Positions 1-64,000 of a DNA stretch of 64,000 bases are shown piece after piece (position 1 is the first letter of the stretch; each line of letters starts with the position of its first letter). Location of the stretch: contig JAFIGT010000001.1 in NCBI GenBank assembly GCA_017849585.1, forward strand, positions 1-64,000, given 5' to 3'. The position numbers and the translations under genes were made by a program. The DNA comes from Verrucomicrobium sp. Its GTDB lineage: Bacteria; Verrucomicrobiota; Verrucomicrobiia; Methylacidiphilales; UBA1321. The notes beneath the pieces are model-generated. The model was given only the letters and a program-made list of their open reading frames with translations, searched no databases and was not told the DNA's origin.

Positions 1-173
1 TGGAAGACCGTGGCAAAATCGCACCGCTCGGCTTTCACGCGATGGTGCAGCTCGGATAAGGTGAGCGGTTGATGCACACTTAGTAATTCCCCGATGATGG
101 CCAGACGGCCACGGGTCAGACGTAACCCGTTATTTTGCAACCAGGTGCTTGCGGCGGAATCGGGAGCTTTCAT
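1..173 (-). CDS. Fur-family transcriptional regulator, N-terminal part (cut by window edge)
   Basis: Reading the minus strand from an ATG at 173 gives a frame that stays open to the window edge. It contains NGLRLTRGRLAIIGELL and, near the edge, CDFATVF. This is the winged-helix start of Fur/Zur/PerR regulators (the 'G-R-x-T-x-R-x-x-I' helix, then the 'TVYR' recognition helix). The C-terminal metal-binding and dimer domain lies outside the window, so the metal specificity cannot be told. An in-frame ATG at 188 would add five residues (MALFP); neither start has a convincing ribosome site. Fur proteins bind DNA with a metal cofactor to control iron, zinc or peroxide genes. Family call fairly sure, subtype unknown. 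Confidence 0.75.
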   Translation of the reverse strand, partial: MKAPDSAASTWLQNNGLRLTRGRLAIIGELLSVHQPLTLSELHHRVKAERCDFATVF

Positions 174-279
174 GGGAAACAGAGCCATCCCCGGCATTGC
201 CACTTTAACGACAGCATCACCGGGCAGACCCCTTCAACCTGCCTGATCCCATGCGCGGGGTCAATCCCGGGAAGACAAT

Positions 280-315
280 AAAAAAGCCCCGGTGCCTTGC
301 GGGAACCGGGGTTTA
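280..315 (-). terminator. Rho-independent terminator of rpmG
   Basis: Read on the minus strand, AACCCCGGT pairs with ACCGGGG(C) across a short loop and is followed by a run of T. It sits about 60 nt after the rpmG stop. Confidence 0.8.
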
Positions 316-376
316 AGAGCGAATACAGCCACACAGCGGAAAAGAAGGGCCTTCAGGTCGCGAGGACCCGACCGGC

Positions 377-541
377 TTATTTCTTTTCGCGGTGAACGGT
401 GCGGCGCTTCAGGAAGGGATTGTACTTCTTCCGCTCGAGACGTTCCTGCTGCAGCTTCTTGTTCTTCGTGGTGAAATAACGGGAAGCAGGCTTGCCTTCT
501 TTGGCGGCCTCGGTGCATTCGATGATAACTTGATCGCGCAT
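377..541 (-). CDS. rpmG: 50S ribosomal protein L33
   Basis: A 54-residue basic protein starting [17 protein letters not shown], with the L33 signature YFTTKNKK followed by [21 protein letters not shown]. The length matches the family (about 50-55). It is a structural protein of the large ribosomal subunit near the E site. The ATG at 541 was chosen over a longer open frame because homologues begin here and a purine-rich site (AAAAGGAA) lies just upstream. The Cys pairs of zinc-binding L33 forms are absent (only one Cys), so this looks like a zinc-independent version. A terminator follows, so it is probably monocistronic. Confidence 0.93.
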
Positions 542-663
542 AATTGATTCCTTTTCTGGGGAGGGGACACAATGGCGGCTCCGGCACGGTCTGTCAACGC
601 CGATTGTTATTTTTTGCCAAGTCACTCGCCAACAACTTATTTTTGCGCTAGTAAACAAAGCTT

Positions 664-1134
664 ATGAAATTGAGTTCCCGTGGGATCGTGATTGCAGGAC
701 TTTGTTTAATAGCTCTAAGCTGTTCACCTCTTATGACGCAGGCACAGGATTCATCCGCCACCCCGGCCTCCGAGGAAAAGGTCATCTCCCTCCCGTCCGG
801 TTTGCAGTATGTTGACCTCGTGGTCGGTACCGGCGCCACGCCCCAAAAGGGCCAGCGCGTTTCCGTGCACTACGTCGGCACGCTGGAAAACGGCAAGAAA
901 TTCGATAGCTCCTACGACCGCGCCAAGCCGTTCAAATTCTATCCCGGCATGGGGATGGTCATTCGCGGCTGGGACGAAGGCGTCTCGACCATGAAAGTCG
1001 GCGGCAAGCGCAAGCTCATCGTTCCCTCAAAGCTCGGCTACGGTTCCGCCGGAGTGCCCGATGTGATCCCGCCAAATTCGACCCTGATCTTCGTGGTGGA
1101 ATTGCTCGCCGTCGAAGACGTCACGCCGAATTAA
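664..1134 (+). CDS. Secreted FKBP-type peptidyl-prolyl cis-trans isomerase
   Basis: 156 residues. An N-terminal hydrophobic signal (about 6-22) has a possible signal peptidase I site near TQA-Q; a Cys at LSC is a poor lipobox, so a lipoprotein is possible but less likely. The rest is one FKBP domain (about 45-153): VHYVGTLENGKKFDSSYDR, the active-site VIRGWDEGV with its Trp, KLGYGSAG and the closing IPPNSTLIFVVELL strand. It should catalyse proline cis-trans isomerisation in exported proteins in the periplasm. There is no chaperone-type N-terminal dimer domain as in FkpA/Mip, so it is a minimal single-domain form. It stands alone, divergent from rpmG. Confidence 0.92.
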   Translation: MKLSSRGIVIAGLCLIALSCSPLMTQAQDSSATPASEEKVISLPSGLQYVDLVVGTGATPQKGQRVSVHYVGTLENGKKFDSSYDRAKPFKFYPGMGMVIRGWDEGVSTMKVGGKRKLIVPSKLGYGSAGVPDVIPPNSTLIFVVELLAVEDVTPN

Positions 1135-1150
1135 AGGGTTCGACTCCATG

Positions 1151-1170
1151 ACAGCCATCGGTTGATAGCT
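1151..1170 (+). repeat. 20-bp direct repeat, left copy
   Basis: The sequence acagccatcggttgatagct recurs 18/20 at 1881-1900 in the same orientation. The two copies enclose the orphan gene 1289-1810. Confidence 0.55.
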
Positions 1171-1212
1171 TCAACTTGTCCGGGTCCAATAAACCCGGCT
1201 ATAGCGCAATCG

Positions 1213-1230
1213 CGAGAAGTTAACTTCTCG
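1213..1230. repeat. Perfect 18-bp palindrome upstream of the orphan gene
   Basis: cgagaagttaacttctcg is its own reverse complement. It lies about 60 bp before the ATG at 1289, between two weaker hairpins (CCGGGT...ACCCGG near 1180-1198 and CCGCTCTC...GAGGGCGG near 1241-1260). It could be an operator or part of a folded leader. Confidence 0.5.
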
Positions 1231-1288
1231 ATAGAATGTAGCCGCTCTCGTTGAGGGCGGCAAATCAAGGGTAAATAAGGGGGGATCA

Positions 1289-1810
1289 ATGGATTTACAC
1301 AGAAAAATCTCACTGTGGCTTATTGTCATAATCCCCTTGTTCTGGATTACTTTTGCAAAAGCATTCCTCAATGGCTTGTCCGATAAGCAGCCTGTGAGCG
1401 GCCCTTGCGAGAGTATCGCCGAGTCTCGATCTCAGGGCGTCTTTGTTTCCAAAGCCTCAATTAGCAAAAATCCGATTCAATGGGACGGCCAGGAAATCGA
1501 GATTAAGGAAATCTGGTTTGAAAAATCCAGCCATGTAGAGTTTTTATGGGTTTGGCTTCCCTTTCGAAAAGACATGGGAAGTTATCAAGCATGCCTCACA
1601 CTAAAACGGGGGCACGATATATTCAGAAGTTCGGGTAGGCTAGGTTGGATTGCCGAGGGATATGAATTCGGAGGAGGGTTGTGCAGCGTGAATGGAGCAG
1701 AACTTTTCTTTGTGACTATGAAAGAGCTTCCTTCAGAATTCTACCTTAGTTTGGTCGACGGTGAAAATCGGGAGAGAAAAGAAACCATTAAAGTAACCCC
1801 AATCCCCTAA
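1289..1810 (+). CDS. Hypothetical membrane-anchored or secreted protein
   Basis: 173 residues, not recognised. One hydrophobic segment at about 8-24 (ISLWLIVIIPLFWITFA) would act as signal or anchor; the rest is soluble, mixed charge, with Trp-rich patches (EIWFEKSSHVEFLWVWLPFRK) and a C-terminal strand-like region. A purine-rich GGGGGATC site precedes the ATG. Its codon and base use are visibly richer in A+T than the flanking FKBP and acyltransferase genes. The gene plus leader is bracketed by a 20-bp direct repeat (1151 and 1881). That suggests later arrival than its neighbours. No catalytic motif is visible and no function is proposed. Confidence 0.7.
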   Translation: MDLHRKISLWLIVIIPLFWITFAKAFLNGLSDKQPVSGPCESIAESRSQGVFVSKASISKNPIQWDGQEIEIKEIWFEKSSHVEFLWVWLPFRKDMGSYQACLTLKRGHDIFRSSGRLGWIAEGYEFGGGLCSVNGAELFFVTMKELPSEFYLSLVDGENRERKETIKVTPIP

Positions 1811-1880
1811 CCAAGAGAATAAAGGGCTAATAATCTATTTCCGAGTCAAATAGCTTAAATTCTGGGAAGATGCTGACCTG

Positions 1881-1900
1881 ACCGCCATCGGGTGATAGCT
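1881..1900 (+). repeat. 20-bp direct repeat, right copy
   Basis: accgccatcgggtgatagct differs from the copy at 1151-1170 at two positions. It lies just after the orphan gene and before the end of the acyltransferase gene. Confidence 0.55.
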
Positions 1901-1940
1901 GATCGTGAAATTGCAGGTAAGCAACGAGCACACCGCAGAG

Positions 1941-2759
1941 CTACCGCATCGTGGCGTGTTCTTCTTCCACGGCAACGCTACCGTCGGAAGAATGCGTCGC
2001 GGGGGACTCCGGTTTCGCCGCGATCGCCCGCAGCTTGCGCTTCGGGAAGAGACGCGAAACTCCCACCAACAGATTGCGGAAAGATTCGACTGGCGATGAG
2101 CTTGGCCGGATGATCTCTTCGAAGCCTTCCAGATTTTGCGTCACCACGGCATCGTTCAGCCGTTGGGAGACCTCGAGGCAGCTGATGGCGATCTTTTCGT
2201 CGCTGCTTTCATGGGCGGAAAAGGGCTGGCCGATTTCAATCAGCGCGTGGGGTTTGTTGCCGTGGAAAAATTCATAGCGAAACGCCACGGGCAGCATCTG
2301 AGCGCCGTTCGCCTGGGTGGCGAGATAATTGGCCCCGGTGCGCAGTTGGAGCGGTTGGTGCGGGGAACTCATCTCCCCTTGCGGAAAGAGCCAGAGCAGG
2401 GTGGAGCGCTTTTGGAGGAGGCGCACCGCGAAGCGTACCACGCCTGCGGCGCGCAGCGGGTTTTCCAAATCGATGGAGAACGCTCCGAGCCGCTTCAGAT
2501 AGGGATACTGGGCTATTTGCTCATCGGACATGATGCAGTAGAAATTCTTGTGCCGGGCGCAGCGCGTCAGCAGGAAAACCATGAGCCCGTCCCACCAGTT
2601 GATGTGGTTGCTGAACGCGATGACGGGGCGGTCATGGGGCAAATTCTGCAGGTAGGGCAGGCCGCGTATGACCACGTTATGAAAACGCCAGCGGAGTCTC
2701 AGTCGCAGGTACTGATACAGAAGCCAGCCCAGCGATGTGTTTTTTTCGACCAGAGTCAT
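1941..2759 (-). CDS. Lysophospholipid acyltransferase family protein (PlsC-like)
   Basis: 272 residues. The acyltransferase signature NHINWWD (HX4D catalytic pair) is at about residues 51-57 and a second block, LFPQGEMSSP, replaces the usual FPEGTRS, with Gln where Glu is common. The basic N-terminus (YLRLRLRWRF) suits binding to the inner membrane face. Members transfer an acyl chain to a glycerolipid or related acceptor. The altered second motif suggests a substrate other than lysophosphatidic acid. The canonical PlsC candidate is at 39230-39829. The C-terminal 70 residues extend past the core and carry no motif I recognise. The start is uncertain because the GGGG before the ATG is too close for a normal ribosome site. 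Confidence 0.82.
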   Translation of the reverse strand: MTLVEKNTSLGWLLYQYLRLRLRWRFHNVVIRGLPYLQNLPHDRPVIAFSNHINWWDGLMVFLLTRCARHKNFYCIMSDEQIAQYPYLKRLGAFSIDLENPLRAAGVVRFAVRLLQKRSTLLWLFPQGEMSSPHQPLQLRTGANYLATQANGAQMLPVAFRYEFFHGNKPHALIEIGQPFSAHESSDEKIAISCLEVSQRLNDAVVTQNLEGFEEIIRPSSSPVESFRNLLVGVSRLFPKRKLRAIAAKPESPATHSSDGSVAVEEEHATMR

Positions 2760-2929
2760 CCCCTTAATCCTAATGCAGTTCTCTTTGTTTCCAAGTCCAA
2801 TTACAGTGTGTCCGAATCACAGACATCGGCAGCAACTAGGCAAAAAATGAGCGGAAATAATTTAGAGAGCGGAAGTATTTTCCGCAAAGAAGACTCTCCC
2901 AGTCTCGAAAAACCATGTATACTTCCTTC

Positions 2930-3598
2930 ATGATCAAAACCTTGTTTCTGACTCTGGCCTCGTTTGGGTTGGTGGTGCTGTCCGCGACTGCCGAGGACAT
3001 GCAGCCGCAGGTCAATCGCTCTGCCGCCATCTTGAAAGATTTCATCAGTGGTCCCAGTCCGGTCATTTCGCCCAAAGTGCTGAAAGCCGCGAAGGGATTG
3101 GTCATCATGAAGGTGACCCGGGGTGGACTGATCTTCACGGGTTCCTCCGGCGACGGCGTGATCGTGAAGCGCACGACGGGCGGATGGTTCAGCTCAGGCT
3201 GGTCGGCTCCGGCAGCCTTGAGCACCTCGGGCGCGGGCTTCGGCCTGCAGGCGGGTGGTGAGGTCATTGAGCTCGTGCTGGTCCTGACCAATGATGCCGC
3301 GGTGAATGAATTCTCGCAGGAAACCGAAATCAAGTTCGGCGGCGAAATCAAGGGCACGGCAGGCCCGGATTCCAGTACGATCTCGGAAAACTGGACGCCG
3401 ACCGCTCCGATTTACATCTATAGCCGTAGCGACGGTCTTTTTGGCGGTCTCTCGATCAAGGGCACCGTCTTTGAACCGGAGAAGGACAAGAATCTGAGCT
3501 ACTACGGCCAGGCCGTCACCACCCGCGAAGTGCTCAGTGGCAAGGTGAAGGTCCCCGCGGGCGCGAAGATTCTGCTCAATGTCCTCAAGGGCAAATAA
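2930..3598 (+). CDS. Secreted SYLF-domain (Ysc84-like) protein
   Basis: 222 residues from the ATG at 2930, giving a clean signal peptide MIKTLFLTLASFGLVVLSATA; an ATG at 2915 would add five residues ahead of it. The mature part matches the SYLF/Ysc84 lipid-binding fold: ILKDFISGPSPVISPKVLKAAKGLVIMKVTRGGLIFTGSSGDGVIVKRTTGGWFSSGWSAPAALS, then GAGFGLQAGGEVIELVLVLTNDAAVNEF and the closing SIKGTVFEPEKDKNLSYYG. The family binds phosphoinositides and actin in eukaryotes; bacterial members are exported and their role is unclear. It is divergent from the acyltransferase and shares a 170-bp gap with it. Domain call is strong; function unknown. Confidence 0.88.
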   Translation: MIKTLFLTLASFGLVVLSATAEDMQPQVNRSAAILKDFISGPSPVISPKVLKAAKGLVIMKVTRGGLIFTGSSGDGVIVKRTTGGWFSSGWSAPAALSTSGAGFGLQAGGEVIELVLVLTNDAAVNEFSQETEIKFGGEIKGTAGPDSSTISENWTPTAPIYIYSRSDGLFGGLSIKGTVFEPEKDKNLSYYGQAVTTREVLSGKVKVPAGAKILLNVLKGK

Positions 3599-3637
3599 TT
3601 CGCAGCGATTCCCAGCTTTGGTTTCCGCAATCCGGCG

Positions 3638-4585
3638 ATGAACCGCATCGACAGATTGGTCGGCATGATTCTCTTCCTGCAGGGGCGACGCCTCTGCCGG
3701 GCCGAGGATATTGCCGGCCATTTTGAAATCAGCCTGCGCACGGTCTACCGCGACATCGCCGCCCTGGGCGAAGCGGGTGTTCCCATCGTGAGCGAAGCCG
3801 GGGTCGGCTACAGCCTGCTCAAGGGCTACCATCTGCCCCCGGTGGCCTTCACCACCGAGGAGGCGAGCGCGCTGGCCACCAGCGGCGTTCTGGTCGAGCA
3901 AATGACCGACCATTCGATCGCCACCCCCATGCAGTCGGCCCTGCTGAAAATCCGCGCCGTGTTGCCGCACGAACACAAGGAGAGGCTGGAACAAATCGAA
4001 CGCACCACGCTGGTGCGTACCCACAGCATTGACTCCCGGCAACGCAACGCGGCGAACCTGCTCCAGATTCAGGATGCCCTCGTCCGGCGGCGCGTGCTGC
4101 GGCTCTCCTACCGCTCCGGCAGTCGCGACGAACTCACCTCCCGCGAGGTCGAGCCGCTTGGCTTAGTACAGTATTACCAGCACTGGCACCTCATCACCTG
4201 GTGCCGGTTACGGCAGGCGATACGCGATTTCCGGCTCGACCGGATCCAATCGGTGGAGGTCACACGTGACGTCTTTGCGCCACACGAAAACTTCCGCATC
4301 AGCGACCACATCAAAAGTCCCGGCCAATACAACAACCAGGTCACGACCCGCATCCAATTCACCCGCCTCGCGGCCGAACGCGCACGGCGCGAATGGTCGC
4401 TCGGCCTCGTCCGCGAAGAAGCGCAGGGGCCGGATACCGTCCTCACCCTCAGCGCGGGTCAACTCGACTGGTTCGTGCACTGGGTTCTCTCCTTCGGGAC
4501 GGACGCCATCGTACTCGAACCCGCTGAACTCCGCGCCATGCTGGTGGCAGAGTCGCATTCCCTCGCAAAGCATCACGGCACGTGA
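3638..4585 (+). CDS. YafY-family HTH/WYL-domain transcriptional regulator
   Basis: 315 residues. Residues 1-60 are an HTH_11 helix-turn-helix (NRIDRLVGMILFLQGRR then FEISLRTVYRDIAALGEAGVPIVSEAG). A linker follows, and the WYL ligand-sensing domain at about 145-225 has VLRLSYRSGSRDELTSREVEPLGLVQYYQHWHLITWCRLRQAIRDFRLDRI; the family triad W-Y-L reads W-H-L here. The C-terminal WCX-like extension ends at 315. It sits just upstream of a VOC gene on the same strand. A perfect 7-6-7 palindrome (4612-4631) between them is a likely operator for this protein, a common arrangement for YafY/VOC pairs. Confidence 0.92.
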   Translation: MNRIDRLVGMILFLQGRRLCRAEDIAGHFEISLRTVYRDIAALGEAGVPIVSEAGVGYSLLKGYHLPPVAFTTEEASALATSGVLVEQMTDHSIATPMQSALLKIRAVLPHEHKERLEQIERTTLVRTHSIDSRQRNAANLLQIQDALVRRRVLRLSYRSGSRDELTSREVEPLGLVQYYQHWHLITWCRLRQAIRDFRLDRIQSVEVTRDVFAPHENFRISDHIKSPGQYNNQVTTRIQFTRLAAERARREWSLGLVREEAQGPDTVLTLSAGQLDWFVHWVLSFGTDAIVLEPAELRAMLVAESHSLAKHHGT

Positions 4586-4611
4586 TGAAGGGGGAAGCCC
4601 AAAAAAACATT

Positions 4612-4631
4612 ACTGACATAGGGTTGTCAGT
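4612..4631. promoter_or_regulatory. Candidate operator between WYL regulator and VOC gene
   Basis: actgaca-tagggt-tgtcagt is a perfect inverted repeat with 7-bp arms and a 6-bp spacer. It lies 80 bp before the VOC start. The two-turn spacing suits a dimeric HTH regulator such as the adjacent YafY protein. Confidence 0.65.
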
Positions 4632-4711
4632 CCCCCCCTTTAGAGTCTCCCCATTGCCGACAGCACAGGAGCCGTCAGCCAACACAACACCCCTCAACTA
4701 CAGGAGAACTC

Positions 4712-5092
4712 ATGACGAAAACGAATGCCCTCAACTGGTTTGAAATCTACGCTAGCGACTTCGATCGCGCCCATCGCTTCTACGAAACAATCCTCAAGAC
4801 CAAGCTGACCAAAATCGATTGCAGCATAAGCGGCTGTCCCATGGCTCTCTTCCCTTTCGACGAGAAACACGGCGTGGGCGGAGCGATCACCAAAATGGAC
4901 GGCATCACCCCCGGAGCGGGCGGCACGCTGGTCTACCTCAACGTGGAAGCCGACCTCGACAATGTGATCAAACGGGTCTGGGAAGCGGGCGGCACTGTCG
5001 TGAAACCCCGCTTCGCCATCGGCGAACACGGTTTCATCGCCCTGTTCAAGGATACCGAAGGTAACTTCATCGGCCTTCACTCGATGAGCTGA
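4712..5092 (+). CDS. VOC family (glyoxalase/bleomycin-resistance-like) protein
   Basis: 126 residues with two beta-alpha-beta-beta-beta units: LNWFEIYASDFDRAHRFYETILKTKL at the start, then GGTLVYLNVEADLDNVIKRVWEAGGTVVKPRFAIGEHGFIALFKDTEGNFIGLHSM. The final DTEGNxIGLHS strand, with metal-proximal residues, is typical of PhnB/glyoxalase-like VOC proteins. The substrate cannot be told from sequence; relatives include hydrolases, isomerases and binding proteins. A strong ribosome site (CAGGAGAACTC) precedes the ATG. Its placement after a WYL regulator and a palindromic site points to induced expression. Confidence 0.9.
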   Translation: MTKTNALNWFEIYASDFDRAHRFYETILKTKLTKIDCSISGCPMALFPFDEKHGVGGAITKMDGITPGAGGTLVYLNVEADLDNVIKRVWEAGGTVVKPRFAIGEHGFIALFKDTEGNFIGLHSMS

Positions 5093-5388
5093 AACCGAGC
5101 GTCCATTCAGCAATACGATAGCCGCCGATACCGGGTACGGCGCGATGTAATCGCGCGCGACAAAAATACTCGCCTCGGCGGCTATAGCTATTCCCTGCGT
5201 TTTAGGAATTCTACAGCCCTTTGCCCCCGTTTTACTGGTAGTCTCTACGTCGCCCTCTCGATTCTAGAATGGCTTCAGAGTTCTATGTAGAAGACTGTTG
5301 ATGCCTTGATGCCGATTTGTTGCAGAATCGATGAAGGAAAAATATCATCGCTAGGACAGAAATTTTTCACGGCGAATGCATAGCGTCA
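5093..5388. other. Intergenic region with a nested hairpin, no gene seen
   Basis: No credible reading frame. It holds a nested pair of perfect hairpins at 5118-5185 (atagccgccga / tcggcggctat outside, gcgcgat / atcgcgc inside) and then unremarkable sequence up to the rRNA terminator. Confidence 0.6.
5118..5185. repeat. Nested inverted repeat (REP-like or structured RNA)
   Basis: The outer arms (5118-5128 and 5175-5185) pair perfectly over 11 bp. The inner arms (5140-5146 and 5150-5156) pair over 7 bp with a 3-nt loop. It has no T-run, so it is not a simple terminator. Confidence 0.55.
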
Positions 5389-5428
5389 AAAAAAAGGAAG
5401 CCCGAGCAAGTTTCCCTGCTCGGGCTTC
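5389..5428 (-). terminator. Terminator of the rRNA operon
   Basis: On the minus strand AGCCCGAGCA pairs with TGCTCGGGCT and is followed by CCTTTTTTTT. It begins a few bases after 5S rRNA. Confidence 0.92.
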
Positions 5429-5434
5429 GTAATA

Positions 5435-5547
5435 CTGGCAACGACCTACTCTCGCACAACCTATAGATGCACTACCATCGGCGATCAGATGTTTCACTGC
5501 CGTGTTCGGGATGGGAACGGGTGGGGCCATCTCTCTATAGTCACCAG
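5435..5547 (-). rRNA. rrf: 5S ribosomal RNA
   Basis: About 113 nt. The minus strand runs CTGGTGACTATAGAGAG to GAGAGTAGGTCGTTGCCAG, with the conserved CCCGTTCCCATCCCGAACACGG block inside. Terminal CTGG and CCAG pair. It is the last gene of the operon, with the terminator directly behind. Ends are estimated from the terminal helix. Confidence 0.95.
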
Positions 5548-5627
5548 AGGGTTAGCTCCATGCCTTGCGGCGGGCGCCAAATTCTCTACCGACTATTTCG
5601 TTGCTTTCTAACCTGTCTCAAAGATCT

Positions 5628-5659
5628 AGATGTTCTCTGAAGACTATAGACAAAGTAAT
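5628..5659 (-). ncRNA. 23S rRNA processing stem, 3' strand
   Basis: This 32-nt segment is the inverted copy of 8737-8768. Transcribed together, the two pair along their length with two G-U pairs and one mismatch, bracketing mature 23S. That is the arrangement of the RNase III processing stalk. Confidence 0.85.
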
Positions 5660-5756
5660 TTAAGATACATGATCTTATGCGAGTGCGTATAAAAATCTTG
5701 ATAATCTCTTGCCTGTTGGATGCGCCTTGCGGCCATCCAACGAGGCAAAAAATTGA

Positions 5757-8609
<2,853 letters not shown>

Positions 8610-8736
8610 ATTTGAATTTTTTGGTTCTCTGTGCGTGCATTTAGCACGCCAGATGCCTCAGCATAAAGTTGTATCTACCCGAGCTTTTTCGAATATTAGA
8701 GCTTGCGCTCCAACACTCAGAAAAGACTCAGTGTTT

Positions 8737-8768
8737 ATTACTTTATCTATAGTTTTCAAAGAACATCT
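8737..8768 (-). ncRNA. 23S rRNA processing stem, 5' strand
   Basis: Partner of 5628-5659. It overlaps a boxA-like motif (TGTTCTTTG, 8757-8765) in the tRNA-Ile to 23S spacer. Confidence 0.85.
8757..8765 (-). promoter_or_regulatory. boxA-like antitermination site before 23S
   Basis: TGTTCTTTG followed by AAA on the minus strand matches bacterial rRNA boxA. The same nine bases occur in the 16S leader (11121-11129). Confidence 0.6.
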
Positions 8769-8863
8769 CCATCGCGCTTGTAGCGACGATGAAGGGTTTA
8801 ATCTGTTGCCGGACGAACCGCCAAGAGATCAAAATTTTGTTTTGGAAATTCAGACTACCAATC

Positions 8864-8940
8864 TGGTGGGCCTGACTGGGCTCGAACCAGTGACCCTGCG
8901 CTTATCAAGCGCATGCTCTAACCAACTGAGCTACAGGCCC
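8864..8940 (-). tRNA. tRNA-Ile (GAU)
   Basis: 77 nt starting GGGCCTGTAGCTCAG. The anticodon loop is CTTGATAAG with GAT, the T-arm is GGTTCGAGCC, and the acceptor ends CAGGCCCA with the 3' CCA encoded. It lies in the 16S-23S spacer. Confidence 0.96.
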
Positions 8941-8948
8941 CTTGTCGA

Positions 8949-9015
8949 ACTCAAATCTCAAAAGTCAAACCTCAAAGCTTTTGTGTAAGCTCTGACATTT
9001 GGCTTCTGACTCTTG
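8949..9015. repeat. GTCAAAA-type imperfect inverted repeat in the tRNA spacer
   Basis: The left part (8949-8978) is a series of CTCAAA / GTCAAA units. The right part (8990-9015) is a degenerate inverted counterpart. It belongs to the same sequence family as the repeats before tsaD (58267) and at 48723. Confidence 0.45.
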
Positions 9016-9040
9016 CGCTCGGCCGTTTTGGCGGCCGCCG

Positions 9041-9113
9041 TGGAGGCAAGGGGATTCGAACCCCTGACCTACAGCTTGCAAAGCTGCCGCTCTACCAACT
9101 GAGCTATGCCCCC
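9041..9113 (-). tRNA. tRNA-Ala (UGC)
   Basis: 73 nt starting GGGGGCATAGCTCAG, with anticodon loop TTTGCAA (TGC) and T-arm GGTTCGAAT. The acceptor ends TGCCTCCA. The CCA end is not encoded (CGG follows), unlike the tRNA-Ile beside it. Confidence 0.96.
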
Positions 9114-9214
9114 TAATTGTTTATCACTCCCTTTTACAGGCAGAGATCTAGGGCGTCAAGGTCAGGGAGCTATCTCCCTCGATCCAAATTTCCAATGTAT
9201 TTGTTTCCAAAGAA

Positions 9215-9250
9215 CGAATCAAAACTGAATTGTGCGTAACGTTGAGACTT
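9215..9250 (-). ncRNA. 16S rRNA processing stem, 3' strand
   Basis: Inverted copy of 11026-11060, with a 20-bp core (gaattgtgcgtaacgttgag) mismatched at one position. It brackets mature 16S, so it should form the RNase III stalk of pre-16S. Confidence 0.8.
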
Positions 9251-9370
9251 GAATACCCTTTCGAATATTCAAGAGTTCCATCGCATGTCATCTGCCGAAG
9301 CAGAGCTTTAGCGATCGACCTCATTCTCAAGCGCAGTTATTCATTTTCAGAATAACTTTGCGAGAATGTA

Positions 9371-10900
<1,530 letters not shown>

Positions 10901-11025
10901 TCCTTTCATTGCTGAAAGGCCATTTTGAGTTTGTAGGGTGACGGCAAAGTCACCCAAGTTATTCTGACCTTATGGTCAAAACTTTGATTAATTTTTTGTA
11001 CCCCTGCATTTGCATGCAAGAGTCA

Positions 11026-11060
11026 AAGAACTCAACGTTCCGCACAATTCAATCTATTCG
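11026..11060 (-). ncRNA. 16S rRNA processing stem, 5' strand
   Basis: Partner of 9215-9250 in the 16S leader, containing ctcaacgttccgcacaattc. Confidence 0.8.
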
Positions 11061-11120
11061 CTGTCTAACAAATCCATCATATGCTATCACCATTGATTGC
11101 ACTATGATTCAAAATGTGAT

Positions 11121-11129
11121 CAAAGAACA
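11121..11129 (-). promoter_or_regulatory. boxA-like antitermination site in the 16S leader
   Basis: TGTTCTTTG on the minus strand, followed by ATCA. It is identical over nine bases to the site before 23S at 8757-8765. Confidence 0.55.
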
Positions 11130-11273
11130 TTTGGCTCTCTTTTTCACCTCATCAGGCGACGAACTATCCGTTGTCAGCCTGTTTGGTGAATTTTGCCTTT
11201 CGGCAAACGAGACAAGTTTTAAAACAAACTGAAGTCTCTTTCGAACCAACCGCCACTTTCGCGGGGTTCAGTT

Positions 11274-11301
11274 AAAGTATCAAATTCCATAGAAACGTCA
11301 A
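11274..11301 (-). promoter_or_regulatory. Possible rRNA promoter
   Basis: On the minus strand TTGACG (11301-11296), a 16-nt spacer, then TACTTT (11279-11274). The -35 box is good and the -10 box weak. It lies upstream of the leader boxA and just downstream of a cluster of hairpins that could insulate it. Confidence 0.3.
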
Positions 11302-11334
11302 CGGGTTTTCGCAAAATTTTTTGCGGAGGGGGTC

Positions 11335-11371
11335 AAAAAAAGGGCCATTTTCCCTCTGAAAACGGCCTTTT
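11335..11371. terminator. Strong bidirectional-type hairpin upstream of the rRNA operon
   Basis: AAAAGGCCGTTTTC (minus strand) pairs with GAAAATGGCCCTTTT and runs into TTTTTTT. On the plus strand the same stem ends in TTTT. It could stop read-through into the rRNA promoter. Smaller hairpins lie at 11310-11325 and 11432-11454. Confidence 0.6.
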
Positions 11372-11631
11372 AAAAAAATCTGAAAATTTTTGATTTTTTC
11401 GCGCGGGATTGTCCAAAAAGGGCTCAAAATCGCGTTTTTTGACCTCAAAAACGCATCCAAAAGTCTGCATTTCGCCGCAATCCGGACCGTTACGGGGCTT
11501 GGCGAGCGTCTTTCGTGAGCGGAAATGGTGCCTTTCTCCTCTGAAATGACTCTTTCGAGCTCTCTCCTGTCTTCGCATTCTTCCACTGCTTTTCCCTCTA
11601 CAGCACGAGGGAAAAAGGCTAGTCTTTGGCC

Positions 11632-12480
11632 ATGTCCTACATGATTCGTCCGATGAAATTGCGTGATTTAGCGACAGCCATTGAGTGGGCCGGCACGGAG
11701 GGGTGGAACCCCGGGCGTCACGATCTGAAAAGTTTCTACGCCGCGGATCCGAATGGCTTTTTCCTCGGGGAATACGAGGGAAAACCTGTCGCGACCTTCT
11801 CGGCTGTGGCCTATGACGACGCGTATGGATTTGTGGGCTTCTATATTGCGCATCCCGATTTTCGTGGGCGAGGCTTCGGCCTGAAAATCTGGGAGCATGG
11901 GTTGAATTACCTCGGAAAGCGGACGATCGGCCTCGATGGTGTGGTCGCACAGCAGGAAAATTATCGACGCTCGGGCTTTTCACTCGCGTACCGCAATGCG
12001 CGCTATCAAGGCGAGAGTCCCCAGACCACCGGGGCGCTCGAGGCGAATCCCTCTCTCGTTGAGGCCCGTCTTCTCCCTTTCCCACAATTGCGCGACTTTG
12101 ACCGGCGCTATCACCCGGCAGCTCGCGACGCCTTCCTCTCTCATTGGCTCGCGCAACCGGAGTCAATCGCCCTGGCGCATCTCGAGAACGACGCGCTCGA
12201 TGGCTATGGCGTCATTCGACCCGCGCGCGATGCCTGGCGCATCGGGCCGCTCTTTGCCCGCACGGAAGGAGCCGCCATTTCCCTTTTCGAGGGACTCATC
12301 GCCCGCATCCCCGGCGAAAAGTTCGCCATTGATGTGCCCGATGCAAATCCTGCGGCCGTTCGACTCGCCAAGCGTTTCTCGCTCGAGCCCAGCTTTGAAA
12401 CCGCTCGCATGTATCGCGGTCCCGCGCCACAAATCGATGTGAAGGGAATTTATGGAGTCACCACGTTGGAGTTGGGCTAG
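11632..12480 (+). CDS. GNAT family N-acetyltransferase
   Basis: 282 residues from ATG 11632; TTG 11626 (better spaced from AAGG) and ATG 11641 (closest to family N-termini, MIRPMKLRDLATAIEWAGTEGWNPG) are alternatives. The N-terminal GNAT domain has GFVGFYIAHPDFRGRGFGLKIWEHGLNYLG, the acetyl-CoA pyrophosphate loop (R-G-R-G-F-G). The C-terminal half is a second, GNAT-like domain of the Acetyltransf_18 type (EGLIARIPGEKFAIDVPDANPAAVRLAKRFSLEPSFETARMYRG). The family acetylates small amines or acts in stress tolerance; the substrate is unknown. It is divergent from the rRNA operon and has no operon partners. Confidence 0.87.
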   Translation: MSYMIRPMKLRDLATAIEWAGTEGWNPGRHDLKSFYAADPNGFFLGEYEGKPVATFSAVAYDDAYGFVGFYIAHPDFRGRGFGLKIWEHGLNYLGKRTIGLDGVVAQQENYRRSGFSLAYRNARYQGESPQTTGALEANPSLVEARLLPFPQLRDFDRRYHPAARDAFLSHWLAQPESIALAHLENDALDGYGVIRPARDAWRIGPLFARTEGAAISLFEGLIARIPGEKFAIDVPDANPAAVRLAKRFSLEPSFETARMYRGPAPQIDVKGIYGVTTLELG

Positions 12481-12833
12481 CGCGCAAACTCCAGCAGCAC
12501 TCGATCTCTGCTTGATTCTGATTTTTCAGATCACTGATTGATCCCGCCGAGACAAAGGTCAACCTACGATCCACCCAAAATACGGCTGATCGCCATCCCT
12601 TCTTCACAAAGATGTCACGCTATGATCGTGCTTCATTATGACCTTAATTACTAATCCTATTAGCAGATTTCATTTATACACCTGAATACCGATCCATTAC
12701 AATTTTGACGCCACTAGCCTCGTTTTCGCCCCTTTTTGGGGCAAAAATATTTCGTTGATGAACAGTTAGTTAGCGGTGGTACTTGTGACAACGTGCTTGA
12801 TCTCTTAGGGACCACCCCTAACCTGACGATGTT
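12481..12833. other. Intergenic region, nothing recognised
   Basis: About 350 bp, increasingly A+T rich toward the next gene. No terminator-like hairpin, tRNA or protein frame was found. Confidence 0.5.
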
Positions 12834-13745
12834 ATGCGAGACATGAGGACATCCTACGACCTGACGAAGATTATTGCGATGACCGCCTACCAGGAGACCG
12901 CGCCGTTTCCACGGCCGATGTCGAGCTTCCAGCTCCGGAAATATCTCGTGATTACAAATTTTTGCTGGCTGGTTGGTCTCATCACCATCTGCTACACCAC
13001 CATGGCCGTGGCCAAGTTCGCTTGGACGCAGCGCGCCGAGCGCGTGGCCGAGGCGGAGCACAGCCAAGCCCTGCAAGACGAGATCAACCGCCTTGCCGAA
13101 CTGCACCAATATACCGCCGCGCAAACGATGCAGCTGGCCAAGACCATTCAAGGCGTGCTCGACACCACCAGCGGTTCTCAGCGCCGCTTCATGGCGTCCA
13201 TCCTGCCGGAAGCCCTGCGCTTGCAAACCCTCTACAAGATCCCTGTCTCCGCCACCATCGGCATGGCGATCTACGAGAGCGGTTACGGCAGCAGCCCGCT
13301 GGCGAAGGAAAACCACAACTACTTTGGCATGAAGGCTCAAGGCGATGATTGGGAAGGCGACACCGTCGTCCGCAACACCAAGGATCTCGGCCAACGCACC
13401 CTCGCCTCCTTCCGCAGCTTCCCCGATATGAAAAGCGGACTGGAAGGCTATGCCACGTTCCTGCGCACCAAGGACCGCTATGCGAAGGCGTTCGATCTTC
13501 GTTCCGGACCTAAATTCGTAGAGACGATCGCCCGTGCCGGTTATTGTCCCGATTCCAACTACGCTTCGAGCGTGGCCACGATCATTAACCGTCACAAGCT
13601 TTCAACTCTCGACCTGCCGGAAGAGCTCCCCTCCACCACCAACCCCACGAGCCCCCGGCTCGCGGCGCAGTTGACCGAAGTGGATAGCCTGCCGCTCACG
13701 GCTCCCTCCGCCAACGCGACCACGCTGGAAACCGCACGGAACTAA
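12834..13745 (+). CDS. Membrane-anchored GH73-type N-acetylglucosaminidase, first copy
   Basis: 303 residues. A cytoplasmic N-terminus (MRDMRTSYDLTKI) leads to one transmembrane helix at about 42-62 (LVITNFCWLVGLITICYTTMA), then an Ala/Glu/Gln-rich coiled-coil-like stretch (65-115), then a glucosaminidase domain (about 125-255). The catalytic motif is IGMAIYESGYGSSPLAKENHNYFGMK with Glu148. Later blocks are FRSFPDMKSGLEGYATFL and AGYCPDSNYASSVATIINRHKL. This fold cleaves the beta-1,4 bond after GlcNAc in peptidoglycan; the topology places it in the periplasm. The Pro/Ser/Thr tail lacks a known domain. The paralogue at 14304 has the same layout. A terminator follows. Confidence 0.88.
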   Translation: MRDMRTSYDLTKIIAMTAYQETAPFPRPMSSFQLRKYLVITNFCWLVGLITICYTTMAVAKFAWTQRAERVAEAEHSQALQDEINRLAELHQYTAAQTMQLAKTIQGVLDTTSGSQRRFMASILPEALRLQTLYKIPVSATIGMAIYESGYGSSPLAKENHNYFGMKAQGDDWEGDTVVRNTKDLGQRTLASFRSFPDMKSGLEGYATFLRTKDRYAKAFDLRSGPKFVETIARAGYCPDSNYASSVATIINRHKLSTLDLPEELPSTTNPTSPRLAAQLTEVDSLPLTAPSANATTLETARN

Positions 13746-13762
13746 TCGGCGCTTCCGCAATC

Positions 13763-13801
13763 AAGCCCCCTGACCGAGTCACACCGGCAGGGGCTTTTTG
13801 C
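13763..13801 (+). terminator. Terminator of the first GH73 gene
   Basis: AGCCCCCTG pairs with CAGGGGCT across a 15-nt loop that has its own CCG/CGG closure. TTTTTG follows. Confidence 0.85.
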
Positions 13802-14303
13802 TGCCCAGATGGCTGGCCACGATCATTTCACGCCTTGACCGCCTCGAGAGATTCGACCTCGCGGACCATCTCGTACGAAGGCTCACCATTCGATCTGGAA
13901 GACACCCCTCACCCCGTTTATTTACTCAACGGTGAGTATTTTGAAACCAGGGCCGTTTGCCCCATCGGCTAAAAACCGGATCTCCGGTAAACTCACCCAT
14001 CGCAACTTGGAAAGTGATATCGACATTTGAAGCAAACACGGTCGGATGATTTCCCCAACTGCCCCGTTGGCACATCCCTTGCACTACAAGAAACAGCTAA
14101 ACTGATTTCCCTCTTGGGACGACTTATCAAGAGAGGACAGGATTAGTTCAGCCGTAAAAACCTCACAAAAGAAGTCACACTCGCGTAAGAAAACGATACA
14201 CAGTAAATACACTTCACTAATACACAATAGCTTATAAATCTTTTTACGAAAATACTTGTGATTTCAAACTATATTCATCACTATTCTTTATAATTAATCG
14301 CGT
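13802..14303. other. Long intergenic region holding a sigma-54-type promoter and ~200-nt leader
   Basis: Apart from the promoter at 14068-14083 there is no clear gene. A 45-codon frame from a TTG near 13844 has no ribosome site and is not called. The last 150 bases before the next gene are strongly A+T rich. Confidence 0.55.
14068..14083 (+). promoter_or_regulatory. Sigma-54 (RpoN) promoter, -24/-12
   Basis: TGGCAC-ATCCC-TTGCA matches the RpoN consensus TGGCAC-N5-TTGCW at every position, preceded by T. Transcription would start near 14095, giving a ~200-nt leader before the second GH73 gene. Confidence 0.75.
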
Positions 14304-15221
14304 ATGCGTTCTTACGATCTAACCCGATCCCTTCCGCTTTGCAGCTACCGGGCGCCTCAAGTTGAGCTCCCGCGGGGTCGGTGGTCGACGTTTCAGCTGA
14401 AACGTCTGGTTTTCTTCTCCAATTTCTTCTGGTTTCTCATTACCTGCGGCACCTGCTATGTGATCGGCTGGATGTTCCTGCAGCAAATCCGTGTGGAGTC
14501 GGCCCGTCTGGCCGAACGCCAACAAGCCTTCGAACTGCAACAGCAGATCAATCGCCTGGCCCAGATGACCTCCCTGTCCGCCGCGCAGACTCTGGAGCTG
14601 GCCCAGACCATCCAGAAGACCTTGGACACCGCCTCGGGCCAGCAACGGGCCTTCCTGTCGGCCATTGTCCCGCTCGCCATCCGCCTGCAGACCGCTTACC
14701 GCATCCCGGCCTCGGCCACCGTCGGCATGGCGATCTACGAAAGCCGCTACGGCACCAGCGTTCTGGCGCAGGAACACAACAATTTCTTCGGCATCAAAGC
14801 GCTCGACCCGAGCTGGAGCGGGGAAAAGACCTACCAACCGACCCGCGACAGCGGCGTGGCGACCCACGCCTACTTCCGGAAATATCCCTCCATGGAGAGC
14901 GGCATCGAAGGCTACGCCCAATTTCTGCGTAACAGCGAACGCTATCAGGGGGCTTTTGGCGCCCGTCGCGGCATCGATTTCATCCAGTCGGTCCTGAAAG
15001 CCGGTTACTGCCCGGATGGCGATTATGCCGGTAACGTATCAAACATCATCGAACGCCATCGCCTCGCCGAGCTCGACAAGGTGCAAGACATGATCGCCCA
15101 ACCCGCCCAACAAGCCCCGGCACAAGCGGTCGCTCCCGCCTCCGCCTCTCCCAAGCTCTCCCTCGTCACTCCTGCCGAAGCCGCCCAGGCGATCCTCGCA
15201 AAGGCCGGTCTCAGTAATTGA
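14304..15221 (+). CDS. Membrane-anchored GH73-type N-acetylglucosaminidase, second copy
   Basis: 305 residues, colinear with the product of 12834-13745. The N-terminus (MRSYDLTRS) shares YDLT with its paralogue. A transmembrane helix at about 36-57 (FFSNFFWFLITCGTCYVIGWMF), a Gln/Ala-rich coil (65-115) and the glucosaminidase domain follow, with IGMAIYESRYGTSVLAQEHNNFFGIK and Glu146. The Ala/Pro-rich tail (after about 265) is lineage specific. It should cut peptidoglycan in the periplasm while held in the inner membrane. A perfect sigma-54 -24/-12 box upstream means it is probably switched by an RpoN activator, unlike its neighbour. It converges with the zinc-ribbon gene with a 7-bp gap. Confidence 0.88.
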   Translation: MRSYDLTRSLPLCSYRAPQVELPRGRWSTFQLKRLVFFSNFFWFLITCGTCYVIGWMFLQQIRVESARLAERQQAFELQQQINRLAQMTSLSAAQTLELAQTIQKTLDTASGQQRAFLSAIVPLAIRLQTAYRIPASATVGMAIYESRYGTSVLAQEHNNFFGIKALDPSWSGEKTYQPTRDSGVATHAYFRKYPSMESGIEGYAQFLRNSERYQGAFGARRGIDFIQSVLKAGYCPDGDYAGNVSNIIERHRLAELDKVQDMIAQPAQQAPAQAVAPASASPKLSLVTPAEAAQAILAKAGLSN

Positions 15222-15228
15222 ACTGACT

Positions 15229-15711
15229 TCAGCAGCCTGTAGACGGCATCTTCAGCCAGTACAGGAAGGCCTCCCACCCTTGCCCCGTCCCGATGGGACG
15301 ATTCTCGATTTGCTGTCGCTCCCATTCCACCTGGAACTTCGCCATCGCTACTTTCGATTCGGGAGATAGCTCTTTTTCGGTCGGCTCCGGTCGCGACAGG
15401 GCTTCAAGTTCCTGATCATCAAACCAGATCAGGCAGCAGCGCTTGCAGACATCGAGGGTCAACGTTCCTCCCGGCACCGGCGTCATGAAGGTTTGCATGG
15501 CCATGGTGCAACCGGGGCAATGCGCCGTACCGGAATCGGGTGAACGGATGGCCGTCTGCCACAGGGTATTGACCACCGGCTTTGGTAATAATTGACGCAG
15601 AACCCCGATGCCAATCATCTGTCCCCGGCACTCGGGGCAAGCAAACGAAAGTCCCGATCCGCGTTCGATGCGAACCAACGATTGCCCCGGACATTTCGCG
15701 CAGGAATACAT
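15229..15711 (-). CDS. Zinc-ribbon (zf-TFIIB-like) protein
   Basis: 160 residues from the ATG at 15711, which has a strong GGGGAGGGG ribosome site; an upstream ATG (15735) is less likely. Four CxxC pairs make two probable zinc ribbons: YSCAKC with FACPEC (about 3-32) and HCPGC with VCKRC (about 64-92). WFDDQELEAL after the last pair is the hallmark of zf-TFIIB ribbons. The C-terminal part (100-160) is charged and helical (KVAMAKFQVEWERQQIENRP). There is no membrane segment. Such proteins may bind nucleic acid or other proteins; no role is known. It converges with the second GH73 gene. Confidence 0.82.
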   Translation of the reverse strand: MYSCAKCPGQSLVRIERGSGLSFACPECRGQMIGIGVLRQLLPKPVVNTLWQTAIRSPDSGTAHCPGCTMAMQTFMTPVPGGTLTLDVCKRCCLIWFDDQELEALSRPEPTEKELSPESKVAMAKFQVEWERQQIENRPIGTGQGWEAFLYWLKMPSTGC

Positions 15712-15834
15712 AGCCCCTCCCCGTAATGAGAGCAAATTTTACGGGGCGCGCACCCGAATGGAAAGCGGAATGATTTCTCGCAGAGCCCGCCCCTCTACGT
15801 CTTGGCGAACTTGGCGAAAAACTTCCCCTTGCCG

Positions 15835-17658
15835 CTACTGCCGCGTCACGCGCAGGCGCATGAATCGCCGCGAGGCGGCGCTGAGCGGCTGGGTGTCCTT
15901 CACCACGATCGTCTCGATCCCGGTCGACGGCGTATTATCGCTCACCCCCACTTGATTCGCGCTCAAGAAGGGATCAATCGCCGTCCATGGTCCCGCCGGA
16001 TCATTCGCGGCTTCGACCATGACGGACACATCCGTCGCGCCCTTGCTGTGCGTGAAGGTATAGGTGAAATAGGGCACTCCGGCAACCAACCCCTGCTCGG
16101 CCGCGGGCAGACTGTCCGGGCGATTCGCCACCGTGGCCGATAACCCCAGCGCATAGGCCATGAGATTCGGAATGCCGTCGCCATGCGGCATCGCCAGATC
16201 CGCCGCGTGGGAATCGGTCGAGTTGGTCGTGCCGTAGTTGACGTAGCGCCAGCCGTCGATACCCGCAGGCAGATAGACCAGCGAACTCGCCTCTGCGCTT
16301 GCTTCCGCCGAACCGCCGGGATTGATCGCCCGAACTCGATAGTAGAGCGGGCTCGTAGTCCGATTGCCCGAATCGGTGAAGCTGAGCGTCGGCACCGTGA
16401 CCTGACCGATCGGGGAAAAACCCGAGCCCGATGTACTGGAGCGCTCGATAATGTAAGCACCCGCTTTCGCAGCAGCAGACCAGTTTACGATCACTTGCCC
16501 CGCGACCGTGCCAGGCTTGGCGGTGAGGCCCGTCACCACCGCCGGTTTCGCCGCCATGATCGCCGCCAATCGACTTCCCATCTGGGCGAATCCCGCATTG
16601 TTCGGATGCACTTTTACCGGATCGAAATAGGTCACGCTGTTGTCGATCAAGGTCGGCCCCTCCACGATGTAAATGTTGGGATCGGTCGCCTGCCGGGCCG
16701 CCACCACCGCGCGTAACTGCGCCCGGTAATTTTCCAGCGGCTCTGTCGCCGCAGACGGTGCCCACGAAGAATCCACCCAGAGCGAGGTAATGGCGTAGAT
16801 CGGTACGTTGGGTTGAATCGTGCGTAGATAGTTGAAAAAGTTGGTCATAACCGTTCCGTAACGGGTTGAGCTCAGCCCACCCTGCCAGTCATTCACCCCG
16901 ATGCACACCGAGATAATGTCCGCGTTCAGTGGCCCAATATAATCCCGTGCGTCCAGCGAGGTGGCAGCACGCCCCGCCATGCCGAGATTCATCACCTGCC
17001 AGTTATTCTGCTGCGCAACAAGGTAGGCATACCCCTTCATGCAATCGGTCGCGGTAAATCCCTGCGTGACCGAATCGCCATACGCCAGATAACGAATACT
17101 CGGCCGCGCCGTGGGCGTGGAAAATTGCGCCGTGTCGTTGACCACCACGGCTTGCAAATCCACCGAGTCGCCATACGGCAGAATCAATTCGTAATCGTGA
17201 AAACTGCCCGCCGCACCAGGAACCACATTTACCGTGACCTGCTCGGCCGCCCGCACCGTCGTTGTCGCCACCGTTTTAAACGTCCATGCGGCATTACCTA
17301 CGCCGTCGACGAGATAAAAGCCGATACTATTGCGCGCCGTAGTGGAGACATGGAGCGAGTTGTAATAGAGCTGGACCTGAATGCTCGTCGCATCGGTACG
17401 AAAACGAATTCGCGCCCCGGGATTATCCGCGTTGTAGCCGGTCCCGGCCATCGGAATCATGCGATCGAACCGCGCCAACTTGCGCGACGCATCAAAGGGC
17501 GACGTCACGTACGTCAGCCGGACATAATCCGAGTACGAAATCCGTGCGTCATCCGGGTAAACCGTGACGGCGGCGGAGACCTTCCCCCAAGCACATGCCG
17601 TTACGATTAAAAGAACAAAAAAATCTATTTTTCGATTTAACAGGAATTTATAGGACAT
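15835..17658 (-). CDS. Secreted SGNH/GDSL hydrolase with Fn3 domain
   Basis: 607 residues. Signal peptide about 1-30. Residues 31-180 form a beta-rich domain like the jelly-roll ahead of CE2-type esterases. The SGNH domain (about 185-370) has YGDSVTQG with Ser196, LGMAGR, GVNDWQG (block III Asn) and DPVKVHPNNAGF (Asp346, His351). A fibronectin type III domain follows (about 375-460: GQVIVNWSAAAKAGAYIIERS...YYRVRAINPGG). The last 110 residues carry HGDGIPNLMAYALGLSA, a segment seen at the end of many exported verrucomicrobial proteins and perhaps a surface-sorting region. The likely activity is removal of acetyl or other acyl groups from polysaccharides outside the cell. It stands alone on the strand. 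Confidence 0.88.
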   Translation of the reverse strand: MSYKFLLNRKIDFFVLLIVTACAWGKVSAAVTVYPDDARISYSDYVRLTYVTSPFDASRKLARFDRMIPMAGTGYNADNPGARIRFRTDATSIQVQLYYNSLHVSTTARNSIGFYLVDGVGNAAWTFKTVATTTVRAAEQVTVNVVPGAAGSFHDYELILPYGDSVDLQAVVVNDTAQFSTPTARPSIRYLAYGDSVTQGFTATDCMKGYAYLVAQQNNWQVMNLGMAGRAATSLDARDYIGPLNADIISVCIGVNDWQGGLSSTRYGTVMTNFFNYLRTIQPNVPIYAITSLWVDSSWAPSAATEPLENYRAQLRAVVAARQATDPNIYIVEGPTLIDNSVTYFDPVKVHPNNAGFAQMGSRLAAIMAAKPAVVTGLTAKPGTVAGQVIVNWSAAAKAGAYIIERSSTSGSGFSPIGQVTVPTLSFTDSGNRTTSPLYYRVRAINPGGSAEASAEASSLVYLPAGIDGWRYVNYGTTNSTDSHAADLAMPHGDGIPNLMAYALGLSATVANRPDSLPAAEQGLVAGVPYFTYTFTHSKGATDVSVMVEAANDPAGPWTAIDPFLSANQVGVSDNTPSTGIETIVVKDTQPLSAASRRFMRLRVTRQ

Positions 17659-17932
17659 AAATCAGAGTTTTATCGTTTATTTAAGATAAACGACTATCAC
17701 AATGATTATGGTATAAGCGATCCGGGAACACAGGTCAAGCTTCACCTGATAAAACGTTTTTTCATAAAGGACGAAACCAGTGTTGGCTTCGTATCTATCG
17801 CTTTTTCGGTTGGATTGTGACTGAAGACCGTGAGGGCTTTTTCTGGAGGCGGTTCAATGAGTCGCCTCCGCGGCACACAGCACCGCCTACAACGCCGAAA
17901 CAACCATCGGCCATCCCATGTGACGAATCTCT

Positions 17933-18430
17933 CTACCGGCCGCGCCAGTTGGCGATCCACTGGTTGGTGCTCGCCGCCGTCTGATCGGTCTTGCCCGCCG
18001 TGGACCACAGATCGAACGACGTCGGATTCATCGGCCCGTTCCTGGTATACCCATAGGCATGACCATACGGGTCCTGAATGTAGGAGTGGACACCGGAACT
18101 TCCCAGTTGTGACCGTTTGATGTCCATGTAGGACTTCCCCGTCATCGGCGAAGCAAAGGAGTCGCGTCCGCAAAGATTGGTGTAGAGCGACACCGACGCG
18201 GGAATATAATCGCCCGGATTGTAACCGACCGCCGTGCCGGGTGGGTATTGTCCCGTCTCGGTCTTGAAACTCTCCAGCGCCGTTTCCATCGCCTGAATTT
18301 CCGTTCCAATGCGTGCCCGCGCCATCCAGTTCCAAACCCCGGGCAAAGCCCCGAGAATGATGGCTGCCAGAATGGCAATCACCGCCAGCATCACCAACAC
18401 TTCCGTCAAAGTAAATCCCGCCCGCTTCAT
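17933..18430 (-). CDS. Type II secretion/pilin-like prepilin, copy 1
   Basis: 165 residues. The N-terminus MKRAGFTLTEVLVMLAVIAILAAIILG is a classical class III signal: Gly-Phe cleavage site, Glu at mature position 5, then the hydrophobic helix. The soluble part (ALESFKTETGQYPPGTA...IQDPYGHAYGY...DLWSTAGKTDQ) resembles GspG-type major pseudopilins: a helix, then a short sheet with Asp/Gly calcium-type turns and the 'DPYG-x-x-Y-x-Y' and 'DLWS-G' blocks. It would form a short periplasmic pseudopilus or be a standalone pilin-like protein. It is followed upstream by a diverged paralogue (18540-19055). No secretion ATPase or secretin is in the window. Confidence 0.9.
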   Translation of the reverse strand: MKRAGFTLTEVLVMLAVIAILAAIILGALPGVWNWMARARIGTEIQAMETALESFKTETGQYPPGTAVGYNPGDYIPASVSLYTNLCGRDSFASPMTGKSYMDIKRSQLGSSGVHSYIQDPYGHAYGYTRNGPMNPTSFDLWSTAGKTDQTAASTNQWIANWRGR

Positions 18431-18539
18431 GATACTCCCCTTGTTTCCCTTCCCGTTTGTCGGACTGGCACACTATGCGGTCGGTAACCCAAAGGGAATC
18501 ACGAAAAAACGAATCCTTTTCCTCGAACGGCACGACGAT

Positions 18540-19055
18540 CTAGTTCGCCGTCCAATTCGTGATCCACCGATTCGTATTTTCAGCGGAATTACCGACACTC
18601 CCGCCTGTAGACCATAAATCGTAGTAGCCGGGGTTCATGAGGCCGTTAGTCCGGTAGCCGTAGGCGTACCCATAGACATCTTGCACATAGGAAAACGCCC
18701 CTGACCTTCCGACCTGGGATGATTTGAACGCGAGATAAACCGGACCTGAAAAATTCGTCGCACTGAACGAGTTCTTGCCGCTGAGATTTGTGTAGAGCGA
18801 AAGAGCGGAATCGATGTAGTTCTTGGGATCGCTACCGGATGCTGTACCGGGAGGATAATAACCCCGGTCTGTCTTGAAGGCTTCAAGAGCATAACTGAAA
18901 GCCCCGATTTCAGCGGCGGTCCGCAATGCGGCGGCACGATGACCTATTCCACGGGAACTCAACCACTGAATTGTAATGATCGACAGTACCGCGATGACGC
19001 AGATGATCACCACAAGCTCGGTCAACGCAAAATTGGAATTTCCGCACTGCTTCAT
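18540..19055 (-). CDS. Pseudopilin-like protein, copy 2, with altered cleavage site
   Basis: 171 residues, paralogous to the product of 17933-18430 in order of blocks: ALEAFKTDRGYYPPGTASGSDPKNY, YVQDVYGYAYGYRTNGLMNPGYYDLWSTGGS. The N-terminus is MKQCGNSNFALTELVVIICVIAVLS. The Phe and Glu5 of the prepilin motif are kept, but the invariant Gly before the cut is Asn. Processing by the prepilin peptidase may therefore fail or be slow, leaving it as an anchored protein. It lies 109 bp upstream of copy 1 on the same strand, so the two probably arose by tandem duplication and may be co-transcribed. Confidence 0.85.
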   Translation of the reverse strand: MKQCGNSNFALTELVVIICVIAVLSIITIQWLSSRGIGHRAAALRTAAEIGAFSYALEAFKTDRGYYPPGTASGSDPKNYIDSALSLYTNLSGKNSFSATNFSGPVYLAFKSSQVGRSGAFSYVQDVYGYAYGYRTNGLMNPGYYDLWSTGGSVGNSAENTNRWITNWTAN

Positions 19056-19128
19056 TTTTTGCCCCCTCCCTTCTTAGGATAATAATCTTCAGGACAAAAA
19101 ATGAAAGCGTGGGATTGATCGGCGCTCC

Positions 19129-19572
19129 CTAACTCTGCGAATACACCTTTGCCAGCATCTCCGAGAGCGGCGTGTATGTAAATTTCTCCTCTTCCGGTTG
19201 CGGCGCGGTGGAGTCGGTGCTGGCCGCAGCGCTCGCGCTGGCCTCCTCACTTTTTTTAGCCGCTTCCACGCTTGAAGCCGATTTGCCTTTGTGTTCGCCG
19301 CCGTGAGGACAGTTGATCACCGTGCCGGTCGACACACTGATCGTATCGCCATCGGCGTTGGTATAGGTTGACGAGGAGGAGGTACTGGAACTCGAACTGG
19401 ATGCCGCCGCAGCCGGAGCGGCTTTCCCGGTGGAAGTCTCGGCATCGCTACACGTACATACGGCTTGTTGGCACACCGTACAGGTGGGTACCGTTCCCGA
19501 ACCGGAACTGGAAGCGGTCGACTGAGTACTGACCGCACTGACACTGCCGCTGATACTGGTGATGGATGACAT
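19129..19572 (-). CDS. Ser/Ala-rich hypothetical protein with a Cys cluster
   Basis: 147 residues, not recognised. Start chosen by AAGGAAAAGCC before ATG 19572. The chain is low complexity (long Ser/Thr/Ala runs). A compact Cys group, CTVCQQAVCTC (about 31-41), and a later CPHGGEHKG could bind a metal. There is no signal peptide or membrane segment. The N-terminus MSSITSISGSVSAVSTQSTA has a Ser/Val periodicity like a beta or unstructured region. It lies upstream of the two pseudopilin genes on the same strand, 73 bp away, which may mean a shared transcript. Composition bias makes any homology claim unsafe. Confidence 0.65.
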   Translation of the reverse strand: MSSITSISGSVSAVSTQSTASSSGSGTVPTCTVCQQAVCTCSDAETSTGKAAPAAAASSSSSSTSSSSTYTNADGDTISVSTGTVINCPHGGEHKGKSASSVEAAKKSEEASASAAASTDSTAPQPEEEKFTYTPLSEMLAKVYSQS

Positions 19573-19805
19573 GGCTTTTCCTTTCGTAATGATGAGACAG
19601 GGGGGCGCTCAAAGTTCTCGTCCCGATTTCGAATCACCTTAATAGAAAGGCAGCTTATTTATCGATCCGACTCCCTTGCCGCTGCCAAGCGCTTTTGCCG
19701 GAGATCGTTACGCCGTAAATCGCCCCGCAGAGGAAATTTTTTACCCATTGGCAAAAGTGCCGATATCACTGTAGGCTCACCGCGTTTACCTCAAGTCAAC
19801 TTTCC

Positions 19806-21518
19806 ATGAAAATTTCGCCTTATCGTCCCCGCCGTTTTGTTCCTCAGACCATTGACCTCACCGACACCGCCCAACTCGCGCCGCTGTTTGAGAGCTTGAA
19901 GGAAAAGCTCGATGTCGCCCGTACCGCGGAACAACTCGAAGTGTGGCTCGATGACTACAGCGAAGTCTGCGCCGCGCTGTCCGAATCCAGCGCCATCACC
20001 TACATCCGGATGACCTGTCAGACCGACGATCCCGAGCGTGAGAAGGCGTACCTGAAAATCGTCGAGGAAATCGACCCGTGGCTCAAGCCGCGCCAGTTCG
20101 AGCTCATGCAACTCGTGAGCACCCATCCCCTCCTGCCCAAGCTCCCCAGCTACTACAATATTTTCCGTCGCAGCGTGCAGACCCGCGTGAAACTCTATCG
20201 CGAGGAAAACGTCGCCCGTGAAACCGAGGAAGCCAAGCTCTGCCAGCAGTACCAGAAAATTTCCGGTGCCATGACCGTCCAGTTCGAAGGCAAGGAACAG
20301 ACCCTGCCCGCTATGGCCAAGATCCAGGAAGAAGCTGACCGCTCCCGGCGCCAAGCAGCGTGGGAACTCACCGCCCAGAGCCGCCTGAAGGATCGCCCCG
20401 CGCTCGACGAAGTCTACGACAAGCTCCTCGGCCTGCGCGTCGAGATCGCCAAAGCCGCCGACTATCCCGATTACCGCGCCTACACTTTCGCCAACTACGA
20501 ACGTTTCGACTACACGCCGCAAGACTGCATCGATTTTCAAAACGCGGTAGAAAAACACATCGTGCCCCTCGCCCGCGCCCTGCAGAAAAAGCGCCTGGCC
20601 AAGCTCGGCCTCGACAAGCTCCGCCCGTGGGATCTCGCCGTCGACCCGGAACAACGCCCACCCCTGCGTCCCTTCGCCACCGGCGACGAACTGCAGACCA
20701 AGACCCAGGCCATCTTCAACAAGCTCGACCCGCGCCTCGGCCAATACTTTTCCCTCCTGCGCGAACATGAAGTGGTCGACCTCGACAACCGCAAAGGCAA
20801 AGCTCCCGGCGGTTACCAGAGCACCCTTGCCGAAGCGCGCCTGCCCTTCATCTTCATGAATGCCGTCGGCCTGCAACGCGATGTCGAAACCCTCGTCCAC
20901 GAAGCCGGACACGCCTTCCACGCCATCGCCGCCCGTCACGAACGGCTCCACGCCTATCGCGGCGCTCCCATCGAATTCTGCGAAGTCGCCTCGATGAGCA
21001 TGGAACTCATCACCTCTCCACACTGGACCGAATTCTACAACACCGACGACGCCCGCCGCGCCCACCGCGATCATCTGGAAGGCATCATCAAGTTCTTCCC
21101 CTGGATGGCCACGGTCGACGCCTTCCAGCACTGGATCTACACCCACCCCAAGCATACGCACGCGGAGCGCGACGCCTATTGGCTCAGCCTCATGAACCGC
21201 TTCGGCGGCATCGAGGACTGGAGTGGCTACGAAGACATCCGCGCCAGCCTCTGGCATCGGCAGCTCCACATCTTCGAGATTCCGTTCTACTACGTCGAAT
21301 ACGGCATCGCGCAACTCGGCGCGCTCCAGCTCTGGCAGCTCTCACGCCGCAACGTGAAACGCGCGCTCGATCATTACCTCTCCGGCCTCAGTCTCGGGGG
21401 ATCGCTGCCGTTGCCAGAACTTTTCCACGCCACGGGAATCGAATTCGACTTTAGCGACCGCACCATCGAGCCGCTCATGGCCGGGGTGCAAGCCGCGCTG
21501 TCGGAAATTTCCGCGTAG
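19806..21518 (+). CDS. M3 family oligoendopeptidase (PepF-like)
   Basis: 570 residues, the usual length for PepF/M3B peptidases. The zinc motif HEAGHAFH is at His365-Glu366-His369, and the third ligand is Glu393 in FCEVASMSMEL. Downstream are the M3 blocks YVEYGIAQLGALQLW and the helical C-terminal YLSGLSLGGSLPLPELFHATG. There is no signal peptide, so it is a cytosolic metallopeptidase that trims short peptides (about 6-20 residues) left by proteases or import. The start MKISPYRPRRFVP fits homologues. A 15-kb region rich in G+C gives it several long spurious antisense frames. A long hairpin lies behind the gene (21562-21598). Confidence 0.93.
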   Translation: MKISPYRPRRFVPQTIDLTDTAQLAPLFESLKEKLDVARTAEQLEVWLDDYSEVCAALSESSAITYIRMTCQTDDPEREKAYLKIVEEIDPWLKPRQFELMQLVSTHPLLPKLPSYYNIFRRSVQTRVKLYREENVARETEEAKLCQQYQKISGAMTVQFEGKEQTLPAMAKIQEEADRSRRQAAWELTAQSRLKDRPALDEVYDKLLGLRVEIAKAADYPDYRAYTFANYERFDYTPQDCIDFQNAVEKHIVPLARALQKKRLAKLGLDKLRPWDLAVDPEQRPPLRPFATGDELQTKTQAIFNKLDPRLGQYFSLLREHEVVDLDNRKGKAPGGYQSTLAEARLPFIFMNAVGLQRDVETLVHEAGHAFHAIAARHERLHAYRGAPIEFCEVASMSMELITSPHWTEFYNTDDARRAHRDHLEGIIKFFPWMATVDAFQHWIYTHPKHTHAERDAYWLSLMNRFGGIEDWSGYEDIRASLWHRQLHIFEIPFYYVEYGIAQLGALQLWQLSRRNVKRALDHYLSGLSLGGSLPLPELFHATGIEFDFSDRTIEPLMAGVQAALSEISA

Positions 21519-21561
21519 CCAGATTGTTTCGTAATGGGATGGTTGGGGTCGGCAAGCTGTC

Positions 21562-21598
21562 TTTCTTTAGGGGGCCATTGTATGGCGCCCTAAAGAAA
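21562..21598. repeat. Long perfect hairpin after the M3 peptidase gene
   Basis: tttctttaggg (21562-21572) pairs perfectly with ccctaaagaaa (21588-21598). The stem continues inside as GCCAT/ATGGC around a TGT loop, after one G-G mismatch. No T-run follows on either strand. Confidence 0.65.
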
Positions 21599-21700
21599 AG
21601 GGACTCGCAGCCATCATTTCACCTGACAAGCTCCCCATAGCTTTTCCATTAAAATCGCTCCTCCTTTAACGTTACCCAAACGTATTCCACACATTCGACT

Positions 21701-21712
21701 TGGCGCGCGCCA
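21701..21712. promoter_or_regulatory. 12-bp perfect palindrome before the hybrid kinase gene
   Basis: tggcgcgcgcca, 38 bp ahead of the kinase start. It could be an operator; nothing else supports this. Confidence 0.35.
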
Positions 21713-21750
21713 TAATCCACTCTAATGAAAAGGGGTAACACGAGCCGGAA

Positions 21751-24417
21751 TTGAATCTGCTGCGTTTGCGCCATCTTTTTCTCCTTCTACTCTGCGTGGT
21801 CACCGCCACACAGAGCATGCCCGTCGCTCACTCTGCACCTCCCACCAGCACGACTTCCGCCAATCAGATCACGCTGCAACTGAAGTGGTATCACAAGTTC
21901 CAGTTTGCTGGTTATTACGCGGCGCAGCTCAAAGGTTTCTATCGCGACGAAGGTCTCGACGTCACCCTTGTTGAAGGCAGCCCCGACAATCCCCCGGTCA
22001 CCTGCGTCCTCGAAGGCCGCGCCCTCTACGGCGTCAGCGATTCCGATATTCTCATCGCCCGGCTCCAAGGGAAACCGATTGTCGTGCTGGCCGCGATTTT
22101 CCAGCACACTCCTTACATTCTTATGACGCGGCTCGACCGCGGCATCACTCATCCCCGAGATCTGGTAGGACGCCGTGTCATGGCGGGCGATGAGCAAGGT
22201 CAGGCGCTGGTAAAAGCCATCTTTCTGCGTCAAGGCGTCGACTGGACGACCGTCAAATTCATTCCCCACACCTGGAACATTCAGGACTTGATCGACGGCA
22301 AGGCCGATGCCATCTCCGCCTACTACACCACTGAACCCGCCTTGATGCAGGCCATGGGCGTGCAGCCCGGTGTCCTGCGTTCCATGGATTTCGGCGTTGA
22401 TTTCTATGGCGATACCCTCTTCACCCTCCAGGATGAAATCCGCAACAATCCCGCCCGCGTCGCCGCCTTTCGCCGTGCGACCATCAAGGGCTGGCGCTAC
22501 GCCTTTGACCACACCGAGGAAATCATCCAGCACATCCTCCAGATGCCCAGCGTGCAATCCCGCGGCGTCACCGCCGAGATGCTTCGCTACGAGGCGGACA
22601 AGATGCAGCAACTTGTCCTGCCCAATCTTGTCGACATCGGCAGCATGAGCGGCGAACGCTGGAAGCGCATGGCGAAGGAGTATACCGCCTTCGGCCTCGC
22701 CCCCAATCTGGACAACCTCGACGGCTTCGTCTACGACCCCGTCACCCACACCCATTCGCAACTGCTCAAATGGGTCAGCATCGCCTGCTTCAGTCTTCTC
22801 GGCCTCTCCATCCTCGCCGGCATCTGGACACTCCAGATGCAGCAACTGGTGAAACGTCGCACCCGTGAACTGGCCGAGCAAAACAAGCAGCTCGCCATTT
22901 CCGAGGCCAGCTATCGCGAACTCTTCAACATCGCCAACGACGCCATCATCGTCCACGACGTCAGCTCCTTCCGCATCCTCGATGTCAACCACCGCGCCTG
23001 CGAACTCTTCGGCTACGAACGCCACGAACTGCTCACCCTCACCCCCAGCCAGATCAGCAGTGGAAATGTCGAACACAACGAGGAGCAACTCAACCGCTAC
23101 AGGGAAAAAACCATCAACGAAGGCCCCCAGCTTTTCGAATGGCACGCCCTCCACCGCTCCGGACATGAATTCTGGTGCGAGATCCATCTCAAGCGCGGCA
23201 CCATCAATGGCCAGGAACGCCTCATCGCCCTGCTGCGCGACATCACCGAACGCCGTCGTCTGGAAGAAGACCGGCTCAAGGTTTCCAAGCTCGACGCCCT
23301 CGGCGTCATCGCCGGCGGCATTGCGCATGATCTCAACAACATCATGCTCGGCATCATCCTCAATCTCGATCTCCTGCTTAACCAGACCCGCATTCACTCC
23401 GAGGACGCCGCCCTGCTGCGCGCCGCCAAGAATGCCGCCCTGCGCGCCAGCGATCTCTCCCGCCGCATGCTCACCTTTGCCAAGGGGGGCGACCCGGTCA
23501 AAAAAAACATCAACATCCGCGAGTTGATCATCAATTCGCTCAACCTCGCCCTGCGCGGCTCCAACCTGCTCGGCAGCGTCCAGATCGAGCCCAACCTGCC
23601 CCCGCTACAAGCCGACCCCGGCCAGTTCGCTCAAGTGCTCGACAACCTCATCATCAATGCCCGTGAAGCCAGTCCCGGTGGCGGCAATCTCTTCATCCGC
23701 GGCCGCCGCCAGAAGCTCAAACGCGGCGAAATCCCCTCCCTTCCGCAAGGCGACTATCTCGTGGTGGAAGTAGAGGATCAGGGCATCGGCATTCCGGAAG
23801 CCATCCTGCCCAAAATCTTCGATCCGTACTTCACCACCAAAAAAACCGGCCATGGTATCGGCCTGGCCACCTGCTACTCCATCATGAAAAAACATGGTGG
23901 CGATATTCTCGTCCATTCGCTACCTAATCATGGTACCACCTTCAGCCTTTATCTTCCGATACACACCGACCCCGAGACTTTACCAGACTTACCCCCTGCC
24001 ACACCTCCTGCCATGACGAACCGCCCCGCCAAATCTGACCGCCTTCTCATCATCGACGATGACAGCCTCATTCGCAAAACCCTCGTCCTGCTTTTAAAAG
24101 CCCTCGGCTATCAGCATGTCGAAGCCGTGGAGAACGGAGAAGCCGGTCTGGCCCTCTATCAAAAGGGGCTCCAAACCAATGCCCGATTCGATCTCGTCAT
24201 CCTCGATGCCACCATTCCCGGTTATCTCGGCGGTGAGGAGGCCTTCAAGGCTCTGCGCCAAATCGATCCGAAGGCACGTGTGATTCTCTCCAGCGGCTAC
24301 AGCGACAGCAGCGCTTCCACTAATTGGCAGGAAATCGGCTTCTGCGCGATCCTCCCCAAGCCCTTCACGATGCAAGATTTGGAAGCCCTCCTCAACAGTC
24401 TTCCCGCCGCGTCATAG
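21751..24417 (+). CDS. Hybrid sensor histidine kinase with periplasmic NMT1/THI5-like binding domain
   Basis: 888 residues from a TTG start. In order: signal peptide (about 1-28); an NMT1/THI5-type solute-binding domain (about 38-330; LQLKWYHKFQFAGYYAAQLKGFYRDEGLDVTLVEG); a transmembrane helix (about 338-358); a PAS domain (about 385-505; ASYRELFNIANDAIIVHDV...FWCEIHLKRG); HisKA with the phospho-acceptor His526 (GGIAHDLNNIM); an HATPase domain (DNLIINAREAS, VEDQGIGIP, GHGIGLA); and a receiver domain with Asp819 (LVILDATIPG) and Lys in LPKPF. It should bind a small ligand, perhaps a pyrimidine or similar NMT1 ligand, outside the inner membrane and relay phosphate through its own receiver. No Hpt or output gene is adjacent, so the pathway is open. 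Confidence 0.92.
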   Translation: MNLLRLRHLFLLLLCVVTATQSMPVAHSAPPTSTTSANQITLQLKWYHKFQFAGYYAAQLKGFYRDEGLDVTLVEGSPDNPPVTCVLEGRALYGVSDSDILIARLQGKPIVVLAAIFQHTPYILMTRLDRGITHPRDLVGRRVMAGDEQGQALVKAIFLRQGVDWTTVKFIPHTWNIQDLIDGKADAISAYYTTEPALMQAMGVQPGVLRSMDFGVDFYGDTLFTLQDEIRNNPARVAAFRRATIKGWRYAFDHTEEIIQHILQMPSVQSRGVTAEMLRYEADKMQQLVLPNLVDIGSMSGERWKRMAKEYTAFGLAPNLDNLDGFVYDPVTHTHSQLLKWVSIACFSLLGLSILAGIWTLQMQQLVKRRTRELAEQNKQLAISEASYRELFNIANDAIIVHDVSSFRILDVNHRACELFGYERHELLTLTPSQISSGNVEHNEEQLNRYREKTINEGPQLFEWHALHRSGHEFWCEIHLKRGTINGQERLIALLRDITERRRLEEDRLKVSKLDALGVIAGGIAHDLNNIMLGIILNLDLLLNQTRIHSEDAALLRAAKNAALRASDLSRRMLTFAKGGDPVKKNINIRELIINSLNLALRGSNLLGSVQIEPNLPPLQADPGQFAQVLDNLIINAREASPGGGNLFIRGRRQKLKRGEIPSLPQGDYLVVEVEDQGIGIPEAILPKIFDPYFTTKKTGHGIGLATCYSIMKKHGGDILVHSLPNHGTTFSLYLPIHTDPETLPDLPPATPPAMTNRPAKSDRLLIIDDDSLIRKTLVLLLKALGYQHVEAVENGEAGLALYQKGLQTNARFDLVILDATIPGYLGGEEAFKALRQIDPKARVILSSGYSDSSASTNWQEIGFCAILPKPFTMQDLEALLNSLPAAS

Positions 24418-24484
24418 CGCCTTGCGGGTGGAGTGGGAACAGTAATTCGCCCTTCGGAAAATCTGCCGAGGTCTCGAACTCGTG

Positions 24485-24625
24485 CTATTTCTTCCCCAGC
24501 CCTGGCTTGCCACAGCCTTCACCGCCACAACCGCAACCGGGCTTACCCTTGCGTAGGGCGCGATAGAGCAGGTAAACGACCGCCATTCCAACAAGGGCGA
24601 GGGCGATGAGTTCCTGTGAGTGCAT
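24485..24625 (-). CDS. FeoB-associated Cys-rich membrane protein
   Basis: 46 residues, too short for most gene callers: MHSQELIALALVGMAVVYLL, then YRALRKGKPGCGCGGEGCGK and PGLGKK. It has one membrane helix followed by a CGCGGEGC cluster, the exact layout of the small Cys-rich proteins encoded after feoB in many bacteria. It begins 9 bp after the feoB stop on the same strand, so it is the third gene of a feoA-feoB operon. The Cys group may handle Fe(II) as it leaves FeoB, but this role is inferred from context for the family. Confidence 0.85.
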   Translation of the reverse strand: MHSQELIALALVGMAVVYLLYRALRKGKPGCGCGGEGCGKPGLGKK

Positions 24626-24634
24626 ACGATCCGT

Positions 24635-26836
24635 TTAGCTGAAACCCAGCAGACGTCCACCCTGGTAGACCAAAAAACTCATGCCGTACGCCACGGCGGT
24701 CATGTAACCGAGCTGGAAAAGCGCCCATTTCCACGAGTTCGTTTCACGCCACGTCACCGGAATGGTGCTGAGACATTGCAGCGCGAATACGTAAAAGACC
24801 ATCAGGCTCAGGCAGGTCAACGGCGTGAAAACGGGAGACCCATCATCACGCTTGTCTGAACGCAAGGCGTCGAGCAGCGGTTGCTCATTGTCCTCACCAT
24901 CCCCAACATTGTGAATGATCGACATCGTCCCGACAAACACCTCGCGCGCGGCAAACGACGTCACCAAGCCAATCCCAATCTTCCAATCAAACCCGAGCGG
25001 CGCAATGACCGGCTCCATCCACTTGCCCATGCGTCCTGCATAACTGTTGGCAAGAGCGTCACTCGCCACCTCCGTCCCGCCTTCCGCAGGCGCAGCCGCC
25101 GGCGTATTCGCGACCACCTCCGTCGCTGGAGTGTCCGCCTTGATCTCCGGGCTTTCCGGTGGCTTCGGATAAGTGGTGAGAAACCAGAGCACGATTGAGA
25201 TGGCGAGAATGACCGTCCCCGCCTTCTTCAAAAACAGGATGGAGCGTTCCCACATGACGCCCAGCACGGCCCGCACCATGGGGGCACGATAGGTGGGCAA
25301 TTCCATCACGAGAGCCGATTGCTCGCCCTTGATCAGGGTCTTCTTGAAGATCCAGGCAAAGAGAAACACGAACAGCGTCCCGAGTGCATACATGGCCATC
25401 ATCAGTCCCGTCTTGATCCAAGCGCCATGTTCGCTGTCAGGAACCATGGCCGCAATCAGGAGTGAATAGACCGGGAGCCGCGCAGAACAGCTCATCCAAG
25501 GCGTGACTAAAATTGTGATCAATCGCCCGCGTTCGTTTTCAATCGTGCGCGTTGCCATGATCCCCGGAATGGCGCAGGCGTATCCGCTTAGCAGCGGAAG
25601 AAACGACCGGCCATGGAGACCAACCTTGCTCATCACCCGATCCAGCAGCAACGCCATGCGGGCTAGATAGCCAGACTCTTCCATCACCGAGATGAAGAAG
25701 AATAACAGCAGGATCTGCGGCAAAAAAATCACCACGCCCCCCACGCCCGCAATGACGCCGTCGACAAGCAAACTGCTCAGCGCGCCTTCCGGCAAGGTCT
25801 TGCCGACCCATTCGGAGAGCGCCCCGAAACCGCCCTCGATCAAATCCATCGGATACGAAGCGAGCGTGAAGATGGTGTAAAACACCAGCGCCATGATCGC
25901 GGCCATGAAGAACGAACCGAACACCGGATGCGTCAGCACTTCATCCACGCGGTCGGAGAAATTCTTGCTCTGGGGCGGGCCGGAATGGAGCGCCTCGTCC
26001 AGCATTTTGCCGGTGAAATCATAACGGCTCTCGACGATGCTGCGGCGCCAGTCGAACTGGTCGCGCTCAAACTGCTGCTGCCAGCGTGTCACCGCCGCGC
26101 GATCCACCGGCAGGTTCGTATCGAGATGCGCCACCTCTTCTTTGCCGAAATCGGTGAGCTGAAGCAACGTCTCGGCTTCGGCCCACGCATGCGTGCGGCC
26201 CTGGTCCGTTTCCAGTTTCTCGTGAATTTCCGCCACGGCGGCCTCAATCGGCTCCGCGTAACGCCAGCGGCGGGCGACCGGCTTGAGATCGGCTACGCTG
26301 ATGGCCAGCTTCAACTCAAGCAAGCCCACGCCATCACGCAGCGCGCAGGCGATGACCGGCACGCCCAGTTCAGCGTGGAGCGCCTTGACGTCGATCACAT
26401 GCCCGGCCTTCTTCGCCAGGTCCATCATCGTGAGCACCACGATCGTGGGCAAACCGAGTTCGATCACCTGCAAGGCGAGGTAAAGATTGCGCTGGAGGTC
26501 GCACGCATCGACCACGCAGATCACGCGGTCCGGCGCGGGGGTGTCGGCTCTCAGACCGAAGAGCACGTCGCGGGCAATGCTCTCATCCCGCGAGCGGGGC
26601 GAAAGACTGTACGTACCCGGAAGATCGATAAGCTGGATTTTTTTCCCGTGCTGCGAATAACACCAGCCCACCTTTTTTTCAACCGTCACGCCCGGATAAT
26701 TCGCCACCTTCTGGCGCAGCCCGGTCAGTGCATTGAAAAGGGTGGTTTTGCCGCTGTTCGGATTACCCACGACCGCATAGGTTAACATTCCGCGCGTGGC
26801 GGATGCGGTGGACGTTTCGGAGACCTCGGTAGCCAT
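24635..26836 (-). CDS. feoB: Ferrous iron transport protein B
   Basis: 733 residues from ATG 26836. The longer open frame would overlap feoA, and this start leaves a 13-bp gap. The N-terminal GTPase has G1 GNPNSGKTT (about 24-32), G3 DLPGTYSL, and later CVVDACDLQRNLYLALQ. A linker of about 90 residues (KLETDQGRTHAWAEAETLLQ) precedes two gate regions with 8-10 membrane helices (SGYACAIPGIMATRTIENERGRLITILVTPWMSCSARLPVY is the first conserved Cys-containing gate). The C-terminus has IGLVTSFAAREVFVGTM and LQCLSTIPVTWRETNSWKWA. It imports Fe(II) across the inner membrane. The 30-residue Pro/Ala/Glu-rich insert near 560-600 (PPESPEIKADTPATEV) is unusual and looks periplasmic or linker-like. Confidence 0.95.
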   Translation of the reverse strand: MATEVSETSTASATRGMLTYAVVGNPNSGKTTLFNALTGLRQKVANYPGVTVEKKVGWCYSQHGKKIQLIDLPGTYSLSPRSRDESIARDVLFGLRADTPAPDRVICVVDACDLQRNLYLALQVIELGLPTIVVLTMMDLAKKAGHVIDVKALHAELGVPVIACALRDGVGLLELKLAISVADLKPVARRWRYAEPIEAAVAEIHEKLETDQGRTHAWAEAETLLQLTDFGKEEVAHLDTNLPVDRAAVTRWQQQFERDQFDWRRSIVESRYDFTGKMLDEALHSGPPQSKNFSDRVDEVLTHPVFGSFFMAAIMALVFYTIFTLASYPMDLIEGGFGALSEWVGKTLPEGALSSLLVDGVIAGVGGVVIFLPQILLLFFFISVMEESGYLARMALLLDRVMSKVGLHGRSFLPLLSGYACAIPGIMATRTIENERGRLITILVTPWMSCSARLPVYSLLIAAMVPDSEHGAWIKTGLMMAMYALGTLFVFLFAWIFKKTLIKGEQSALVMELPTYRAPMVRAVLGVMWERSILFLKKAGTVILAISIVLWFLTTYPKPPESPEIKADTPATEVVANTPAAAPAEGGTEVASDALANSYAGRMGKWMEPVIAPLGFDWKIGIGLVTSFAAREVFVGTMSIIHNVGDGEDNEQPLLDALRSDKRDDGSPVFTPLTCLSLMVFYVFALQCLSTIPVTWRETNSWKWALFQLGYMTAVAYGMSFLVYQGGRLLGFS

Positions 26837-26849
26837 ATGAAGCGGCACG

Positions 26850-27113
26850 TTACAGCGCGAGGGTCGCTTCGATTTGCCGGCAGACCTTGTGCCCCAAGGC
26901 AAACCGGGAATGACCGATCTCACATATCACGCCGCCCGCCACGTTGCGCTTGCGGATGATGGTTTCCACATTCAATCCCAGCTCCATCAGTCGCTGCCGG
27001 AGCGAGGCGGATTTACAGTGAATCTGCTTCACCACGACTTTGCAGCCGTCGGGCATTGCATCCAATGAAATTAGCCCGACTAATTTTTCTCCACTCGAAT
27101 TGAAAGGGATCAT
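26850..27113 (-). CDS. feoA: Ferrous iron transport protein A
   Basis: 87 residues from ATG 27113; a TTG at 27119 would add two residues. It is an SH3-like FeoA domain: VGLISLDAMPDGCKVVVKQIHCKSASLRQRLMELGLNVETIIRKRNVAGGVICEIGHSRFALGHKVCRQIEATLA. The 'LRQRLMELGL' and 'IGHSRFALGHKVCRQI' blocks are diagnostic. It is thought to bind FeoB at the cytosolic face and stimulate it. First gene of feoA-feoB-Cys-rich protein on the minus strand. A perfect inverted repeat (27162-27178) lies 50 bp upstream and may be an iron-responsive operator, though it is not a canonical Fur box. Confidence 0.93.
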   Translation of the reverse strand: MIPFNSSGEKLVGLISLDAMPDGCKVVVKQIHCKSASLRQRLMELGLNVETIIRKRNVAGGVICEIGHSRFALGHKVCRQIEATLAL

Positions 27114-27161
27114 GGGCAAATACTGGCACGTTTAAGCGCGGTTGACTTGCGTTCCGTTGCG

Positions 27162-27178
27162 ATTTACTAGCGGTAAAT
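27162..27178. promoter_or_regulatory. Candidate operator upstream of feoA
   Basis: atttac-tagcg-gtaaat is a perfect 6-5-6 inverted repeat, 49 bp before feoA and about 110 bp before the divergent AsmA-like gene. Confidence 0.45.
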
Positions 27179-27287
27179 TGCCCTGCCATCGTAAGGAAGA
27201 GCAATAGACCGTCCAACCTGCCCGAAAGGCTCCTCTCAGCAGGTCATTTACGCTTATCGGCTTGTAATCGGGCCACTCTACGGGAAA

Positions 27288-29699
27288 ATGACTGCCGAAA
27301 TCGTGGTTACCTCCCGTCGCTCTCGTCAACTGATCGTGCAGCCCGAAATTCCGTTCCTGAAATGGCTACGGCGCTTTCTGGCCCGCTTGGGCATTACCGG
27401 TCTGATGTTGGTTCTGGTGCCGGTCATCATCTCCATCATGTGGCTGCGTTACTATGGTATGCCGCAGCAAGTGAAGGACTTGCTACTGACTGAGTTGGCT
27501 CGCCACAACATCCACGTCAGTGTCGATCGGTTGCTCCTCGACCCCACCGGCGGGCTGCTCGCGGACCGGCTCACCCTGTACCGCAAGCCCGACCGGCAGC
27601 AAATCCTCCTCCAGATCGACCGCGCCCGCATCGACTTCGCCTGGCTCTCATGGTGGCAGGGCAAGCCGTTCCTGCAAAGCGCCTCCGTCTCCAACGCGGA
27701 CGTTTCGTTGCCCTTTGGCGACAAGGAGACCATCGACTTCCGGCAAGTGAACGCCCGATTCAACCTCACCGCCGCCGGCCTCGACGTTGTCAGCGCCGAG
27801 GCGCGCCTTCTCAACATTCAGCTTCTGCTGCAAGGCCGCATTCGTTTCAAGGCCCTCCCCGCGCAAGGCAAGGAACTTACCGCCGAGGAGAAAGCACGAC
27901 GCGACGCTCTCTGGCGCAAGATCGAGGATTATGCCGGAGAAATCGAGACGGAGCGGCCCATCAAGTTACAGGGTGAATTTGATATTTCCGCCACCGATCC
28001 GGCCACCTCAACGGCACAGATTGCCCTCTTCACCCGCTTTGCCCGCTGGCGCGGCGTGCAGGTCAATGAACTCGGCCTCACCGCCAAGCTCGCCGATGGC
28101 GTGCTTACGCTGGACGATTTTCACGTTCGTCTCGCACGGGGTGAGTTCAGCCTTTACGGCCAATGGCACGTCACCGAAACCAAGGCGCAACTCGAGTTCA
28201 GCTCCAATCTCGATTTCACACCACTCGCCCCGGCCTTTGAACCGCGCTGGCGCGATGCCCTCTACAAACTCAACTTTGATTCCCTTCCGCAAATCTCCGG
28301 CCGTTGCGACCTCGATTGGACGGAAAAGTTCAGCCTCAGCGTAAACTTGGATCTCGACTGGCGCAACTTCACCTACGGTTCCACCACCTTCGAAAAATTC
28401 AGTCTCGCCCTCGCTTACGACGGCCACCGGCTCCTCATTCCCGATGCCCAACTCCTCACCGGCAACGGCGCACTCAATCTCGAAGTCTATTACGACGGCA
28501 ACCTGCCGCAGGCCAAGGCCCGACTCACCAGCACGATCGATCCCACCGTTTTCACCGGCCTCTTTGGTGAGGGCGCCGACCGCTTCCTGAACAGTTGCCG
28601 GCTCCCGCAAAAGGGCCCCATCCTCAGCCTCACCGCCAGCGGCACCAGCCTGAAAATGGACGATCTCCTGATCAAAGGCTCGGTGACACTCGGTCAATTT
28701 TTCTACAAAAACATCGAGTTCAAGGAAGCCACCTCCAACTTCACCGTGGAGAATCTCAAGCTCACGCTTCCCGACCTCAAGGTGAAACGCACCGAAGGCC
28801 AGGCCACGGGTGGCATTATCTACGACTTCAAAAACCGCACCGCCCAACTTGTCAAATTCACTTCCAACCTCAACGTCGTCGAAGTCGCCCCCGTCCTCGG
28901 CGGCAAATTCCCCCAGTATGTCAATCCGTATCAATTCTCCTCGCCACCCACGCTGAAAGTCGACGGACTCGTGGATCTCCAGGACACCAAGCCCAAGCTC
29001 GACACCAACCTCACCGTCGATATCGATTCCAACGCGACGATGAAATGGCGGCTGTTTAAGGTCGACTTTATCTTCACCAAACCCAAAGGACGGCTCAAGT
29101 TCCTCGACCGCCATCTCACCGTCAGCATTTACCAAAGCGAACTCTTCAGCGGCGGCTTCACTGGCGTACTGGAGATGGACATCTCCAAACCGAAGGCGGA
29201 CTACAACGTCACCTTCGCCATGACCAATGCCGACTTCGCCAAGCTCATGAAGATCGTCTTCAACTCCGACGGCACCACCGGCACGCTCAACGGCAAGACC
29301 TCCTTCAGCGGCACACTCGACGACCTCGAAAGCATCAACGGCACCGGCGAAATGACCATCACCGACGGCTACCTCACCTCCATCCCCTTCCTCGGCGGAC
29401 TCTCCACCGTGCTCAACGCCGTGATCCCCAACTTCGGCTTCGCCAAGGCCAACCGCGCCCGCTCCAATTTCGTCCTCGCCAAGGGGTACATCGAAACGCG
29501 CGACCTGGAAATTTACAGCAGCAACTTCACCCTCATCGGCAATGGCCGCTACCAATTCATCATCGACGATGTCGACCTCAACATCCGCGCCAACGTCCGC
29601 GGCATCGTCGGCCTCCTCCTCTTCCCCGTCAGCAAATTATTCGAGTACCACGGCAGCGGCTCCCTTAAATCCGTGAAGTGGGTTCCGGCGAATTTCTGA
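27288..29699 (+). CDS. AsmA/TamB-like inner-membrane-anchored protein
   Basis: 803 residues. One membrane helix at about 32-52 (LGITGLMLVLVPVIISIMWL) follows a basic cytoplasmic start; the remaining 750 residues are almost all beta-strand pattern, with repeated 'L-x-L-x-D' strands (LTLDDFHVRLARGEFSLYGQWHV, LNLEVYYDGNLPQAKARLTSTID, LKMDDLLIKGSVTLGQFFYKNIEF). The end (GTLNGKTSFSGTLDDLESINGTGEMTITDGYLTSIPFLGGLSTVL) matches the AsmA C-terminal block. AsmA/TamB/YhdP proteins are proposed to form bridges carrying phospholipid to the outer membrane. It divides the feo operon and upp without obvious link. Family membership is by pattern; substrate unknown. Confidence 0.8.
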   Translation: MTAEIVVTSRRSRQLIVQPEIPFLKWLRRFLARLGITGLMLVLVPVIISIMWLRYYGMPQQVKDLLLTELARHNIHVSVDRLLLDPTGGLLADRLTLYRKPDRQQILLQIDRARIDFAWLSWWQGKPFLQSASVSNADVSLPFGDKETIDFRQVNARFNLTAAGLDVVSAEARLLNIQLLLQGRIRFKALPAQGKELTAEEKARRDALWRKIEDYAGEIETERPIKLQGEFDISATDPATSTAQIALFTRFARWRGVQVNELGLTAKLADGVLTLDDFHVRLARGEFSLYGQWHVTETKAQLEFSSNLDFTPLAPAFEPRWRDALYKLNFDSLPQISGRCDLDWTEKFSLSVNLDLDWRNFTYGSTTFEKFSLALAYDGHRLLIPDAQLLTGNGALNLEVYYDGNLPQAKARLTSTIDPTVFTGLFGEGADRFLNSCRLPQKGPILSLTASGTSLKMDDLLIKGSVTLGQFFYKNIEFKEATSNFTVENLKLTLPDLKVKRTEGQATGGIIYDFKNRTAQLVKFTSNLNVVEVAPVLGGKFPQYVNPYQFSSPPTLKVDGLVDLQDTKPKLDTNLTVDIDSNATMKWRLFKVDFIFTKPKGRLKFLDRHLTVSIYQSELFSGGFTGVLEMDISKPKADYNVTFAMTNADFAKLMKIVFNSDGTTGTLNGKTSFSGTLDDLESINGTGEMTITDGYLTSIPFLGGLSTVLNAVIPNFGFAKANRARSNFVLAKGYIETRDLEIYSSNFTLIGNGRYQFIIDDVDLNIRANVRGIVGLLLFPVSKLFEYHGSGSLKSVKWVPANF

Positions 29700-29759
29700 G
29701 TGCCGCGACGAAATTGGATTTCAAATTCCGCTGGTTTCGTTAAACCTGCCCTACCTCGC

Positions 29760-30404
29760 ATGAACACCACCCACGACCACCTCGAAATCATCACCCACCC
29801 GGTGGCCCGGCAACTTCTCACCCGGCTGCGCGATCAGGCAACGCCTCCCCCTGAATTCGCATCCACACTGACCCTTCTCTCCCGCTTCATCGCCCATGCC
29901 GCCTCCACCCACCTTCCCCTCAAGGAAATCTCCATCACCACGCCGCTCGAGCCCACCCCGGGCGTTACCCTCGCCCAGCCCGTGGCGCTGGTCCCCATCC
30001 TGCGGGCCGGACTCGGTTTGATGGATGGATTTCTCGCCCTCTTTCCGCACGCGGCGGTGGGGCACATCGGATTAGCCCGAGATGAAAAAACGCTTTTGCC
30101 CCGCACCTATCTGGAAAAGTTTCCGGCCTTGCTCGGCCCGCGCATCATCTTTGTGCTCGATCCGATGCTCGCCACCGGCGGCAGCGCCTCTCATGCACTG
30201 AAACAACTGAAACTAGCCGGAGCCAAGAATCTTATTTTCTGCTCCGTGCTCGCCGCTCCAGAAGGCGTCGAACGCCTCGCCCAGGATCATCCGGAAGTCC
30301 CGATCATCACCGTTGCGTTGGATCGCCAGCTCAATGAGCGCGGGTACATCCTGCCCGGCCTCGGCGACGCGGGAGACCGTCTCTGCGGTACGCTGGATAT
30401 GTAA
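29760..30404 (+). CDS. upp: Uracil phosphoribosyltransferase
   Basis: 214 residues from ATG 29760 (MNTTHDHLEIITHPVARQLLTRLRD). Conserved blocks: LVPILRAGLGLMDGFL, VGHIGLARDEKTLLPRTYLEKFP, the PRPP-binding loop FVLDPMLATGGSASHALKQLK, and the uracil-binding region ALDRQLNERGYILPGLGDAGDRLCGT. It converts uracil and PRPP to UMP in pyrimidine salvage, in the cytosol. Homologues start with the segment chosen here; the longer frame to 29700 adds non-conserved residues. It follows the AsmA-like gene by about 60 bp and converges with the chemoreceptor gene. Confidence 0.95.
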   Translation: MNTTHDHLEIITHPVARQLLTRLRDQATPPPEFASTLTLLSRFIAHAASTHLPLKEISITTPLEPTPGVTLAQPVALVPILRAGLGLMDGFLALFPHAAVGHIGLARDEKTLLPRTYLEKFPALLGPRIIFVLDPMLATGGSASHALKQLKLAGAKNLIFCSVLAAPEGVERLAQDHPEVPIITVALDRQLNERGYILPGLGDAGDRLCGTLDM

Positions 30405-30413
30405 CGAGGGGCT

Positions 30414-32021
30414 CTACTGCCGCACCACTTCTGCGGCTGACTCGCGGGACCGATCGGACGACCAATCGACGGCTGCGGTTGACGGTGCAGGCACAGATGG
30501 CGGCTCTGACTTGGCTGCAACGCTCCGCCGGTCTTTGCCCTCGCCCTGCACCAGCACCTGCAAGCGCACGGCCACGCAGTTGATATCGCCCGCTTGAGCC
30601 TTGAGTTCCTCGGTCGCGGCAGCACTTTCCTCTGCCCCGGCCGCATTGGATTGCGTGACCTGATCCATCGCGCTTAACGCGCTATTTACTTGTTCGATTC
30701 CCAAATTCTGCTTTTGGCAGGCACCGGAAATCTCCCCGACAATTTCATCCACTTGCCGGACCTGCTCGACAATGGCCAGCAGACTGTCATTCACCATCTC
30801 CGCCGTCTTGTTGATATTCTGTAAATCCGCCGATACCTTCTCCGTAACATCCATGCCGTGATGACTGCTATCGCTGGATTCCTTGATCATCTGTGCGGTT
30901 TCCTTGGCCGCGTCGGCGCTGCGCCGGGCCAGGGCCCGCACCTCGTCGGCCACCACGGCAAAGCCCGCGCCGGATTCGCCCGCCCGCGCCGCTTCCACCG
31001 CCGCATTGATCGATAGAATGTTCGTCTGGAATGCGATCTCATCGATCGTCTTCATGATCTGCGTGATTGCGGAGCTGGAGGAGCTGATCTTGTCCATCGC
31101 CAGCCGCAACTCCTGCGAGGATCGGGCGATGGCGTGCAGCGCCTCCGTCATGGAATTCACATCCCGGGCCGCCTTTTCCGCCGCCATGCGTCCATTGCCT
31201 GCGATTTGCTTGGCCTGCTCCGCGCTGTTCGCGTTACGGCGTGTCATGCCCAGCATCTCCTCCATCGAAGCGCTCGTCTCCTGCAACGAAGCCGCCTGCT
31301 GAGTCGCGCCCTCCGCGACGGAGCGGCTCGCATTCGATACCTTGTGAGAACTTTCATCCAGCTCCTGGCTCGAATTCGCCAGCAGATCGGAAATGCCCTG
31401 CATCTGTCCGGCAATAAAACATTTCAAGCGCCAGCCCGCGAAAAAGAGCGCCAGCACGATCACCCCCACAATGGCTGACAACCAAAGCATGGCCACGCGG
31501 CGTTTCTCTTGAGCCGCCGCAAGGAGCGTTTCGGTTTCCTTCTGCACCGAAGTGTAGTAATTGCGGATCTCGTCGGAAATCTCGTTGAATCTCTGCGTGT
31601 ACTCGCCATTGAGCCGATCGTAAGCCAGCCCACCATTGCCCAGCAAAAAGGCCTCCAGCACCGACTTCTGGCTCGCCGCCAGGACGGTGAATTTGGATTG
31701 CAGCAAAACCGCCCGCCCCTTGGCCTTGGTGATATACTGCAGCGCATTCTTCTGTCGCACATCAATAGCCACCACCACCTTCTCAATCTCGTCCGGATCT
31801 TTCTCGCGCAGGACCGACTGCAAGCCGCGCTGGATACTGGAGATTTCCTCCTGCAACTGGTTCGCTCCATTGAGTTCGTTCAGGGCCGCGTGCGTCAAAG
31901 CGGCCGATTCGCGCAGGGCCGTCATCTGCTGCCAGTAGAAGAGACAGGAGACAATCAACGTCATCACCGCGCAGGTGGACATAAAGAGCAGCAGTTGCCG
32001 CGGGAGACTCATTTGCTTCAT
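30414..32021 (-). CDS. Methyl-accepting chemotaxis protein
   Basis: 535 residues from ATG 32021 (MKQMSLPRQLLLFMSTC). A transmembrane helix (about 10-30), a periplasmic four-helix-type region (about 35-190) with no recognisable ligand motif, and a second helix (about 190-212; LWLSAIVGVIVLALFFAGW) lead to a long coiled-coil signalling domain. The hairpin tip is IDEIAFQTNILSINAAVEAARAGESGAGFAVVADEVRALARRSADAAKET, and the flanking Gln/Glu-rich heptads carry candidate methylation sites. HAMP is not evident. It should report a periplasmic signal to CheA/CheW. The gene upstream (32102-32650) encodes a lone sensor-like domain and is probably co-transcribed. Confidence 0.93.
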   Translation of the reverse strand: MKQMSLPRQLLLFMSTCAVMTLIVSCLFYWQQMTALRESAALTHAALNELNGANQLQEEISSIQRGLQSVLREKDPDEIEKVVVAIDVRQKNALQYITKAKGRAVLLQSKFTVLAASQKSVLEAFLLGNGGLAYDRLNGEYTQRFNEISDEIRNYYTSVQKETETLLAAAQEKRRVAMLWLSAIVGVIVLALFFAGWRLKCFIAGQMQGISDLLANSSQELDESSHKVSNASRSVAEGATQQAASLQETSASMEEMLGMTRRNANSAEQAKQIAGNGRMAAEKAARDVNSMTEALHAIARSSQELRLAMDKISSSSSAITQIMKTIDEIAFQTNILSINAAVEAARAGESGAGFAVVADEVRALARRSADAAKETAQMIKESSDSSHHGMDVTEKVSADLQNINKTAEMVNDSLLAIVEQVRQVDEIVGEISGACQKQNLGIEQVNSALSAMDQVTQSNAAGAEESAAATEELKAQAGDINCVAVRLQVLVQGEGKDRRSVAAKSEPPSVPAPSTAAVDWSSDRSRESAAEVVRQ

Positions 32022-32061
32022 AACCAAAACACCATGTACACTGTTATCAAACCCAAAAGGA

Positions 32062-32094
32062 CGCGCCCCCCCGAAGGGGATGCGGGGAGGCGCG
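32062..32094 (-). terminator. Possible terminator or attenuator between sensor and chemoreceptor genes
   Basis: Minus strand CGCGCC-TCCCC pairs with GGGG-GGCGCG around the loop, then GTCCTTTTGG. The T-run is short, so partial read-through is plausible. It lies in the 80-bp gap between the two genes. Confidence 0.45.
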
Positions 32095-32101
32095 CTGAAA
32101 G

Positions 32102-32650
32102 TCAAAGCTTGGAAAGAGCCAGCCCCACCACCAATGAGCCCACCGGCTGCCCACCTTCCAGTATGGGCACGGCCACCTGCACCTGTTGCAATCCGGTCGA
32201 TTCATCCACCTCGACGGCGCCCTGCCATGTCTTGCCGCTCATGGGAAGGTCATGCTTCGGCTTACCCTTGTGACTCCATCCGGTGGTTTTGGCTAGAAAG
32301 GCCACTTTGAGGCCGTCGCTGCCATTGACAAAAGCCTCGGCGATTTCGGGCGTCTTCTTGCTCTTGAGAAATTGCCCTGCCGGATTTGTACTGAAACTGC
32401 GCACAAAGGGGTCGAGAATCGTGAGCGTTTTCCATGTGTCCTGCGTCATCGCCGCATCGGCCGCTGGCAACGCCGTATTATGCGCCACCACCGCCTTCGC
32501 CAATGCCGGATCACTGGCCCAAGCCTGAATCTCTTTTACTTTGGCATCCACCTTGGCCTGCACGGCAGGATCAAGACCCTCCGCGTGAACCGTGAAGATG
32601 ACGCCCAAAAACAACCCCAGTACCAACCAATTTCCCACGTGCTTTTTCAT
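32102..32650 (-). CDS. Periplasmic sensor-like (Cache/PDC-type) protein
   Basis: 182 residues. A signal peptide (about 1-23: MKKHVGNWLVLGLFLGVIFTVHA) and then a soluble domain: helical start (VQAKVDAKVKEIQAWASDPALAKAVVAHN), then strands with IAEAFVNGSDGLKVAFLAKTTGWSHKGKPKHDLPMSGKTWQGAVEVDESTGLQQVQVAVPILEGGQPVGSLVVGLAL. The last part is the PDC/Cache fold seen outside chemoreceptors and kinases ('VPI-x-x-x-G-x-x-V-G-x-L'). Here it stands alone, with no membrane anchor after the signal. It is the first gene before an MCP and may bind a ligand and present it to that receptor. Domain call by pattern; partner inferred. Confidence 0.72.
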   Translation of the reverse strand: MKKHVGNWLVLGLFLGVIFTVHAEGLDPAVQAKVDAKVKEIQAWASDPALAKAVVAHNTALPAADAAMTQDTWKTLTILDPFVRSFSTNPAGQFLKSKKTPEIAEAFVNGSDGLKVAFLAKTTGWSHKGKPKHDLPMSGKTWQGAVEVDESTGLQQVQVAVPILEGGQPVGSLVVGLALSKL

Positions 32651-32931
32651 AGTCGTATCAGCCTCATCGGATAAGCTTGAGTTGACTTAAGTATTAAGTA
32701 TCACATCACGTACCACGACTAAAACTATCACGATCTCTAATTGCGACAAAACGACACCCTTCGTTTTTATCTGAGACAATATGCCTCCGTCGCCGATGGA
32801 GTTTCTCTTCCGGCTTTGCGCCCTAGATCATTGATGCTACGATGTTAATCCAGCCACAGTCCCTGTTTCACTCCTCATCACCGAGTGGCCCGATTCATGC
32901 ACCGTCTAAAACAGATAGAGACTAAAACATT

Positions 32932-35544
32932 ATGGACCTCAGCAAATTCACCGAAAAAGCCCAAGTCGCCCTTTCCGAAGCCCAGGACAGCGCCGTGCGT
33001 TATGGCCATCAAGGCATTGACGTCGAGCATGTCCTCGCAGCTCTCTTGAAACAGGAAGGCGGTCTCGCTCCGCGCTTGCTGGAACGCGCCGGAGTGAACG
33101 TGGAATTGCTCGCCTCGAAACTCGAGGATGATCTCAAGCGCCAGCCGTCCGTCAGCGGCTCCGGCAACATCTATCTCACCCAGCGCACCAACCAACTTTA
33201 CGTCCGCGCTCAGGATGAAGCGAAAAAGCTCAAGGACGAATACACTAGCGTGGAGCATCTCCTGCTCGCCATGCTCAGTGAGCCCGCCTCTACGCCCATC
33301 GGCAAGATTTTCAAGGAACTCCACCTCACCCGCGCGACGTTCCTCAAGGCCATGATGGAAGTGCGCGGCAACCAGCGCGTCACCAGTCAGAATCCGGAAT
33401 CGACCTATGAGGCGCTCGAAAAATATGGCCGCGATCTGACCAAGCTCGCCGCCGCGGGAAAACTCGATCCCGTCATCGGTCGCGATATGGAAATCCGCCG
33501 CGCCATCCAGGTTCTCTCCCGCCGCACGAAGAACAACCCTGTGCTGATCGGTGAACCCGGCGTAGGAAAAACCGCCATTGTGGAGGGTCTCGCACAGCGC
33601 ATCATCGCAAAGGATGTGCCAGAAAGCTTGAAGGAAAAGAGCCTCGTCGCACTCGACCTCGGCGCACTCATTGCCGGTGCCAAGTTCCGCGGTGAATTCG
33701 AGGAACGCCTCAAGGCCGTTCTCCAGGAAATCACCAAGGCCGAAGGCAAAATCATTCTCTTCATCGACGAAATTCACACCATGGTCGGCGCAGGCAAAGC
33801 CGAAGGAGCGATGGACGCCGGGCAGATGCTCAAGCCGATGCTCGCGCGTGGGGAATTGCACTGCATCGGTGCAACCACGCTCGATGAATACCGCAAGTAC
33901 ATCGAGAAGGATGCCGCACTCGAACGCCGTTTCCAACCGGTGATGGTGAACGAACCGAGCGTCGAAGATACCATTTCCATTTTGCGCGGCCTGAGCCAGC
34001 GTTATGAGATTCACCACGGTGTGCGCATTCAGGACGCCGCCCTCGTTGCCGCGGCTACGCTCTCGCACCGCTATATTTCCGACCGCTTCCTGCCGGACAA
34101 GGCCATTGACCTCATCGACGAAGCCGCCGCCAAGCTGCGCACGGAAATCGAAAGCATGCCGGAGGAACTCGAAAATCTCGAGCGCCGCATCATGCAACTC
34201 GAGATCGAGCGCGAGGCCTTGCGCAAGGAAAAGGACGAGTCCTCCAAGAACCGCTTGAAGGATCTGGAAAAAGAACTCGCCGAGTTAAAGAGCTCCCGCA
34301 ACGCCCTCAAGGCCCAATGGACCAGCGAAAAAGAAGCTGTCAACAAGGTAAACGTCCTGCGTGAGGAACTCGAAAAAGTGCAGCACGAAATCGAGACCGC
34401 GCAACGCCAGTCCGACCTCAGCAAGGTCGCGGAACTCCGCTACGGCAAACTCCCGCAACTCGAAAAACAGATCAAGGACGAGGAAGACAAACAGTCCAAG
34501 CGCAGCAACACCGGACGCCTCATTCAAGAGGAAGTCACCGCGGATGAAATCGCCGAGGTGGTCGCCCGCTGGACCGGAGTGCCCGTCTCCCGGCTGCTCG
34601 AAGGTGAGAAGGATAAACTCCTGCGCCTCGATACCATCCTCCACGAACGCGTCATTGGTCAGGACGAAGCCGTCCAAGCCGTCGCCGATGCCGTCATCCG
34701 CGCCCGCTCCGGTTTGAAGGATCCGAAGCGCCCGATCGGCTCCTTCATCTTCCTCGGCCCGACCGGCGTCGGCAAAACCGAACTCGCCCGCGCCCTCGCA
34801 GAAGCCCTCTTCGACAGCGAAGACAACATCGTGCGTATCGACATGTCTGAGTACATGGAGAAGCACACCGTCGCCCGCCTGATCGGAGCGCCCCCCGGCT
34901 ACATCGGTTATGATGAGGGCGGCCAGCTCACCGAAGCCGTCCGTCGCAAGCCGTACTGCGTGGTCCTCTTCGATGAAATCGAAAAAGCCCACAGCGACGT
35001 CTTCAACGTGTTTCTGCAAATCCTCGACGATGGCCGCCTCACCGACAGCCAGGGCCGCACCGTCGATTTCAAGAACACGATCATCATCATGACGTCCAAT
35101 ATCGCGAGCCCGATCCTCCTGGAAAACCATTCCGAGACCGGCGAAATCTCCGAGAACGTCCGCAAGAAAGTCATGGCTGAACTGCGCCAGCACTTCCGCC
35201 CGGAATTCCTCAATCGCGTCGACGAAACCGTCCTCTTCAAGCCGCTCACACTGGCCGAGATCAAGAAGATCATCGACCTCCAGCTCGCTTTGATCCGCCA
35301 ACGGCTCGCCCCGCGCTACATCACGCTCGACCTCACCGACGCCGCCCGCGAACTCATCGCCCATGCCGGGTACGATCCCGTTTACGGCGCGCGTCCGCTC
35401 AAGCGTTACCTCCAACGGCAGATCGAGACCAACCTCTCCCGCAAGCTGCTCGCGGGCGAAGTCACCGACCATTCCGCCGTCACCGTCGACGCGAAGAAAG
35501 GCGAACTCATCTTCACCTCGAAACCCGTCACCAAGCCTGCTTAA
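32932..35544 (+). CDS. clpB: ATP-dependent disaggregase ClpB
   Basis: 870 residues, normal for ClpB. N-terminal Clp_N repeats (about 5-145), AAA+ module 1 with Walker A GEPGVGKT (207-214) and [13 protein letters not shown], the long coiled-coil middle domain (about 400-530; [30 protein letters not shown]) that distinguishes ClpB from ClpA/ClpC, AAA+ module 2 with Walker A GPTGVGKT (609-616), and the D2-small domain ([26 protein letters not shown]). It rescues aggregated protein with DnaK. No CIRCE element is seen upstream; regulation unclear. An 8-bp hairpin overlaps the stop codon, without a T-run. Confidence 0.97.
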
Positions 35545-35620
35545 TTGCAGGCTTCCGGTCCGGAGAGCGATCAGCCTGGGTTTTCAGTACACCCCGAAGC
35601 TTGCGGTGGAGGCAGATAAT

Positions 35621-36439
35621 CTATGCACTCTTTGAAGCAGGAAGTTTCTTAAGAACTCCAACTCTTCCATCTGAGCCCAATTTCTCATATACCCCAGTTC
35701 GAGCTGCATTTTCGAAAACACGCTCAATTTCGAACCATGTCGTTGAGACATCATCGAGAAAAAGGTATCCTCCCGGACGCAACAACCGCGACATAAACTC
35801 AAGTTCGCGAGACAGGTAATTTCCCTCGTGATTTCCATCAATCAACGCAAAATCAAATGTACTCGGGCAAAGCTTGGCGAGATTTTCCAATTGGTTCTCA
35901 CAGGAAGGCTCGCTTGAATAAACGTTATCAGCTTTGAGATAGGCGTAAGGCGTTGAATAATCCCGACCATCATCTGCTACACTTTTTTCTAAAGAATACC
36001 CTGTGAGAATCATAGCGTTTTTCTGCAAACCAAAGTGATTTAATAAACTGAGAACTTTGCCCTGCGGATTAGCTATATTCCGATGCGTAATATTAGGATC
36101 GATACCCAGAATGACCGACTCGGAATTGAGTTGCCTCAGAACGCTCGCGAAGAAACTCAAGGAAACACCTTGAAAATTTCCAACGTGCAAACCTTTCAGC
36201 ACGTTTTTACCACTCAAAAAAGTAGCTAAGTAGCGCAGGGAATCTTGGGGCATGCTCCCCGACAAATCCCCTCCAATCGAGAGAAGATATCGTTCGACCT
36301 CATCAAACGAAAATTCTCCCACGGCAGGATGCGCTGTTAATCGATGCCCTTCTCGAATCTTTTCATTTTTCCAATCCCGCAATTTGATCCATAGTGCGTA
36401 AGGGACAAGCCACCGGGCAATATCGTTCACTAATTGCAT
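35621..36439 (-). CDS. Class I SAM-dependent methyltransferase
   Basis: 272 residues. N-terminal 90 residues are helical (VNDIARWLVPYALWIKLRDWKNEKIREGHRL). The Rossmann part begins at GLHVGNFQGVSLSFFASVLRQL (motif I region), and the diagnostic acidic end is DFALIDGNHEGNYLSRELEFMSRLLRPGGYLFLDDVS, typical of Methyltransf_24 enzymes that modify sugars or small metabolites. The gene is more A+T rich than clpB beside it and lies on the opposite strand, beside the glycosyltransferase cluster at 36560-39221. A role in polysaccharide or glycan tailoring is plausible but only by position. Confidence 0.8.
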   Translation of the reverse strand: MQLVNDIARWLVPYALWIKLRDWKNEKIREGHRLTAHPAVGEFSFDEVERYLLSIGGDLSGSMPQDSLRYLATFLSGKNVLKGLHVGNFQGVSLSFFASVLRQLNSESVILGIDPNITHRNIANPQGKVLSLLNHFGLQKNAMILTGYSLEKSVADDGRDYSTPYAYLKADNVYSSEPSCENQLENLAKLCPSTFDFALIDGNHEGNYLSRELEFMSRLLRPGGYLFLDDVSTTWFEIERVFENAARTGVYEKLGSDGRVGVLKKLPASKSA

Positions 36440-36559
36440 GATCTCTCATTGCTATGATAATGCAGCATAGACGTCAATAAGCATCCCTTTATGTACACGG
36501 CAACCCACAAAACTTCCTTGGTCTTGCTACTGGCCTTGTGGAACAATTAGCACAACGAG

Positions 36560-37531
36560 ATGGCCCTCAAACTACCGATCATTGTCCCCACCTGCGAAAT
36601 TGGCCGACTCGGCAATGCGCTGCTTTCTGGCGCTCACACCCTCGCCTTTTGTCTCGAACACGATCTCTATTTCACCCATCTCTGGTTCGAGAGATTTGCC
36701 AACGACTTTCCCGCCACACGTTACAGTCTCTTTTGCAGTCGCCCCTCCTTTCCCTGGTTCCCGGTCCCGCGCTCCTGCCGGGGATGGGCCTTTAATCTCG
36801 CTCGATTCCTCAAGCGATTGATTCCGGGCCGCCGCGCTGAAGTTCCCACCGTTTTCTCTAATATCCCGGAATGCGTCGAACGTCGCATTACCTTCACCCG
36901 CATCGCGGGCAAAATCGGACGCTATGATATCAATCTCGCCACGGAAGTGCGCTTGGATGAGCCGTCCTTTTTCGACTCCATCCACGACTGCTGGATTGTG
37001 AATTTGCGGGGCTGGCGTTACCGCGCTCCTCGGCTCGTGGAAAAACAAGCCGCCATCATTCGACAACACTTTAGACCCAATCGTGAAATCGAAAATGCCG
37101 CCACGACTGCATTGGAACAAGCCCGACGTGAGAGTGATGTGGTGATTGGCCTGCATGTCCGCCAGACCGACTATCAAAGCTGGCAGGAAGGTAATTTCTT
37201 CTACAGCGGGGAGGATTACCTGCAACTCATGCGCCACTTGATTACGCTATTCCCGCACCAACGCGTCAAATTCCTGATCTGTTCGGATCAACTCCCCGAA
37301 TCAATCCGCTCCAGCGACATGCCTTTTGTGACCGGACCCGGTTCACCGCTCACCGATATCTATTCCCTCGCCCAGTGCGACTATCTCGTCGGCCCACCCA
37401 GCACCTTCTCTCTTTGGGCCTCTTTTTACGGTCAAAAACCACTCTGCCATGTAGAAAAAGCAACGGCACGCCCCTCGCTCTCTGATTTTGCGGTCGCAAC
37501 CCAGCTCACCTGGAAATACGACGGGTTATGA
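36560..37531 (+). CDS. Alpha-1,2-fucosyltransferase-like glycosyltransferase (GT11-type)
   Basis: 323 residues. The N-terminal GRLGN motif (about 15-19), the donor-binding GLHVRQTDYQ (family HxRRxDY, with Q for one Arg), and ending CDYLVGPPSTFSLWASFYGQKP (the 'S-x-F-S-x-W-A' block) match GT11/GT74-like enzymes that transfer fucose, or a related deoxysugar, from GDP-sugar. The missing second Arg makes the exact sugar uncertain. First of three genes; its stop overlaps the next start by 4 bp (ATGA). It is divergent from the methyltransferase at 35621. Confidence 0.8.
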   Translation: MALKLPIIVPTCEIGRLGNALLSGAHTLAFCLEHDLYFTHLWFERFANDFPATRYSLFCSRPSFPWFPVPRSCRGWAFNLARFLKRLIPGRRAEVPTVFSNIPECVERRITFTRIAGKIGRYDINLATEVRLDEPSFFDSIHDCWIVNLRGWRYRAPRLVEKQAAIIRQHFRPNREIENAATTALEQARRESDVVIGLHVRQTDYQSWQEGNFFYSGEDYLQLMRHLITLFPHQRVKFLICSDQLPESIRSSDMPFVTGPGSPLTDIYSLAQCDYLVGPPSTFSLWASFYGQKPLCHVEKATARPSLSDFAVATQLTWKYDGL

Positions 37532-38331
37532 AAAATTTCCTCCACCTGATCAAGTCGGTTCTGAATGCCCTGGAAATTCGACCACTTCTCACGTTCAGAG
37601 CCATTTCTCACCTACCCAGTTTTGCCCGTGACTGGTCCCGATTAAATTCATTGCGGAGCAACTCGGACATCTGGCCGCTGGGTGAACTACGTCCCTGCCT
37701 GACCGATTTCGATCAAGAATCCGGCCAGGCAACTGGAGACTATTTTCATCAGGATCTATACGTGGCTCAGAAAATCTACGAACGCCGCCCGATCCGTCAC
37801 GTCGACGTCGGATCGCGTATCGATGGTTTTGTCGCCCATGTTGCCAGCTTCCGCCAGATCGAAGTTCTCGACATTCGGCCATTAATCTCAAAAGTTCCGC
37901 ACATCCAGTTCTCTCAACTAGATCTGATGCAACCGCTCCCTCCCGAACGATTGAGTTGCTGCGACTCTCTTTCCTGCTTGCATACTCTGGAACATTTCGG
38001 ATTGGGCCGATATAGCGATACAATTGACCCCAATGGCTATAAGATCGGTTTTGCTCATCTCGTGCAACTCCTCAAGCCTGCAGGCATCTTCTACTTCTCA
38101 GTCCCCATCGGCCCGCAACGCATTGAATTCAATGCGCACCGCGTATTTTCCATTCAGCATCTACTCGATTTATTCCAGCAGTATTCACTGGAAATTCTGC
38201 GATTTTCCTATGTGAACGATGCGGGAGATTTAATCGCCGATGCACTACTCTCCCCCGATCTGATCCAGAACAATTGCCATGTCCATTATGGCTGTGGCAT
38301 CTTCGAGCTCAGAAAAACATCCACCCAATAG
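37528..38331 (+). CDS. DUF268 family protein (methyltransferase-like)
   Basis: 267 residues. It matches DUF268: ATGDYFHQDLYVAQKIYERRPIRHVDVGSRIDGFVAHVASF, then CCDSLSCLHTLEHFGLGRYSDTIDPNGYKIGF, then YFSVPIGPQRIEFNAHRVFSI. The first block resembles the SAM-binding motif I (H-V-D-V-G-S-R-I-D-G-F), so it may be a degenerate or unusual methyltransferase. It is found in polysaccharide gene clusters of many bacteria with no assigned reaction. It is coupled by a 4-bp overlap to the GT11-like gene and followed 8 bp later by a GT2 enzyme. These three look like one transcript. Confidence 0.8.
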   Translation: MKNFLHLIKSVLNALEIRPLLTFRAISHLPSFARDWSRLNSLRSNSDIWPLGELRPCLTDFDQESGQATGDYFHQDLYVAQKIYERRPIRHVDVGSRIDGFVAHVASFRQIEVLDIRPLISKVPHIQFSQLDLMQPLPPERLSCCDSLSCLHTLEHFGLGRYSDTIDPNGYKIGFAHLVQLLKPAGIFYFSVPIGPQRIEFNAHRVFSIQHLLDLFQQYSLEILRFSYVNDAGDLIADALLSPDLIQNNCHVHYGCGIFELRKTSTQ

Positions 38332-38339
38332 AGAGTACC

Positions 38340-39221
38340 ATGTCCACATCCTCTCCACTTTTTTCGGTGTGCATCCCTGTCTACAACGGAGAAAAATTCA
38401 TCCGTGCCGCCATCGATTCCGTATTGGCGCAGACGTTCACGGACTGGGAACTCGTTGTGGTCGACGACGCCAGCACGGACAAAACCTGGGAGATCCTGCA
38501 GGAGTACCAATCCCATCCGAATATTCATCTCGGACGCAATGAGCGGAATTCTGGCGTCGGTCATACCTGCAATCAATGCCTGAAGTTTACTTCGGGTCAC
38601 TGGATGGCACTACTCGCCGCCGATGACGCTTATCTCCCTCACGCATTGGAAATCATGCACCGTGAAATTTCCAAACGACCAAAAATGGCCGTCTGGATTC
38701 ATGCCCAGTTATGTCATGGAATGGACCGGGAACCATCCATACCACGAGTTTTTACGCAGCCTCGTGAAATGCGCGCCCAGGAATTCGCAGAACGGCTCTA
38801 CTTGCGAGGCGGCTGCTTTGGCGTAATGAGCAGTTTTGCCTGCGATCTCGATTGCTATCGAAAGACATGCACGCATTTGTTCTGGGAAAACACACCTCAT
38901 ACGGACGGCGATTTTTGGATGCGACTGATGCTCCAAAATCTGAACCGGACTGCCTTCTATACCCCCGAAGTACTGGTCAAAGTCCTGATCCACAACAATT
39001 CGCTCAGCTTATCGGAGGAAGCCGCAGGTCGGGAAATCACTGAAATCTTTAATGCTACAGCGAATTCAGCTACAGCACCCTGGCGTCGCACCGTGCAGTT
39101 ACGTCAATTCGCTCGAATGATCTGGGTCTGGCTCAAGTATTTCCACCGCATTCCCCGAAATCGGAAAGATTGCCTCATCCGACCATGCCAGATACTCCTG
39201 AGGGAAATCACTAGATTCTAG
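38340..39221 (+). CDS. Glycosyltransferase family 2 protein
   Basis: 293 residues from ATG 38340 (MSTSSPLFSVCIPVYNGEKF). GT-A features: VCIPVYNGEKFIRAAIDSVLAQTFTDWELVVVDDASTDKTWEIL, then the DxD-type metal motif LLAADDAYLPHALEIM, and later the acceptor block FWENTPHTDGDFWMRLMLQNLNRTAF. The C-terminal 50 residues carry a basic amphipathic segment but no clear transmembrane helix. The enzyme should add a sugar from a nucleotide sugar to a growing glycan. Third gene of the cluster; converges with plsC. Confidence 0.88.
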   Translation: MSTSSPLFSVCIPVYNGEKFIRAAIDSVLAQTFTDWELVVVDDASTDKTWEILQEYQSHPNIHLGRNERNSGVGHTCNQCLKFTSGHWMALLAADDAYLPHALEIMHREISKRPKMAVWIHAQLCHGMDREPSIPRVFTQPREMRAQEFAERLYLRGGCFGVMSSFACDLDCYRKTCTHLFWENTPHTDGDFWMRLMLQNLNRTAFYTPEVLVKVLIHNNSLSLSEEAAGREITEIFNATANSATAPWRRTVQLRQFARMIWVWLKYFHRIPRNRKDCLIRPCQILLREITRF

Positions 39222-39229
39222 CCAGCCTT

Positions 39230-39829
39230 TTATTCCAGCTTCCCTATCTCTTCCATCATCCGCTTCGCGAGCGCTTCGTAATCTTCCTTGCCGAGCCCTT
39301 TTCCGGAGGGCGGCAGGAACGGTTTGCCGATCACGATCCGCAGCGGGTGATAAGTCAGCATTTTGTGATGACGCGACAGTGCTTCAAACGTACCAAAAAC
39401 CCGCACCGGCAGAATCGGCACTTGCGCTTTGCACGCGACAAAACCCGCGCCCGATTCCGCTGCCTGCAGCGAACCATCCGGGCTGCGCGTGCCCTCAGGA
39501 AAGAGGAGCACCATCTCGCCGTCCTTCAGCATATTGATGATGCGCCGCAGTCCGGGCAGATCGGCATTGTCGCGATCAATCGGCAACGAATTGCAATGCG
39601 GCAGGAGCCAGTCCATGACCGGCGGCTTGAACAGGGTTTTGCGTGCGAGGAAATACATCTCGCGGCCAATGGCCCACCCGACCGTCGTGGGATCGAAAAA
39701 ACTCACATGGTTCGACACAACGAGACAACCGCCCATCGGCACATTCTCCCGTCCCTCAATCCGCGCATGAAACAGATTGAGCGTGACGGCTTCAACGATC
39801 TTGTAGGCAAATCGGTAAAAGGGACGCAT
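39230..39829 (-). CDS. plsC: 1-acyl-sn-glycerol-3-phosphate acyltransferase
   Basis: 199 residues. Canonical motifs: VVSNHVSFFDPT (HX4D), LPIDRDNADLPGLRRI, LLFPEGTRSPDGSLQ and VPILPVRVFGTFEA. It makes phosphatidic acid from lysophosphatidic acid at the inner membrane. It follows cmk and a glycosyltransferase on the same strand with a 16-bp gap after the glycosyltransferase; cmk-plsC neighbourhoods occur in many bacteria. A second, variant acyltransferase is at 1941-2759. The intact FPEGTRS motif makes this the better candidate for the housekeeping enzyme. Confidence 0.9.
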   Translation of the reverse strand: MRPFYRFAYKIVEAVTLNLFHARIEGRENVPMGGCLVVSNHVSFFDPTTVGWAIGREMYFLARKTLFKPPVMDWLLPHCNSLPIDRDNADLPGLRRIINMLKDGEMVLLFPEGTRSPDGSLQAAESGAGFVACKAQVPILPVRVFGTFEALSRHHKMLTYHPLRIVIGKPFLPPSGKGLGKEDYEALAKRMMEEIGKLE

Positions 39830-39845
39830 GAACTGAACTCCGTAC

Positions 39846-41876
39846 TTATTGCAGTAAAACTTGAGCCGGTTCCACGAGCGGAATCGGTCCGCTCAAGGCC
39901 GCGCGCAAATCCTCGGCGCTGAGTTGATAAACAAAAATGGAATGATTGATGTTCGCCAGCGGCTTGCGGTCCTGGGTCCGCAGCCAGGCACACAGCCGCG
40001 CCACGCGCAGGCGGGGAAATTCCACCAGCAGCTTTTGCACTCCCTGCGCCGAATAACGCGCCTCCAGTTGCCGCATCGCCTCCGGATTTTTCTCCGCTGC
40101 CTGAATCTCCTTCATGATCGCGGACTGCGCTTGATACGCCTGCTCATAACGCGAGGACCACGGGCCGTAGCAGTACAAATACACGCCCTGCAAATGCGTC
40201 ACGCTGACGGCATACAACCCCGGCAACAAGGGCGGTACCGGCCCGATCGGCACGCGGTCGGTGAAGCCCGGCAATTGCGTCGCCTGGATTTTGTAATACT
40301 CCGGCCGGGCCATGCCAAAATAGAGCAAATACACCGGCGTCTTGCCGTCTTCGTAGCCCTTCTCGTGCAGCCAGTCTTTCAGCGCGGGCAAATCCTGTCC
40401 CCAGTCGAGCGAGCTATCGACGAGATGCCGGTAACCATTCGCAGGACCACCGGCGAACTCATTGAAATAGGTCAGGTAATTCGGACTCACCGCCACCGAC
40501 TCCGCCACATGCCATGCCAGCAAAACCGCCACAACCGCGCCCACCCAGCGGGTCCGCTGCGTGAACCACGCACCCGCCGCACCAGCAAAAATAAAGAGCG
40601 GCGCATACAGCGGCAGCAAATGCCGGTGGCCGATGTTCAAATTGCTCGTCAGCGAAAAGGCTCCATAAAAGAAAACCAGAATCGAGAGCGGCGCCGTGGC
40701 GTAAAGTCGTCCCAAAAAATACGCGCGCGCCTCGGCACTCGATTTCCGGCGAATCGCCCAGATAAACGCCACCACGGCCAGTACCAGTACGATCAGAAAA
40801 GGAATCGTTTCCTTCACGCTGAAGGCATAAGGGAAAAAGTTTTTGAAACCGACGAGACTGAACTCCCCATTGAGAAAACTCTGCCGCGCCCCGCTCATGC
40901 GCGAGACCATGGCCGCGCCAAACAGGTACGACTCCGGGAACCATTGACCGATCCGCAGCCAACCGACCACGTCGCTCACAAAACCCGGCTTCGCCAGGGC
41001 GTACTCCCACCCGCCGGGAAAAAGCCGATCGATGCCGTACGTTCCCGTCGCAAATGCCGAGTAGCGGAAACCAAATGCGGCCCAGATCAGCAACCACACC
41101 ACAATCACCTGTGCCAGAATTACGCCGCCGAAGATCAACAACTTCGCCGACATCCTGCGCACCGGATGCTTCTCCATTCCCTGCACCGCCAACGGCTCCG
41201 GATTGCGCAAACGCACGAGCAACAACATCAAGCCCATCGGGATGATCAATACGCCGGAAATCTTCGACAAAAACAACCCCGCCAACGCCGCCGCGCTCAG
41301 CGCCACATTCCATCCATCGACCCGGTGCAGCACGCGCCACAGCGCTCCCATCGCCGCGAGGAAAAAGAAACTGACCATCATATCCGACGCCACCAGCGGA
41401 CCGTGCGCCAGGATCGTCGGACAGAAAGCAAAAAGCGCCACGCTCACCAACGCCCCCACCGCGCCGAAAAGCGAGCGCGACCACACATAAATAATCGCGC
41501 CAGTCGCCACAATGAGCAGCGCCATCATCGCCCGGCCACTGTAGAGCAGCGCATCGGCATCGTTGCCGACCTGAAAGAATAATTGATCCGCGATGTTGTA
41601 CACGTTCGAAACGTGCCACTCGTCCTGATTTGTGCTCGGAAACCGGTCGTTGCGCCACAGCGATGGCAGGGCCGCCCAGCGCTGCGACAGATTGCCATTG
41701 TCCGGCACCAACCGGTAATCGTCCTTCAACCAGATGCCGTAGCCCCCGGCCAGATGCCCGATCTCGTCGAACGTGACCGATTTATGCGCCACGCCGAACA
41801 GCGCCATCGCGTATGCGGCGAGCAAAAGAAAACCGGCCAGATAGGGTGATTTGAAAAATCGTTCCAGCCGGTTCAT
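39846..41876 (-). CDS. GT39/ArnT-like membrane glycosyltransferase
   Basis: 676 residues, with about 10-12 predicted membrane helices in the first 450. The N-terminal loop has KSVTFDEIGHLAGGYGIW (the acidic 'DE' pair of GT-C enzymes) followed by SQRWAALPSLW, a combination common in this protein-mannosyltransferase-like subgroup. The C-terminal 200 residues are periplasmic and soluble (LKDWLHEKGYEDGKTPVYLLYFGMARPEYYKIQA). Such enzymes use polyprenyl-phosphate sugars to modify proteins or lipids outside the inner membrane. It lies between cmk and plsC on the same strand, with gaps of 18 and 16 bp, so it probably shares their transcript. Confidence 0.85.
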   Translation of the reverse strand: MNRLERFFKSPYLAGFLLLAAYAMALFGVAHKSVTFDEIGHLAGGYGIWLKDDYRLVPDNGNLSQRWAALPSLWRNDRFPSTNQDEWHVSNVYNIADQLFFQVGNDADALLYSGRAMMALLIVATGAIIYVWSRSLFGAVGALVSVALFAFCPTILAHGPLVASDMMVSFFFLAAMGALWRVLHRVDGWNVALSAAALAGLFLSKISGVLIIPMGLMLLLVRLRNPEPLAVQGMEKHPVRRMSAKLLIFGGVILAQVIVVWLLIWAAFGFRYSAFATGTYGIDRLFPGGWEYALAKPGFVSDVVGWLRIGQWFPESYLFGAAMVSRMSGARQSFLNGEFSLVGFKNFFPYAFSVKETIPFLIVLVLAVVAFIWAIRRKSSAEARAYFLGRLYATAPLSILVFFYGAFSLTSNLNIGHRHLLPLYAPLFIFAGAAGAWFTQRTRWVGAVVAVLLAWHVAESVAVSPNYLTYFNEFAGGPANGYRHLVDSSLDWGQDLPALKDWLHEKGYEDGKTPVYLLYFGMARPEYYKIQATQLPGFTDRVPIGPVPPLLPGLYAVSVTHLQGVYLYCYGPWSSRYEQAYQAQSAIMKEIQAAEKNPEAMRQLEARYSAQGVQKLLVEFPRLRVARLCAWLRTQDRKPLANINHSIFVYQLSAEDLRAALSGPIPLVEPAQVLLQ

Positions 41877-41894
41877 ACCCGTGTCCTTTGCGGT

Positions 41895-42542
41895 TTACTT
41901 CACCGGCTTCATGCCGACGCGCTTCACCTGCTCGATCGCCTGCCCCACCACTTCGGCCACGCCGAGATAGCTGCTGTCGATCAGGAAGGCATCCTCCGCC
42001 CGCGCCAAAGGCGACGCCGCGCGCGCGCGATCTTCCTTGTCCCGCTTGGCGATCACATCCGCCTCGCCCTGCTTGTTGCGGCGTGCCTCACGCACGGCCG
42101 GGTCAGCATCGATGAAAAGTTTGCACGGCGACTTTGGAAACACCACCGTGCCGATATCGCGCCCTTCCATGACGAGCGGAGCCTGCGCCGCCAGCGCCTG
42201 TTGCGCCGCCACCAGAATCTGGCGCACGAGTGGCACCGAGGCCACCTTCGAAACGGCATCATTCACACGACCATCGCGCACATGCGGCAACGGATCCACA
42301 CCATCGATACGGAAGAACGTCTCACCATCCTTCACCCAGCACTCAGTCTTGGCCTGCTTGATGGCCGCTTCGACCGCCGCCGGTTCCAGGATATTGACAC
42401 CCTTTTCAAGCATCCACCAGGTGACCGCACGATACATCACCCCGGTATTCACGTAGGTATAACCCAACTGCGCGGCGATTTCCTTCGCCACGGTGCTTTT
42501 GCCTGACGCCGCAGGCCCATCGATTGCGATCACTGGATACAT
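41895..42542 (-). CDS. cmk: Cytidylate kinase
   Basis: 215 residues. The P-loop is AIDGPAASGKSTVAKEIA at about 6-23. The CMP-binding region contains YVNTGVMYRAVTWW, and later blocks are VMEGRDIGTVVFP (here V-M-E-G-R-D-I-G) and NKQGEADVIAKRDKEDRARAASPLARAEDAFLIDSSYL. It phosphorylates CMP and dCMP to diphosphates. It is downstream of aroA by 63 bp, in the region containing a GTCAAAA-type repeat, and upstream of the GT39 gene. The order hisC-tyrA-aroA-cmk-plsC suggests one long transcription unit. Confidence 0.96.
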   Translation of the reverse strand: MYPVIAIDGPAASGKSTVAKEIAAQLGYTYVNTGVMYRAVTWWMLEKGVNILEPAAVEAAIKQAKTECWVKDGETFFRIDGVDPLPHVRDGRVNDAVSKVASVPLVRQILVAAQQALAAQAPLVMEGRDIGTVVFPKSPCKLFIDADPAVREARRNKQGEADVIAKRDKEDRARAASPLARAEDAFLIDSSYLGVAEVVGQAIEQVKRVGMKPVK

Positions 42543-42544
42543 AA

Positions 42545-42590
42545 ATTTAAGTCAAACTTCCAAAGTTAAAGGTCAAAACGAAAGGCCGGA
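42545..42590. repeat. GTCAAAA-type repeat between aroA and cmk
   Basis: Short units of gtcaaac / gttaaag / gtcaaaacg, ending cgaaaggc, the same pattern as at 48723. No partner arm is clear here. Confidence 0.4.
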
Positions 42591-42605
42591 GCTCGAAGTC
42601 CCAAA

Positions 42606-43982
42606 TTACTTTCCATCGCCGCCGGACTTCGCCATCCGCATGACCGAGTCCGTCATCGAACCGAGTCGCACCGAAGTCTGATCCGTGAGTTCATTCAAGT
42701 CCTTCACGAAGGTCGGGTACGACGTCGCGATGCAACCCGTGTCCACGATGCGGGTCGGCCCCTGTGCGAACAGCGCCAGAATCGCGCACGACATCGCCAC
42801 GCGATGATCGCCAAAACTCTTTACCTGCGCTCCCGTCAACTTCGCGCCGCCCTGAATGATCATACCATCCGGCTTTTCCTCCACCGGCACGCCAAAGGCG
42901 CGCAGGCATTCTGCCATCGCGGCGATGCGATCGGTTTCTTTCACGCGCAATTCCTCCGCGTTCGAAATCACCGTCTCGCCTTCCGCCAACGCGGCAGCCA
43001 CCGCGAGAATCGGTAATTCATCAATCACATTGGCGATCTCGTCGCCGCCGATCTGCGTGCCCTTCAACTGACGGCCCACCACCTGCAACGTGCCGTACGG
43101 CTCCGCCACATTGGCTTCCACCGTCTCGCGAATCTGCCCGCCCATGCGCAACAGGACGCTGAGCAAACCGGTACGCGTCGGGTTCAAGCCGAGCTGCGTG
43201 ATCGTCAACGCCGCGCCGGGCATCGCCGCCGCCGCCACGATCCAGAAGGCCGCCGACGAGAAATCGCCCGGTACCAGCAAATCATTTCCGTGCAGCGTCG
43301 TCCCGCCGAGAATGCGCAACGTGCGTCCCTCCTTGGCGAGGGGCGCATGGAAATGATCGAACAATCGCTCGGTGTGATCGCGGCTCTGCGTCGGCTCGGT
43401 AACGGACGTTGCTCCGCTGGCGAAAAGACCCGCCAGCAACAAACACGTCTTCAACTGCGCGCTCGCAATCGGTGATTGATAATCGATGCCTTTGAGCGGT
43501 CGGCCATTGATCTGCAGCGGCGCGCAACCCTTCGGTCCCTCGCCCTTGATATCCGCGCCCATCTTGGCCAGCGGATCAATGATGCGCTTCATCGGACGAC
43601 CCGACAGTGAACGGTCCCCGAACAGCACCGAGCGGAACGATTGCCCCGCCAGCACCCCCGCGAGCAAACGCATCGCCGTGCCGGAGTTGCCGCAATCGAT
43701 CGGCTCGAACGTGGGACGCAGCTTTCCACCCACGCCATGCACCAGCAACGTCGTGCGATCGATCACCTCGATCGAACAACCCAGCGCCTGCATCGCCGCG
43801 AGCGTGCACAGGCAATCTTCCCCGGGTAAAAAATTCGTGATGTGACTCGGCCCATCGGCGAGCCCGCCAAAGATGACAGCGCGGTGGGAGATGCTCTTAT
43901 CCCCCGGCATGCGCACTTCGCCCTCAATGCGGCGCGAGGGTTGCACGACCAGAACCTGTTCCGAATGTCCGTTGGAGCTCAT
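42606..43982 (-). CDS. aroA: 3-phosphoshikimate 1-carboxyvinyltransferase (EPSP synthase)
   Basis: 458 residues. Residues about 24-34 read RMPGDKSISHR; the shikimate- and PEP-site motifs FLPGEDCLCTLAAMQALG, DCGNSGTAMRLLAG and the C-terminal KSFGDHRVAMSCAILAL are all present. It joins shikimate 3-phosphate and PEP in the aromatic pathway, in the cytosol. The last 25 residues (PTFVKDLNELTDQTS...) resemble other bacterial forms, with a short extra tail. It lies 21 bp after tyrA on the same strand, within the hisC-tyrA-aroA-cmk run. Confidence 0.97.
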   Translation of the reverse strand: MSSNGHSEQVLVVQPSRRIEGEVRMPGDKSISHRAVIFGGLADGPSHITNFLPGEDCLCTLAAMQALGCSIEVIDRTTLLVHGVGGKLRPTFEPIDCGNSGTAMRLLAGVLAGQSFRSVLFGDRSLSGRPMKRIIDPLAKMGADIKGEGPKGCAPLQINGRPLKGIDYQSPIASAQLKTCLLLAGLFASGATSVTEPTQSRDHTERLFDHFHAPLAKEGRTLRILGGTTLHGNDLLVPGDFSSAAFWIVAAAAMPGAALTITQLGLNPTRTGLLSVLLRMGGQIRETVEANVAEPYGTLQVVGRQLKGTQIGGDEIANVIDELPILAVAAALAEGETVISNAEELRVKETDRIAAMAECLRAFGVPVEEKPDGMIIQGGAKLTGAQVKSFGDHRVAMSCAILALFAQGPTRIVDTGCIATSYPTFVKDLNELTDQTSVRLGSMTDSVMRMAKSGGDGK

Positions 43983-44003
43983 AATTAAACGTAATCGCGC
44001 GGC

Positions 44004-44855
44004 CTATTTTTTCTGACCACCCAATTGGCAGCGCACATGGTTGGCTTGGGCGAGCAGTTCATGCAATCCTTTTTCATCCCCCGATTGCAATTGGGTCCGG
44101 GCCTGTTCCAGCGTGGAAATCAACCGTCCCAGCACCGATTCCAGCGCCGTGCGATTGGAGAGCAAAATATCGGTCCACATCGGAGGCGGACCCGCCGCCA
44201 CGCGCGTGGTATCGCGAAAACCGTTTCCGATCAGAGCCAGACTCTCCGTGCTCGCCGACTGCACCAGCGCCGCCGCCACGAGATGCGGCAGGTGGCTGAT
44301 CTGCGCGACGAGTTGATCGTGCACCAGCGGATCGAGCGACAGCACCCGGCAGCCAAGCGCGGTCCACAATTGCGTGGCAATCTCCACCGCTTGCAGATCC
44401 GTGTTTTCCGTCGGCGTGACGATTGAAACCGAGCGCTCGAAAAGATCGGCGCGCGCGGCGGCGAATCCCGCTTGCTCGCTGCCCGCCATCGGGTGACTAC
44501 CCACCCAGCGAGCCTTACCATGGAAAAGCGGTTCGAGCGCTTGCACGACGCAGCCCTTCACACTACCCACGTCGGTCACGACCGCAAACGGATCGAGCGC
44601 GGGTGAAATTGTCTCCGCCAGCGACGGCATGGCTCCTATAGGTGTACAGAAAATCACCACTTCCGCATCTTCCACCGCCTGCCGCGGATCCGTGAACATC
44701 TGATCAGTCACCCCGGCACGGCGCGCTCCTTCGAGCGACTGCTCGCTGCGACCGTAGAGCGAAATCTCCGCCGCCAGTTGGCGTTCGCGCAAGGCCAGTG
44801 CAATGGAACCGCCCAGCAATCCCGGCCCGAGGATGGCGACTTTCGAGAATTTCAT
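44004..44855 (-). CDS. tyrA: Prephenate dehydrogenase
   Basis: 283 residues. The NAD(P) Rossmann motif GPGLLGGSIALALRE is at about 10-24, and the prephenate-site blocks are FCTPIGAMPSLAETI, DVGSVKGCVVQALEPLF, GSHPMAGSEQAGFAAA (with the catalytic His) and HDQLVAQISHLPHLVAAALV. It is the class without an ACT domain and without a fused chorismate mutase. It makes 4-hydroxyphenylpyruvate for tyrosine synthesis (or acts on arogenate). Its place between hisC and aroA means the aminotransferase upstream probably serves tyrosine and phenylalanine as well as histidine. Confidence 0.93.
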   Translation of the reverse strand: MKFSKVAILGPGLLGGSIALALRERQLAAEISLYGRSEQSLEGARRAGVTDQMFTDPRQAVEDAEVVIFCTPIGAMPSLAETISPALDPFAVVTDVGSVKGCVVQALEPLFHGKARWVGSHPMAGSEQAGFAAARADLFERSVSIVTPTENTDLQAVEIATQLWTALGCRVLSLDPLVHDQLVAQISHLPHLVAAALVQSASTESLALIGNGFRDTTRVAAGPPPMWTDILLSNRTALESVLGRLISTLEQARTQLQSGDEKGLHELLAQANHVRCQLGGQKK

Positions 44856-44873
44856 CCGTGCTCCGATGTCCGG

Positions 44874-45998
44874 CTAGCCTTTGATGGCGGCGGGCAATTC
44901 CTCGAGGAAACGGTCGATCTGCTGCGGCGTGCCAATGCTCACACGAACGTGCTTCGGCAGACGGTAGCTGACCATCGAACGGACAATGATGCCCTTCTTG
45001 AGCAAGCGATTGAAGACGCCCGCCGCATCGCCGACATCGACAAGCACAAAGTTTGCGTGCGAGGGGATGTAATTCAGTCCCATCTGCTTGAAAGCCGCTT
45101 CCATCTTCGCGCGACCTTCATCCGTGATCTGGCGCGTGCGCTTCTGGTGTTCGTCGTCCTTCAACGCGGCCAACGCCCCCACCTGGGCGATCAGGTTGGC
45201 ATTGAACGGCTGACGCGCGCGCTGCAGCAAGTCCGCCAGAGCGGCCGGTGCGAGACCATAACCGATGCGCAGACCCGCGAGGCCCTGAATCTTGGAGAAC
45301 GTCCGCATGAGGACGATCTTGTGGCCTTCCTTCACGTAACGAACCGTGTCGGGCGGATTCTCGAGAAACTCGTAGTACGCCTCGTCGAGCACCGCGATGA
45401 CATGCGAGGGCAATTTCTGGATGAACTCCTCAAGCGCCTCGTTACTCACGCGCGTGCCAGTCGGATTATTCGGGCTGGTGATAAACACGAGCCGCGTCTG
45501 CGGCTTGATCGCTTCCAGCATCAACTTCAGGTCGATCTGGAACGTACCGTCCGCGTTATCCTCAACCTTCGTGCAACGCAGTCCGAAGAGCTGCGCCATG
45601 AGTTCGTACACGGCGAAAGAGTTCTTCGACGTGATGACCTCATGCACGCCGGGCCGGGTGAAGGTGTGAAAAAGCAGCTCGATGATTTCATTCGAACCGT
45701 TGCCAAGCACCACATTCTCGCGCGACAGGCCGAACTTCTCGGCAATGCCGTTGCGGAGATGATAGCCGCCACCATCCGGATAGAAATGGGACTTGGAAAG
45801 GGCGTCCCGCATGGCGGCCACGGCCAGAGGCGACGGACCCAACGGATTTTCGTTCGATGCCAGCTTGATGATCGACGCCGGTTCTAGGCCCAATTCACGC
45901 GCCACGTCGTCAATTGGCTTTCCCGGTTCGTACGGCACCAAGTCCAGCAAGTCCTGGTTGGCTAAATCTCGGATATCAATCATGGAACTTCCGAGCAT
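44874..45998 (-). CDS. hisC: Histidinol-phosphate/aromatic aminotransferase
   Basis: 374 residues from ATG 45998, which has a GGGGGG-type site; ATG 45983 (MIDIRDLANQ) gives a start closer to other HisC proteins. The fold type I PLP lysine is in RTFSKIQGLAGLRIGYGLAP; other anchors are ASNENPLGPS, LGNGSNEIIELLF, FITSPNNPTGTRVS and VLDEAYYEF. The enzyme swaps amino groups between glutamate and histidinol phosphate. In several bacteria the hisC beside tyrA and aroA also transaminates prephenate-derived keto acids; the neighbours here fit that. It is the first gene of the minus-strand run. Confidence 0.92.
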   Translation of the reverse strand: MLGSSMIDIRDLANQDLLDLVPYEPGKPIDDVARELGLEPASIIKLASNENPLGPSPLAVAAMRDALSKSHFYPDGGGYHLRNGIAEKFGLSRENVVLGNGSNEIIELLFHTFTRPGVHEVITSKNSFAVYELMAQLFGLRCTKVEDNADGTFQIDLKLMLEAIKPQTRLVFITSPNNPTGTRVSNEALEEFIQKLPSHVIAVLDEAYYEFLENPPDTVRYVKEGHKIVLMRTFSKIQGLAGLRIGYGLAPAALADLLQRARQPFNANLIAQVGALAALKDDEHQKRTRQITDEGRAKMEAAFKQMGLNYIPSHANFVLVDVGDAAGVFNRLLKKGIIVRSMVSYRLPKHVRVSIGTPQQIDRFLEELPAAIKG

Positions 45999-46023
45999 GC
46001 CGCACCCACCCCCCTTTGTCCAG

Positions 46024-46038
46024 CCAGCGTGAGGCTGG
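46024..46038. repeat. Short palindromic REP-like unit (ccagc...gctgg)
   Basis: ccagcgtgaggctgg lies in the gap between the hisC start and a thioredoxin-like gene. It resembles the unit at 48111-48125. Confidence 0.4.
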
Positions 46039-46076
46039 ACCCTGTATTATTGCCGAAAGAAGGTCCCTTTATCGGC

Positions 46077-46523
46077 CTACTTCATCTTTTCGATCTCTTG
46101 GATATAGACAGAGGGACCGCCCTCCATGTAACCGTCGATCCGGCCAATTTCCTTGCCCGTGCTGTCAAGCACGACAAGATTCGGGTAGCCATTAATACCG
46201 TATTTCGCCTTCAAAGCCTGATTCTGCTTCTTGATATCATCAGACTGCATGCGTCCACGCGGGTAATCGAGCTCCACCAAGATCAGCTTTTGATCCGCAT
46301 ACTTCTCGAACTCCGAACGACTTAGCACATCCTCGTGGAGTTTCTTACACCACCCGCACCAATCCGAACCCGTGAAGAACAAAACCACCTTTTTGTTCTC
46401 CTTCTGCGCCAGCTCCAGCGCCCGCTCGTAATTTGTCTTCCACTCCGCCGCCGAAGCCATCATCAAGCCCAGCGTCAAAAACATGGCCAACATCAGTTGC
46501 CATGGCTCTGGTGTTTTCCTCAT
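46077..46523 (-). CDS. Secreted thioredoxin-like protein, copy 1
   Basis: 148 residues. Signal peptide about 1-26 (LMLAMFLTLGLMMASAAE). The thioredoxin-like fold follows: NKKVVLFFTGSDWCGWCKKLHEDVLSRSEF with the redox pair CGWC, and VELDYPRGRMQSDDIKKQNQALKAKYGINGYPNLVVLDSTGKEIGRIDGY, with the cis-Pro of GYPNLVV. The FTGSDWCGWC signature groups it with DsbD-gamma-like and thiol:disulphide interchange proteins of the periplasm. The paralogue is at 46546. It probably reduces or isomerises exported protein disulphides; its electron donor is not in the window. Confidence 0.88.
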   Translation of the reverse strand: MRKTPEPWQLMLAMFLTLGLMMASAAEWKTNYERALELAQKENKKVVLFFTGSDWCGWCKKLHEDVLSRSEFEKYADQKLILVELDYPRGRMQSDDIKKQNQALKAKYGINGYPNLVVLDSTGKEIGRIDGYMEGGPSVYIQEIEKMK

Positions 46524-46545
46524 GATCTCCCCCTTTGGACTCCAC

Positions 46546-46998
46546 TTATTTCATCTGATCCAGATCGCGAATGTAGGAGTAAGGCCCGCCCGGCTTGTAC
46601 CCGGTTTGCCCCAGCACCTTGCCATCGCCATCGACGATGATAATCGTGGGATAGCCGCGAATCTTGAATTTCTTCGCCAGCTCCGCATTCTGCTTTTTCA
46701 CCTCGTCGGTCTGTGCCTTGCCACGCGGAAAATCGAGCTCCACCAACACGAGCTTATCCTTGGCATAATTACCGAAAGCCGTCGTATCGAACACCTCTTC
46801 CTTGAGTTTGATGCACCAGCCGCACCAATCCGAGCCCGTGAAATCGAGCAAGACCCGCTTGTTTTCCGCCTTGGCCTTCTTTAAAGCCGCCTCGTAATCG
46901 GTGGTCCAAACCGCCTCGGCCGACCAGCCCGCTGCCACCGTGAAAAAGAATACCGCCGCAACCACCGTCATCAACCGACCCATTGATACTTGGAACAT
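46546..46998 (-). CDS. Secreted thioredoxin-like protein, copy 2
   Basis: 150 residues from ATG 46998, which leaves AGGG at six bases; ATG 47004 would add MF. Signal peptide about 1-28 (VVAAVFFFTVAAGWSAEA). Same fold as the gene 22 bp downstream: LLDFTGSDWCGWCIKLKEEVFDTTAFGNYAKDKLVLVELDFPRGKAQTDEVKKQNAELAKKFKIRGYPTIIIVDGDGKVLGQTGY. The two are tandem duplicates sharing one transcript, with similar CGWC sites. The first gene of the pair lies 70 bp after tRNA-Leu. Confidence 0.88.
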   Translation of the reverse strand: MFQVSMGRLMTVVAAVFFFTVAAGWSAEAVWTTDYEAALKKAKAENKRVLLDFTGSDWCGWCIKLKEEVFDTTAFGNYAKDKLVLVELDFPRGKAQTDEVKKQNAELAKKFKIRGYPTIIIVDGDGKVLGQTGYKPGGPYSYIRDLDQMK

Positions 46999-47070
46999 GA
47001 ACATCCCTGGTTAAGGTTTGAACTGACTCATCCCCAAAATAATCCCGAACGCCTGACGGTCAAGTCAGAG

Positions 47071-47151
47071 TGGGCACGATAGGACTTGAACCTACACTCC
47101 TTGCGGAACCAGAACCTAAATCTGGCGCGTCTGCCATTTCGCCACGTGCCC
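47071..47151 (-). tRNA. tRNA-Leu (UAG)
   Basis: About 81 nt starting GGGCACGTGGCGAAATGGCAGACGC, with anticodon loop TTTAGGT (TAG), a long variable arm and the T-arm GGTTCAAGTCC. The acceptor ends CGTGCCCA. CCA is not encoded. Confidence 0.95.
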
Positions 47152-47214
47152 GTCCAACTACCCCGAGTGTCGCTTATTTTCGGGCCGCGAAAAGTCAAAA
47201 AGTAGGTAACCGAG

Positions 47215-47331
47215 AGTTTTCAGTTCGAAGTTTTCGGTTTTCAGTGCTTTCCTGTCGCAACCGGATCAGCTTGGCGTAGAATGGTAGCCACGGCCCACCG
47301 ACTGAAAACCGAAAACGTCGAACTGAAAACT
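47215..47331. repeat. GTTTTC-type inverted repeat upstream of rsmI
   Basis: Left arm 47215-47245 and right arm 47301-47331 (31 bp each) match as an inverted pair except one position, with a 55-bp centre. Each arm is built from GTTTTC(A/G)G units. It ends 17 bp before rsmI. Confidence 0.75.
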
Positions 47332-47348
47332 TCCTCCCTCCTCTTCCC

Positions 47349-48110
47349 ATGTCCAAACTCTACGTCGTCGCCACCCCCATCGGTAATCTCGAAGACATCA
47401 CCCTGCGCGCCCTCCGCGTTCTGAAAGAAGTCGACCTCATCGCCGCCGAGGACACCCGCCATTCCGGCCTCCTCCTCCAGCACTTCGAAATCCGCAAACC
47501 ACTCGTCAGCTATCACCAGTTCAACGAAGCCAAGCGCACCGCCGAATTCCTCCAAGACCTGCAAGCCGGCAAGCAAATCGCCCTCGTCAGCGACGCGGGC
47601 ATGCCCGGCGTCAGCGATCCCGGAGAACGCCTCATCCGCGCCTGCGTCACCTCCAACATCACCGTTGAAATCATCCCCGGCCCCTCCGCCGTGCTGCAGG
47701 CCCTCGTCGGCGCGGGCTTCCCGATGACTCCGTTTCACTTCGGCGGCTTTCTCCCGGTGAAAAGCGGTGGCCGCCGCCGCGAACTCGCCGCCGCACCCTC
47801 GCGCGGCTGCACCTCCATCTACTTCGAATCCCCCCACCGCCTCATCCGCGCGCTGGAAGATGCCGTCGCGGAAATCCCGACCGCTACCTGCTGTGTAGCC
47901 CGCGAGTTGACAAAAAAGTTCGAGGAATTCAAGCGTGGCACCCCCGCCGAACTCCTGGCCTATTACCAAGCCAATAAACCGCGCGGCGAGATTTGCTTTG
48001 TCGTCGCCGGGCTCGACAAGAAAGCCACCAAGGCTGCCGTCGAAGAATTCTCCAAACGCGAAGAACCCGAAATCTCCGCTGAAGCCGACGCCCCCTACGA
48101 AGGGGAATAG
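47349..48110 (+). CDS. rsmI: 16S rRNA 2'-O-ribose C1402 methyltransferase
   Basis: 253 residues. SAM-binding tetrapyrrole-methylase fold: LYVVATPIGNLEDITLRALRVLKEVDLIAAEDTRHSGLLL at the start, SDAGMPGVSDPGERLI and PGPSAVLQALVGAGFPMTPFHFGGFLP after. These are the diagnostic RsmI blocks. It methylates the 2'-OH of C1402 in 16S rRNA, aiding decoding. It stands alone, with a repeat-bearing gap on each side: the GTTTTC-type inverted repeat upstream and the 100-bp compound repeat immediately downstream. Confidence 0.96.
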   Translation: MSKLYVVATPIGNLEDITLRALRVLKEVDLIAAEDTRHSGLLLQHFEIRKPLVSYHQFNEAKRTAEFLQDLQAGKQIALVSDAGMPGVSDPGERLIRACVTSNITVEIIPGPSAVLQALVGAGFPMTPFHFGGFLPVKSGGRRRELAAAPSRGCTSIYFESPHRLIRALEDAVAEIPTATCCVARELTKKFEEFKRGTPAELLAYYQANKPRGEICFVVAGLDKKATKAAVEEFSKREEPEISAEADAPYEGE

Positions 48111-48215
48111 CCAGCGTGACGCTGGACCCGGTAGCTGATTTGCTCCGCAAATCGCTTCATGACATTCTTGCCACACACCGTCATCCCGAGTGAAGTCGAG
48201 GGATCGGGCAAGGGG
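48111..48215. repeat. ~100-bp compound inverted repeat, left arm
   Basis: Contains a perfect palindrome (48111-48125, ccagcgt-g-acgctgg), a GATTTGC-tcc-GCAAATC hairpin (48137-48153) and a 'gtcatcccgag' segment, in that order. The reverse complement of 48866-48970 matches it closely over about 90 bp. Confidence 0.8.
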
Positions 48216-48273
48216 GCAGAGGTGTTTTCTTATTGCGAAAACTCAATGACTCGAGGAGCCACCGCAACGCAGA

Positions 48274-48717
48274 CTACAACTGCGCGCCGACTTCCAGCTT
48301 CAGCGCCTTGAGCGCGAGGAAAATGTCCTTCAGGAAGAACACGAGCGACACGACGAGGCATGTTAGGCTCGAACCGAAAAGCGTGATCACAATCGGATTA
48401 ATCTCCCACTTCAACGCATTCACGCCGAAGAGCGCCATGATCAGCAGCGCTACAAAGAAAATGCTCAGCACGGAGAAAATCACCGCCCACCGCAAGTCCT
48501 CCGAGCGAAGGTAAATGATCTGCAATTGCACCCGCGCCGATTCGTCCAGCTTTCCCGCCGCACGGCTCTTCTCCACTTCCGCCGAGAGAATGCGTGCCCG
48601 GTCAATCACGCGACCCAGCCGGTTCGTCATCGAGAGCAAAAGCAATCCCACACCCGAGATCAACGTGACCGGACCGATGGACGCTTGCAGGACAGGAGTC
48701 AGTTCGAGGGCTTGCAT
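48274..48717 (-). CDS. DUF2721 family membrane protein
   Basis: 147 residues. Blocks: LQASIGPVTLISGVGLLLLSMTNRLGRVIDRARILSAEV (membrane segment, then the NRLGRVIDRAR helix), QIIYLRSEDLRWAVIFSVLSIFFVALLIMALF and NPIVITLFGSSLTCLVVSLVFFLKDIF: three helices in all. These are the hallmarks of DUF2721. The function is unknown; members are widely distributed inner-membrane proteins. The gene is bracketed by a near-identical inverted repeat of about 100 bp (48111-48215 and 48866-48970), which is not a normal gene setting. Confidence 0.85.
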   Translation of the reverse strand: MQALELTPVLQASIGPVTLISGVGLLLLSMTNRLGRVIDRARILSAEVEKSRAAGKLDESARVQLQIIYLRSEDLRWAVIFSVLSIFFVALLIMALFGVNALKWEINPIVITLFGSSLTCLVVSLVFFLKDIFLALKALKLEVGAQL

Positions 48718-48722
48718 GGGGT

Positions 48723-48760
48723 TAAGTCAAAAGTTAGAAGTCAAAACTCAAAACGAAAGT
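48723..48760. repeat. GTCAAAA-type repeat (single arm)
   Basis: gtcaaaagttag / aagtcaaaactcaaaacgaaag just upstream of the DUF2721 start. Same units as at 58267 and 42545. Confidence 0.5.
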
Positions 48761-48802
48761 CTTTTTGACCATCTCAGGCTAGTACAATACGTCTCTGCCT
48801 TG

Positions 48803-48830
48803 TAGGGCGGTTCTGTGAACCGCCCTACAA
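48803..48830. repeat. Perfect hairpin (gtagggcggttc / gaaccgccctac)
   Basis: A 12-bp perfect stem around a TGT loop in the gap between the DUF2721 start and the right repeat arm. Confidence 0.55.
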
Positions 48831-48865
48831 ATAATCTGCCATCACTATCGCGATAGCCGACGCCT

Positions 48866-48970
48866 TTCGCACGCACGATTCTGTATCCGCTCAGGATGAC
48901 AGAGTGTGAAAGCGAATGTCTTTCGCGATTTGCATAGCAAATCAGCTCATGGGTGCAGCGTCACGCTGCA
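48866..48970. repeat. ~100-bp compound inverted repeat, right arm
   Basis: Order (plus strand): 'ctcaggatgac' segment, GATTTGC-ata-GCAAATC hairpin (48927-48943), perfect palindrome tgcagcgt-c-acgctgca (48954-48970). It is the inverted counterpart of 48111-48215. Confidence 0.8.
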
Positions 48971-48971
48971 C

Positions 48972-49006
48972 AAAAAAAGCCCGGCATTGCTGCCGGGCTT
49001 TTTTGT
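48972..49006. terminator. Bidirectional terminator after sdhB
   Basis: AAAAAAAGCCCGGCA-ttgc-TGCCGGGCTTTTTT: a 9-bp GC stem with A/T runs on both sides. It ends the sdhCAB transcript. Confidence 0.92.
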
Positions 49007-49023
49007 AAAGAAACGACCGAGCT

Positions 49024-49821
49024 TTAGGCTCCGCCGACGGTGGCCTTCGGCTCAGCAGCCGCGCCCTTGAGCATGGCCCAAGCGTAATCGCGGTTGAGTT
49101 GAGCGATGAAGGTAACCGGGATGCCCTTCGGGCAAACCGCTTCGCACGAGTTGGTGTTCGTGCAAGCGCCGAAGCCTTCCTTGTCCATCGCTTCGACCAT
49201 CTTGAGCACGCGGCGATCTTTTTCCGCCTTGCCTTGCGGCAGGAGGTTGAGCTGCGAGGCCTTCGCCGAGACGAAGAGCAGTGCCGAGGAATTCTTACAA
49301 GCCGCGACACACGCGCCGCAACCGATGCAGGCCGCCGCATCCATCGCCAGATCCGCAATCTCCTTGGAGATCGGGAGGGCGTTGGCGTCGGGCGTGCCAC
49401 CGGTGTTGACGGAGACGAAGCCGCCAGCCTGGATGATGCGGTCAAACGCGCTGCGGTCGACGACACAATCCTTGATGACCGGGAATGCCGTCGAACGCCA
49501 CGGTTCGATCGTGATCGTCTGCCCATCCTTGAAGATGCGCATGTGGGTCTGGCAGATGGTCACCTGGCTGTCCGGGCCGTGGGGAATGCCGTTGACGTTG
49601 AGCGAGCACATGCCGCAAATGCCTTCGCGACAGTCGTGGTCGAACGCCACCGGTTCTTCACCCTTGGCATAGAGCCGTTCGTTGAGTTGATCGAGCATCT
49701 CGAGGAACGACATGTCGGGGCTGATGCCGTCGAGCTTGTACTCGACGAGCTTGCCGGGGGTCTTGGCGTTTTTCTGGCGCCAGATGCGGATATTGAAGGT
49801 CATGGAATTTGAGGTGCTCAT
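49024..49821 (-). CDS. sdhB: Succinate dehydrogenase/fumarate reductase iron-sulfur subunit
   Basis: 265 residues from ATG 49821 ([16 protein letters not shown]); its start overlaps the sdhA stop by one base. [2Fe-2S] ligands: [15 protein letters not shown] and the later CQTHMR; the [4Fe-4S] and [3Fe-4S] clusters use [18 protein letters not shown] and [11 protein letters not shown]. It passes electrons from the flavin of SdhA to the membrane quinone site. Third gene of sdhCAB on the minus strand. Length and order fit the b558-type enzyme (Bacillus and Bacteroidetes-like), not the four-subunit E. coli type. Confidence 0.97.
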
Positions 49822-51737
49822 TATTTGTAGCTCCGGGTGGACATGTGGACTTCTTCGTAGACGAGCGGCTCTTTGTGAAGAACCGGGGCCTGGCCGACGC
49901 CTTTGAATTCCCAGGCGGCGACATACGCGAAGTTTTCGTCGTCGCGTTTGGCTTCGCCGTCGGGCATTTGGTATTCCTCGCGGAAGTGACCGCCGCACGA
50001 CTCCTTGCGCTCGAGGGCGTCAAGGGTGAGCAGTTCGGCAAATTCCAGGAAGTCCGCCACGCGGCCCGCGCGTTCGAGGGCGTTGTTGAGGTCTTCCTTG
50101 TCGCCGAGGACGTTGAGGTTCTTCCAGAATTCCTCGCGGATCTGCGGGATCTTGGCGAGGGCTTCCTTGAGGCCCTTCTCGTTGCGGCCCATGCCGACGT
50201 TTTCCCACATCAGGTGGCCGAGTTCGTGGTGGAACGAGTTCGGAGAGCGCTTGCCCTTGATCGACATCAGCTTGTTCAGGCGGTCATGGACTTCCTGTTC
50301 GGCCTTGACGAATTCCGGATGATCGGTCGACGGCGCCTTTTCCTTCTGCTGGGCGAGGTAATTGCCGATGGTGTAGGGCAGGACAAAGTAACCGTCCGCC
50401 AAACCCTGCATCAGCGCGCTCGCGCCGAGGCGGTTCGCACCGTGATCGGAGAAGTTCGCTTCACCGATGACGAAGAGACCGGGCAGATTGCTCATCAGGT
50501 TGTAATCGACCCACAGGCCGCCCATCGTGTAGTGGAGCGCGGGATAAATGCGCATCGGCTGCTCGTAGGCGTTTTCGCCGGTGATCTTCTCGTACATCTG
50601 GAAGAGATTGCCGTAACGGTCCTCGATCGTCTTGCGACCAAGACGCTTGATCGCGTCGGCGAAGTCGAGGTAAACACCGCGGCCGCCGGGGCCCACGCCA
50701 CGACCGTCATCGCACGCTTCCTTGGCCGAGCGGGAGGAAATATCGCGCGGGGCGAGATTGCCGAAGCTCGGGTACTTGCGCTCGAGATAATAATCGCGGG
50801 CGTCTTCCGGAATGTCGGAAGGCTTCTTGCCGCAATCTTCCTTGCGCTTCGGAACCCAGACGCGGCCGTCATTACGGAGCGATTCCGACATGAGCGTCAG
50901 CTTCGACTGGTGATCGCCGTGCACCGGGATACAAGTCGGGTGGATCTGCGTGTAGCACGGGTTGGCGAAGTACGCCCCCTTGCGGGCTGCGCGCCAAGCG
51001 GCCGTCACGTTGCACGCTTGCGCGTTGGTGGAGAGATAATAGACGTTCGAGTAACCACCCGTGCCGAGCACGACCGCATCCGCGCTGTGGCGGGTGATCT
51101 TGCCGGTGACGAGGTCGCGCACGATGATGCCCTTGGCCTGGCCGTTGACGACAACGAGGTCGAGCATTTCGCTGCGATTGTACATCTTCACCTTGCCGAG
51201 GCCGATCTGGCGCGAAAGCGCGGAATACGCCCCGAGCAGAAGCTGCTGCCCCGTCTGGCCGCGCGCGTAGAACGTACGGGAAACCTGCGCGCCACCGAAC
51301 GAACGGTTGGCCAGCGTTCCACCGTATTCGCGAGCAAAGGGAACACCCTGCGCGACACACTGGTCGATGATCTCGGCGCTGACCTGCGCGAGACGGTACA
51401 CATTGGCCTCGCGGGCGCGGAAATCGCCGCCCTTGATCGTGTCATAGAACAAACGGTACACGCTGTCGCCGTCATTCTGGTAGTTCTTCGCGGCATTGAT
51501 GCCGCCCTGCGCCGCAATCGAATGCGCGCGACGGGGGCTGTCCTGAAAACAGAAACAGCTCACATTGTAACCGAGCTCAGCAAGCGAGGCGGCGGCGGAA
51601 CCACCGGCCAGGCCGGAACCGACCACGATGACCGAATACTTACGTTTGTTCGCGGGATTGACCAACTTCATGTCGAAGCGGTGCTTGTCCCATTTCTGGG
51701 CGATCGGCCCGGAGGGAATTTTGCTATCGAGACTCAT
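49821..51737 (-). CDS. sdhA: Succinate dehydrogenase/fumarate reductase flavoprotein subunit
   Basis: 638 residues. FAD-binding [22 protein letters not shown] at about 33-54. [15 protein letters not shown] carries the covalent-flavin type His in its context; the active-site blocks are [15 protein letters not shown] and HTIHPT-like [20 protein letters not shown]. The C-terminal capping domain has [20 protein letters not shown]. It oxidises succinate to fumarate (or the reverse) on the inner-membrane face. The gene lies between sdhC, 29 bp upstream, and sdhB, which overlaps it by one base. Confidence 0.97.
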
Positions 51738-51766
51738 ATATTTATTAGGTTGTCAGTCGGTTAAAA

Positions 51767-52456
51767 TTACAGTTTCACCAAGCCCAGCAACACTGCGGCC
51801 GGAACCGCCGCCATGCCCACAAAGATGATGACCGCGAAAGCCAGCCCGAACCACTCCTGCACCTCGCGATACGCCGGATTCGTCAAGCCCATCGAGCGGA
51901 AACAGCTCGCGATACCGTGACTCAGGTGAAAACTCACCAACGCCACGCTGATGATGTAGAACGCGCTCACCCAAGGAACCTGGAAGCCCTTGATCACCAT
52001 CGCATACACATCATGACGCTCCACACCCTTGTGAATCTCCGTCAACTCCTTGAAGGACGGGTCGATCGACTGCGTGGTGAAGTGCAGCAGATGGAAAATG
52101 ATGAACGCCGCCACAATCACACCCGAAATGGCCATCGTGCGGGAAGCCAGACTCGCCCCCGGAGCCGCGTATTCCGCATACGCTTCGCTGCCGCGCGCCG
52201 CGCGGTTACGAATCGTCAACACCACGGCGCAGATGATGTGGAGCGCGGCCACCGCACCCAGACCGAGGCGGAAACCCCAGATCACTTCATCGGACGCATG
52301 CAGCATTTGCGCGTAATTGTTAAGAGCTTCCTGGCCGAGGAAAATCTGCAGATTTCCGACCATGTGAATGACGGTAAAAGCGAACAACGCCGCACCAGTC
52401 ACGCCCATGATGATCTTCAGGCCGACAGTGGAGCGGAGAAATTTAATCAATGGCAT
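51767..52456 (-). CDS. sdhC: Succinate dehydrogenase cytochrome b558 subunit
   Basis: 229 residues from ATG 52456 (MPLIKFLRSTVGLKIIMGVTGAALFAFTVIHMVGNLQIFLG). Five membrane helices; probable haem histidines are in VIHMVGN, LHIICAVV, FHLLHFT and FHLSHGI. It is the single-polypeptide anchor of the b558 class that binds two haems and a menaquinone. The start at 52456 was preferred over a longer frame because homologues begin PxxxKFL or similar. First gene of the sdhCAB operon; the A+T-rich 250 bp upstream probably holds its promoter, with TTGACA near 52493-52488 but a weak -10. Confidence 0.92.
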   Translation of the reverse strand: MPLIKFLRSTVGLKIIMGVTGAALFAFTVIHMVGNLQIFLGQEALNNYAQMLHASDEVIWGFRLGLGAVAALHIICAVVLTIRNRAARGSEAYAEYAAPGASLASRTMAISGVIVAAFIIFHLLHFTTQSIDPSFKELTEIHKGVERHDVYAMVIKGFQVPWVSAFYIISVALVSFHLSHGIASCFRSMGLTNPAYREVQEWFGLAFAVIIFVGMAAVPAAVLLGLVKL

Positions 52457-52713
52457 GGGGTCAAAATTAGTAGTTTCACTTATATTGTCAAAGCTTGAAT
52501 ACAATTATTATCAATATGAAGATTAATTAATAATAACTAATGCCCGACAGAGGGAATTTGCTAGAGCATCGAAACACTCGAATGCGATTAGCATTTTCGT
52601 CCACCCTCCTTTTAGCCAATCCACCGCCAAAACTTCGCAACCAATCGCCAGCTCTACGCCACTACAAGTTATGCTTAAGAATCCGAAGCGTTTTCCAAAC
52701 GAAAAAGCACCTA

Positions 52714-53331
52714 TCAATCCCCCAGAAACTTCGGTTCGCGCGGCGGCAAAACACAGACCGGACCCTCGTGAATGGCTTGAAATCGTGATATCCCCGCCTC
52801 TCCTCCAAGGGTAATCATGGCGATTCCGTTTTTGTAATCGACGATGGATGAGACTCCCGCTTGTGGAGCTGGCACCGGCAGCTCCGAATAATTTCGCGTG
52901 ACGGCAAAGATGGTCTCGCGCGGATCATTAATCGAAACATTGGCGAACTTGATGGCGAGATGCTCGGAGCTCAGCTCTTTCAGGGACTTGGGATGCACCC
53001 CTGCTTTGCAAAAATGATCGAGCTGGGATTCCTTGATGCCGCCGCGTTGGACAAGATAGGCAATGTATTCAAGGTTCGTCTTGGCGCCAACATCGGCAGG
53101 ATAACCGCCCTTCCCCGCGCCCGTCGTTGAGTCTTCCAATGCGATGACCATCGCCGCGGCATGGATTGTTCTCACATGCCCAAGGATCGTGAGGAGCGGT
53201 GCCAGACTAGGGGGCGGTGAATGACTGATGGAAGCACGATTCAGCAAAAACAGCACGATAACTCCGGCGAGCACCCAGCGCAACAGAATGCTTCCTCCAC
53301 TGTTACTCCAAAGCAATTGCTTGAGCGTCAC
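52714..53331 (-). CDS. Hypothetical membrane-anchored protein with pseudopilin-like soluble part
   Basis: 205 residues. One N-terminal helix (about 17-33: ILLRWVLAGVIVLFLLN) and a soluble domain. MVIALEDSTTGAGKGGYPADVGAKTNLEYIAYLVQRGGIKESQLDHFCKAGV and FANVSINDPRETIFAVTRNYSEL resemble the helix-then-loops layout of verrucomicrobial prepilin-like proteins, but the GFTLxE cleavage motif is absent. The last block reads AMITLGGEAGISRFQAIHEGPVCVLPPREPKF. It is the third gene after folC and the HAD phosphatase on the same strand (15-bp gap), without a functional link I can see. Confidence 0.65.
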   Translation of the reverse strand: MTLKQLLWSNSGGSILLRWVLAGVIVLFLLNRASISHSPPPSLAPLLTILGHVRTIHAAAMVIALEDSTTGAGKGGYPADVGAKTNLEYIAYLVQRGGIKESQLDHFCKAGVHPKSLKELSSEHLAIKFANVSINDPRETIFAVTRNYSELPVPAPQAGVSSIVDYKNGIAMITLGGEAGISRFQAIHEGPVCVLPPREPKFLGD

Positions 53332-53346
53332 CCCGGTTCCTTCCTC

Positions 53347-54024
53347 CTATATACGAAACAACTCCAGCACCGCGCGCAAATCCTGCTTGGGCCGCTCGAC
53401 GAGGAGCGAATGCCAGCCCGCTTGCTGCGGTGCCCAATAATCATTCAGCGGATCATCCCCCACCATCAACGCCTCGTGCGGGTCCAGTCCCAGCTTCGCC
53501 AACGCCGCCGCGTACAGTTTCGGACTCGGCTTCTCCGCGCCATGCTCGCCGCTGATCAACACCGCCTCGAAAAACGGCGCCAGCTCCAACCCCTCCAGCA
53601 GCGGCCGCAACCGCCAATCCCAATTCGACAACACCGCGAGCCGCAGCCCCCGCCCGCGCAACGTCTCCAGCACCGTCACCACCTCGGGATAGACGCGCCA
53701 CAGTTCGGGCCGCGCATAGACGTGATAAAGCTCCTCGAAATAATGATCGAACGGAAAACTCTCTGGCCGCTCCACCACGATCAACGTATCCTCCACCACC
53801 AACCGCCACCACGCCCGCTCATCACCGTCGGTGGCGACTTCCTCATCAGGGCGCGGACGCCGCCGTTTGAACGCCGCCTTGAATCCGTCGCTCAAGACCT
53901 GCGCTTCCCAGTGTTGACCGTAATGCCGCGCGATCTCCGCATACGTCTCGCCAATGGACCGCGCGGGCCGCAGCAACGTTCCGCCCGCATCAAAAAAAAC
54001 CGCTTTGATTTTAGATGCAGGCAT
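53347..54024 (-). CDS. HAD superfamily hydrolase
   Basis: 225 residues. Motif I is AVFFDAGGTLL (nucleophile Asp; the D-x-G-G-T variant is common in REG-2/HAD-IA members), motif II is LAVLSNWD, motif III the Lys of HGAEKPSPKLY, and motif IV MVGDDPLNDYWAPQQAGWHSLLV. The cap is helical (SDGFKAAFKRRRPRPDEEVA). It is a phosphatase on a small metabolite; the substrate is unknown. It starts 5 bp after the folC stop and probably shares its transcript. Confidence 0.88.
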   Translation of the reverse strand: MPASKIKAVFFDAGGTLLRPARSIGETYAEIARHYGQHWEAQVLSDGFKAAFKRRRPRPDEEVATDGDERAWWRLVVEDTLIVVERPESFPFDHYFEELYHVYARPELWRVYPEVVTVLETLRGRGLRLAVLSNWDWRLRPLLEGLELAPFFEAVLISGEHGAEKPSPKLYAAALAKLGLDPHEALMVGDDPLNDYWAPQQAGWHSLLVERPKQDLRAVLELFRI

Positions 54025-54029
54025 AATCG

Positions 54030-55349
54030 TTACGACTTCGCCACCAACCGCTCATTCAGCGCTAGTTGATGCGAGCGCCCCGAGCGCAACGCCAGCACCT
54101 CGCCGACCAGAAACAGCGAGCCGGTCAGCAGCGTCGGTCCGTACTCAAACTCCTGCTCCAGCTCCGGCCAGATTTCCGCCAGCGTGGACGAGACCCGCAC
54201 CGGCACGTCACCGCACAGCGGAACCAACTTCGCCGGATCGAGCGCGCGCTCATTTTGAATCGTCACCAGCGTCACCCGCTCCGCCAGCGCCAGCAGCTTC
54301 GGAAACATCTGCTCGTATTCCTTGTCCGCCAGAAAACCGCACACGAGATGATATCGTCGCTCGCCGTAGCACGCGCGCCACGTCGCCAGCAAACGCTCCA
54401 GCGCCGCCGGATTATGCGCCCCGTCAATCACGCACGGTGGCTCCTGTCGCAACACCTCGAACCGCCCCGGCCACGAGACATGACTGAGCCCGCCCCGGAT
54501 CGCCTCCTCAAGGGTAGGCGAAAAATTCAACTGACCGCTCAATTGCCGCACAGCCGCCACCGCGCACGCCGCGTTATCCACCTGATGCGCCCCCAGCAAT
54601 CCCAGCGTATAGTCCTCCCCATCGATCACCGCGATCTGCTTCCCGTCGCGCACCCCGCCATCGACCGCCGACACATCCAAGCCGATCAGGCACAGCGCCG
54701 ACTTCTGCCGCATCGCTGCCGACGTAATCACCTCCAGCACCGCCGGAGTCTTCACCGCCGTCACCACCGGCACGCCCGGCTTGATGATCCCCGCCTTTTC
54801 GTACGCGATCTGCTCCAGCCGCGAACCCAGATGCGCCGTATGATCCAGCGCGATATTCGTGATGATCGAAACCTCGGGCGTGACGATATTGCTCGCATCC
54901 AGCCGGCCGCCGAGCCCCGTCTCCCACACCACCCACTCCACTTCGCTCCGCGCGAAATGCCACAGCGCCAGCCCCGTGATCACCTCAAAAAACGTCGGCG
55001 CCGCGCCCCCCGGCACCTGCTCCACCTCCGCGATCAGCGGCTTCAACACACCCATCCCCTCCGCCACCGCTTCCGGCGACATCGGCACCCCGTTCACCTG
55101 AATCCGTTCGCCAAGCGTGACCAGATGTGGCGACGTATACAACCCCACCCGGAAACCCGCCGCGCGCAAGATGGCCGCGCAAAACGCCGCCGTCGACCCC
55201 TTGCCATTCGTCCCCGCGATGTGAATGAACTTCAACTTCTCCTGCGGATTCCCCAACCGCCGCGCCAGCTCCTGCATATTCTCCAAGCCCAGCTTCACGC
55301 CGAAGCGCCGCACCTGGCCGAGAAAAGAAATGGCATCGTCGTAAGTCAT
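54030..55349 (-). CDS. folC: Folylpolyglutamate/dihydrofolate synthase
   Basis: 439 residues. The Mur-ligase-type P-loop is IAGTNGKGSTAAFCAAIL at about 44-61, followed by LYTSPHLVTLGERIQVNG, GLGGRLDASNIV, ITNIALDHTAHLGSRLEQIAYEKAGIIKPGVPVVTA, and the C-terminal substrate region VIDGAHNPAALERLLATW. Together these define FolC, which adds glutamate to dihydropteroate and folates. It is first of three genes on the minus strand (folC, HAD phosphatase, pilin-like protein). Upstream, at 55361, lies an AGTTCTA-type inverted repeat. Confidence 0.96.
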   Translation of the reverse strand: MTYDDAISFLGQVRRFGVKLGLENMQELARRLGNPQEKLKFIHIAGTNGKGSTAAFCAAILRAAGFRVGLYTSPHLVTLGERIQVNGVPMSPEAVAEGMGVLKPLIAEVEQVPGGAAPTFFEVITGLALWHFARSEVEWVVWETGLGGRLDASNIVTPEVSIITNIALDHTAHLGSRLEQIAYEKAGIIKPGVPVVTAVKTPAVLEVITSAAMRQKSALCLIGLDVSAVDGGVRDGKQIAVIDGEDYTLGLLGAHQVDNAACAVAAVRQLSGQLNFSPTLEEAIRGGLSHVSWPGRFEVLRQEPPCVIDGAHNPAALERLLATWRACYGERRYHLVCGFLADKEYEQMFPKLLALAERVTLVTIQNERALDPAKLVPLCGDVPVRVSSTLAEIWPELEQEFEYGPTLLTGSLFLVGEVLALRSGRSHQLALNERLVAKS

Positions 55350-55360
55350 AAAACAAAGGC

Positions 55361-55405
55361 AAAAAGTTCTACGTACTAGGTTCTAAGTTCTACGTAGAAA
55401 GGCAA
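55361..55405. repeat. AGTTCTA-type repeat, left arm flanking the DUF2971 gene
   Basis: Units of gttctacgtactag / gttctaagttctacgtag between A-rich ends. The reverse complement of 56442-56481 aligns with it over about 38 bp with few mismatches, so the pair faces inward across 1.1 kb. Confidence 0.7.
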
Positions 55406-55627
55406 GGCGCGAATGCACCCGCCAACATCACGCTGGACCCCACAACACTACCGCCACCCGTGTGATTCCGCGCGGGACCTCCGGTGTAGCCGAAGCCGGT
55501 GGCTTCGGCGGGCGCATGCCCCCACGACAGGGGCTTTCGGCAACGCTGAGCCGCAGTAGCAGGAGCCCCCTCTAGTGAGAGGGAAAGGAAACGTGCGGTA
55601 GCACCGCGGAGCGCCGGGGTGTGTGAG

Positions 55628-56362
55628 CTATTTGGCCTCGAGCTCAGGAAAAGTCTGAATCGTGCGATCCTCGTCTATCACGAATCGGTATTCGCTCTCA
55701 TGCTCCTTGAGAAATTTGATGGCGATGTTCTGCCCAGGAAACTTTTGCCGCAGGTAGCGCTTAAGACAACTCGGATTCGAATTGTACTTCGCGCGAATAC
55801 CGACAATTACCTCTCGTAATGCTTCTGGTGGAAAAGGGACAAAGTGCATCTCTTTATGAGCAATAAGGCCATTGAGTTCGACTATAATGCGGAACTCCTT
55901 CTCATATGACCAATCGCGAGACTTGTACCCATACGTTTTCGCAAGAATCTCATTTTTTATGTAGTTCCTATTCTGAATCAACTCCTCTCGCCATTCGATC
56001 CGCTGCCGATGGCTCTGACCTTTGCAATCTTGGTAACGCACAGAACATCCGGCCGCATTCGTACACTTCGCCAACTCTCCCAAAGAGAAACCTAGCGCCA
56101 ACCCGCTAGCGCTTTCGGCATAGTGTCCCCATAGCAATGTATTATGAATACCCTCCTCTTCCGAAAAACAGAGTATTCCGTACAAAGCATTTTGTTTTTT
56201 TATTCTCTCACATCCCACATCAGGAATGACGGGATAGCAGTCAAAAAAATCATTCATCTTACCCCAAGTCGAAACCTTCAGCCGCTTCTCCTTGAGAACC
56301 TTCAAAGCAAATCTCTGCGGCAGGAACTTATGTATAATTGCCGAGTTCTTTTCATCACTCAT
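55628..56362 (-). CDS. DUF2971 family protein
   Basis: 244 residues from ATG 56362, chosen for its strong AGGAAAGGGGG site (MSDEKNSAIIHKFLPQRFALKVLKEKRLKVSTWGKMNDFFD). The middle block is LYGILCFSEEEGIHNTLLWGHYAESASGLALGFSLGEL, the DUF2971 signature; later parts hold YGYKSRDWSYEKEFRIIVEL and PPEALREVIVGIRAKYNSNPSCLKRYLRQ. DUF2971 proteins are of unknown function, often in accessory or defence-type regions. No partner is adjacent. The gene is more A+T rich than neighbours and lies between facing AGTTCTA-type repeats (55361 and 56442), like a small cassette. Confidence 0.82.
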   Translation of the reverse strand: MSDEKNSAIIHKFLPQRFALKVLKEKRLKVSTWGKMNDFFDCYPVIPDVGCERIKKQNALYGILCFSEEEGIHNTLLWGHYAESASGLALGFSLGELAKCTNAAGCSVRYQDCKGQSHRQRIEWREELIQNRNYIKNEILAKTYGYKSRDWSYEKEFRIIVELNGLIAHKEMHFVPFPPEALREVIVGIRAKYNSNPSCLKRYLRQKFPGQNIAIKFLKEHESEYRFVIDEDRTIQTFPELEAK

Positions 56363-56441
56363 AATCCCCCTTTCCTCCATATGCCCCAACTGTGGAACAG
56401 ATTTGACCTGCGTCCAACCTGAAATCGCGCTTACTCATCCC

Positions 56442-56481
56442 CTACTTCGTACCTAGAACCTACTACCTAGAACTATTTTTG
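56442..56481. repeat. AGTTCTA-type repeat, right arm
   Basis: Inverted partner of 55361-55405 (cttcgtacctagaacctact then acctagaactattttt), running straight into the hairpin at 56475-56499. Confidence 0.7.
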
Positions 56482-56499
56482 CGGCCTCGCCGCAAAAAT
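56475..56499. repeat. Perfect 11-bp hairpin
   Basis: atttttgcggc-ctc-gccgcaaaaat. The A/T runs are inside the stem, so it is not a classical terminator. Confidence 0.55.
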
Positions 56500-56763
56500 C
56501 TCGCACACCTATCTCACTTAACAAACCTAAGCCTAACGTCGCCGCCCTCTTCCTGCTAAAAAGGATTCCATGCCCGGTGTCTCTTTATCGAAAACCAGCC
56601 CACGGCCCGGAACGGCGGCGATGGGGGCAGATTGGGAGCCTGAGCGGACTGTTGACGTCTGGAGCGGTTCGGAGCGCGCGTCCTTTTTTTCGACGGAGCA
56701 CTCCGCCACTTTGTTATCGCAGGAAACTTTTACCGTGTTAGAAGTGAAAAGCCTCTCTGACCT

Positions 56764-58257
56764 ATGCCTCGGCGTTACTTACAGCTCCTGATCCTGATCG
56801 CGGGCCTTTCCCTGCTCGGAAGCCTGGCCCTCACCGTGCCCTCGCTCATCGCGGCGGACCCGACCAAGCCTGCGCCGGTGAGGACCGCTCCCGCCGCACC
56901 AGCCACCGCCCCCACGAACGCCCCGGTCGCAGCTAAGCCCGCCCCCAAGCCGCCCGAGGACACCTACCAGTACTCGTTTCTCCTCTCGAAAGTCATCGAA
57001 CTCATCCGCGAGCAATACGTCGACGAAGGCAAGGTCAGCTACAAGGACCTCACCTACGCCGCCCTGCGCGGCATGCTCTCCTCGCTCGATCCCCACAGCC
57101 AGTTCCTCGATGAAGACAGCTTTGCCGAGATGCAAAAGGACACCAAGGGCGAGTTCAGCGGACTCGGCATCGTCGTCGGCATGAAGGACGGCAACCTGGT
57201 CGTCATCGCCCCGATGGAAGACACCCCCGGCTATCGCGCGGGCATCATGCCGGGCGACCGCATTCTCAAGATCGAGGGCAAGGCGACGGAAAAGATGTCG
57301 CTGCTCAACGCCATCAAAAAACTCAAGGGCCAGCGCGGCGAGAAGGTGAAGCTCACCCTCATGCATCCGCCCAAGACGGACGACAAGGACAGCAAAGAGA
57401 AATCCGCCAAGACAAAAGACAGCAAGGACGCGAAGGAAAAAAATCTCGGTCAGGTCTACGAAGTTGAACTCACCCGCGAACTGATCAAGGTCCCCACCGT
57501 GCGCGACGCGAAGCTCCTCCCGTCCGACCTCACCGGCGACGACAAGATCGGTTACATCCGGCTCGAACAATTCGGCGAGAACACCCCGCAGGAATTCGAG
57601 GACGCCCTCGTGAAGCTCGAAGGTCAGGGCATGCAAGCGCTCGTCATCGATCTCCGCAACAACCCCGGCGGCCTGCTCGATTCCGCCGTGGAAGTCGCCG
57701 GCAAATTCCTCCCCTCCGGCCAGGTCGTCGTCTCGACGCAGGGCCGTCTCGCGGAACAGAATTACGAATACCGCGCGCGCGGCATGAAGAAGCACCCGAA
57801 CTATCCCATCGCCGTCCTCATCAACGGCTACAGCGCGAGCGGATCGGAAATCGTCGCGGGCGCACTGAAGGATCTCAACCGCGCCGTGCTCGTCGGCGAA
57901 ACCACCTTCGGCAAGGGCTCCGTGCAGAGTGTGCAGGATCTCGGCAACGGCATCGGCCTGCGCCTCACCACCGCGAAATATTACACCCCGAGCAAAAAGA
58001 CCATCCACGAAGTCGGCGTGCCGCCCGACATCTACGCGCCCATCAGCGAGACGGAAGAACGCGGCCTCATGATGGCCCGCTCGCCCCAACTCCTCTCCGC
58101 CGAGGAGAAGCAGGAAATCCGCAACCTGCGCGACTCGCAACTCGACCGCGCCATCGGCTCGCTCAAGAGCATCCGCATTTACAACCAGCGGCAACAACAA
58201 ACCGCCCCGGCCACCAACGCTCCTGCGGTCCCGCCCGCCACCATTCCGAAATCGTGA
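56764..58257 (+). CDS. ctpA: S41 carboxy-terminal processing peptidase
   Basis: 497 residues. Signal peptide about 1-30, a Pro/Ala-rich linker (38-62), an N-terminal helical part (YQYSFLLSKVIELIREQYVDEGKVSY), a PDZ domain (about 110-200: GEFSGLGIVVGMKDGNLVVIAPMEDTPGYRAGIMPGDRILKI) and the S41 core. NGYSASGSEIVAGAL holds Ser359, and GKGSVQ holds Lys384 and Gln388; their spacing (25 and 4) matches the Ser-Lys-Gln set of Tsp/Prc. A 30-residue charged insert in the PDZ region (DDKDSKEKSAKTKDSKDAKEKN) is unusual. It should trim or degrade exported proteins from their C-terminus. No obvious operon; tsaD follows about 150 bp later. Confidence 0.94.
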   Translation: MPRRYLQLLILIAGLSLLGSLALTVPSLIAADPTKPAPVRTAPAAPATAPTNAPVAAKPAPKPPEDTYQYSFLLSKVIELIREQYVDEGKVSYKDLTYAALRGMLSSLDPHSQFLDEDSFAEMQKDTKGEFSGLGIVVGMKDGNLVVIAPMEDTPGYRAGIMPGDRILKIEGKATEKMSLLNAIKKLKGQRGEKVKLTLMHPPKTDDKDSKEKSAKTKDSKDAKEKNLGQVYEVELTRELIKVPTVRDAKLLPSDLTGDDKIGYIRLEQFGENTPQEFEDALVKLEGQGMQALVIDLRNNPGGLLDSAVEVAGKFLPSGQVVVSTQGRLAEQNYEYRARGMKKHPNYPIAVLINGYSASGSEIVAGALKDLNRAVLVGETTFGKGSVQSVQDLGNGIGLRLTTAKYYTPSKKTIHEVGVPPDIYAPISETEERGLMMARSPQLLSAEEKQEIRNLRDSQLDRAIGSLKSIRIYNQRQQQTAPATNAPAVPPATIPKS

Positions 58258-58266
58258 TCGCACATG

Positions 58267-58402
58267 AAAGTCAAAACTCAAAGGTCAAAAGTCAAAGCGA
58301 CAGCGCAAAAGTTAAAAGCGCTGAAGCTCGGGACATTGACCAGCGTGCAGGACATGGCCGAATCCGAATTTTTGACTTTTGACCTCTAAACTTTTGACTT
58401 TC
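58267..58402. repeat. GTCAAAA-type inverted repeat between ctpA and tsaD
   Basis: Left arm 58267-58297 (gtcaaaactcaaaggtcaaa...) and right arm 58368-58402 (tttttgacttttgacctct...) face each other around 70 bp. The right arm ends just before tsaD. Confidence 0.75.
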
Positions 58403-58409
58403 CCACCCC

Positions 58410-59486
58410 ATGCGCGTTCTTGGTATTGAAACCTCCTGCGACGAAACCGCCGTCTCTGTGGTCGAAGCGCAGATCGGCAAGACCGGCATTCTCGCGAACG
58501 TCGTCAGCTCCCAGATCCGCCTGCACGAACAATTCGGCGGCATCGTTCCCGAAGTCGCCACACGCGAACACCTCCGCAATCTCCCGCAACTCGTCCCCGG
58601 TCTCCTCACCCAATCCCGCATCCGGCTCGACGACCTCGACGCCATCGCCGTCACACAAGGGCCCGGCCTCGCCACTTCGCTACTCATCGGCTACTCCTAC
58701 GCGCGCGCCCTCGGCCTCGCGGCAGACATCCCCGTCTGCGGCGTGAACCATCTCGAAGGCCACCTCTTCTCCCCGTTCCTCGCGCTCTCGCAGAAAGTCG
58801 AATTCCCCTTCATCGGCCTCATCGTCAGCGGCGGCCACACGCTGCTCGTCCACGCGAAGGGGTGGAATCATTATGAGAAACTCGGCGGCACCGTCGATGA
58901 CGCCGCCGGAGAGGCCTTCGACAAAGTCGCGCGGCTCATGGATATTTCCTATCCCGGCGGCCCCAAGATCGAAAAGCTCGCCCGCACCGGCAATGCCGAA
59001 GCCTACGCCTTCCCGCGTTCGTTTCCGCAAAAGGACAACTTCAATTTCAGCTTCAGCGGACTCAAAACCTCCGTGCGCTATTTCTTCGAGAAGAACCCGC
59101 AAGCCCACGATGACAACGCGTGGAAAGCCGATCTCTGCGCCTCGTTCCAAAGCGCCGTCGTCGATGTGCTCGCCCGTAAGGCCGGCAACGCCCTCGCCGC
59201 CACCGGCTGCAAACGGCTCGTCGCCTCCGGCGGCGTCCTCTGCAACAACGCGCTGCGCGTTGCCCTCGCGCAAGCCTGTGCCGAACAAGGAGCCAACCTC
59301 CTCGTTGCCGATCCGAAACTCTGCACCGACAACGCCGCCATGATCGCCGCCACCGCCGCCGAAAAAATGGCCGCCGGAATTCCCCTCACCCTCGCCACCG
59401 ACATCGATCCCAACCTGAGCCTCTTCAAACGCCCCGGCAGCACCGCCGCCGTGAAAAACAAAGAGAAACTCATGCGCCAACGCTGA
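58410..59486 (+). CDS. tsaD: tRNA N6-adenosine threonylcarbamoyltransferase TsaD
   Basis: 358 residues. ASKHA fold: VLGIETSCDETAVSVVE at the start, AVTQGPGLATSLLIGYSYARALG, the metal-site NHLEGHLFSPFL, and LIVSGGHTLLVHAKG; C-terminal VASGGVLCNNALRVALAQ and CTDNAAMIAATAAEKM. It joins threonylcarbamoyl-AMP to A37 of tRNAs that read ANN codons, an essential step in the cytosol. The start ATG 58410 matches homologues (MRVLGIETSCDET). It is separated from ctpA by a GTCAAAA-type inverted repeat. Confidence 0.97.
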   Translation: MRVLGIETSCDETAVSVVEAQIGKTGILANVVSSQIRLHEQFGGIVPEVATREHLRNLPQLVPGLLTQSRIRLDDLDAIAVTQGPGLATSLLIGYSYARALGLAADIPVCGVNHLEGHLFSPFLALSQKVEFPFIGLIVSGGHTLLVHAKGWNHYEKLGGTVDDAAGEAFDKVARLMDISYPGGPKIEKLARTGNAEAYAFPRSFPQKDNFNFSFSGLKTSVRYFFEKNPQAHDDNAWKADLCASFQSAVVDVLARKAGNALAATGCKRLVASGGVLCNNALRVALAQACAEQGANLLVADPKLCTDNAAMIAATAAEKMAAGIPLTLATDIDPNLSLFKRPGSTAAVKNKEKLMRQR

Positions 59487-59607
59487 CACGAGACCTCGTT
59501 CAATTCTGAACTCCCCTATTAGCGCTACCGATCAGTAGCCAATCAAAATCGCGTCCCTCGTTGCGAATACCGCGCAACTTTATCTCATACCCGCCGTTTA
59601 ATAAGAC

Positions 59608-60153
59608 ATGGGAAATAAATCGCTTCTCGTGATCGGGGTTCTGGCCCTGGTGTGGGGGTTCGGGGTATCGGTGCAGGCTGGACCAAATACCGTCGACTTC
59701 TATCTGACCACGCCAGACCAATACAAGGGTCTCATGATCAACCTGGATGTCAAAGGTGTCCGTCCCGTTGAATTCAAAAGCCCCATCCCTGAGCTGGCCT
59801 TCTTCCAGATGACCACTTGGGATAAACAAAAGAACCGTCCCGGCGGCCACATCATGCTCGTCGCTCCCGCTACGGAATCGACCAACATCATGCGCAAATA
59901 CGGCGACGACATGCGTCGTGGCGGCGATGTCGACCGCATGCGCGGCCTGCTGATTCTCAGCCCCGGCGGCCCTGAAGGCCCAGCCCCTACCGACGCCCCC
60001 GCACCGCCACAAGGCCATCGCCCTCGCGGCCCGCATCGCCAGATGTGGATGATCGATTATGAAGGCCGCTGCAGCGCCATCATCGAGGCGCACAAAGCCG
60101 AAATGGAGAGAGTTCCCCAAATCGAAAAAGGTCCCGCACCCGACAATAAGTAA
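59608..60153 (+). CDS. Hypothetical secreted protein
   Basis: 181 residues, not recognised. Signal peptide about 1-23 (MGNKSLLVIGVLALVWGFGVSVQA). The mature half has strands (NTVDFYLTTPDQYKGLMINLDVKGVRPVEFKSP) and a middle with IMRKYGDDMRRGGDVDRMRGLL. A Pro/Gly/His/Arg-rich segment (about 125-150; GGPEGPAPTDAPAPPQGHRPRGPHRQ) looks disordered. It is preceded by tsaD and followed by a clear terminator (60175-60206), so it may be the last gene of that transcript. No enzymatic motif is visible. Confidence 0.7.
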   Translation: MGNKSLLVIGVLALVWGFGVSVQAGPNTVDFYLTTPDQYKGLMINLDVKGVRPVEFKSPIPELAFFQMTTWDKQKNRPGGHIMLVAPATESTNIMRKYGDDMRRGGDVDRMRGLLILSPGGPEGPAPTDAPAPPQGHRPRGPHRQMWMIDYEGRCSAIIEAHKAEMERVPQIEKGPAPDNK

Positions 60154-60174
60154 TCCGCCACGCGCACCATTTCA

Positions 60175-60206
60175 TGAACGGCAAGGGGATCGTTCCCTGC
60201 CGTTCA
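60175..60206 (+). terminator. Terminator after the secreted hypothetical gene
   Basis: TGAACGGCA-aGGG pairs with CCC-TGCCGTTCA across a short loop; TTCTTT follows. Confidence 0.75.
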
Positions 60207-60281
60207 TTCTTTGCACCCTGAAACGCCTTCATACTCGGCGCTCTCGAGAGCTTGCAGTATTTCAGCCTTTAGGTGACTGAC

Positions 60282-60929
60282 TTACTTCGCGAGAAACTCC
60301 GGCAACACGCCCTTCGCCTCGCTCACGCGATTGAAAACGAAAATCGAATATGGCACCAATCCCGCGAGCGTCTCGGCATTCGTCGCGAACGCTTGCGGAT
60401 AGGCCGCCGCACTCGAATCAGCGAGTCCCGCATTCAACACAATCCCCACAATCGGCACGCCAGAGCGTTCGATGCTTTCGATGGTGAGCAGTGTGTGATT
60501 GATCGTCCCCAGTCCCGCTCGCGCCACGATGAGCGCGGGCAGTTTCATTTCCACGGCCCAATCGCGCACCAGCTTCTTGCCATCGAGCGGCACGAGCCAG
60601 CCGCCCACTCCTTCCACCGCAAGATGTGTGAACCGCGCGCGCGCGGAATCGATGCTCGCGTTCATCGCGTCCCAATCGAACGGCATGCGATCCACCCGCG
60701 TCGCCACATGCGGCGCGACGGGTGAAGGAAAACGAATCGGATTCACTTCCGCGAGCGTGAGTTCATTGTCCGCCGCCGCGCGCAACGCCTCGGCATCTTC
60801 CGTTCCACCGCACGAGATCGGCTTGATCCCCGCCGCGTGAAATCCCCGCTGCCGCCATTGGCGCACGAGCCACGCGGAAAAGTAGGTCTTGCCGATTTCA
60901 GTGTCCGTTCCAGTGACGAATAAATGCAT
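60282..60929 (-). CDS. bioD: Dethiobiotin synthase
   Basis: 215 residues. The P-loop VTGTDTEIGKTYFSAWLVRQW is at about 5-25; later blocks are GIKPISCGGTEDAEAL and EGVGGWLVPLDGK (the DTB-loop region). It closes the ureido ring of dethiobiotin in biotin synthesis, using ATP and CO2. No other bio genes are in the window, so they lie elsewhere. The upstream side has an AGTTCTA-type repeat pair (60934-61044). Confidence 0.94.
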   Translation of the reverse strand: MHLFVTGTDTEIGKTYFSAWLVRQWRQRGFHAAGIKPISCGGTEDAEALRAAADNELTLAEVNPIRFPSPVAPHVATRVDRMPFDWDAMNASIDSARARFTHLAVEGVGGWLVPLDGKKLVRDWAVEMKLPALIVARAGLGTINHTLLTIESIERSGVPIVGIVLNAGLADSSAAAYPQAFATNAETLAGLVPYSIFVFNRVSEAKGVLPEFLAK

Positions 60930-60933
60930 GACG

Positions 60934-61044
60934 GAAGTACTAGGTATTAAGTTCTAGGTTCTAAGTAAAAGGCAAAAGGTGCGAGCGTTCCAGAAAGTAG
61001 GGAATCATCATACTTAGTACCTAGAACCTCGTACTTAGAACTTG
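60934..61044. repeat. AGTTCTA-type inverted repeat upstream of bioD
   Basis: Left arm 60934-60977 (gtactaggtattaagttctaggttctaagt...) and right arm 61011-61044 (tacttagtacctagaacctcg...) face each other around about 35 bp. Both share units with the pair at 55361/56442. Confidence 0.7.
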
Positions 61045-61047
61045 TCT

Positions 61048-62211
61048 TCATCCAATCTTCGCCTGATCGAGCAAATCCTGGCACACCTTCTTCGCCTCGA
61101 AGTATGTCTCCGCGAGAGCCCGCGCGGCTTTCTGGTGTGCGGGATAATTCGCATTGATCCGGTCAATACCCGAGACCGCTTCCTCCATCGTGGAAAAAGC
61201 GAGCACGCCTTCTCCCGCCGGAATGTACGCGCTCCATCCGGTTTCCTGCACAATCGCGGGACGGCCCAGCGCGAGGTAGCAGGCCGTGCGGCAACTAAAC
61301 CAACCCGTGCGACCCGAGACATACCCGTGCTTCGCGACGCTCCACTCGGCTTTCGACGAGAGCAGAAAATCGCGATAGGTGAGATGATCCGGCGTCACTT
61401 CATCCGGCTCGAGAATCGTCCAACCAAGATCGCGCAACATCGCGTCCGGCCGCTTGCTACCCACACCCTTGCCCATCACCATCGCGAGCGGTTGCGATGT
61501 GCGATGCGGCAGCTCCTTGAACTTGTCGAACTCGAGATCCTTCTGTCCCCAGACTTGGCCGTTCCACTGCTTCGGCGCATAGCTGGCCCAATTCATCACC
61601 GTGGTATAGCGATCCATCGGCGCTTCGCTCGCGAATGGCCAATAATCGAGCGCGATCGGCTGCACCGTTTTCTTCCACGCGATGCCCGTCTCCGGCACGA
61701 GCGTGCCCGGCCCGCCGACATTGAGGCCGAAGGTGAAATGACTGTCGTGAGCGCGAATGCGCGCGTTGTAATCGGCCTGCTTTTCGTCGAGCAATCCGAT
61801 GTGGCAGAACATCGGGTCGCCATCGATGAACATCTGGTGCTTCACGCCGAAATCGTAATCACGCAACCACCCCGCGCTCGACACGTTGATGAGCAGGTCG
61901 CTGTTCTTGATCAAATCCCGCGCCGCCACTTCGCCAGCGCCATGAAACTTCCCGTCCGCCCCATTGCGATAAATCCACCGGTCGCCAAAGCCGAACTCGG
62001 TCATCATCTTGCCGAGATAGTTCACGTTGTACGTGCAGTCTTCGGAGATCGTCTGCTTGATTGGGTCATACGGCCACGCGCCCGAATCTTCCAAGTACCA
62101 CACATCATGTCCGAGATCGCGAAAACCGATCAGGTACTGGATATAATCCCAAATCACTCCGCCAAAAGAATATTGGCCCAACAGGCCGGTAATCACAATG
62201 CGCACAGCCAT
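61048..62211 (-). CDS. Glycosyltransferase (GT-B-like)
   Basis: 387 residues. N-terminal GLLGQYSFGGVIWDYIQYLIGFRDLGHDVWYLEDSGAWPYDP; the C-terminal half carries GRTGWFSCRTACYLALGRPAIVQETGWSAYIPAGEGVLAFSTMEEAVSGIDRINANYPAHQKAARALAETYFEAKKV, the donor-binding layout of GT-B enzymes ('PxIVQ-x-x-GxxxxIPxGEGxLxFxT'). Sequence family was not identified beyond this, so the sugar and acceptor are unknown. It is monocistronic as far as can be seen: the stop is next to the right arm of the AGTTCTA-type repeat and there is a terminator upstream. Confidence 0.8.
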   Translation of the reverse strand: MAVRIVITGLLGQYSFGGVIWDYIQYLIGFRDLGHDVWYLEDSGAWPYDPIKQTISEDCTYNVNYLGKMMTEFGFGDRWIYRNGADGKFHGAGEVAARDLIKNSDLLINVSSAGWLRDYDFGVKHQMFIDGDPMFCHIGLLDEKQADYNARIRAHDSHFTFGLNVGGPGTLVPETGIAWKKTVQPIALDYWPFASEAPMDRYTTVMNWASYAPKQWNGQVWGQKDLEFDKFKELPHRTSQPLAMVMGKGVGSKRPDAMLRDLGWTILEPDEVTPDHLTYRDFLLSSKAEWSVAKHGYVSGRTGWFSCRTACYLALGRPAIVQETGWSAYIPAGEGVLAFSTMEEAVSGIDRINANYPAHQKAARALAETYFEAKKVCQDLLDQAKIG

Positions 62212-62254
62212 TCACACTACCGAACACCCGCCCGCGCATCCATCACGAATCGAC

Positions 62255-62292
62255 AAAAAAAGCGGCCGCCCCCTTCCGGGAACGACCGCTTT
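62255..62292 (-). terminator. Terminator of the secreted hypothetical gene 62314-62880
   Basis: AGCGGtCG...CGgCCGCT on the minus strand followed by TTTTTTTG. Confidence 0.75.
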
Positions 62293-62313
62293 CACCAGAA
62301 TCAGCCCCAAAAA

Positions 62314-62880
62314 CTATTGTGCGGCCACCGGAGTCCCCGGTGATTCCACCACACGAGCCGATGGCTGCCCCACAGGCGCTGGAGTCGCTGGCGCAGCGGG
62401 AACGGCAGGCGCAGCATTCGCCACACGGGAAAGATCCGCATACTTCCCCGCTAACTTGGCATCCGTCCGCACCGTCATCAACTTGGTGATCAGGTTCGGA
62501 TAAAGACGGTCGAGCCACTTTTGAGGATCGCGACCCGGCACCCAAACGGGCTGCTTCGAATACATGTCCATCCCCCAATAGCGCCCTTCCGCATCCAGGA
62601 AAATCACCACCGTGCTCGTGCGCGCCTGCTCGGCTTTCTCAAAGTCACGACGCCACTGAAACGTCACCAAATGCGCTTCGCCACCGGCTTTGACCAGACG
62701 GTTGTACAGCTCCGGGGCAAATTCAGATCCTTTTCCCCCCACATTATTTTTTCCCGGAAGATCCTGGCTCAACGCCAACATCTGTCCATCATCCTTCGCA
62801 GGAGCGAAGCTGGAAAAAATAAAAAAACCGCCCACGGCTAAAACCATTCCCATCCATGTCGGGCGCATCACTTTCATCAA
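62314..62880 (-). CDS. Hypothetical secreted protein
   Basis: 188 residues, not recognised. Signal peptide about 1-28 (GMVLAVGGFFIFSSFAPAKDD). The middle (APELYNRLVKAGGEAHLVTFQWRRDFEKAEQARTSTVVIFLDAEGRYWGMDMYSKQPVWVPGRDPQKWLDRLYPNLITK) is mixed alpha/beta with a W-rich stretch and no known motif. The last 40 residues are Ala/Pro-rich (AAPAVPAAPATPAPVGQPSA), a probable flexible tail. Upstream are 387 bp without a gene. Confidence 0.68.
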   Translation of the reverse strand: MMKVMRPTWMGMVLAVGGFFIFSSFAPAKDDGQMLALSQDLPGKNNVGGKGSEFAPELYNRLVKAGGEAHLVTFQWRRDFEKAEQARTSTVVIFLDAEGRYWGMDMYSKQPVWVPGRDPQKWLDRLYPNLITKLMTVRTDAKLAGKYADLSRVANAAPAVPAAPATPAPVGQPSARVVESPGTPVAAQ

Positions 62881-63267
62881 ATTTTCCTTTCTGATTAATT
62901 AGTTGAACTCACCCATTATACGCCACTTGAGCTTGAATACTAATATAGCAGCTTAAGGAATCATTTCGATAAAATAAGCGCAACCTACTTTTAATAAGTG
63001 TGTTGCACTAATATTCAGGACTATTTATACCCTGTATCTGTCAACCCATTGACACTCGATCGTCTTCAAAAATGACAAAAATAGGTTTTCGACGACACGA
63101 CGGAGCGATGACTCTGAAAAGAACCTTACTTTTTACATCGGTCGATCCATCTTTCTCTTGAGTTTTTTGTCACTTGTTTAAAAACTCGCGCTCTCTGCCC
63201 TTGGCCTCGCCGTTGCTCCTGCGGGCATCAGTTGCACGTTGTCCACTTTTCCGATACGTTTGCCAGC
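62881..63267. other. Intergenic region, nothing recognised
   Basis: A+T-rich sequence, then a more G+C-rich part before the cysE-like gene. No riboswitch, tRNA or protein frame was identified. Confidence 0.5.
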
Positions 63268-64000
63268 GTGGATAAGTCTCTCAGCCGTTTAGTAGATCAA
63301 TTTCTGGATTCCTACGCCCAGTGCGGCGGCATCAATCACATTGATGGAGCCAACCTGCCGTCAAAGGCCGCCATTGCGCAATTGACTCTGGATTTACTTG
63401 AGCTTCTGTTCCCGGGCTTTCACTCAGGTGAACCGATCTCCAATCAAGTTCTGCCGACGCTGACCCTGACCAATGTTGAGGATGTGTTGGACCGGCTGAT
63501 TCGTGAAATCCGCAAAAGCCTCGAGTATCGACCCGTCGCCGGCAAGGAAGCCGAAGCCGTCGCACATCAATTTCTCTGCAAACTCGTCGACCTGCGCTGC
63601 ATCTTGCAAACCGATGTCGAGGCCGCTTATGAGGGCGATCCGGCGGCCATTAGCACGGACGAAGTCATGGTCGCCTATCCCGGTATCGAAGCGATTGCCG
63701 TGCAACGGATGGCCCATCTCCTCTATCAGGAAGGTATCGCTCTGATCCCGCGCATGATGACTGAGTGGGCTCATTCGCGCACGGGAATTGATATCCATCC
63801 CGGCGCCACTATCGGCACACACTTCTTCATCGATCATGGCACGGGCGTTGTCGTTGGTGAAACCACGACCATTGGCAATCACGTGCGCATTTATCAAGGC
63901 GTCGGTCTCGTCGCCCGCAGCCTCGCGGCCCACACGGCACGGGATACAACGGGCGCAGCCATCGGCGGGAAACGTCACCCCACGATTGGTAATAACGTGA
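63268..64000 (+). CDS. cysE: Serine O-acetyltransferase, partial (cut by window edge)
   Basis: About 244 residues visible from a GTG start (VDKSLSRLVDQFLDSYAQ); the frame remains open at the edge. N-terminal helical domain about 1-165, then the left-handed hexapeptide repeats: TGIDIHPGATIGTHFFIDHGTGVVVGETTTIGNHVRIYQGVGLVA, where HG of DHGTG is the active-site region. It makes O-acetylserine for cysteine synthesis. The N-terminal part is longer than in the short EpsC form, as in larger CysE types. No ribosome site is clear; a TTG at 63232 is the other in-frame start. Confidence 0.88.
   Translation, partial: MDKSLSRLVDQFLDSYAQCGGINHIDGANLPSKAAIAQLTLDLLELLFPGFHSGEPISNQVLPTLTLTNVEDVLDRLIREIRKSLEYRPVAGKEAEAVAHQFLCKLVDLRCILQTDVEAAYEGDPAAISTDEVMVAYPGIEAIAVQRMAHLLYQEGIALIPRMMTEWAHSRTGIDIHPGATIGTHFFIDHGTGVVVGETTTIGNHVRIYQGVGLVARSLAAHTARDTTGAAIGGKRHPTIGNNV

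What the first reader, a model, noticed from the sequence alone, without database searches (positions are those of the whole stretch)
47215..61044. Four families of facing inverted repeats between genes
Intergenic gaps in this stretch hold inverted repeat pairs of at least four sequence families: GTTTTC-type (47215/47301), a ~100-bp compound type (48111/48866), AGTTCTA-type (55361/56442 and 60934/61011) and GTCAAAA-type (58267/58368, with relatives at 8949, 42545, 48723). In three of them each arm is a short run of imperfect 7-9 nt units. The arm sequences differ between families but the layout (arm, centre, inverted arm) repeats. The centre is 35-75 bp in some and a whole gene in others. No transposase is near. 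This could be an undescribed element class: REP/MITE-like, structured RNA or gene cassettes.
Basis: partly seen in the sequence, partly recalled or inferred. Interest (0 to 1): 0.7.

Follow-up and report, generated by a model that had tools for sequence, protein, structure and literature searches.

The report
Heptamer-armed intergenic elements around S23 genes
Gaps between genes in this bacterium hold small elements bounded by two facing arms of imperfect seven-letter repeats, and in the bacteria examined the same kind of arms usually bracket a small orphan gene (S23) best known from inserts in ribosomal RNA, which points to a widespread, little-noticed kind of mobile element.

Summary
The facing arms are real and far above chance. 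The "compound" type is a separate REP-like palindrome. In sister species G002 the same gap may keep the element, carry another arm family on both sides with an unrelated centre, lack it, or (one case) hold it inverted.

Main finding: genes of family PF05635 (S23, the four-helix-bundle protein of 23S rRNA intervening sequences, IVS) lie between such arms: 26 of 31 in this order and 20 of 22 on plasmids of four other phyla, against 0 of 122 and 0 of 596 control genes. Both S23 genes of this genome carry arm families that also bound gene-less elements here. One plasmid pair shows a clean 428-nt insertion.

Best explanation: IVS-like mobile elements outside rRNA, with S23 or compact without it; the arms form an RNA stem, probably cut by RNase III (inferred). 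How they move is unknown. Ten literature searches did not turn up the intergenic S23-arm link.

The parts
8946..9021 (.). family C hairpin (arms 8946-8980 and 8987-9021) in the rRNA-operon spacer between two tRNA genes
   Evidence: RNA fold z -6.9
42550..42579 (-). lone family C arm just upstream of a minus-strand gene start at 42542
   Evidence: gap 697; a better array at the same place in G002
47215..47245 (+). family A left arm
   Evidence: conserved in G002
47301..47331 (-). family A right arm, 17 nt before the rsmI-like start codon at 47349
   Evidence: RNA fold of the pair z -8.2
48723..48759 (-). lone family C arm upstream of the DUF2721 gene start at 48717
   Evidence: conserved in G002
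55361..55397 (+). family B left arm
   Evidence: conserved in G002
55628..56389 (-). DUF2971 gene between the family B arms; not in the corresponding place in G002
   Evidence: G002 interior differs
56442..56478 (-). family B right arm
58265..58299 (+). family C left arm, just after the ctpA-like stop codon; replaced by other sequence in G002
58367..58401 (-). family C right arm, just before the tsaD-like start at 58410; conserved in G002
   Evidence: RNA fold of the pair z -5.5
60935..60967 (+). family B left arm; G002 has family A here
61011..61043 (-). family B right arm; G002 has family A here
   Evidence: RNA fold of the pair z -3.6
48112..48155 (+). compound (REP-like) repeat, NOT of the heptamer class
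48925..48968 (-). facing copy of the compound (REP-like) repeat, NOT of the heptamer class

Best explanation
The facing arms are the ends of small intergenic insertion elements related in layout to the S23-encoding intervening sequences (IVS) of 23S rRNA. Full form, mostly 400-510 bp: arm, S23 four-helix-bundle gene, facing arm. Compact form: arm, short unique centre, facing arm. A few carry another gene, such as DUF2971 at 55361-56478. Each arm is a few imperfect heptamers (octamers in some), and one genome uses a handful of arm words for both forms. SHOWN: arms exceed chance; they face each other and belong to the same word family; they usually sit next to genes; S23 genes are nearly always bracketed by them; orthologous gaps gain, lose, switch or invert elements between sister species; one S23 element is a clean 428-nt insertion. 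INFERRED: transcripts through an element fold into a long stem that RNase III cuts, as in rRNA IVSs, which would make insertions inside operons tolerable; compact forms are gene-less relatives moved or homogenised by the same unknown process; S23 protein takes part, perhaps with an enzyme supplied in trans.
For: S23-arm association against controls: 26 of 31 and 20 of 22 versus 0 of 122 and 0 of 596 with facing arms of score >=15 and 6-8-nt periodicity. Of 47 S23 loci with arms, the best period is 7 in 32, 8 in 13, 6 in 1, 9 in 1. Same words on S23 and gene-less elements: families B and D here, AGTCAGG, GGGAAAA and GGGAACA words in Calothrix/Nostoc plasmids. Facing layout: 34 of 44 neighbouring array pairs face each other and 29 of these 34 share a family; for family A in three congeners 23 of 26 neighbouring sites within 600 nt face each other. 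Turnover: both arms switched at 3 orthologous gaps, one inversion, several presence/absence differences. Empty site at 98.4% identity. IVS precedent: Coxiella IVS has an S23 ORF, heptameric repeats before it, terminal inverted repeats, and an RNase III site at the first repeat (passages). RNA folds of four window elements z -8.2, -5.5, -3.6, -6.9.
Against: No element in the window carries S23, and compact centres hold no S23 remnants. Only one clean empty site; a second had another-length gap at a start codon and two were not clean. Direct repeats at the element ends are not general (P 0.31). Within-locus arm similarity is not above between-locus similarity (permutation P 0.87 for A, 0.98 for B), so pairing itself shows no sign of selection. 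5 of 31 and 2 of 22 S23 loci fail the test (two of the five are cut by contig ends). No expression or RNase III data here.
Confidence: 0.6

Rival explanations
1. Paired binding sites: the heptamer arrays are bound as DNA or mRNA leaders by a regulator and control the flanking genes.
For: Arms often end a few nt before start codons; print precedents are TAACTGA arrays in Beggiatoaceae proposed as translational regulator sites (abstract and passages) and paired opposite-strand tandem 7-8-mers in Geobacter metallireducens called putative global-regulator sites (passages).
Against: Present between convergent genes (C23 44931-45071) and between tRNA genes; the word at one gap changes between sister species while the genes stay; different words around homologous S23 genes; lost or gained freely.
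Confidence: 0.2
2. Classical MITEs of a DDE-type or Y1 transposon whose terminal repeats happen to be heptameric.
For: Shared stereotyped arms, presence/absence between species, GTAAT at both ends of one insertion.
Against: 19 of 23 centres have no match outside their locus and its orthologue in 2.8 Mb; no general target duplication; words differ between genera; S23, not a transposase, is the recurrent gene. A transposase parent was not searched for beyond Y1.
Confidence: 0.1
3. No mobile element: local tandem slippage plus template switching at quasi-palindromes grows facing arms in place.
For: Imperfect tandem units; one in-place inversion; unique centres.
Against: Arms at unrelated loci share a stereotyped order of variant units and genus-specific words; S23 association; 428-nt clean insertion.
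Confidence: 0.1

Closest known systems
S23-encoding 23S rRNA intervening sequences (e.g. Coxiella burnetii IVS, PMC4990558; passages seen)
   Same: S23 ORF, terminal inverted repeats forming a stem, tandem heptamers before the ORF, about 428 nt
   Different: there inside 23S rRNA; here in intergenic gaps, many words, and mostly without the S23 gene. The 23S gene in this window matches the full model with no large insert.
TAACTGA heptamer arrays (PMC4679880; abstract and passages)
   Same: intergenic imperfect heptamer arrays, often just before start codons, patchy across phyla
   Different: described as direct repeats of one word with one inverted case; the terms S23, four helix and intervening do not occur in that text
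Geobacter metallireducens paired tandem 7-8-mer sites (PMC2700814; passages)
   Same: short tandem repeats on opposite strands at variable distance
   Different: interpreted as global-regulator sites; no S23 link in the passages seen
Cyanobacterial short tandemly repeated repetitive (STRR) heptamers (recalled; search listing only)
   Same: intergenic tandem heptamers
   Different: recalled as single arrays; facing pairing around S23 is what is seen here in cyanobacterial plasmids
DGR accessory protein Avd (PMC10053308; passages)
   Same: fold relative of PF05635
   Different: Avd works beside a reverse transcriptase; in the S23 loci fetched with annotation the neighbours were not reverse transcriptases

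Membership tests
S23-type 23S rRNA IVS | encodes S23 / PF05635 protein | tested here: inconclusive
   met by 2 elements of this genome, not by any element in the window
S23-type 23S rRNA IVS | terminal inverted repeats able to form a stem | tested here: met
S23-type 23S rRNA IVS | inserted in 23S rRNA | tested here: not met
   elements lie between genes; 23S in the window is full length without a large insert
S23-type 23S rRNA IVS | excised from RNA by RNase III | not testable with these tools
   folds only
MITE | terminal inverted repeats shared among copies | tested here: met
MITE | shared interior among dispersed copies | tested here: not met
   19 of 23 centres unmatched elsewhere in 2.8 Mb
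MITE | target-site duplication | tested here: inconclusive
   GTAAT in one clean case; not general, P 0.31 over 21 loci
MITE | transposase-bearing parent with the same ends | not tested
   only Y1_Tnp and RVT_1 counts were made
REP / BIME (compound type only) | dispersed short palindrome | tested here: met
   35 sites in 1.6 Mb, control 1
REP / BIME (compound type only) | associated Y1 (RAYT) transposase | tested here: inconclusive
   one Y1_Tnp gene in the genome, flanks not examined
TAACTGA-type heptamer arrays | forward orientation before start codons | tested here: not met
   arms face outward on both sides of gaps, also at gene ends and between tRNAs

The most novel reading that the evidence does not exclude
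S23 genes and short-repeat arms together are a cross-phylum class of mobile elements outside rRNA, of which rRNA IVSs are the special case that was noticed first. Gene-less copies with the same arms act as satellites, and many intergenic heptamer arrays reported before (cyanobacterial STRRs, TAACTGA arrays) are their arms. The S23 protein, a relative of the retroelement factor Avd, would be the mobility factor, perhaps acting on the RNase-III-excised hairpin RNA with a reverse transcriptase in trans.
Probability: 0.35. Interest if true: 0.85.

Novelty: new variant of a known kind. Interest (0 to 1): 0.72.

Why it matters
S23 proteins are a common orphan family (PF05635 found in 181 of 240 genomes of this phylum) with solved folds (2gsc, 2rld) and no known function. 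A fixed genetic context, facing tandem-repeat arms in intergenic gaps, would give the family a role, link rRNA IVSs to heptamer arrays reported separately, and make mobility and RNA processing of these elements directly testable in culturable cyanobacteria.

Tried and rejected
Rejected: (1) Four equivalent families: the compound one is a REP-like palindrome. (2) Co-varying hairpins: arms within a locus are no more alike than arms of the same family at other loci. (3) Compact elements as decayed S23 elements: a home-made S23 profile found only the two intact S23 genes in the own and G002 stretches, and none in L119-L198. (4) General target-site duplication. (5) Ordinary MITE dispersal (4 of 23 centres do have 20-55-nt matches to dispersed repeats).

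Led nowhere: strict inverted-repeat scan of the window found only one pair, so thresholds were relaxed (12 pairs, two block shuffles 5 and 2). Lag-7 scan of the window alone at a strict threshold found nothing at lag 7. The named relatives fetched by TsaD (80 loci, best 51% identity) are too distant for locus comparison. An S23 scan of viral contigs found no relative. One search used wrong gene positions for S23 loci cut by contig ends; one search replaces it. In one search the fifth fold (L296) did not span both arms (z 0.10) and is not used. Four centres of 29 were too short and two too long for the centre test. My notebook says 33 S23 loci; the right number is 31. Paper searches answered.
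Full report
WHAT IS THERE. The window is contig 33 of an unnamed 4.79-Mb, 43-contig genome, probably Verrucomicrobiota (inference from its nearest named TsaD hits, about 51% identity). Three families are built of imperfect heptamers. Read towards the nearer gene they are ACTGAAA (A), ACTTAGA/ACCTAGT (B) and ACTTTTG (C), all in an AC[TC]NNNN frame (my reading). The fourth, compound pair holds the palindrome CAGCGTGACGCTG, present 35 times at up to one mismatch in 1.6 Mb of this genome and 43 times in 1.18 Mb of G002, reversed control 1 and 1; it is REP-like and separate.

MORE THAN CHANCE. I read about 1.6 Mb of the genome. Lag-7 self-similarity gives 57 hits; the other lags from 4 to 29 that are multiples of neither 3 nor 7 give 4-14, multiples of 3 give 56-124 as expected in coding DNA. 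49 of the 57 lie outside predicted genes (genes come from a simple home-made predictor). 48 of 644 gaps up to 700 nt hold a lag-7 array at the chosen threshold, 6 after shuffling. Inverted pairs of score >=15 inside gaps: 43 real, 0 shuffled, counting short terminators too.

ANATOMY. Fourteen facing pairs with periodic arms and a centre of at least 20 nt passed one filter: median gap 147.5 nt, median distance to the flanking genes 7 and 5.5 nt; in 9 of 14 both distances are at most 17 nt. Gene orientations are 8 (- -), 3 (+ +), 2 (- +), 1 (+ -). Over this genome and G002, 44 neighbouring array pairs were found; 34 face each other, 29 of these 34 share a word family, and only 2 same-family pairs are not facing (families assigned with my own word lists). 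For family A over three whole congeneric genomes, 23 of 26 neighbouring sites within 600 nt face each other. Family A arms have a stereotyped order of variant units at unrelated loci. Words are genus-specific: family A pattern 24 sites here, 54 in G001, 43 in G002, 0 in the nine other members of the family searched; family B pattern 31, 30, 37, and 0-5 in the nine others. Centres are private: 19 of 23 tested have no match outside their own locus and orthologue in 2.8 Mb; 4 have 20-55-nt matches to dispersed repeats.

TURNOVER BETWEEN SISTER SPECIES. 197 of 712 gaps could be mapped to the G002 stretches (median flank identity 92%). Reading the gaps printed by eye: both arms switch family with an unrelated centre at three (C25 80229, A here and B in G002; C25 104254, B and A; 60930-61047 in the window, B and A). 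Three elements are present in one species only (C25 98917, C37 85143, C20 248436; the last from scores). One has a lone C arm here and a pair of a fifth word in G002 (C37 94057). One kept one arm (window 58258). One gap has a mixed pair in G002 only (C39 35398). Seven keep the family (among them 47215/47301 and 55361/56442 of the window, the latter with different contents). One of 188 compared gaps, C37 98447-98542, aligns far better inverted (81 against 43.5): arms and centre are reverse-complemented in place. Gaps with heptamers align less well than others (median 0.465, n = 30, against 0.685, n = 146).

THE S23 LINK. The switched locus C25 104254 holds an S23 (PF05635, 23S_rRNA_IVP) gene between its arms. 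The genome has two PF05635 genes, and both lie between facing heptamer arms, families B and D. I examined 31 of the 58 PF05635 matches found in this genome and 60 relatives (those cut out as loci), and 22 of the 29 plasmid records with an S23 match (the others were mostly near-duplicates of those taken). With facing arms of score >=15 and a 6-8-nt period as the test, 26 of 31 and 20 of 22 pass; control genes pass in 0 of 122 (three 49-kb plasmid stretches) and 0 of 596 (this genome and G002); without the period test the controls are 3 of 122 and 8 of 596, and plasmid S23 21 of 22. Two of the five order-level misses are cut by contig ends. The plasmid sample is not fully independent: L294 and L298 are one site at 97.4% identity and several Nostocales loci share words. 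Plasmid hosts are Cyanobacteriota, Bacteroidota (Riemerella), Gemmatimonadota and Pseudomonadota (Azospirillum). Of the 47 loci with arms the best period is 7 in 32, 8 in 13, 6 in 1, 9 in 1; most elements span 400-510 bp. Words differ widely: GGGAAAA, GTAGGGA, AGTCAGG, GAACAGG, TTTTAGC, GGTGACA, GGGATTAA and others.

S23 AND GENE-LESS FORMS BELONG TOGETHER. Families B and D bound S23 here and also gene-less elements. In three plasmid stretches without S23, facing periodic pairs with the words of the S23 elements of that clade occur (AGTCAGG, centre 182; GGGAACA/GGCAACA, centre 54; GGGGAAA, centre 46), and a named Spartobacteria contig has an AGTCAGG pair with centre 20. At C25 104254 the S23 gene is 70% identical to that of G002 over 249 nt while the flanks are 96-97%. 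G001 also has S23 at this place, with family A arms like G002.

INSERTION. Trichormus plasmid locus L294 against Nostoc linckia L315 (98.4% identical) shows a clean 428-nt insertion carrying arms and S23 in a spacer of 13 nt, with GTAAT at both ends. L290 against L316 (94.9%) shows a 506-nt gap placed at a start codon; L297/L317 and L293/L318 are not clean. S23 elements also sit inside apparent operons: between cas10 and cmr3, cas6 and cas4, and, reversed, between the two ribonucleotide reductase subunit genes. Direct repeats at the ends are not general (P 0.31).

HOW IT MAY WORK. Four window elements fold as RNA with z -8.2, -5.5, -3.6 and -6.9. The 23S rRNA IVS of Coxiella burnetii, as its authors describe it (passages), has an S23 ORF, heptameric repeats before it, terminal inverted repeats forming a 28-bp stem, and an RNase III site at the first repeat. 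I infer that intergenic elements are processed likewise when transcribed. Against a selected hairpin stands the lack of within-locus co-variation. The mobility factor is unknown: S23 is the recurrent protein; PF05635 is discussed as a relative of the DGR factor Avd (passages); the genome has two RVT_1 genes and one Y1_Tnp gene, whose relation to the elements was not examined.

NOVELTY. Tandem heptamers and S23 IVSs are in print. Ten answered searches of the open-access library showed no paper that joins intergenic S23 genes to facing heptamer arms; I saw listings for most hits and read passages of four papers. Subscription papers are largely absent from that library, so this is weak evidence of novelty. 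I rate it a new variant of a known kind.

Noticed in passing
window 48800-48830: Perfect 14-bp hairpin TTGTAGGGCGGTTC...GAACCGCCCTACAA, a second REP-like repeat; found 5 times in 1.6 Mb here and 11 in 1.18 Mb of G002 at up to 1 mismatch; a copy of this type occupies the place of the left arm at the ctpA-tsaD gap in G002.
   Followed up: partly
G000:C19:21979-22266: The only Y1_Tnp (PF01797) match of the genome, a candidate RAYT for the REP-like palindromes.
   Followed up: no
window 46077-46523 and 46546-47004: Two adjacent minus-strand ORFs with thioredoxin-like WCGWC motifs (motif read by eye, not searched).
   Followed up: no
L295, L302, L306: S23 elements sit inside CRISPR-Cas gene clusters of three cyanobacterial plasmids.
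   Followed up: no
   Followed up: no
window 58299-58330; G2C9 19189; G2C1b 18781: Family C elements share a sub-terminal ACAGC(G)-type motif next to the left arm at three loci, the only hint of shared centre sequence.
   Followed up: no
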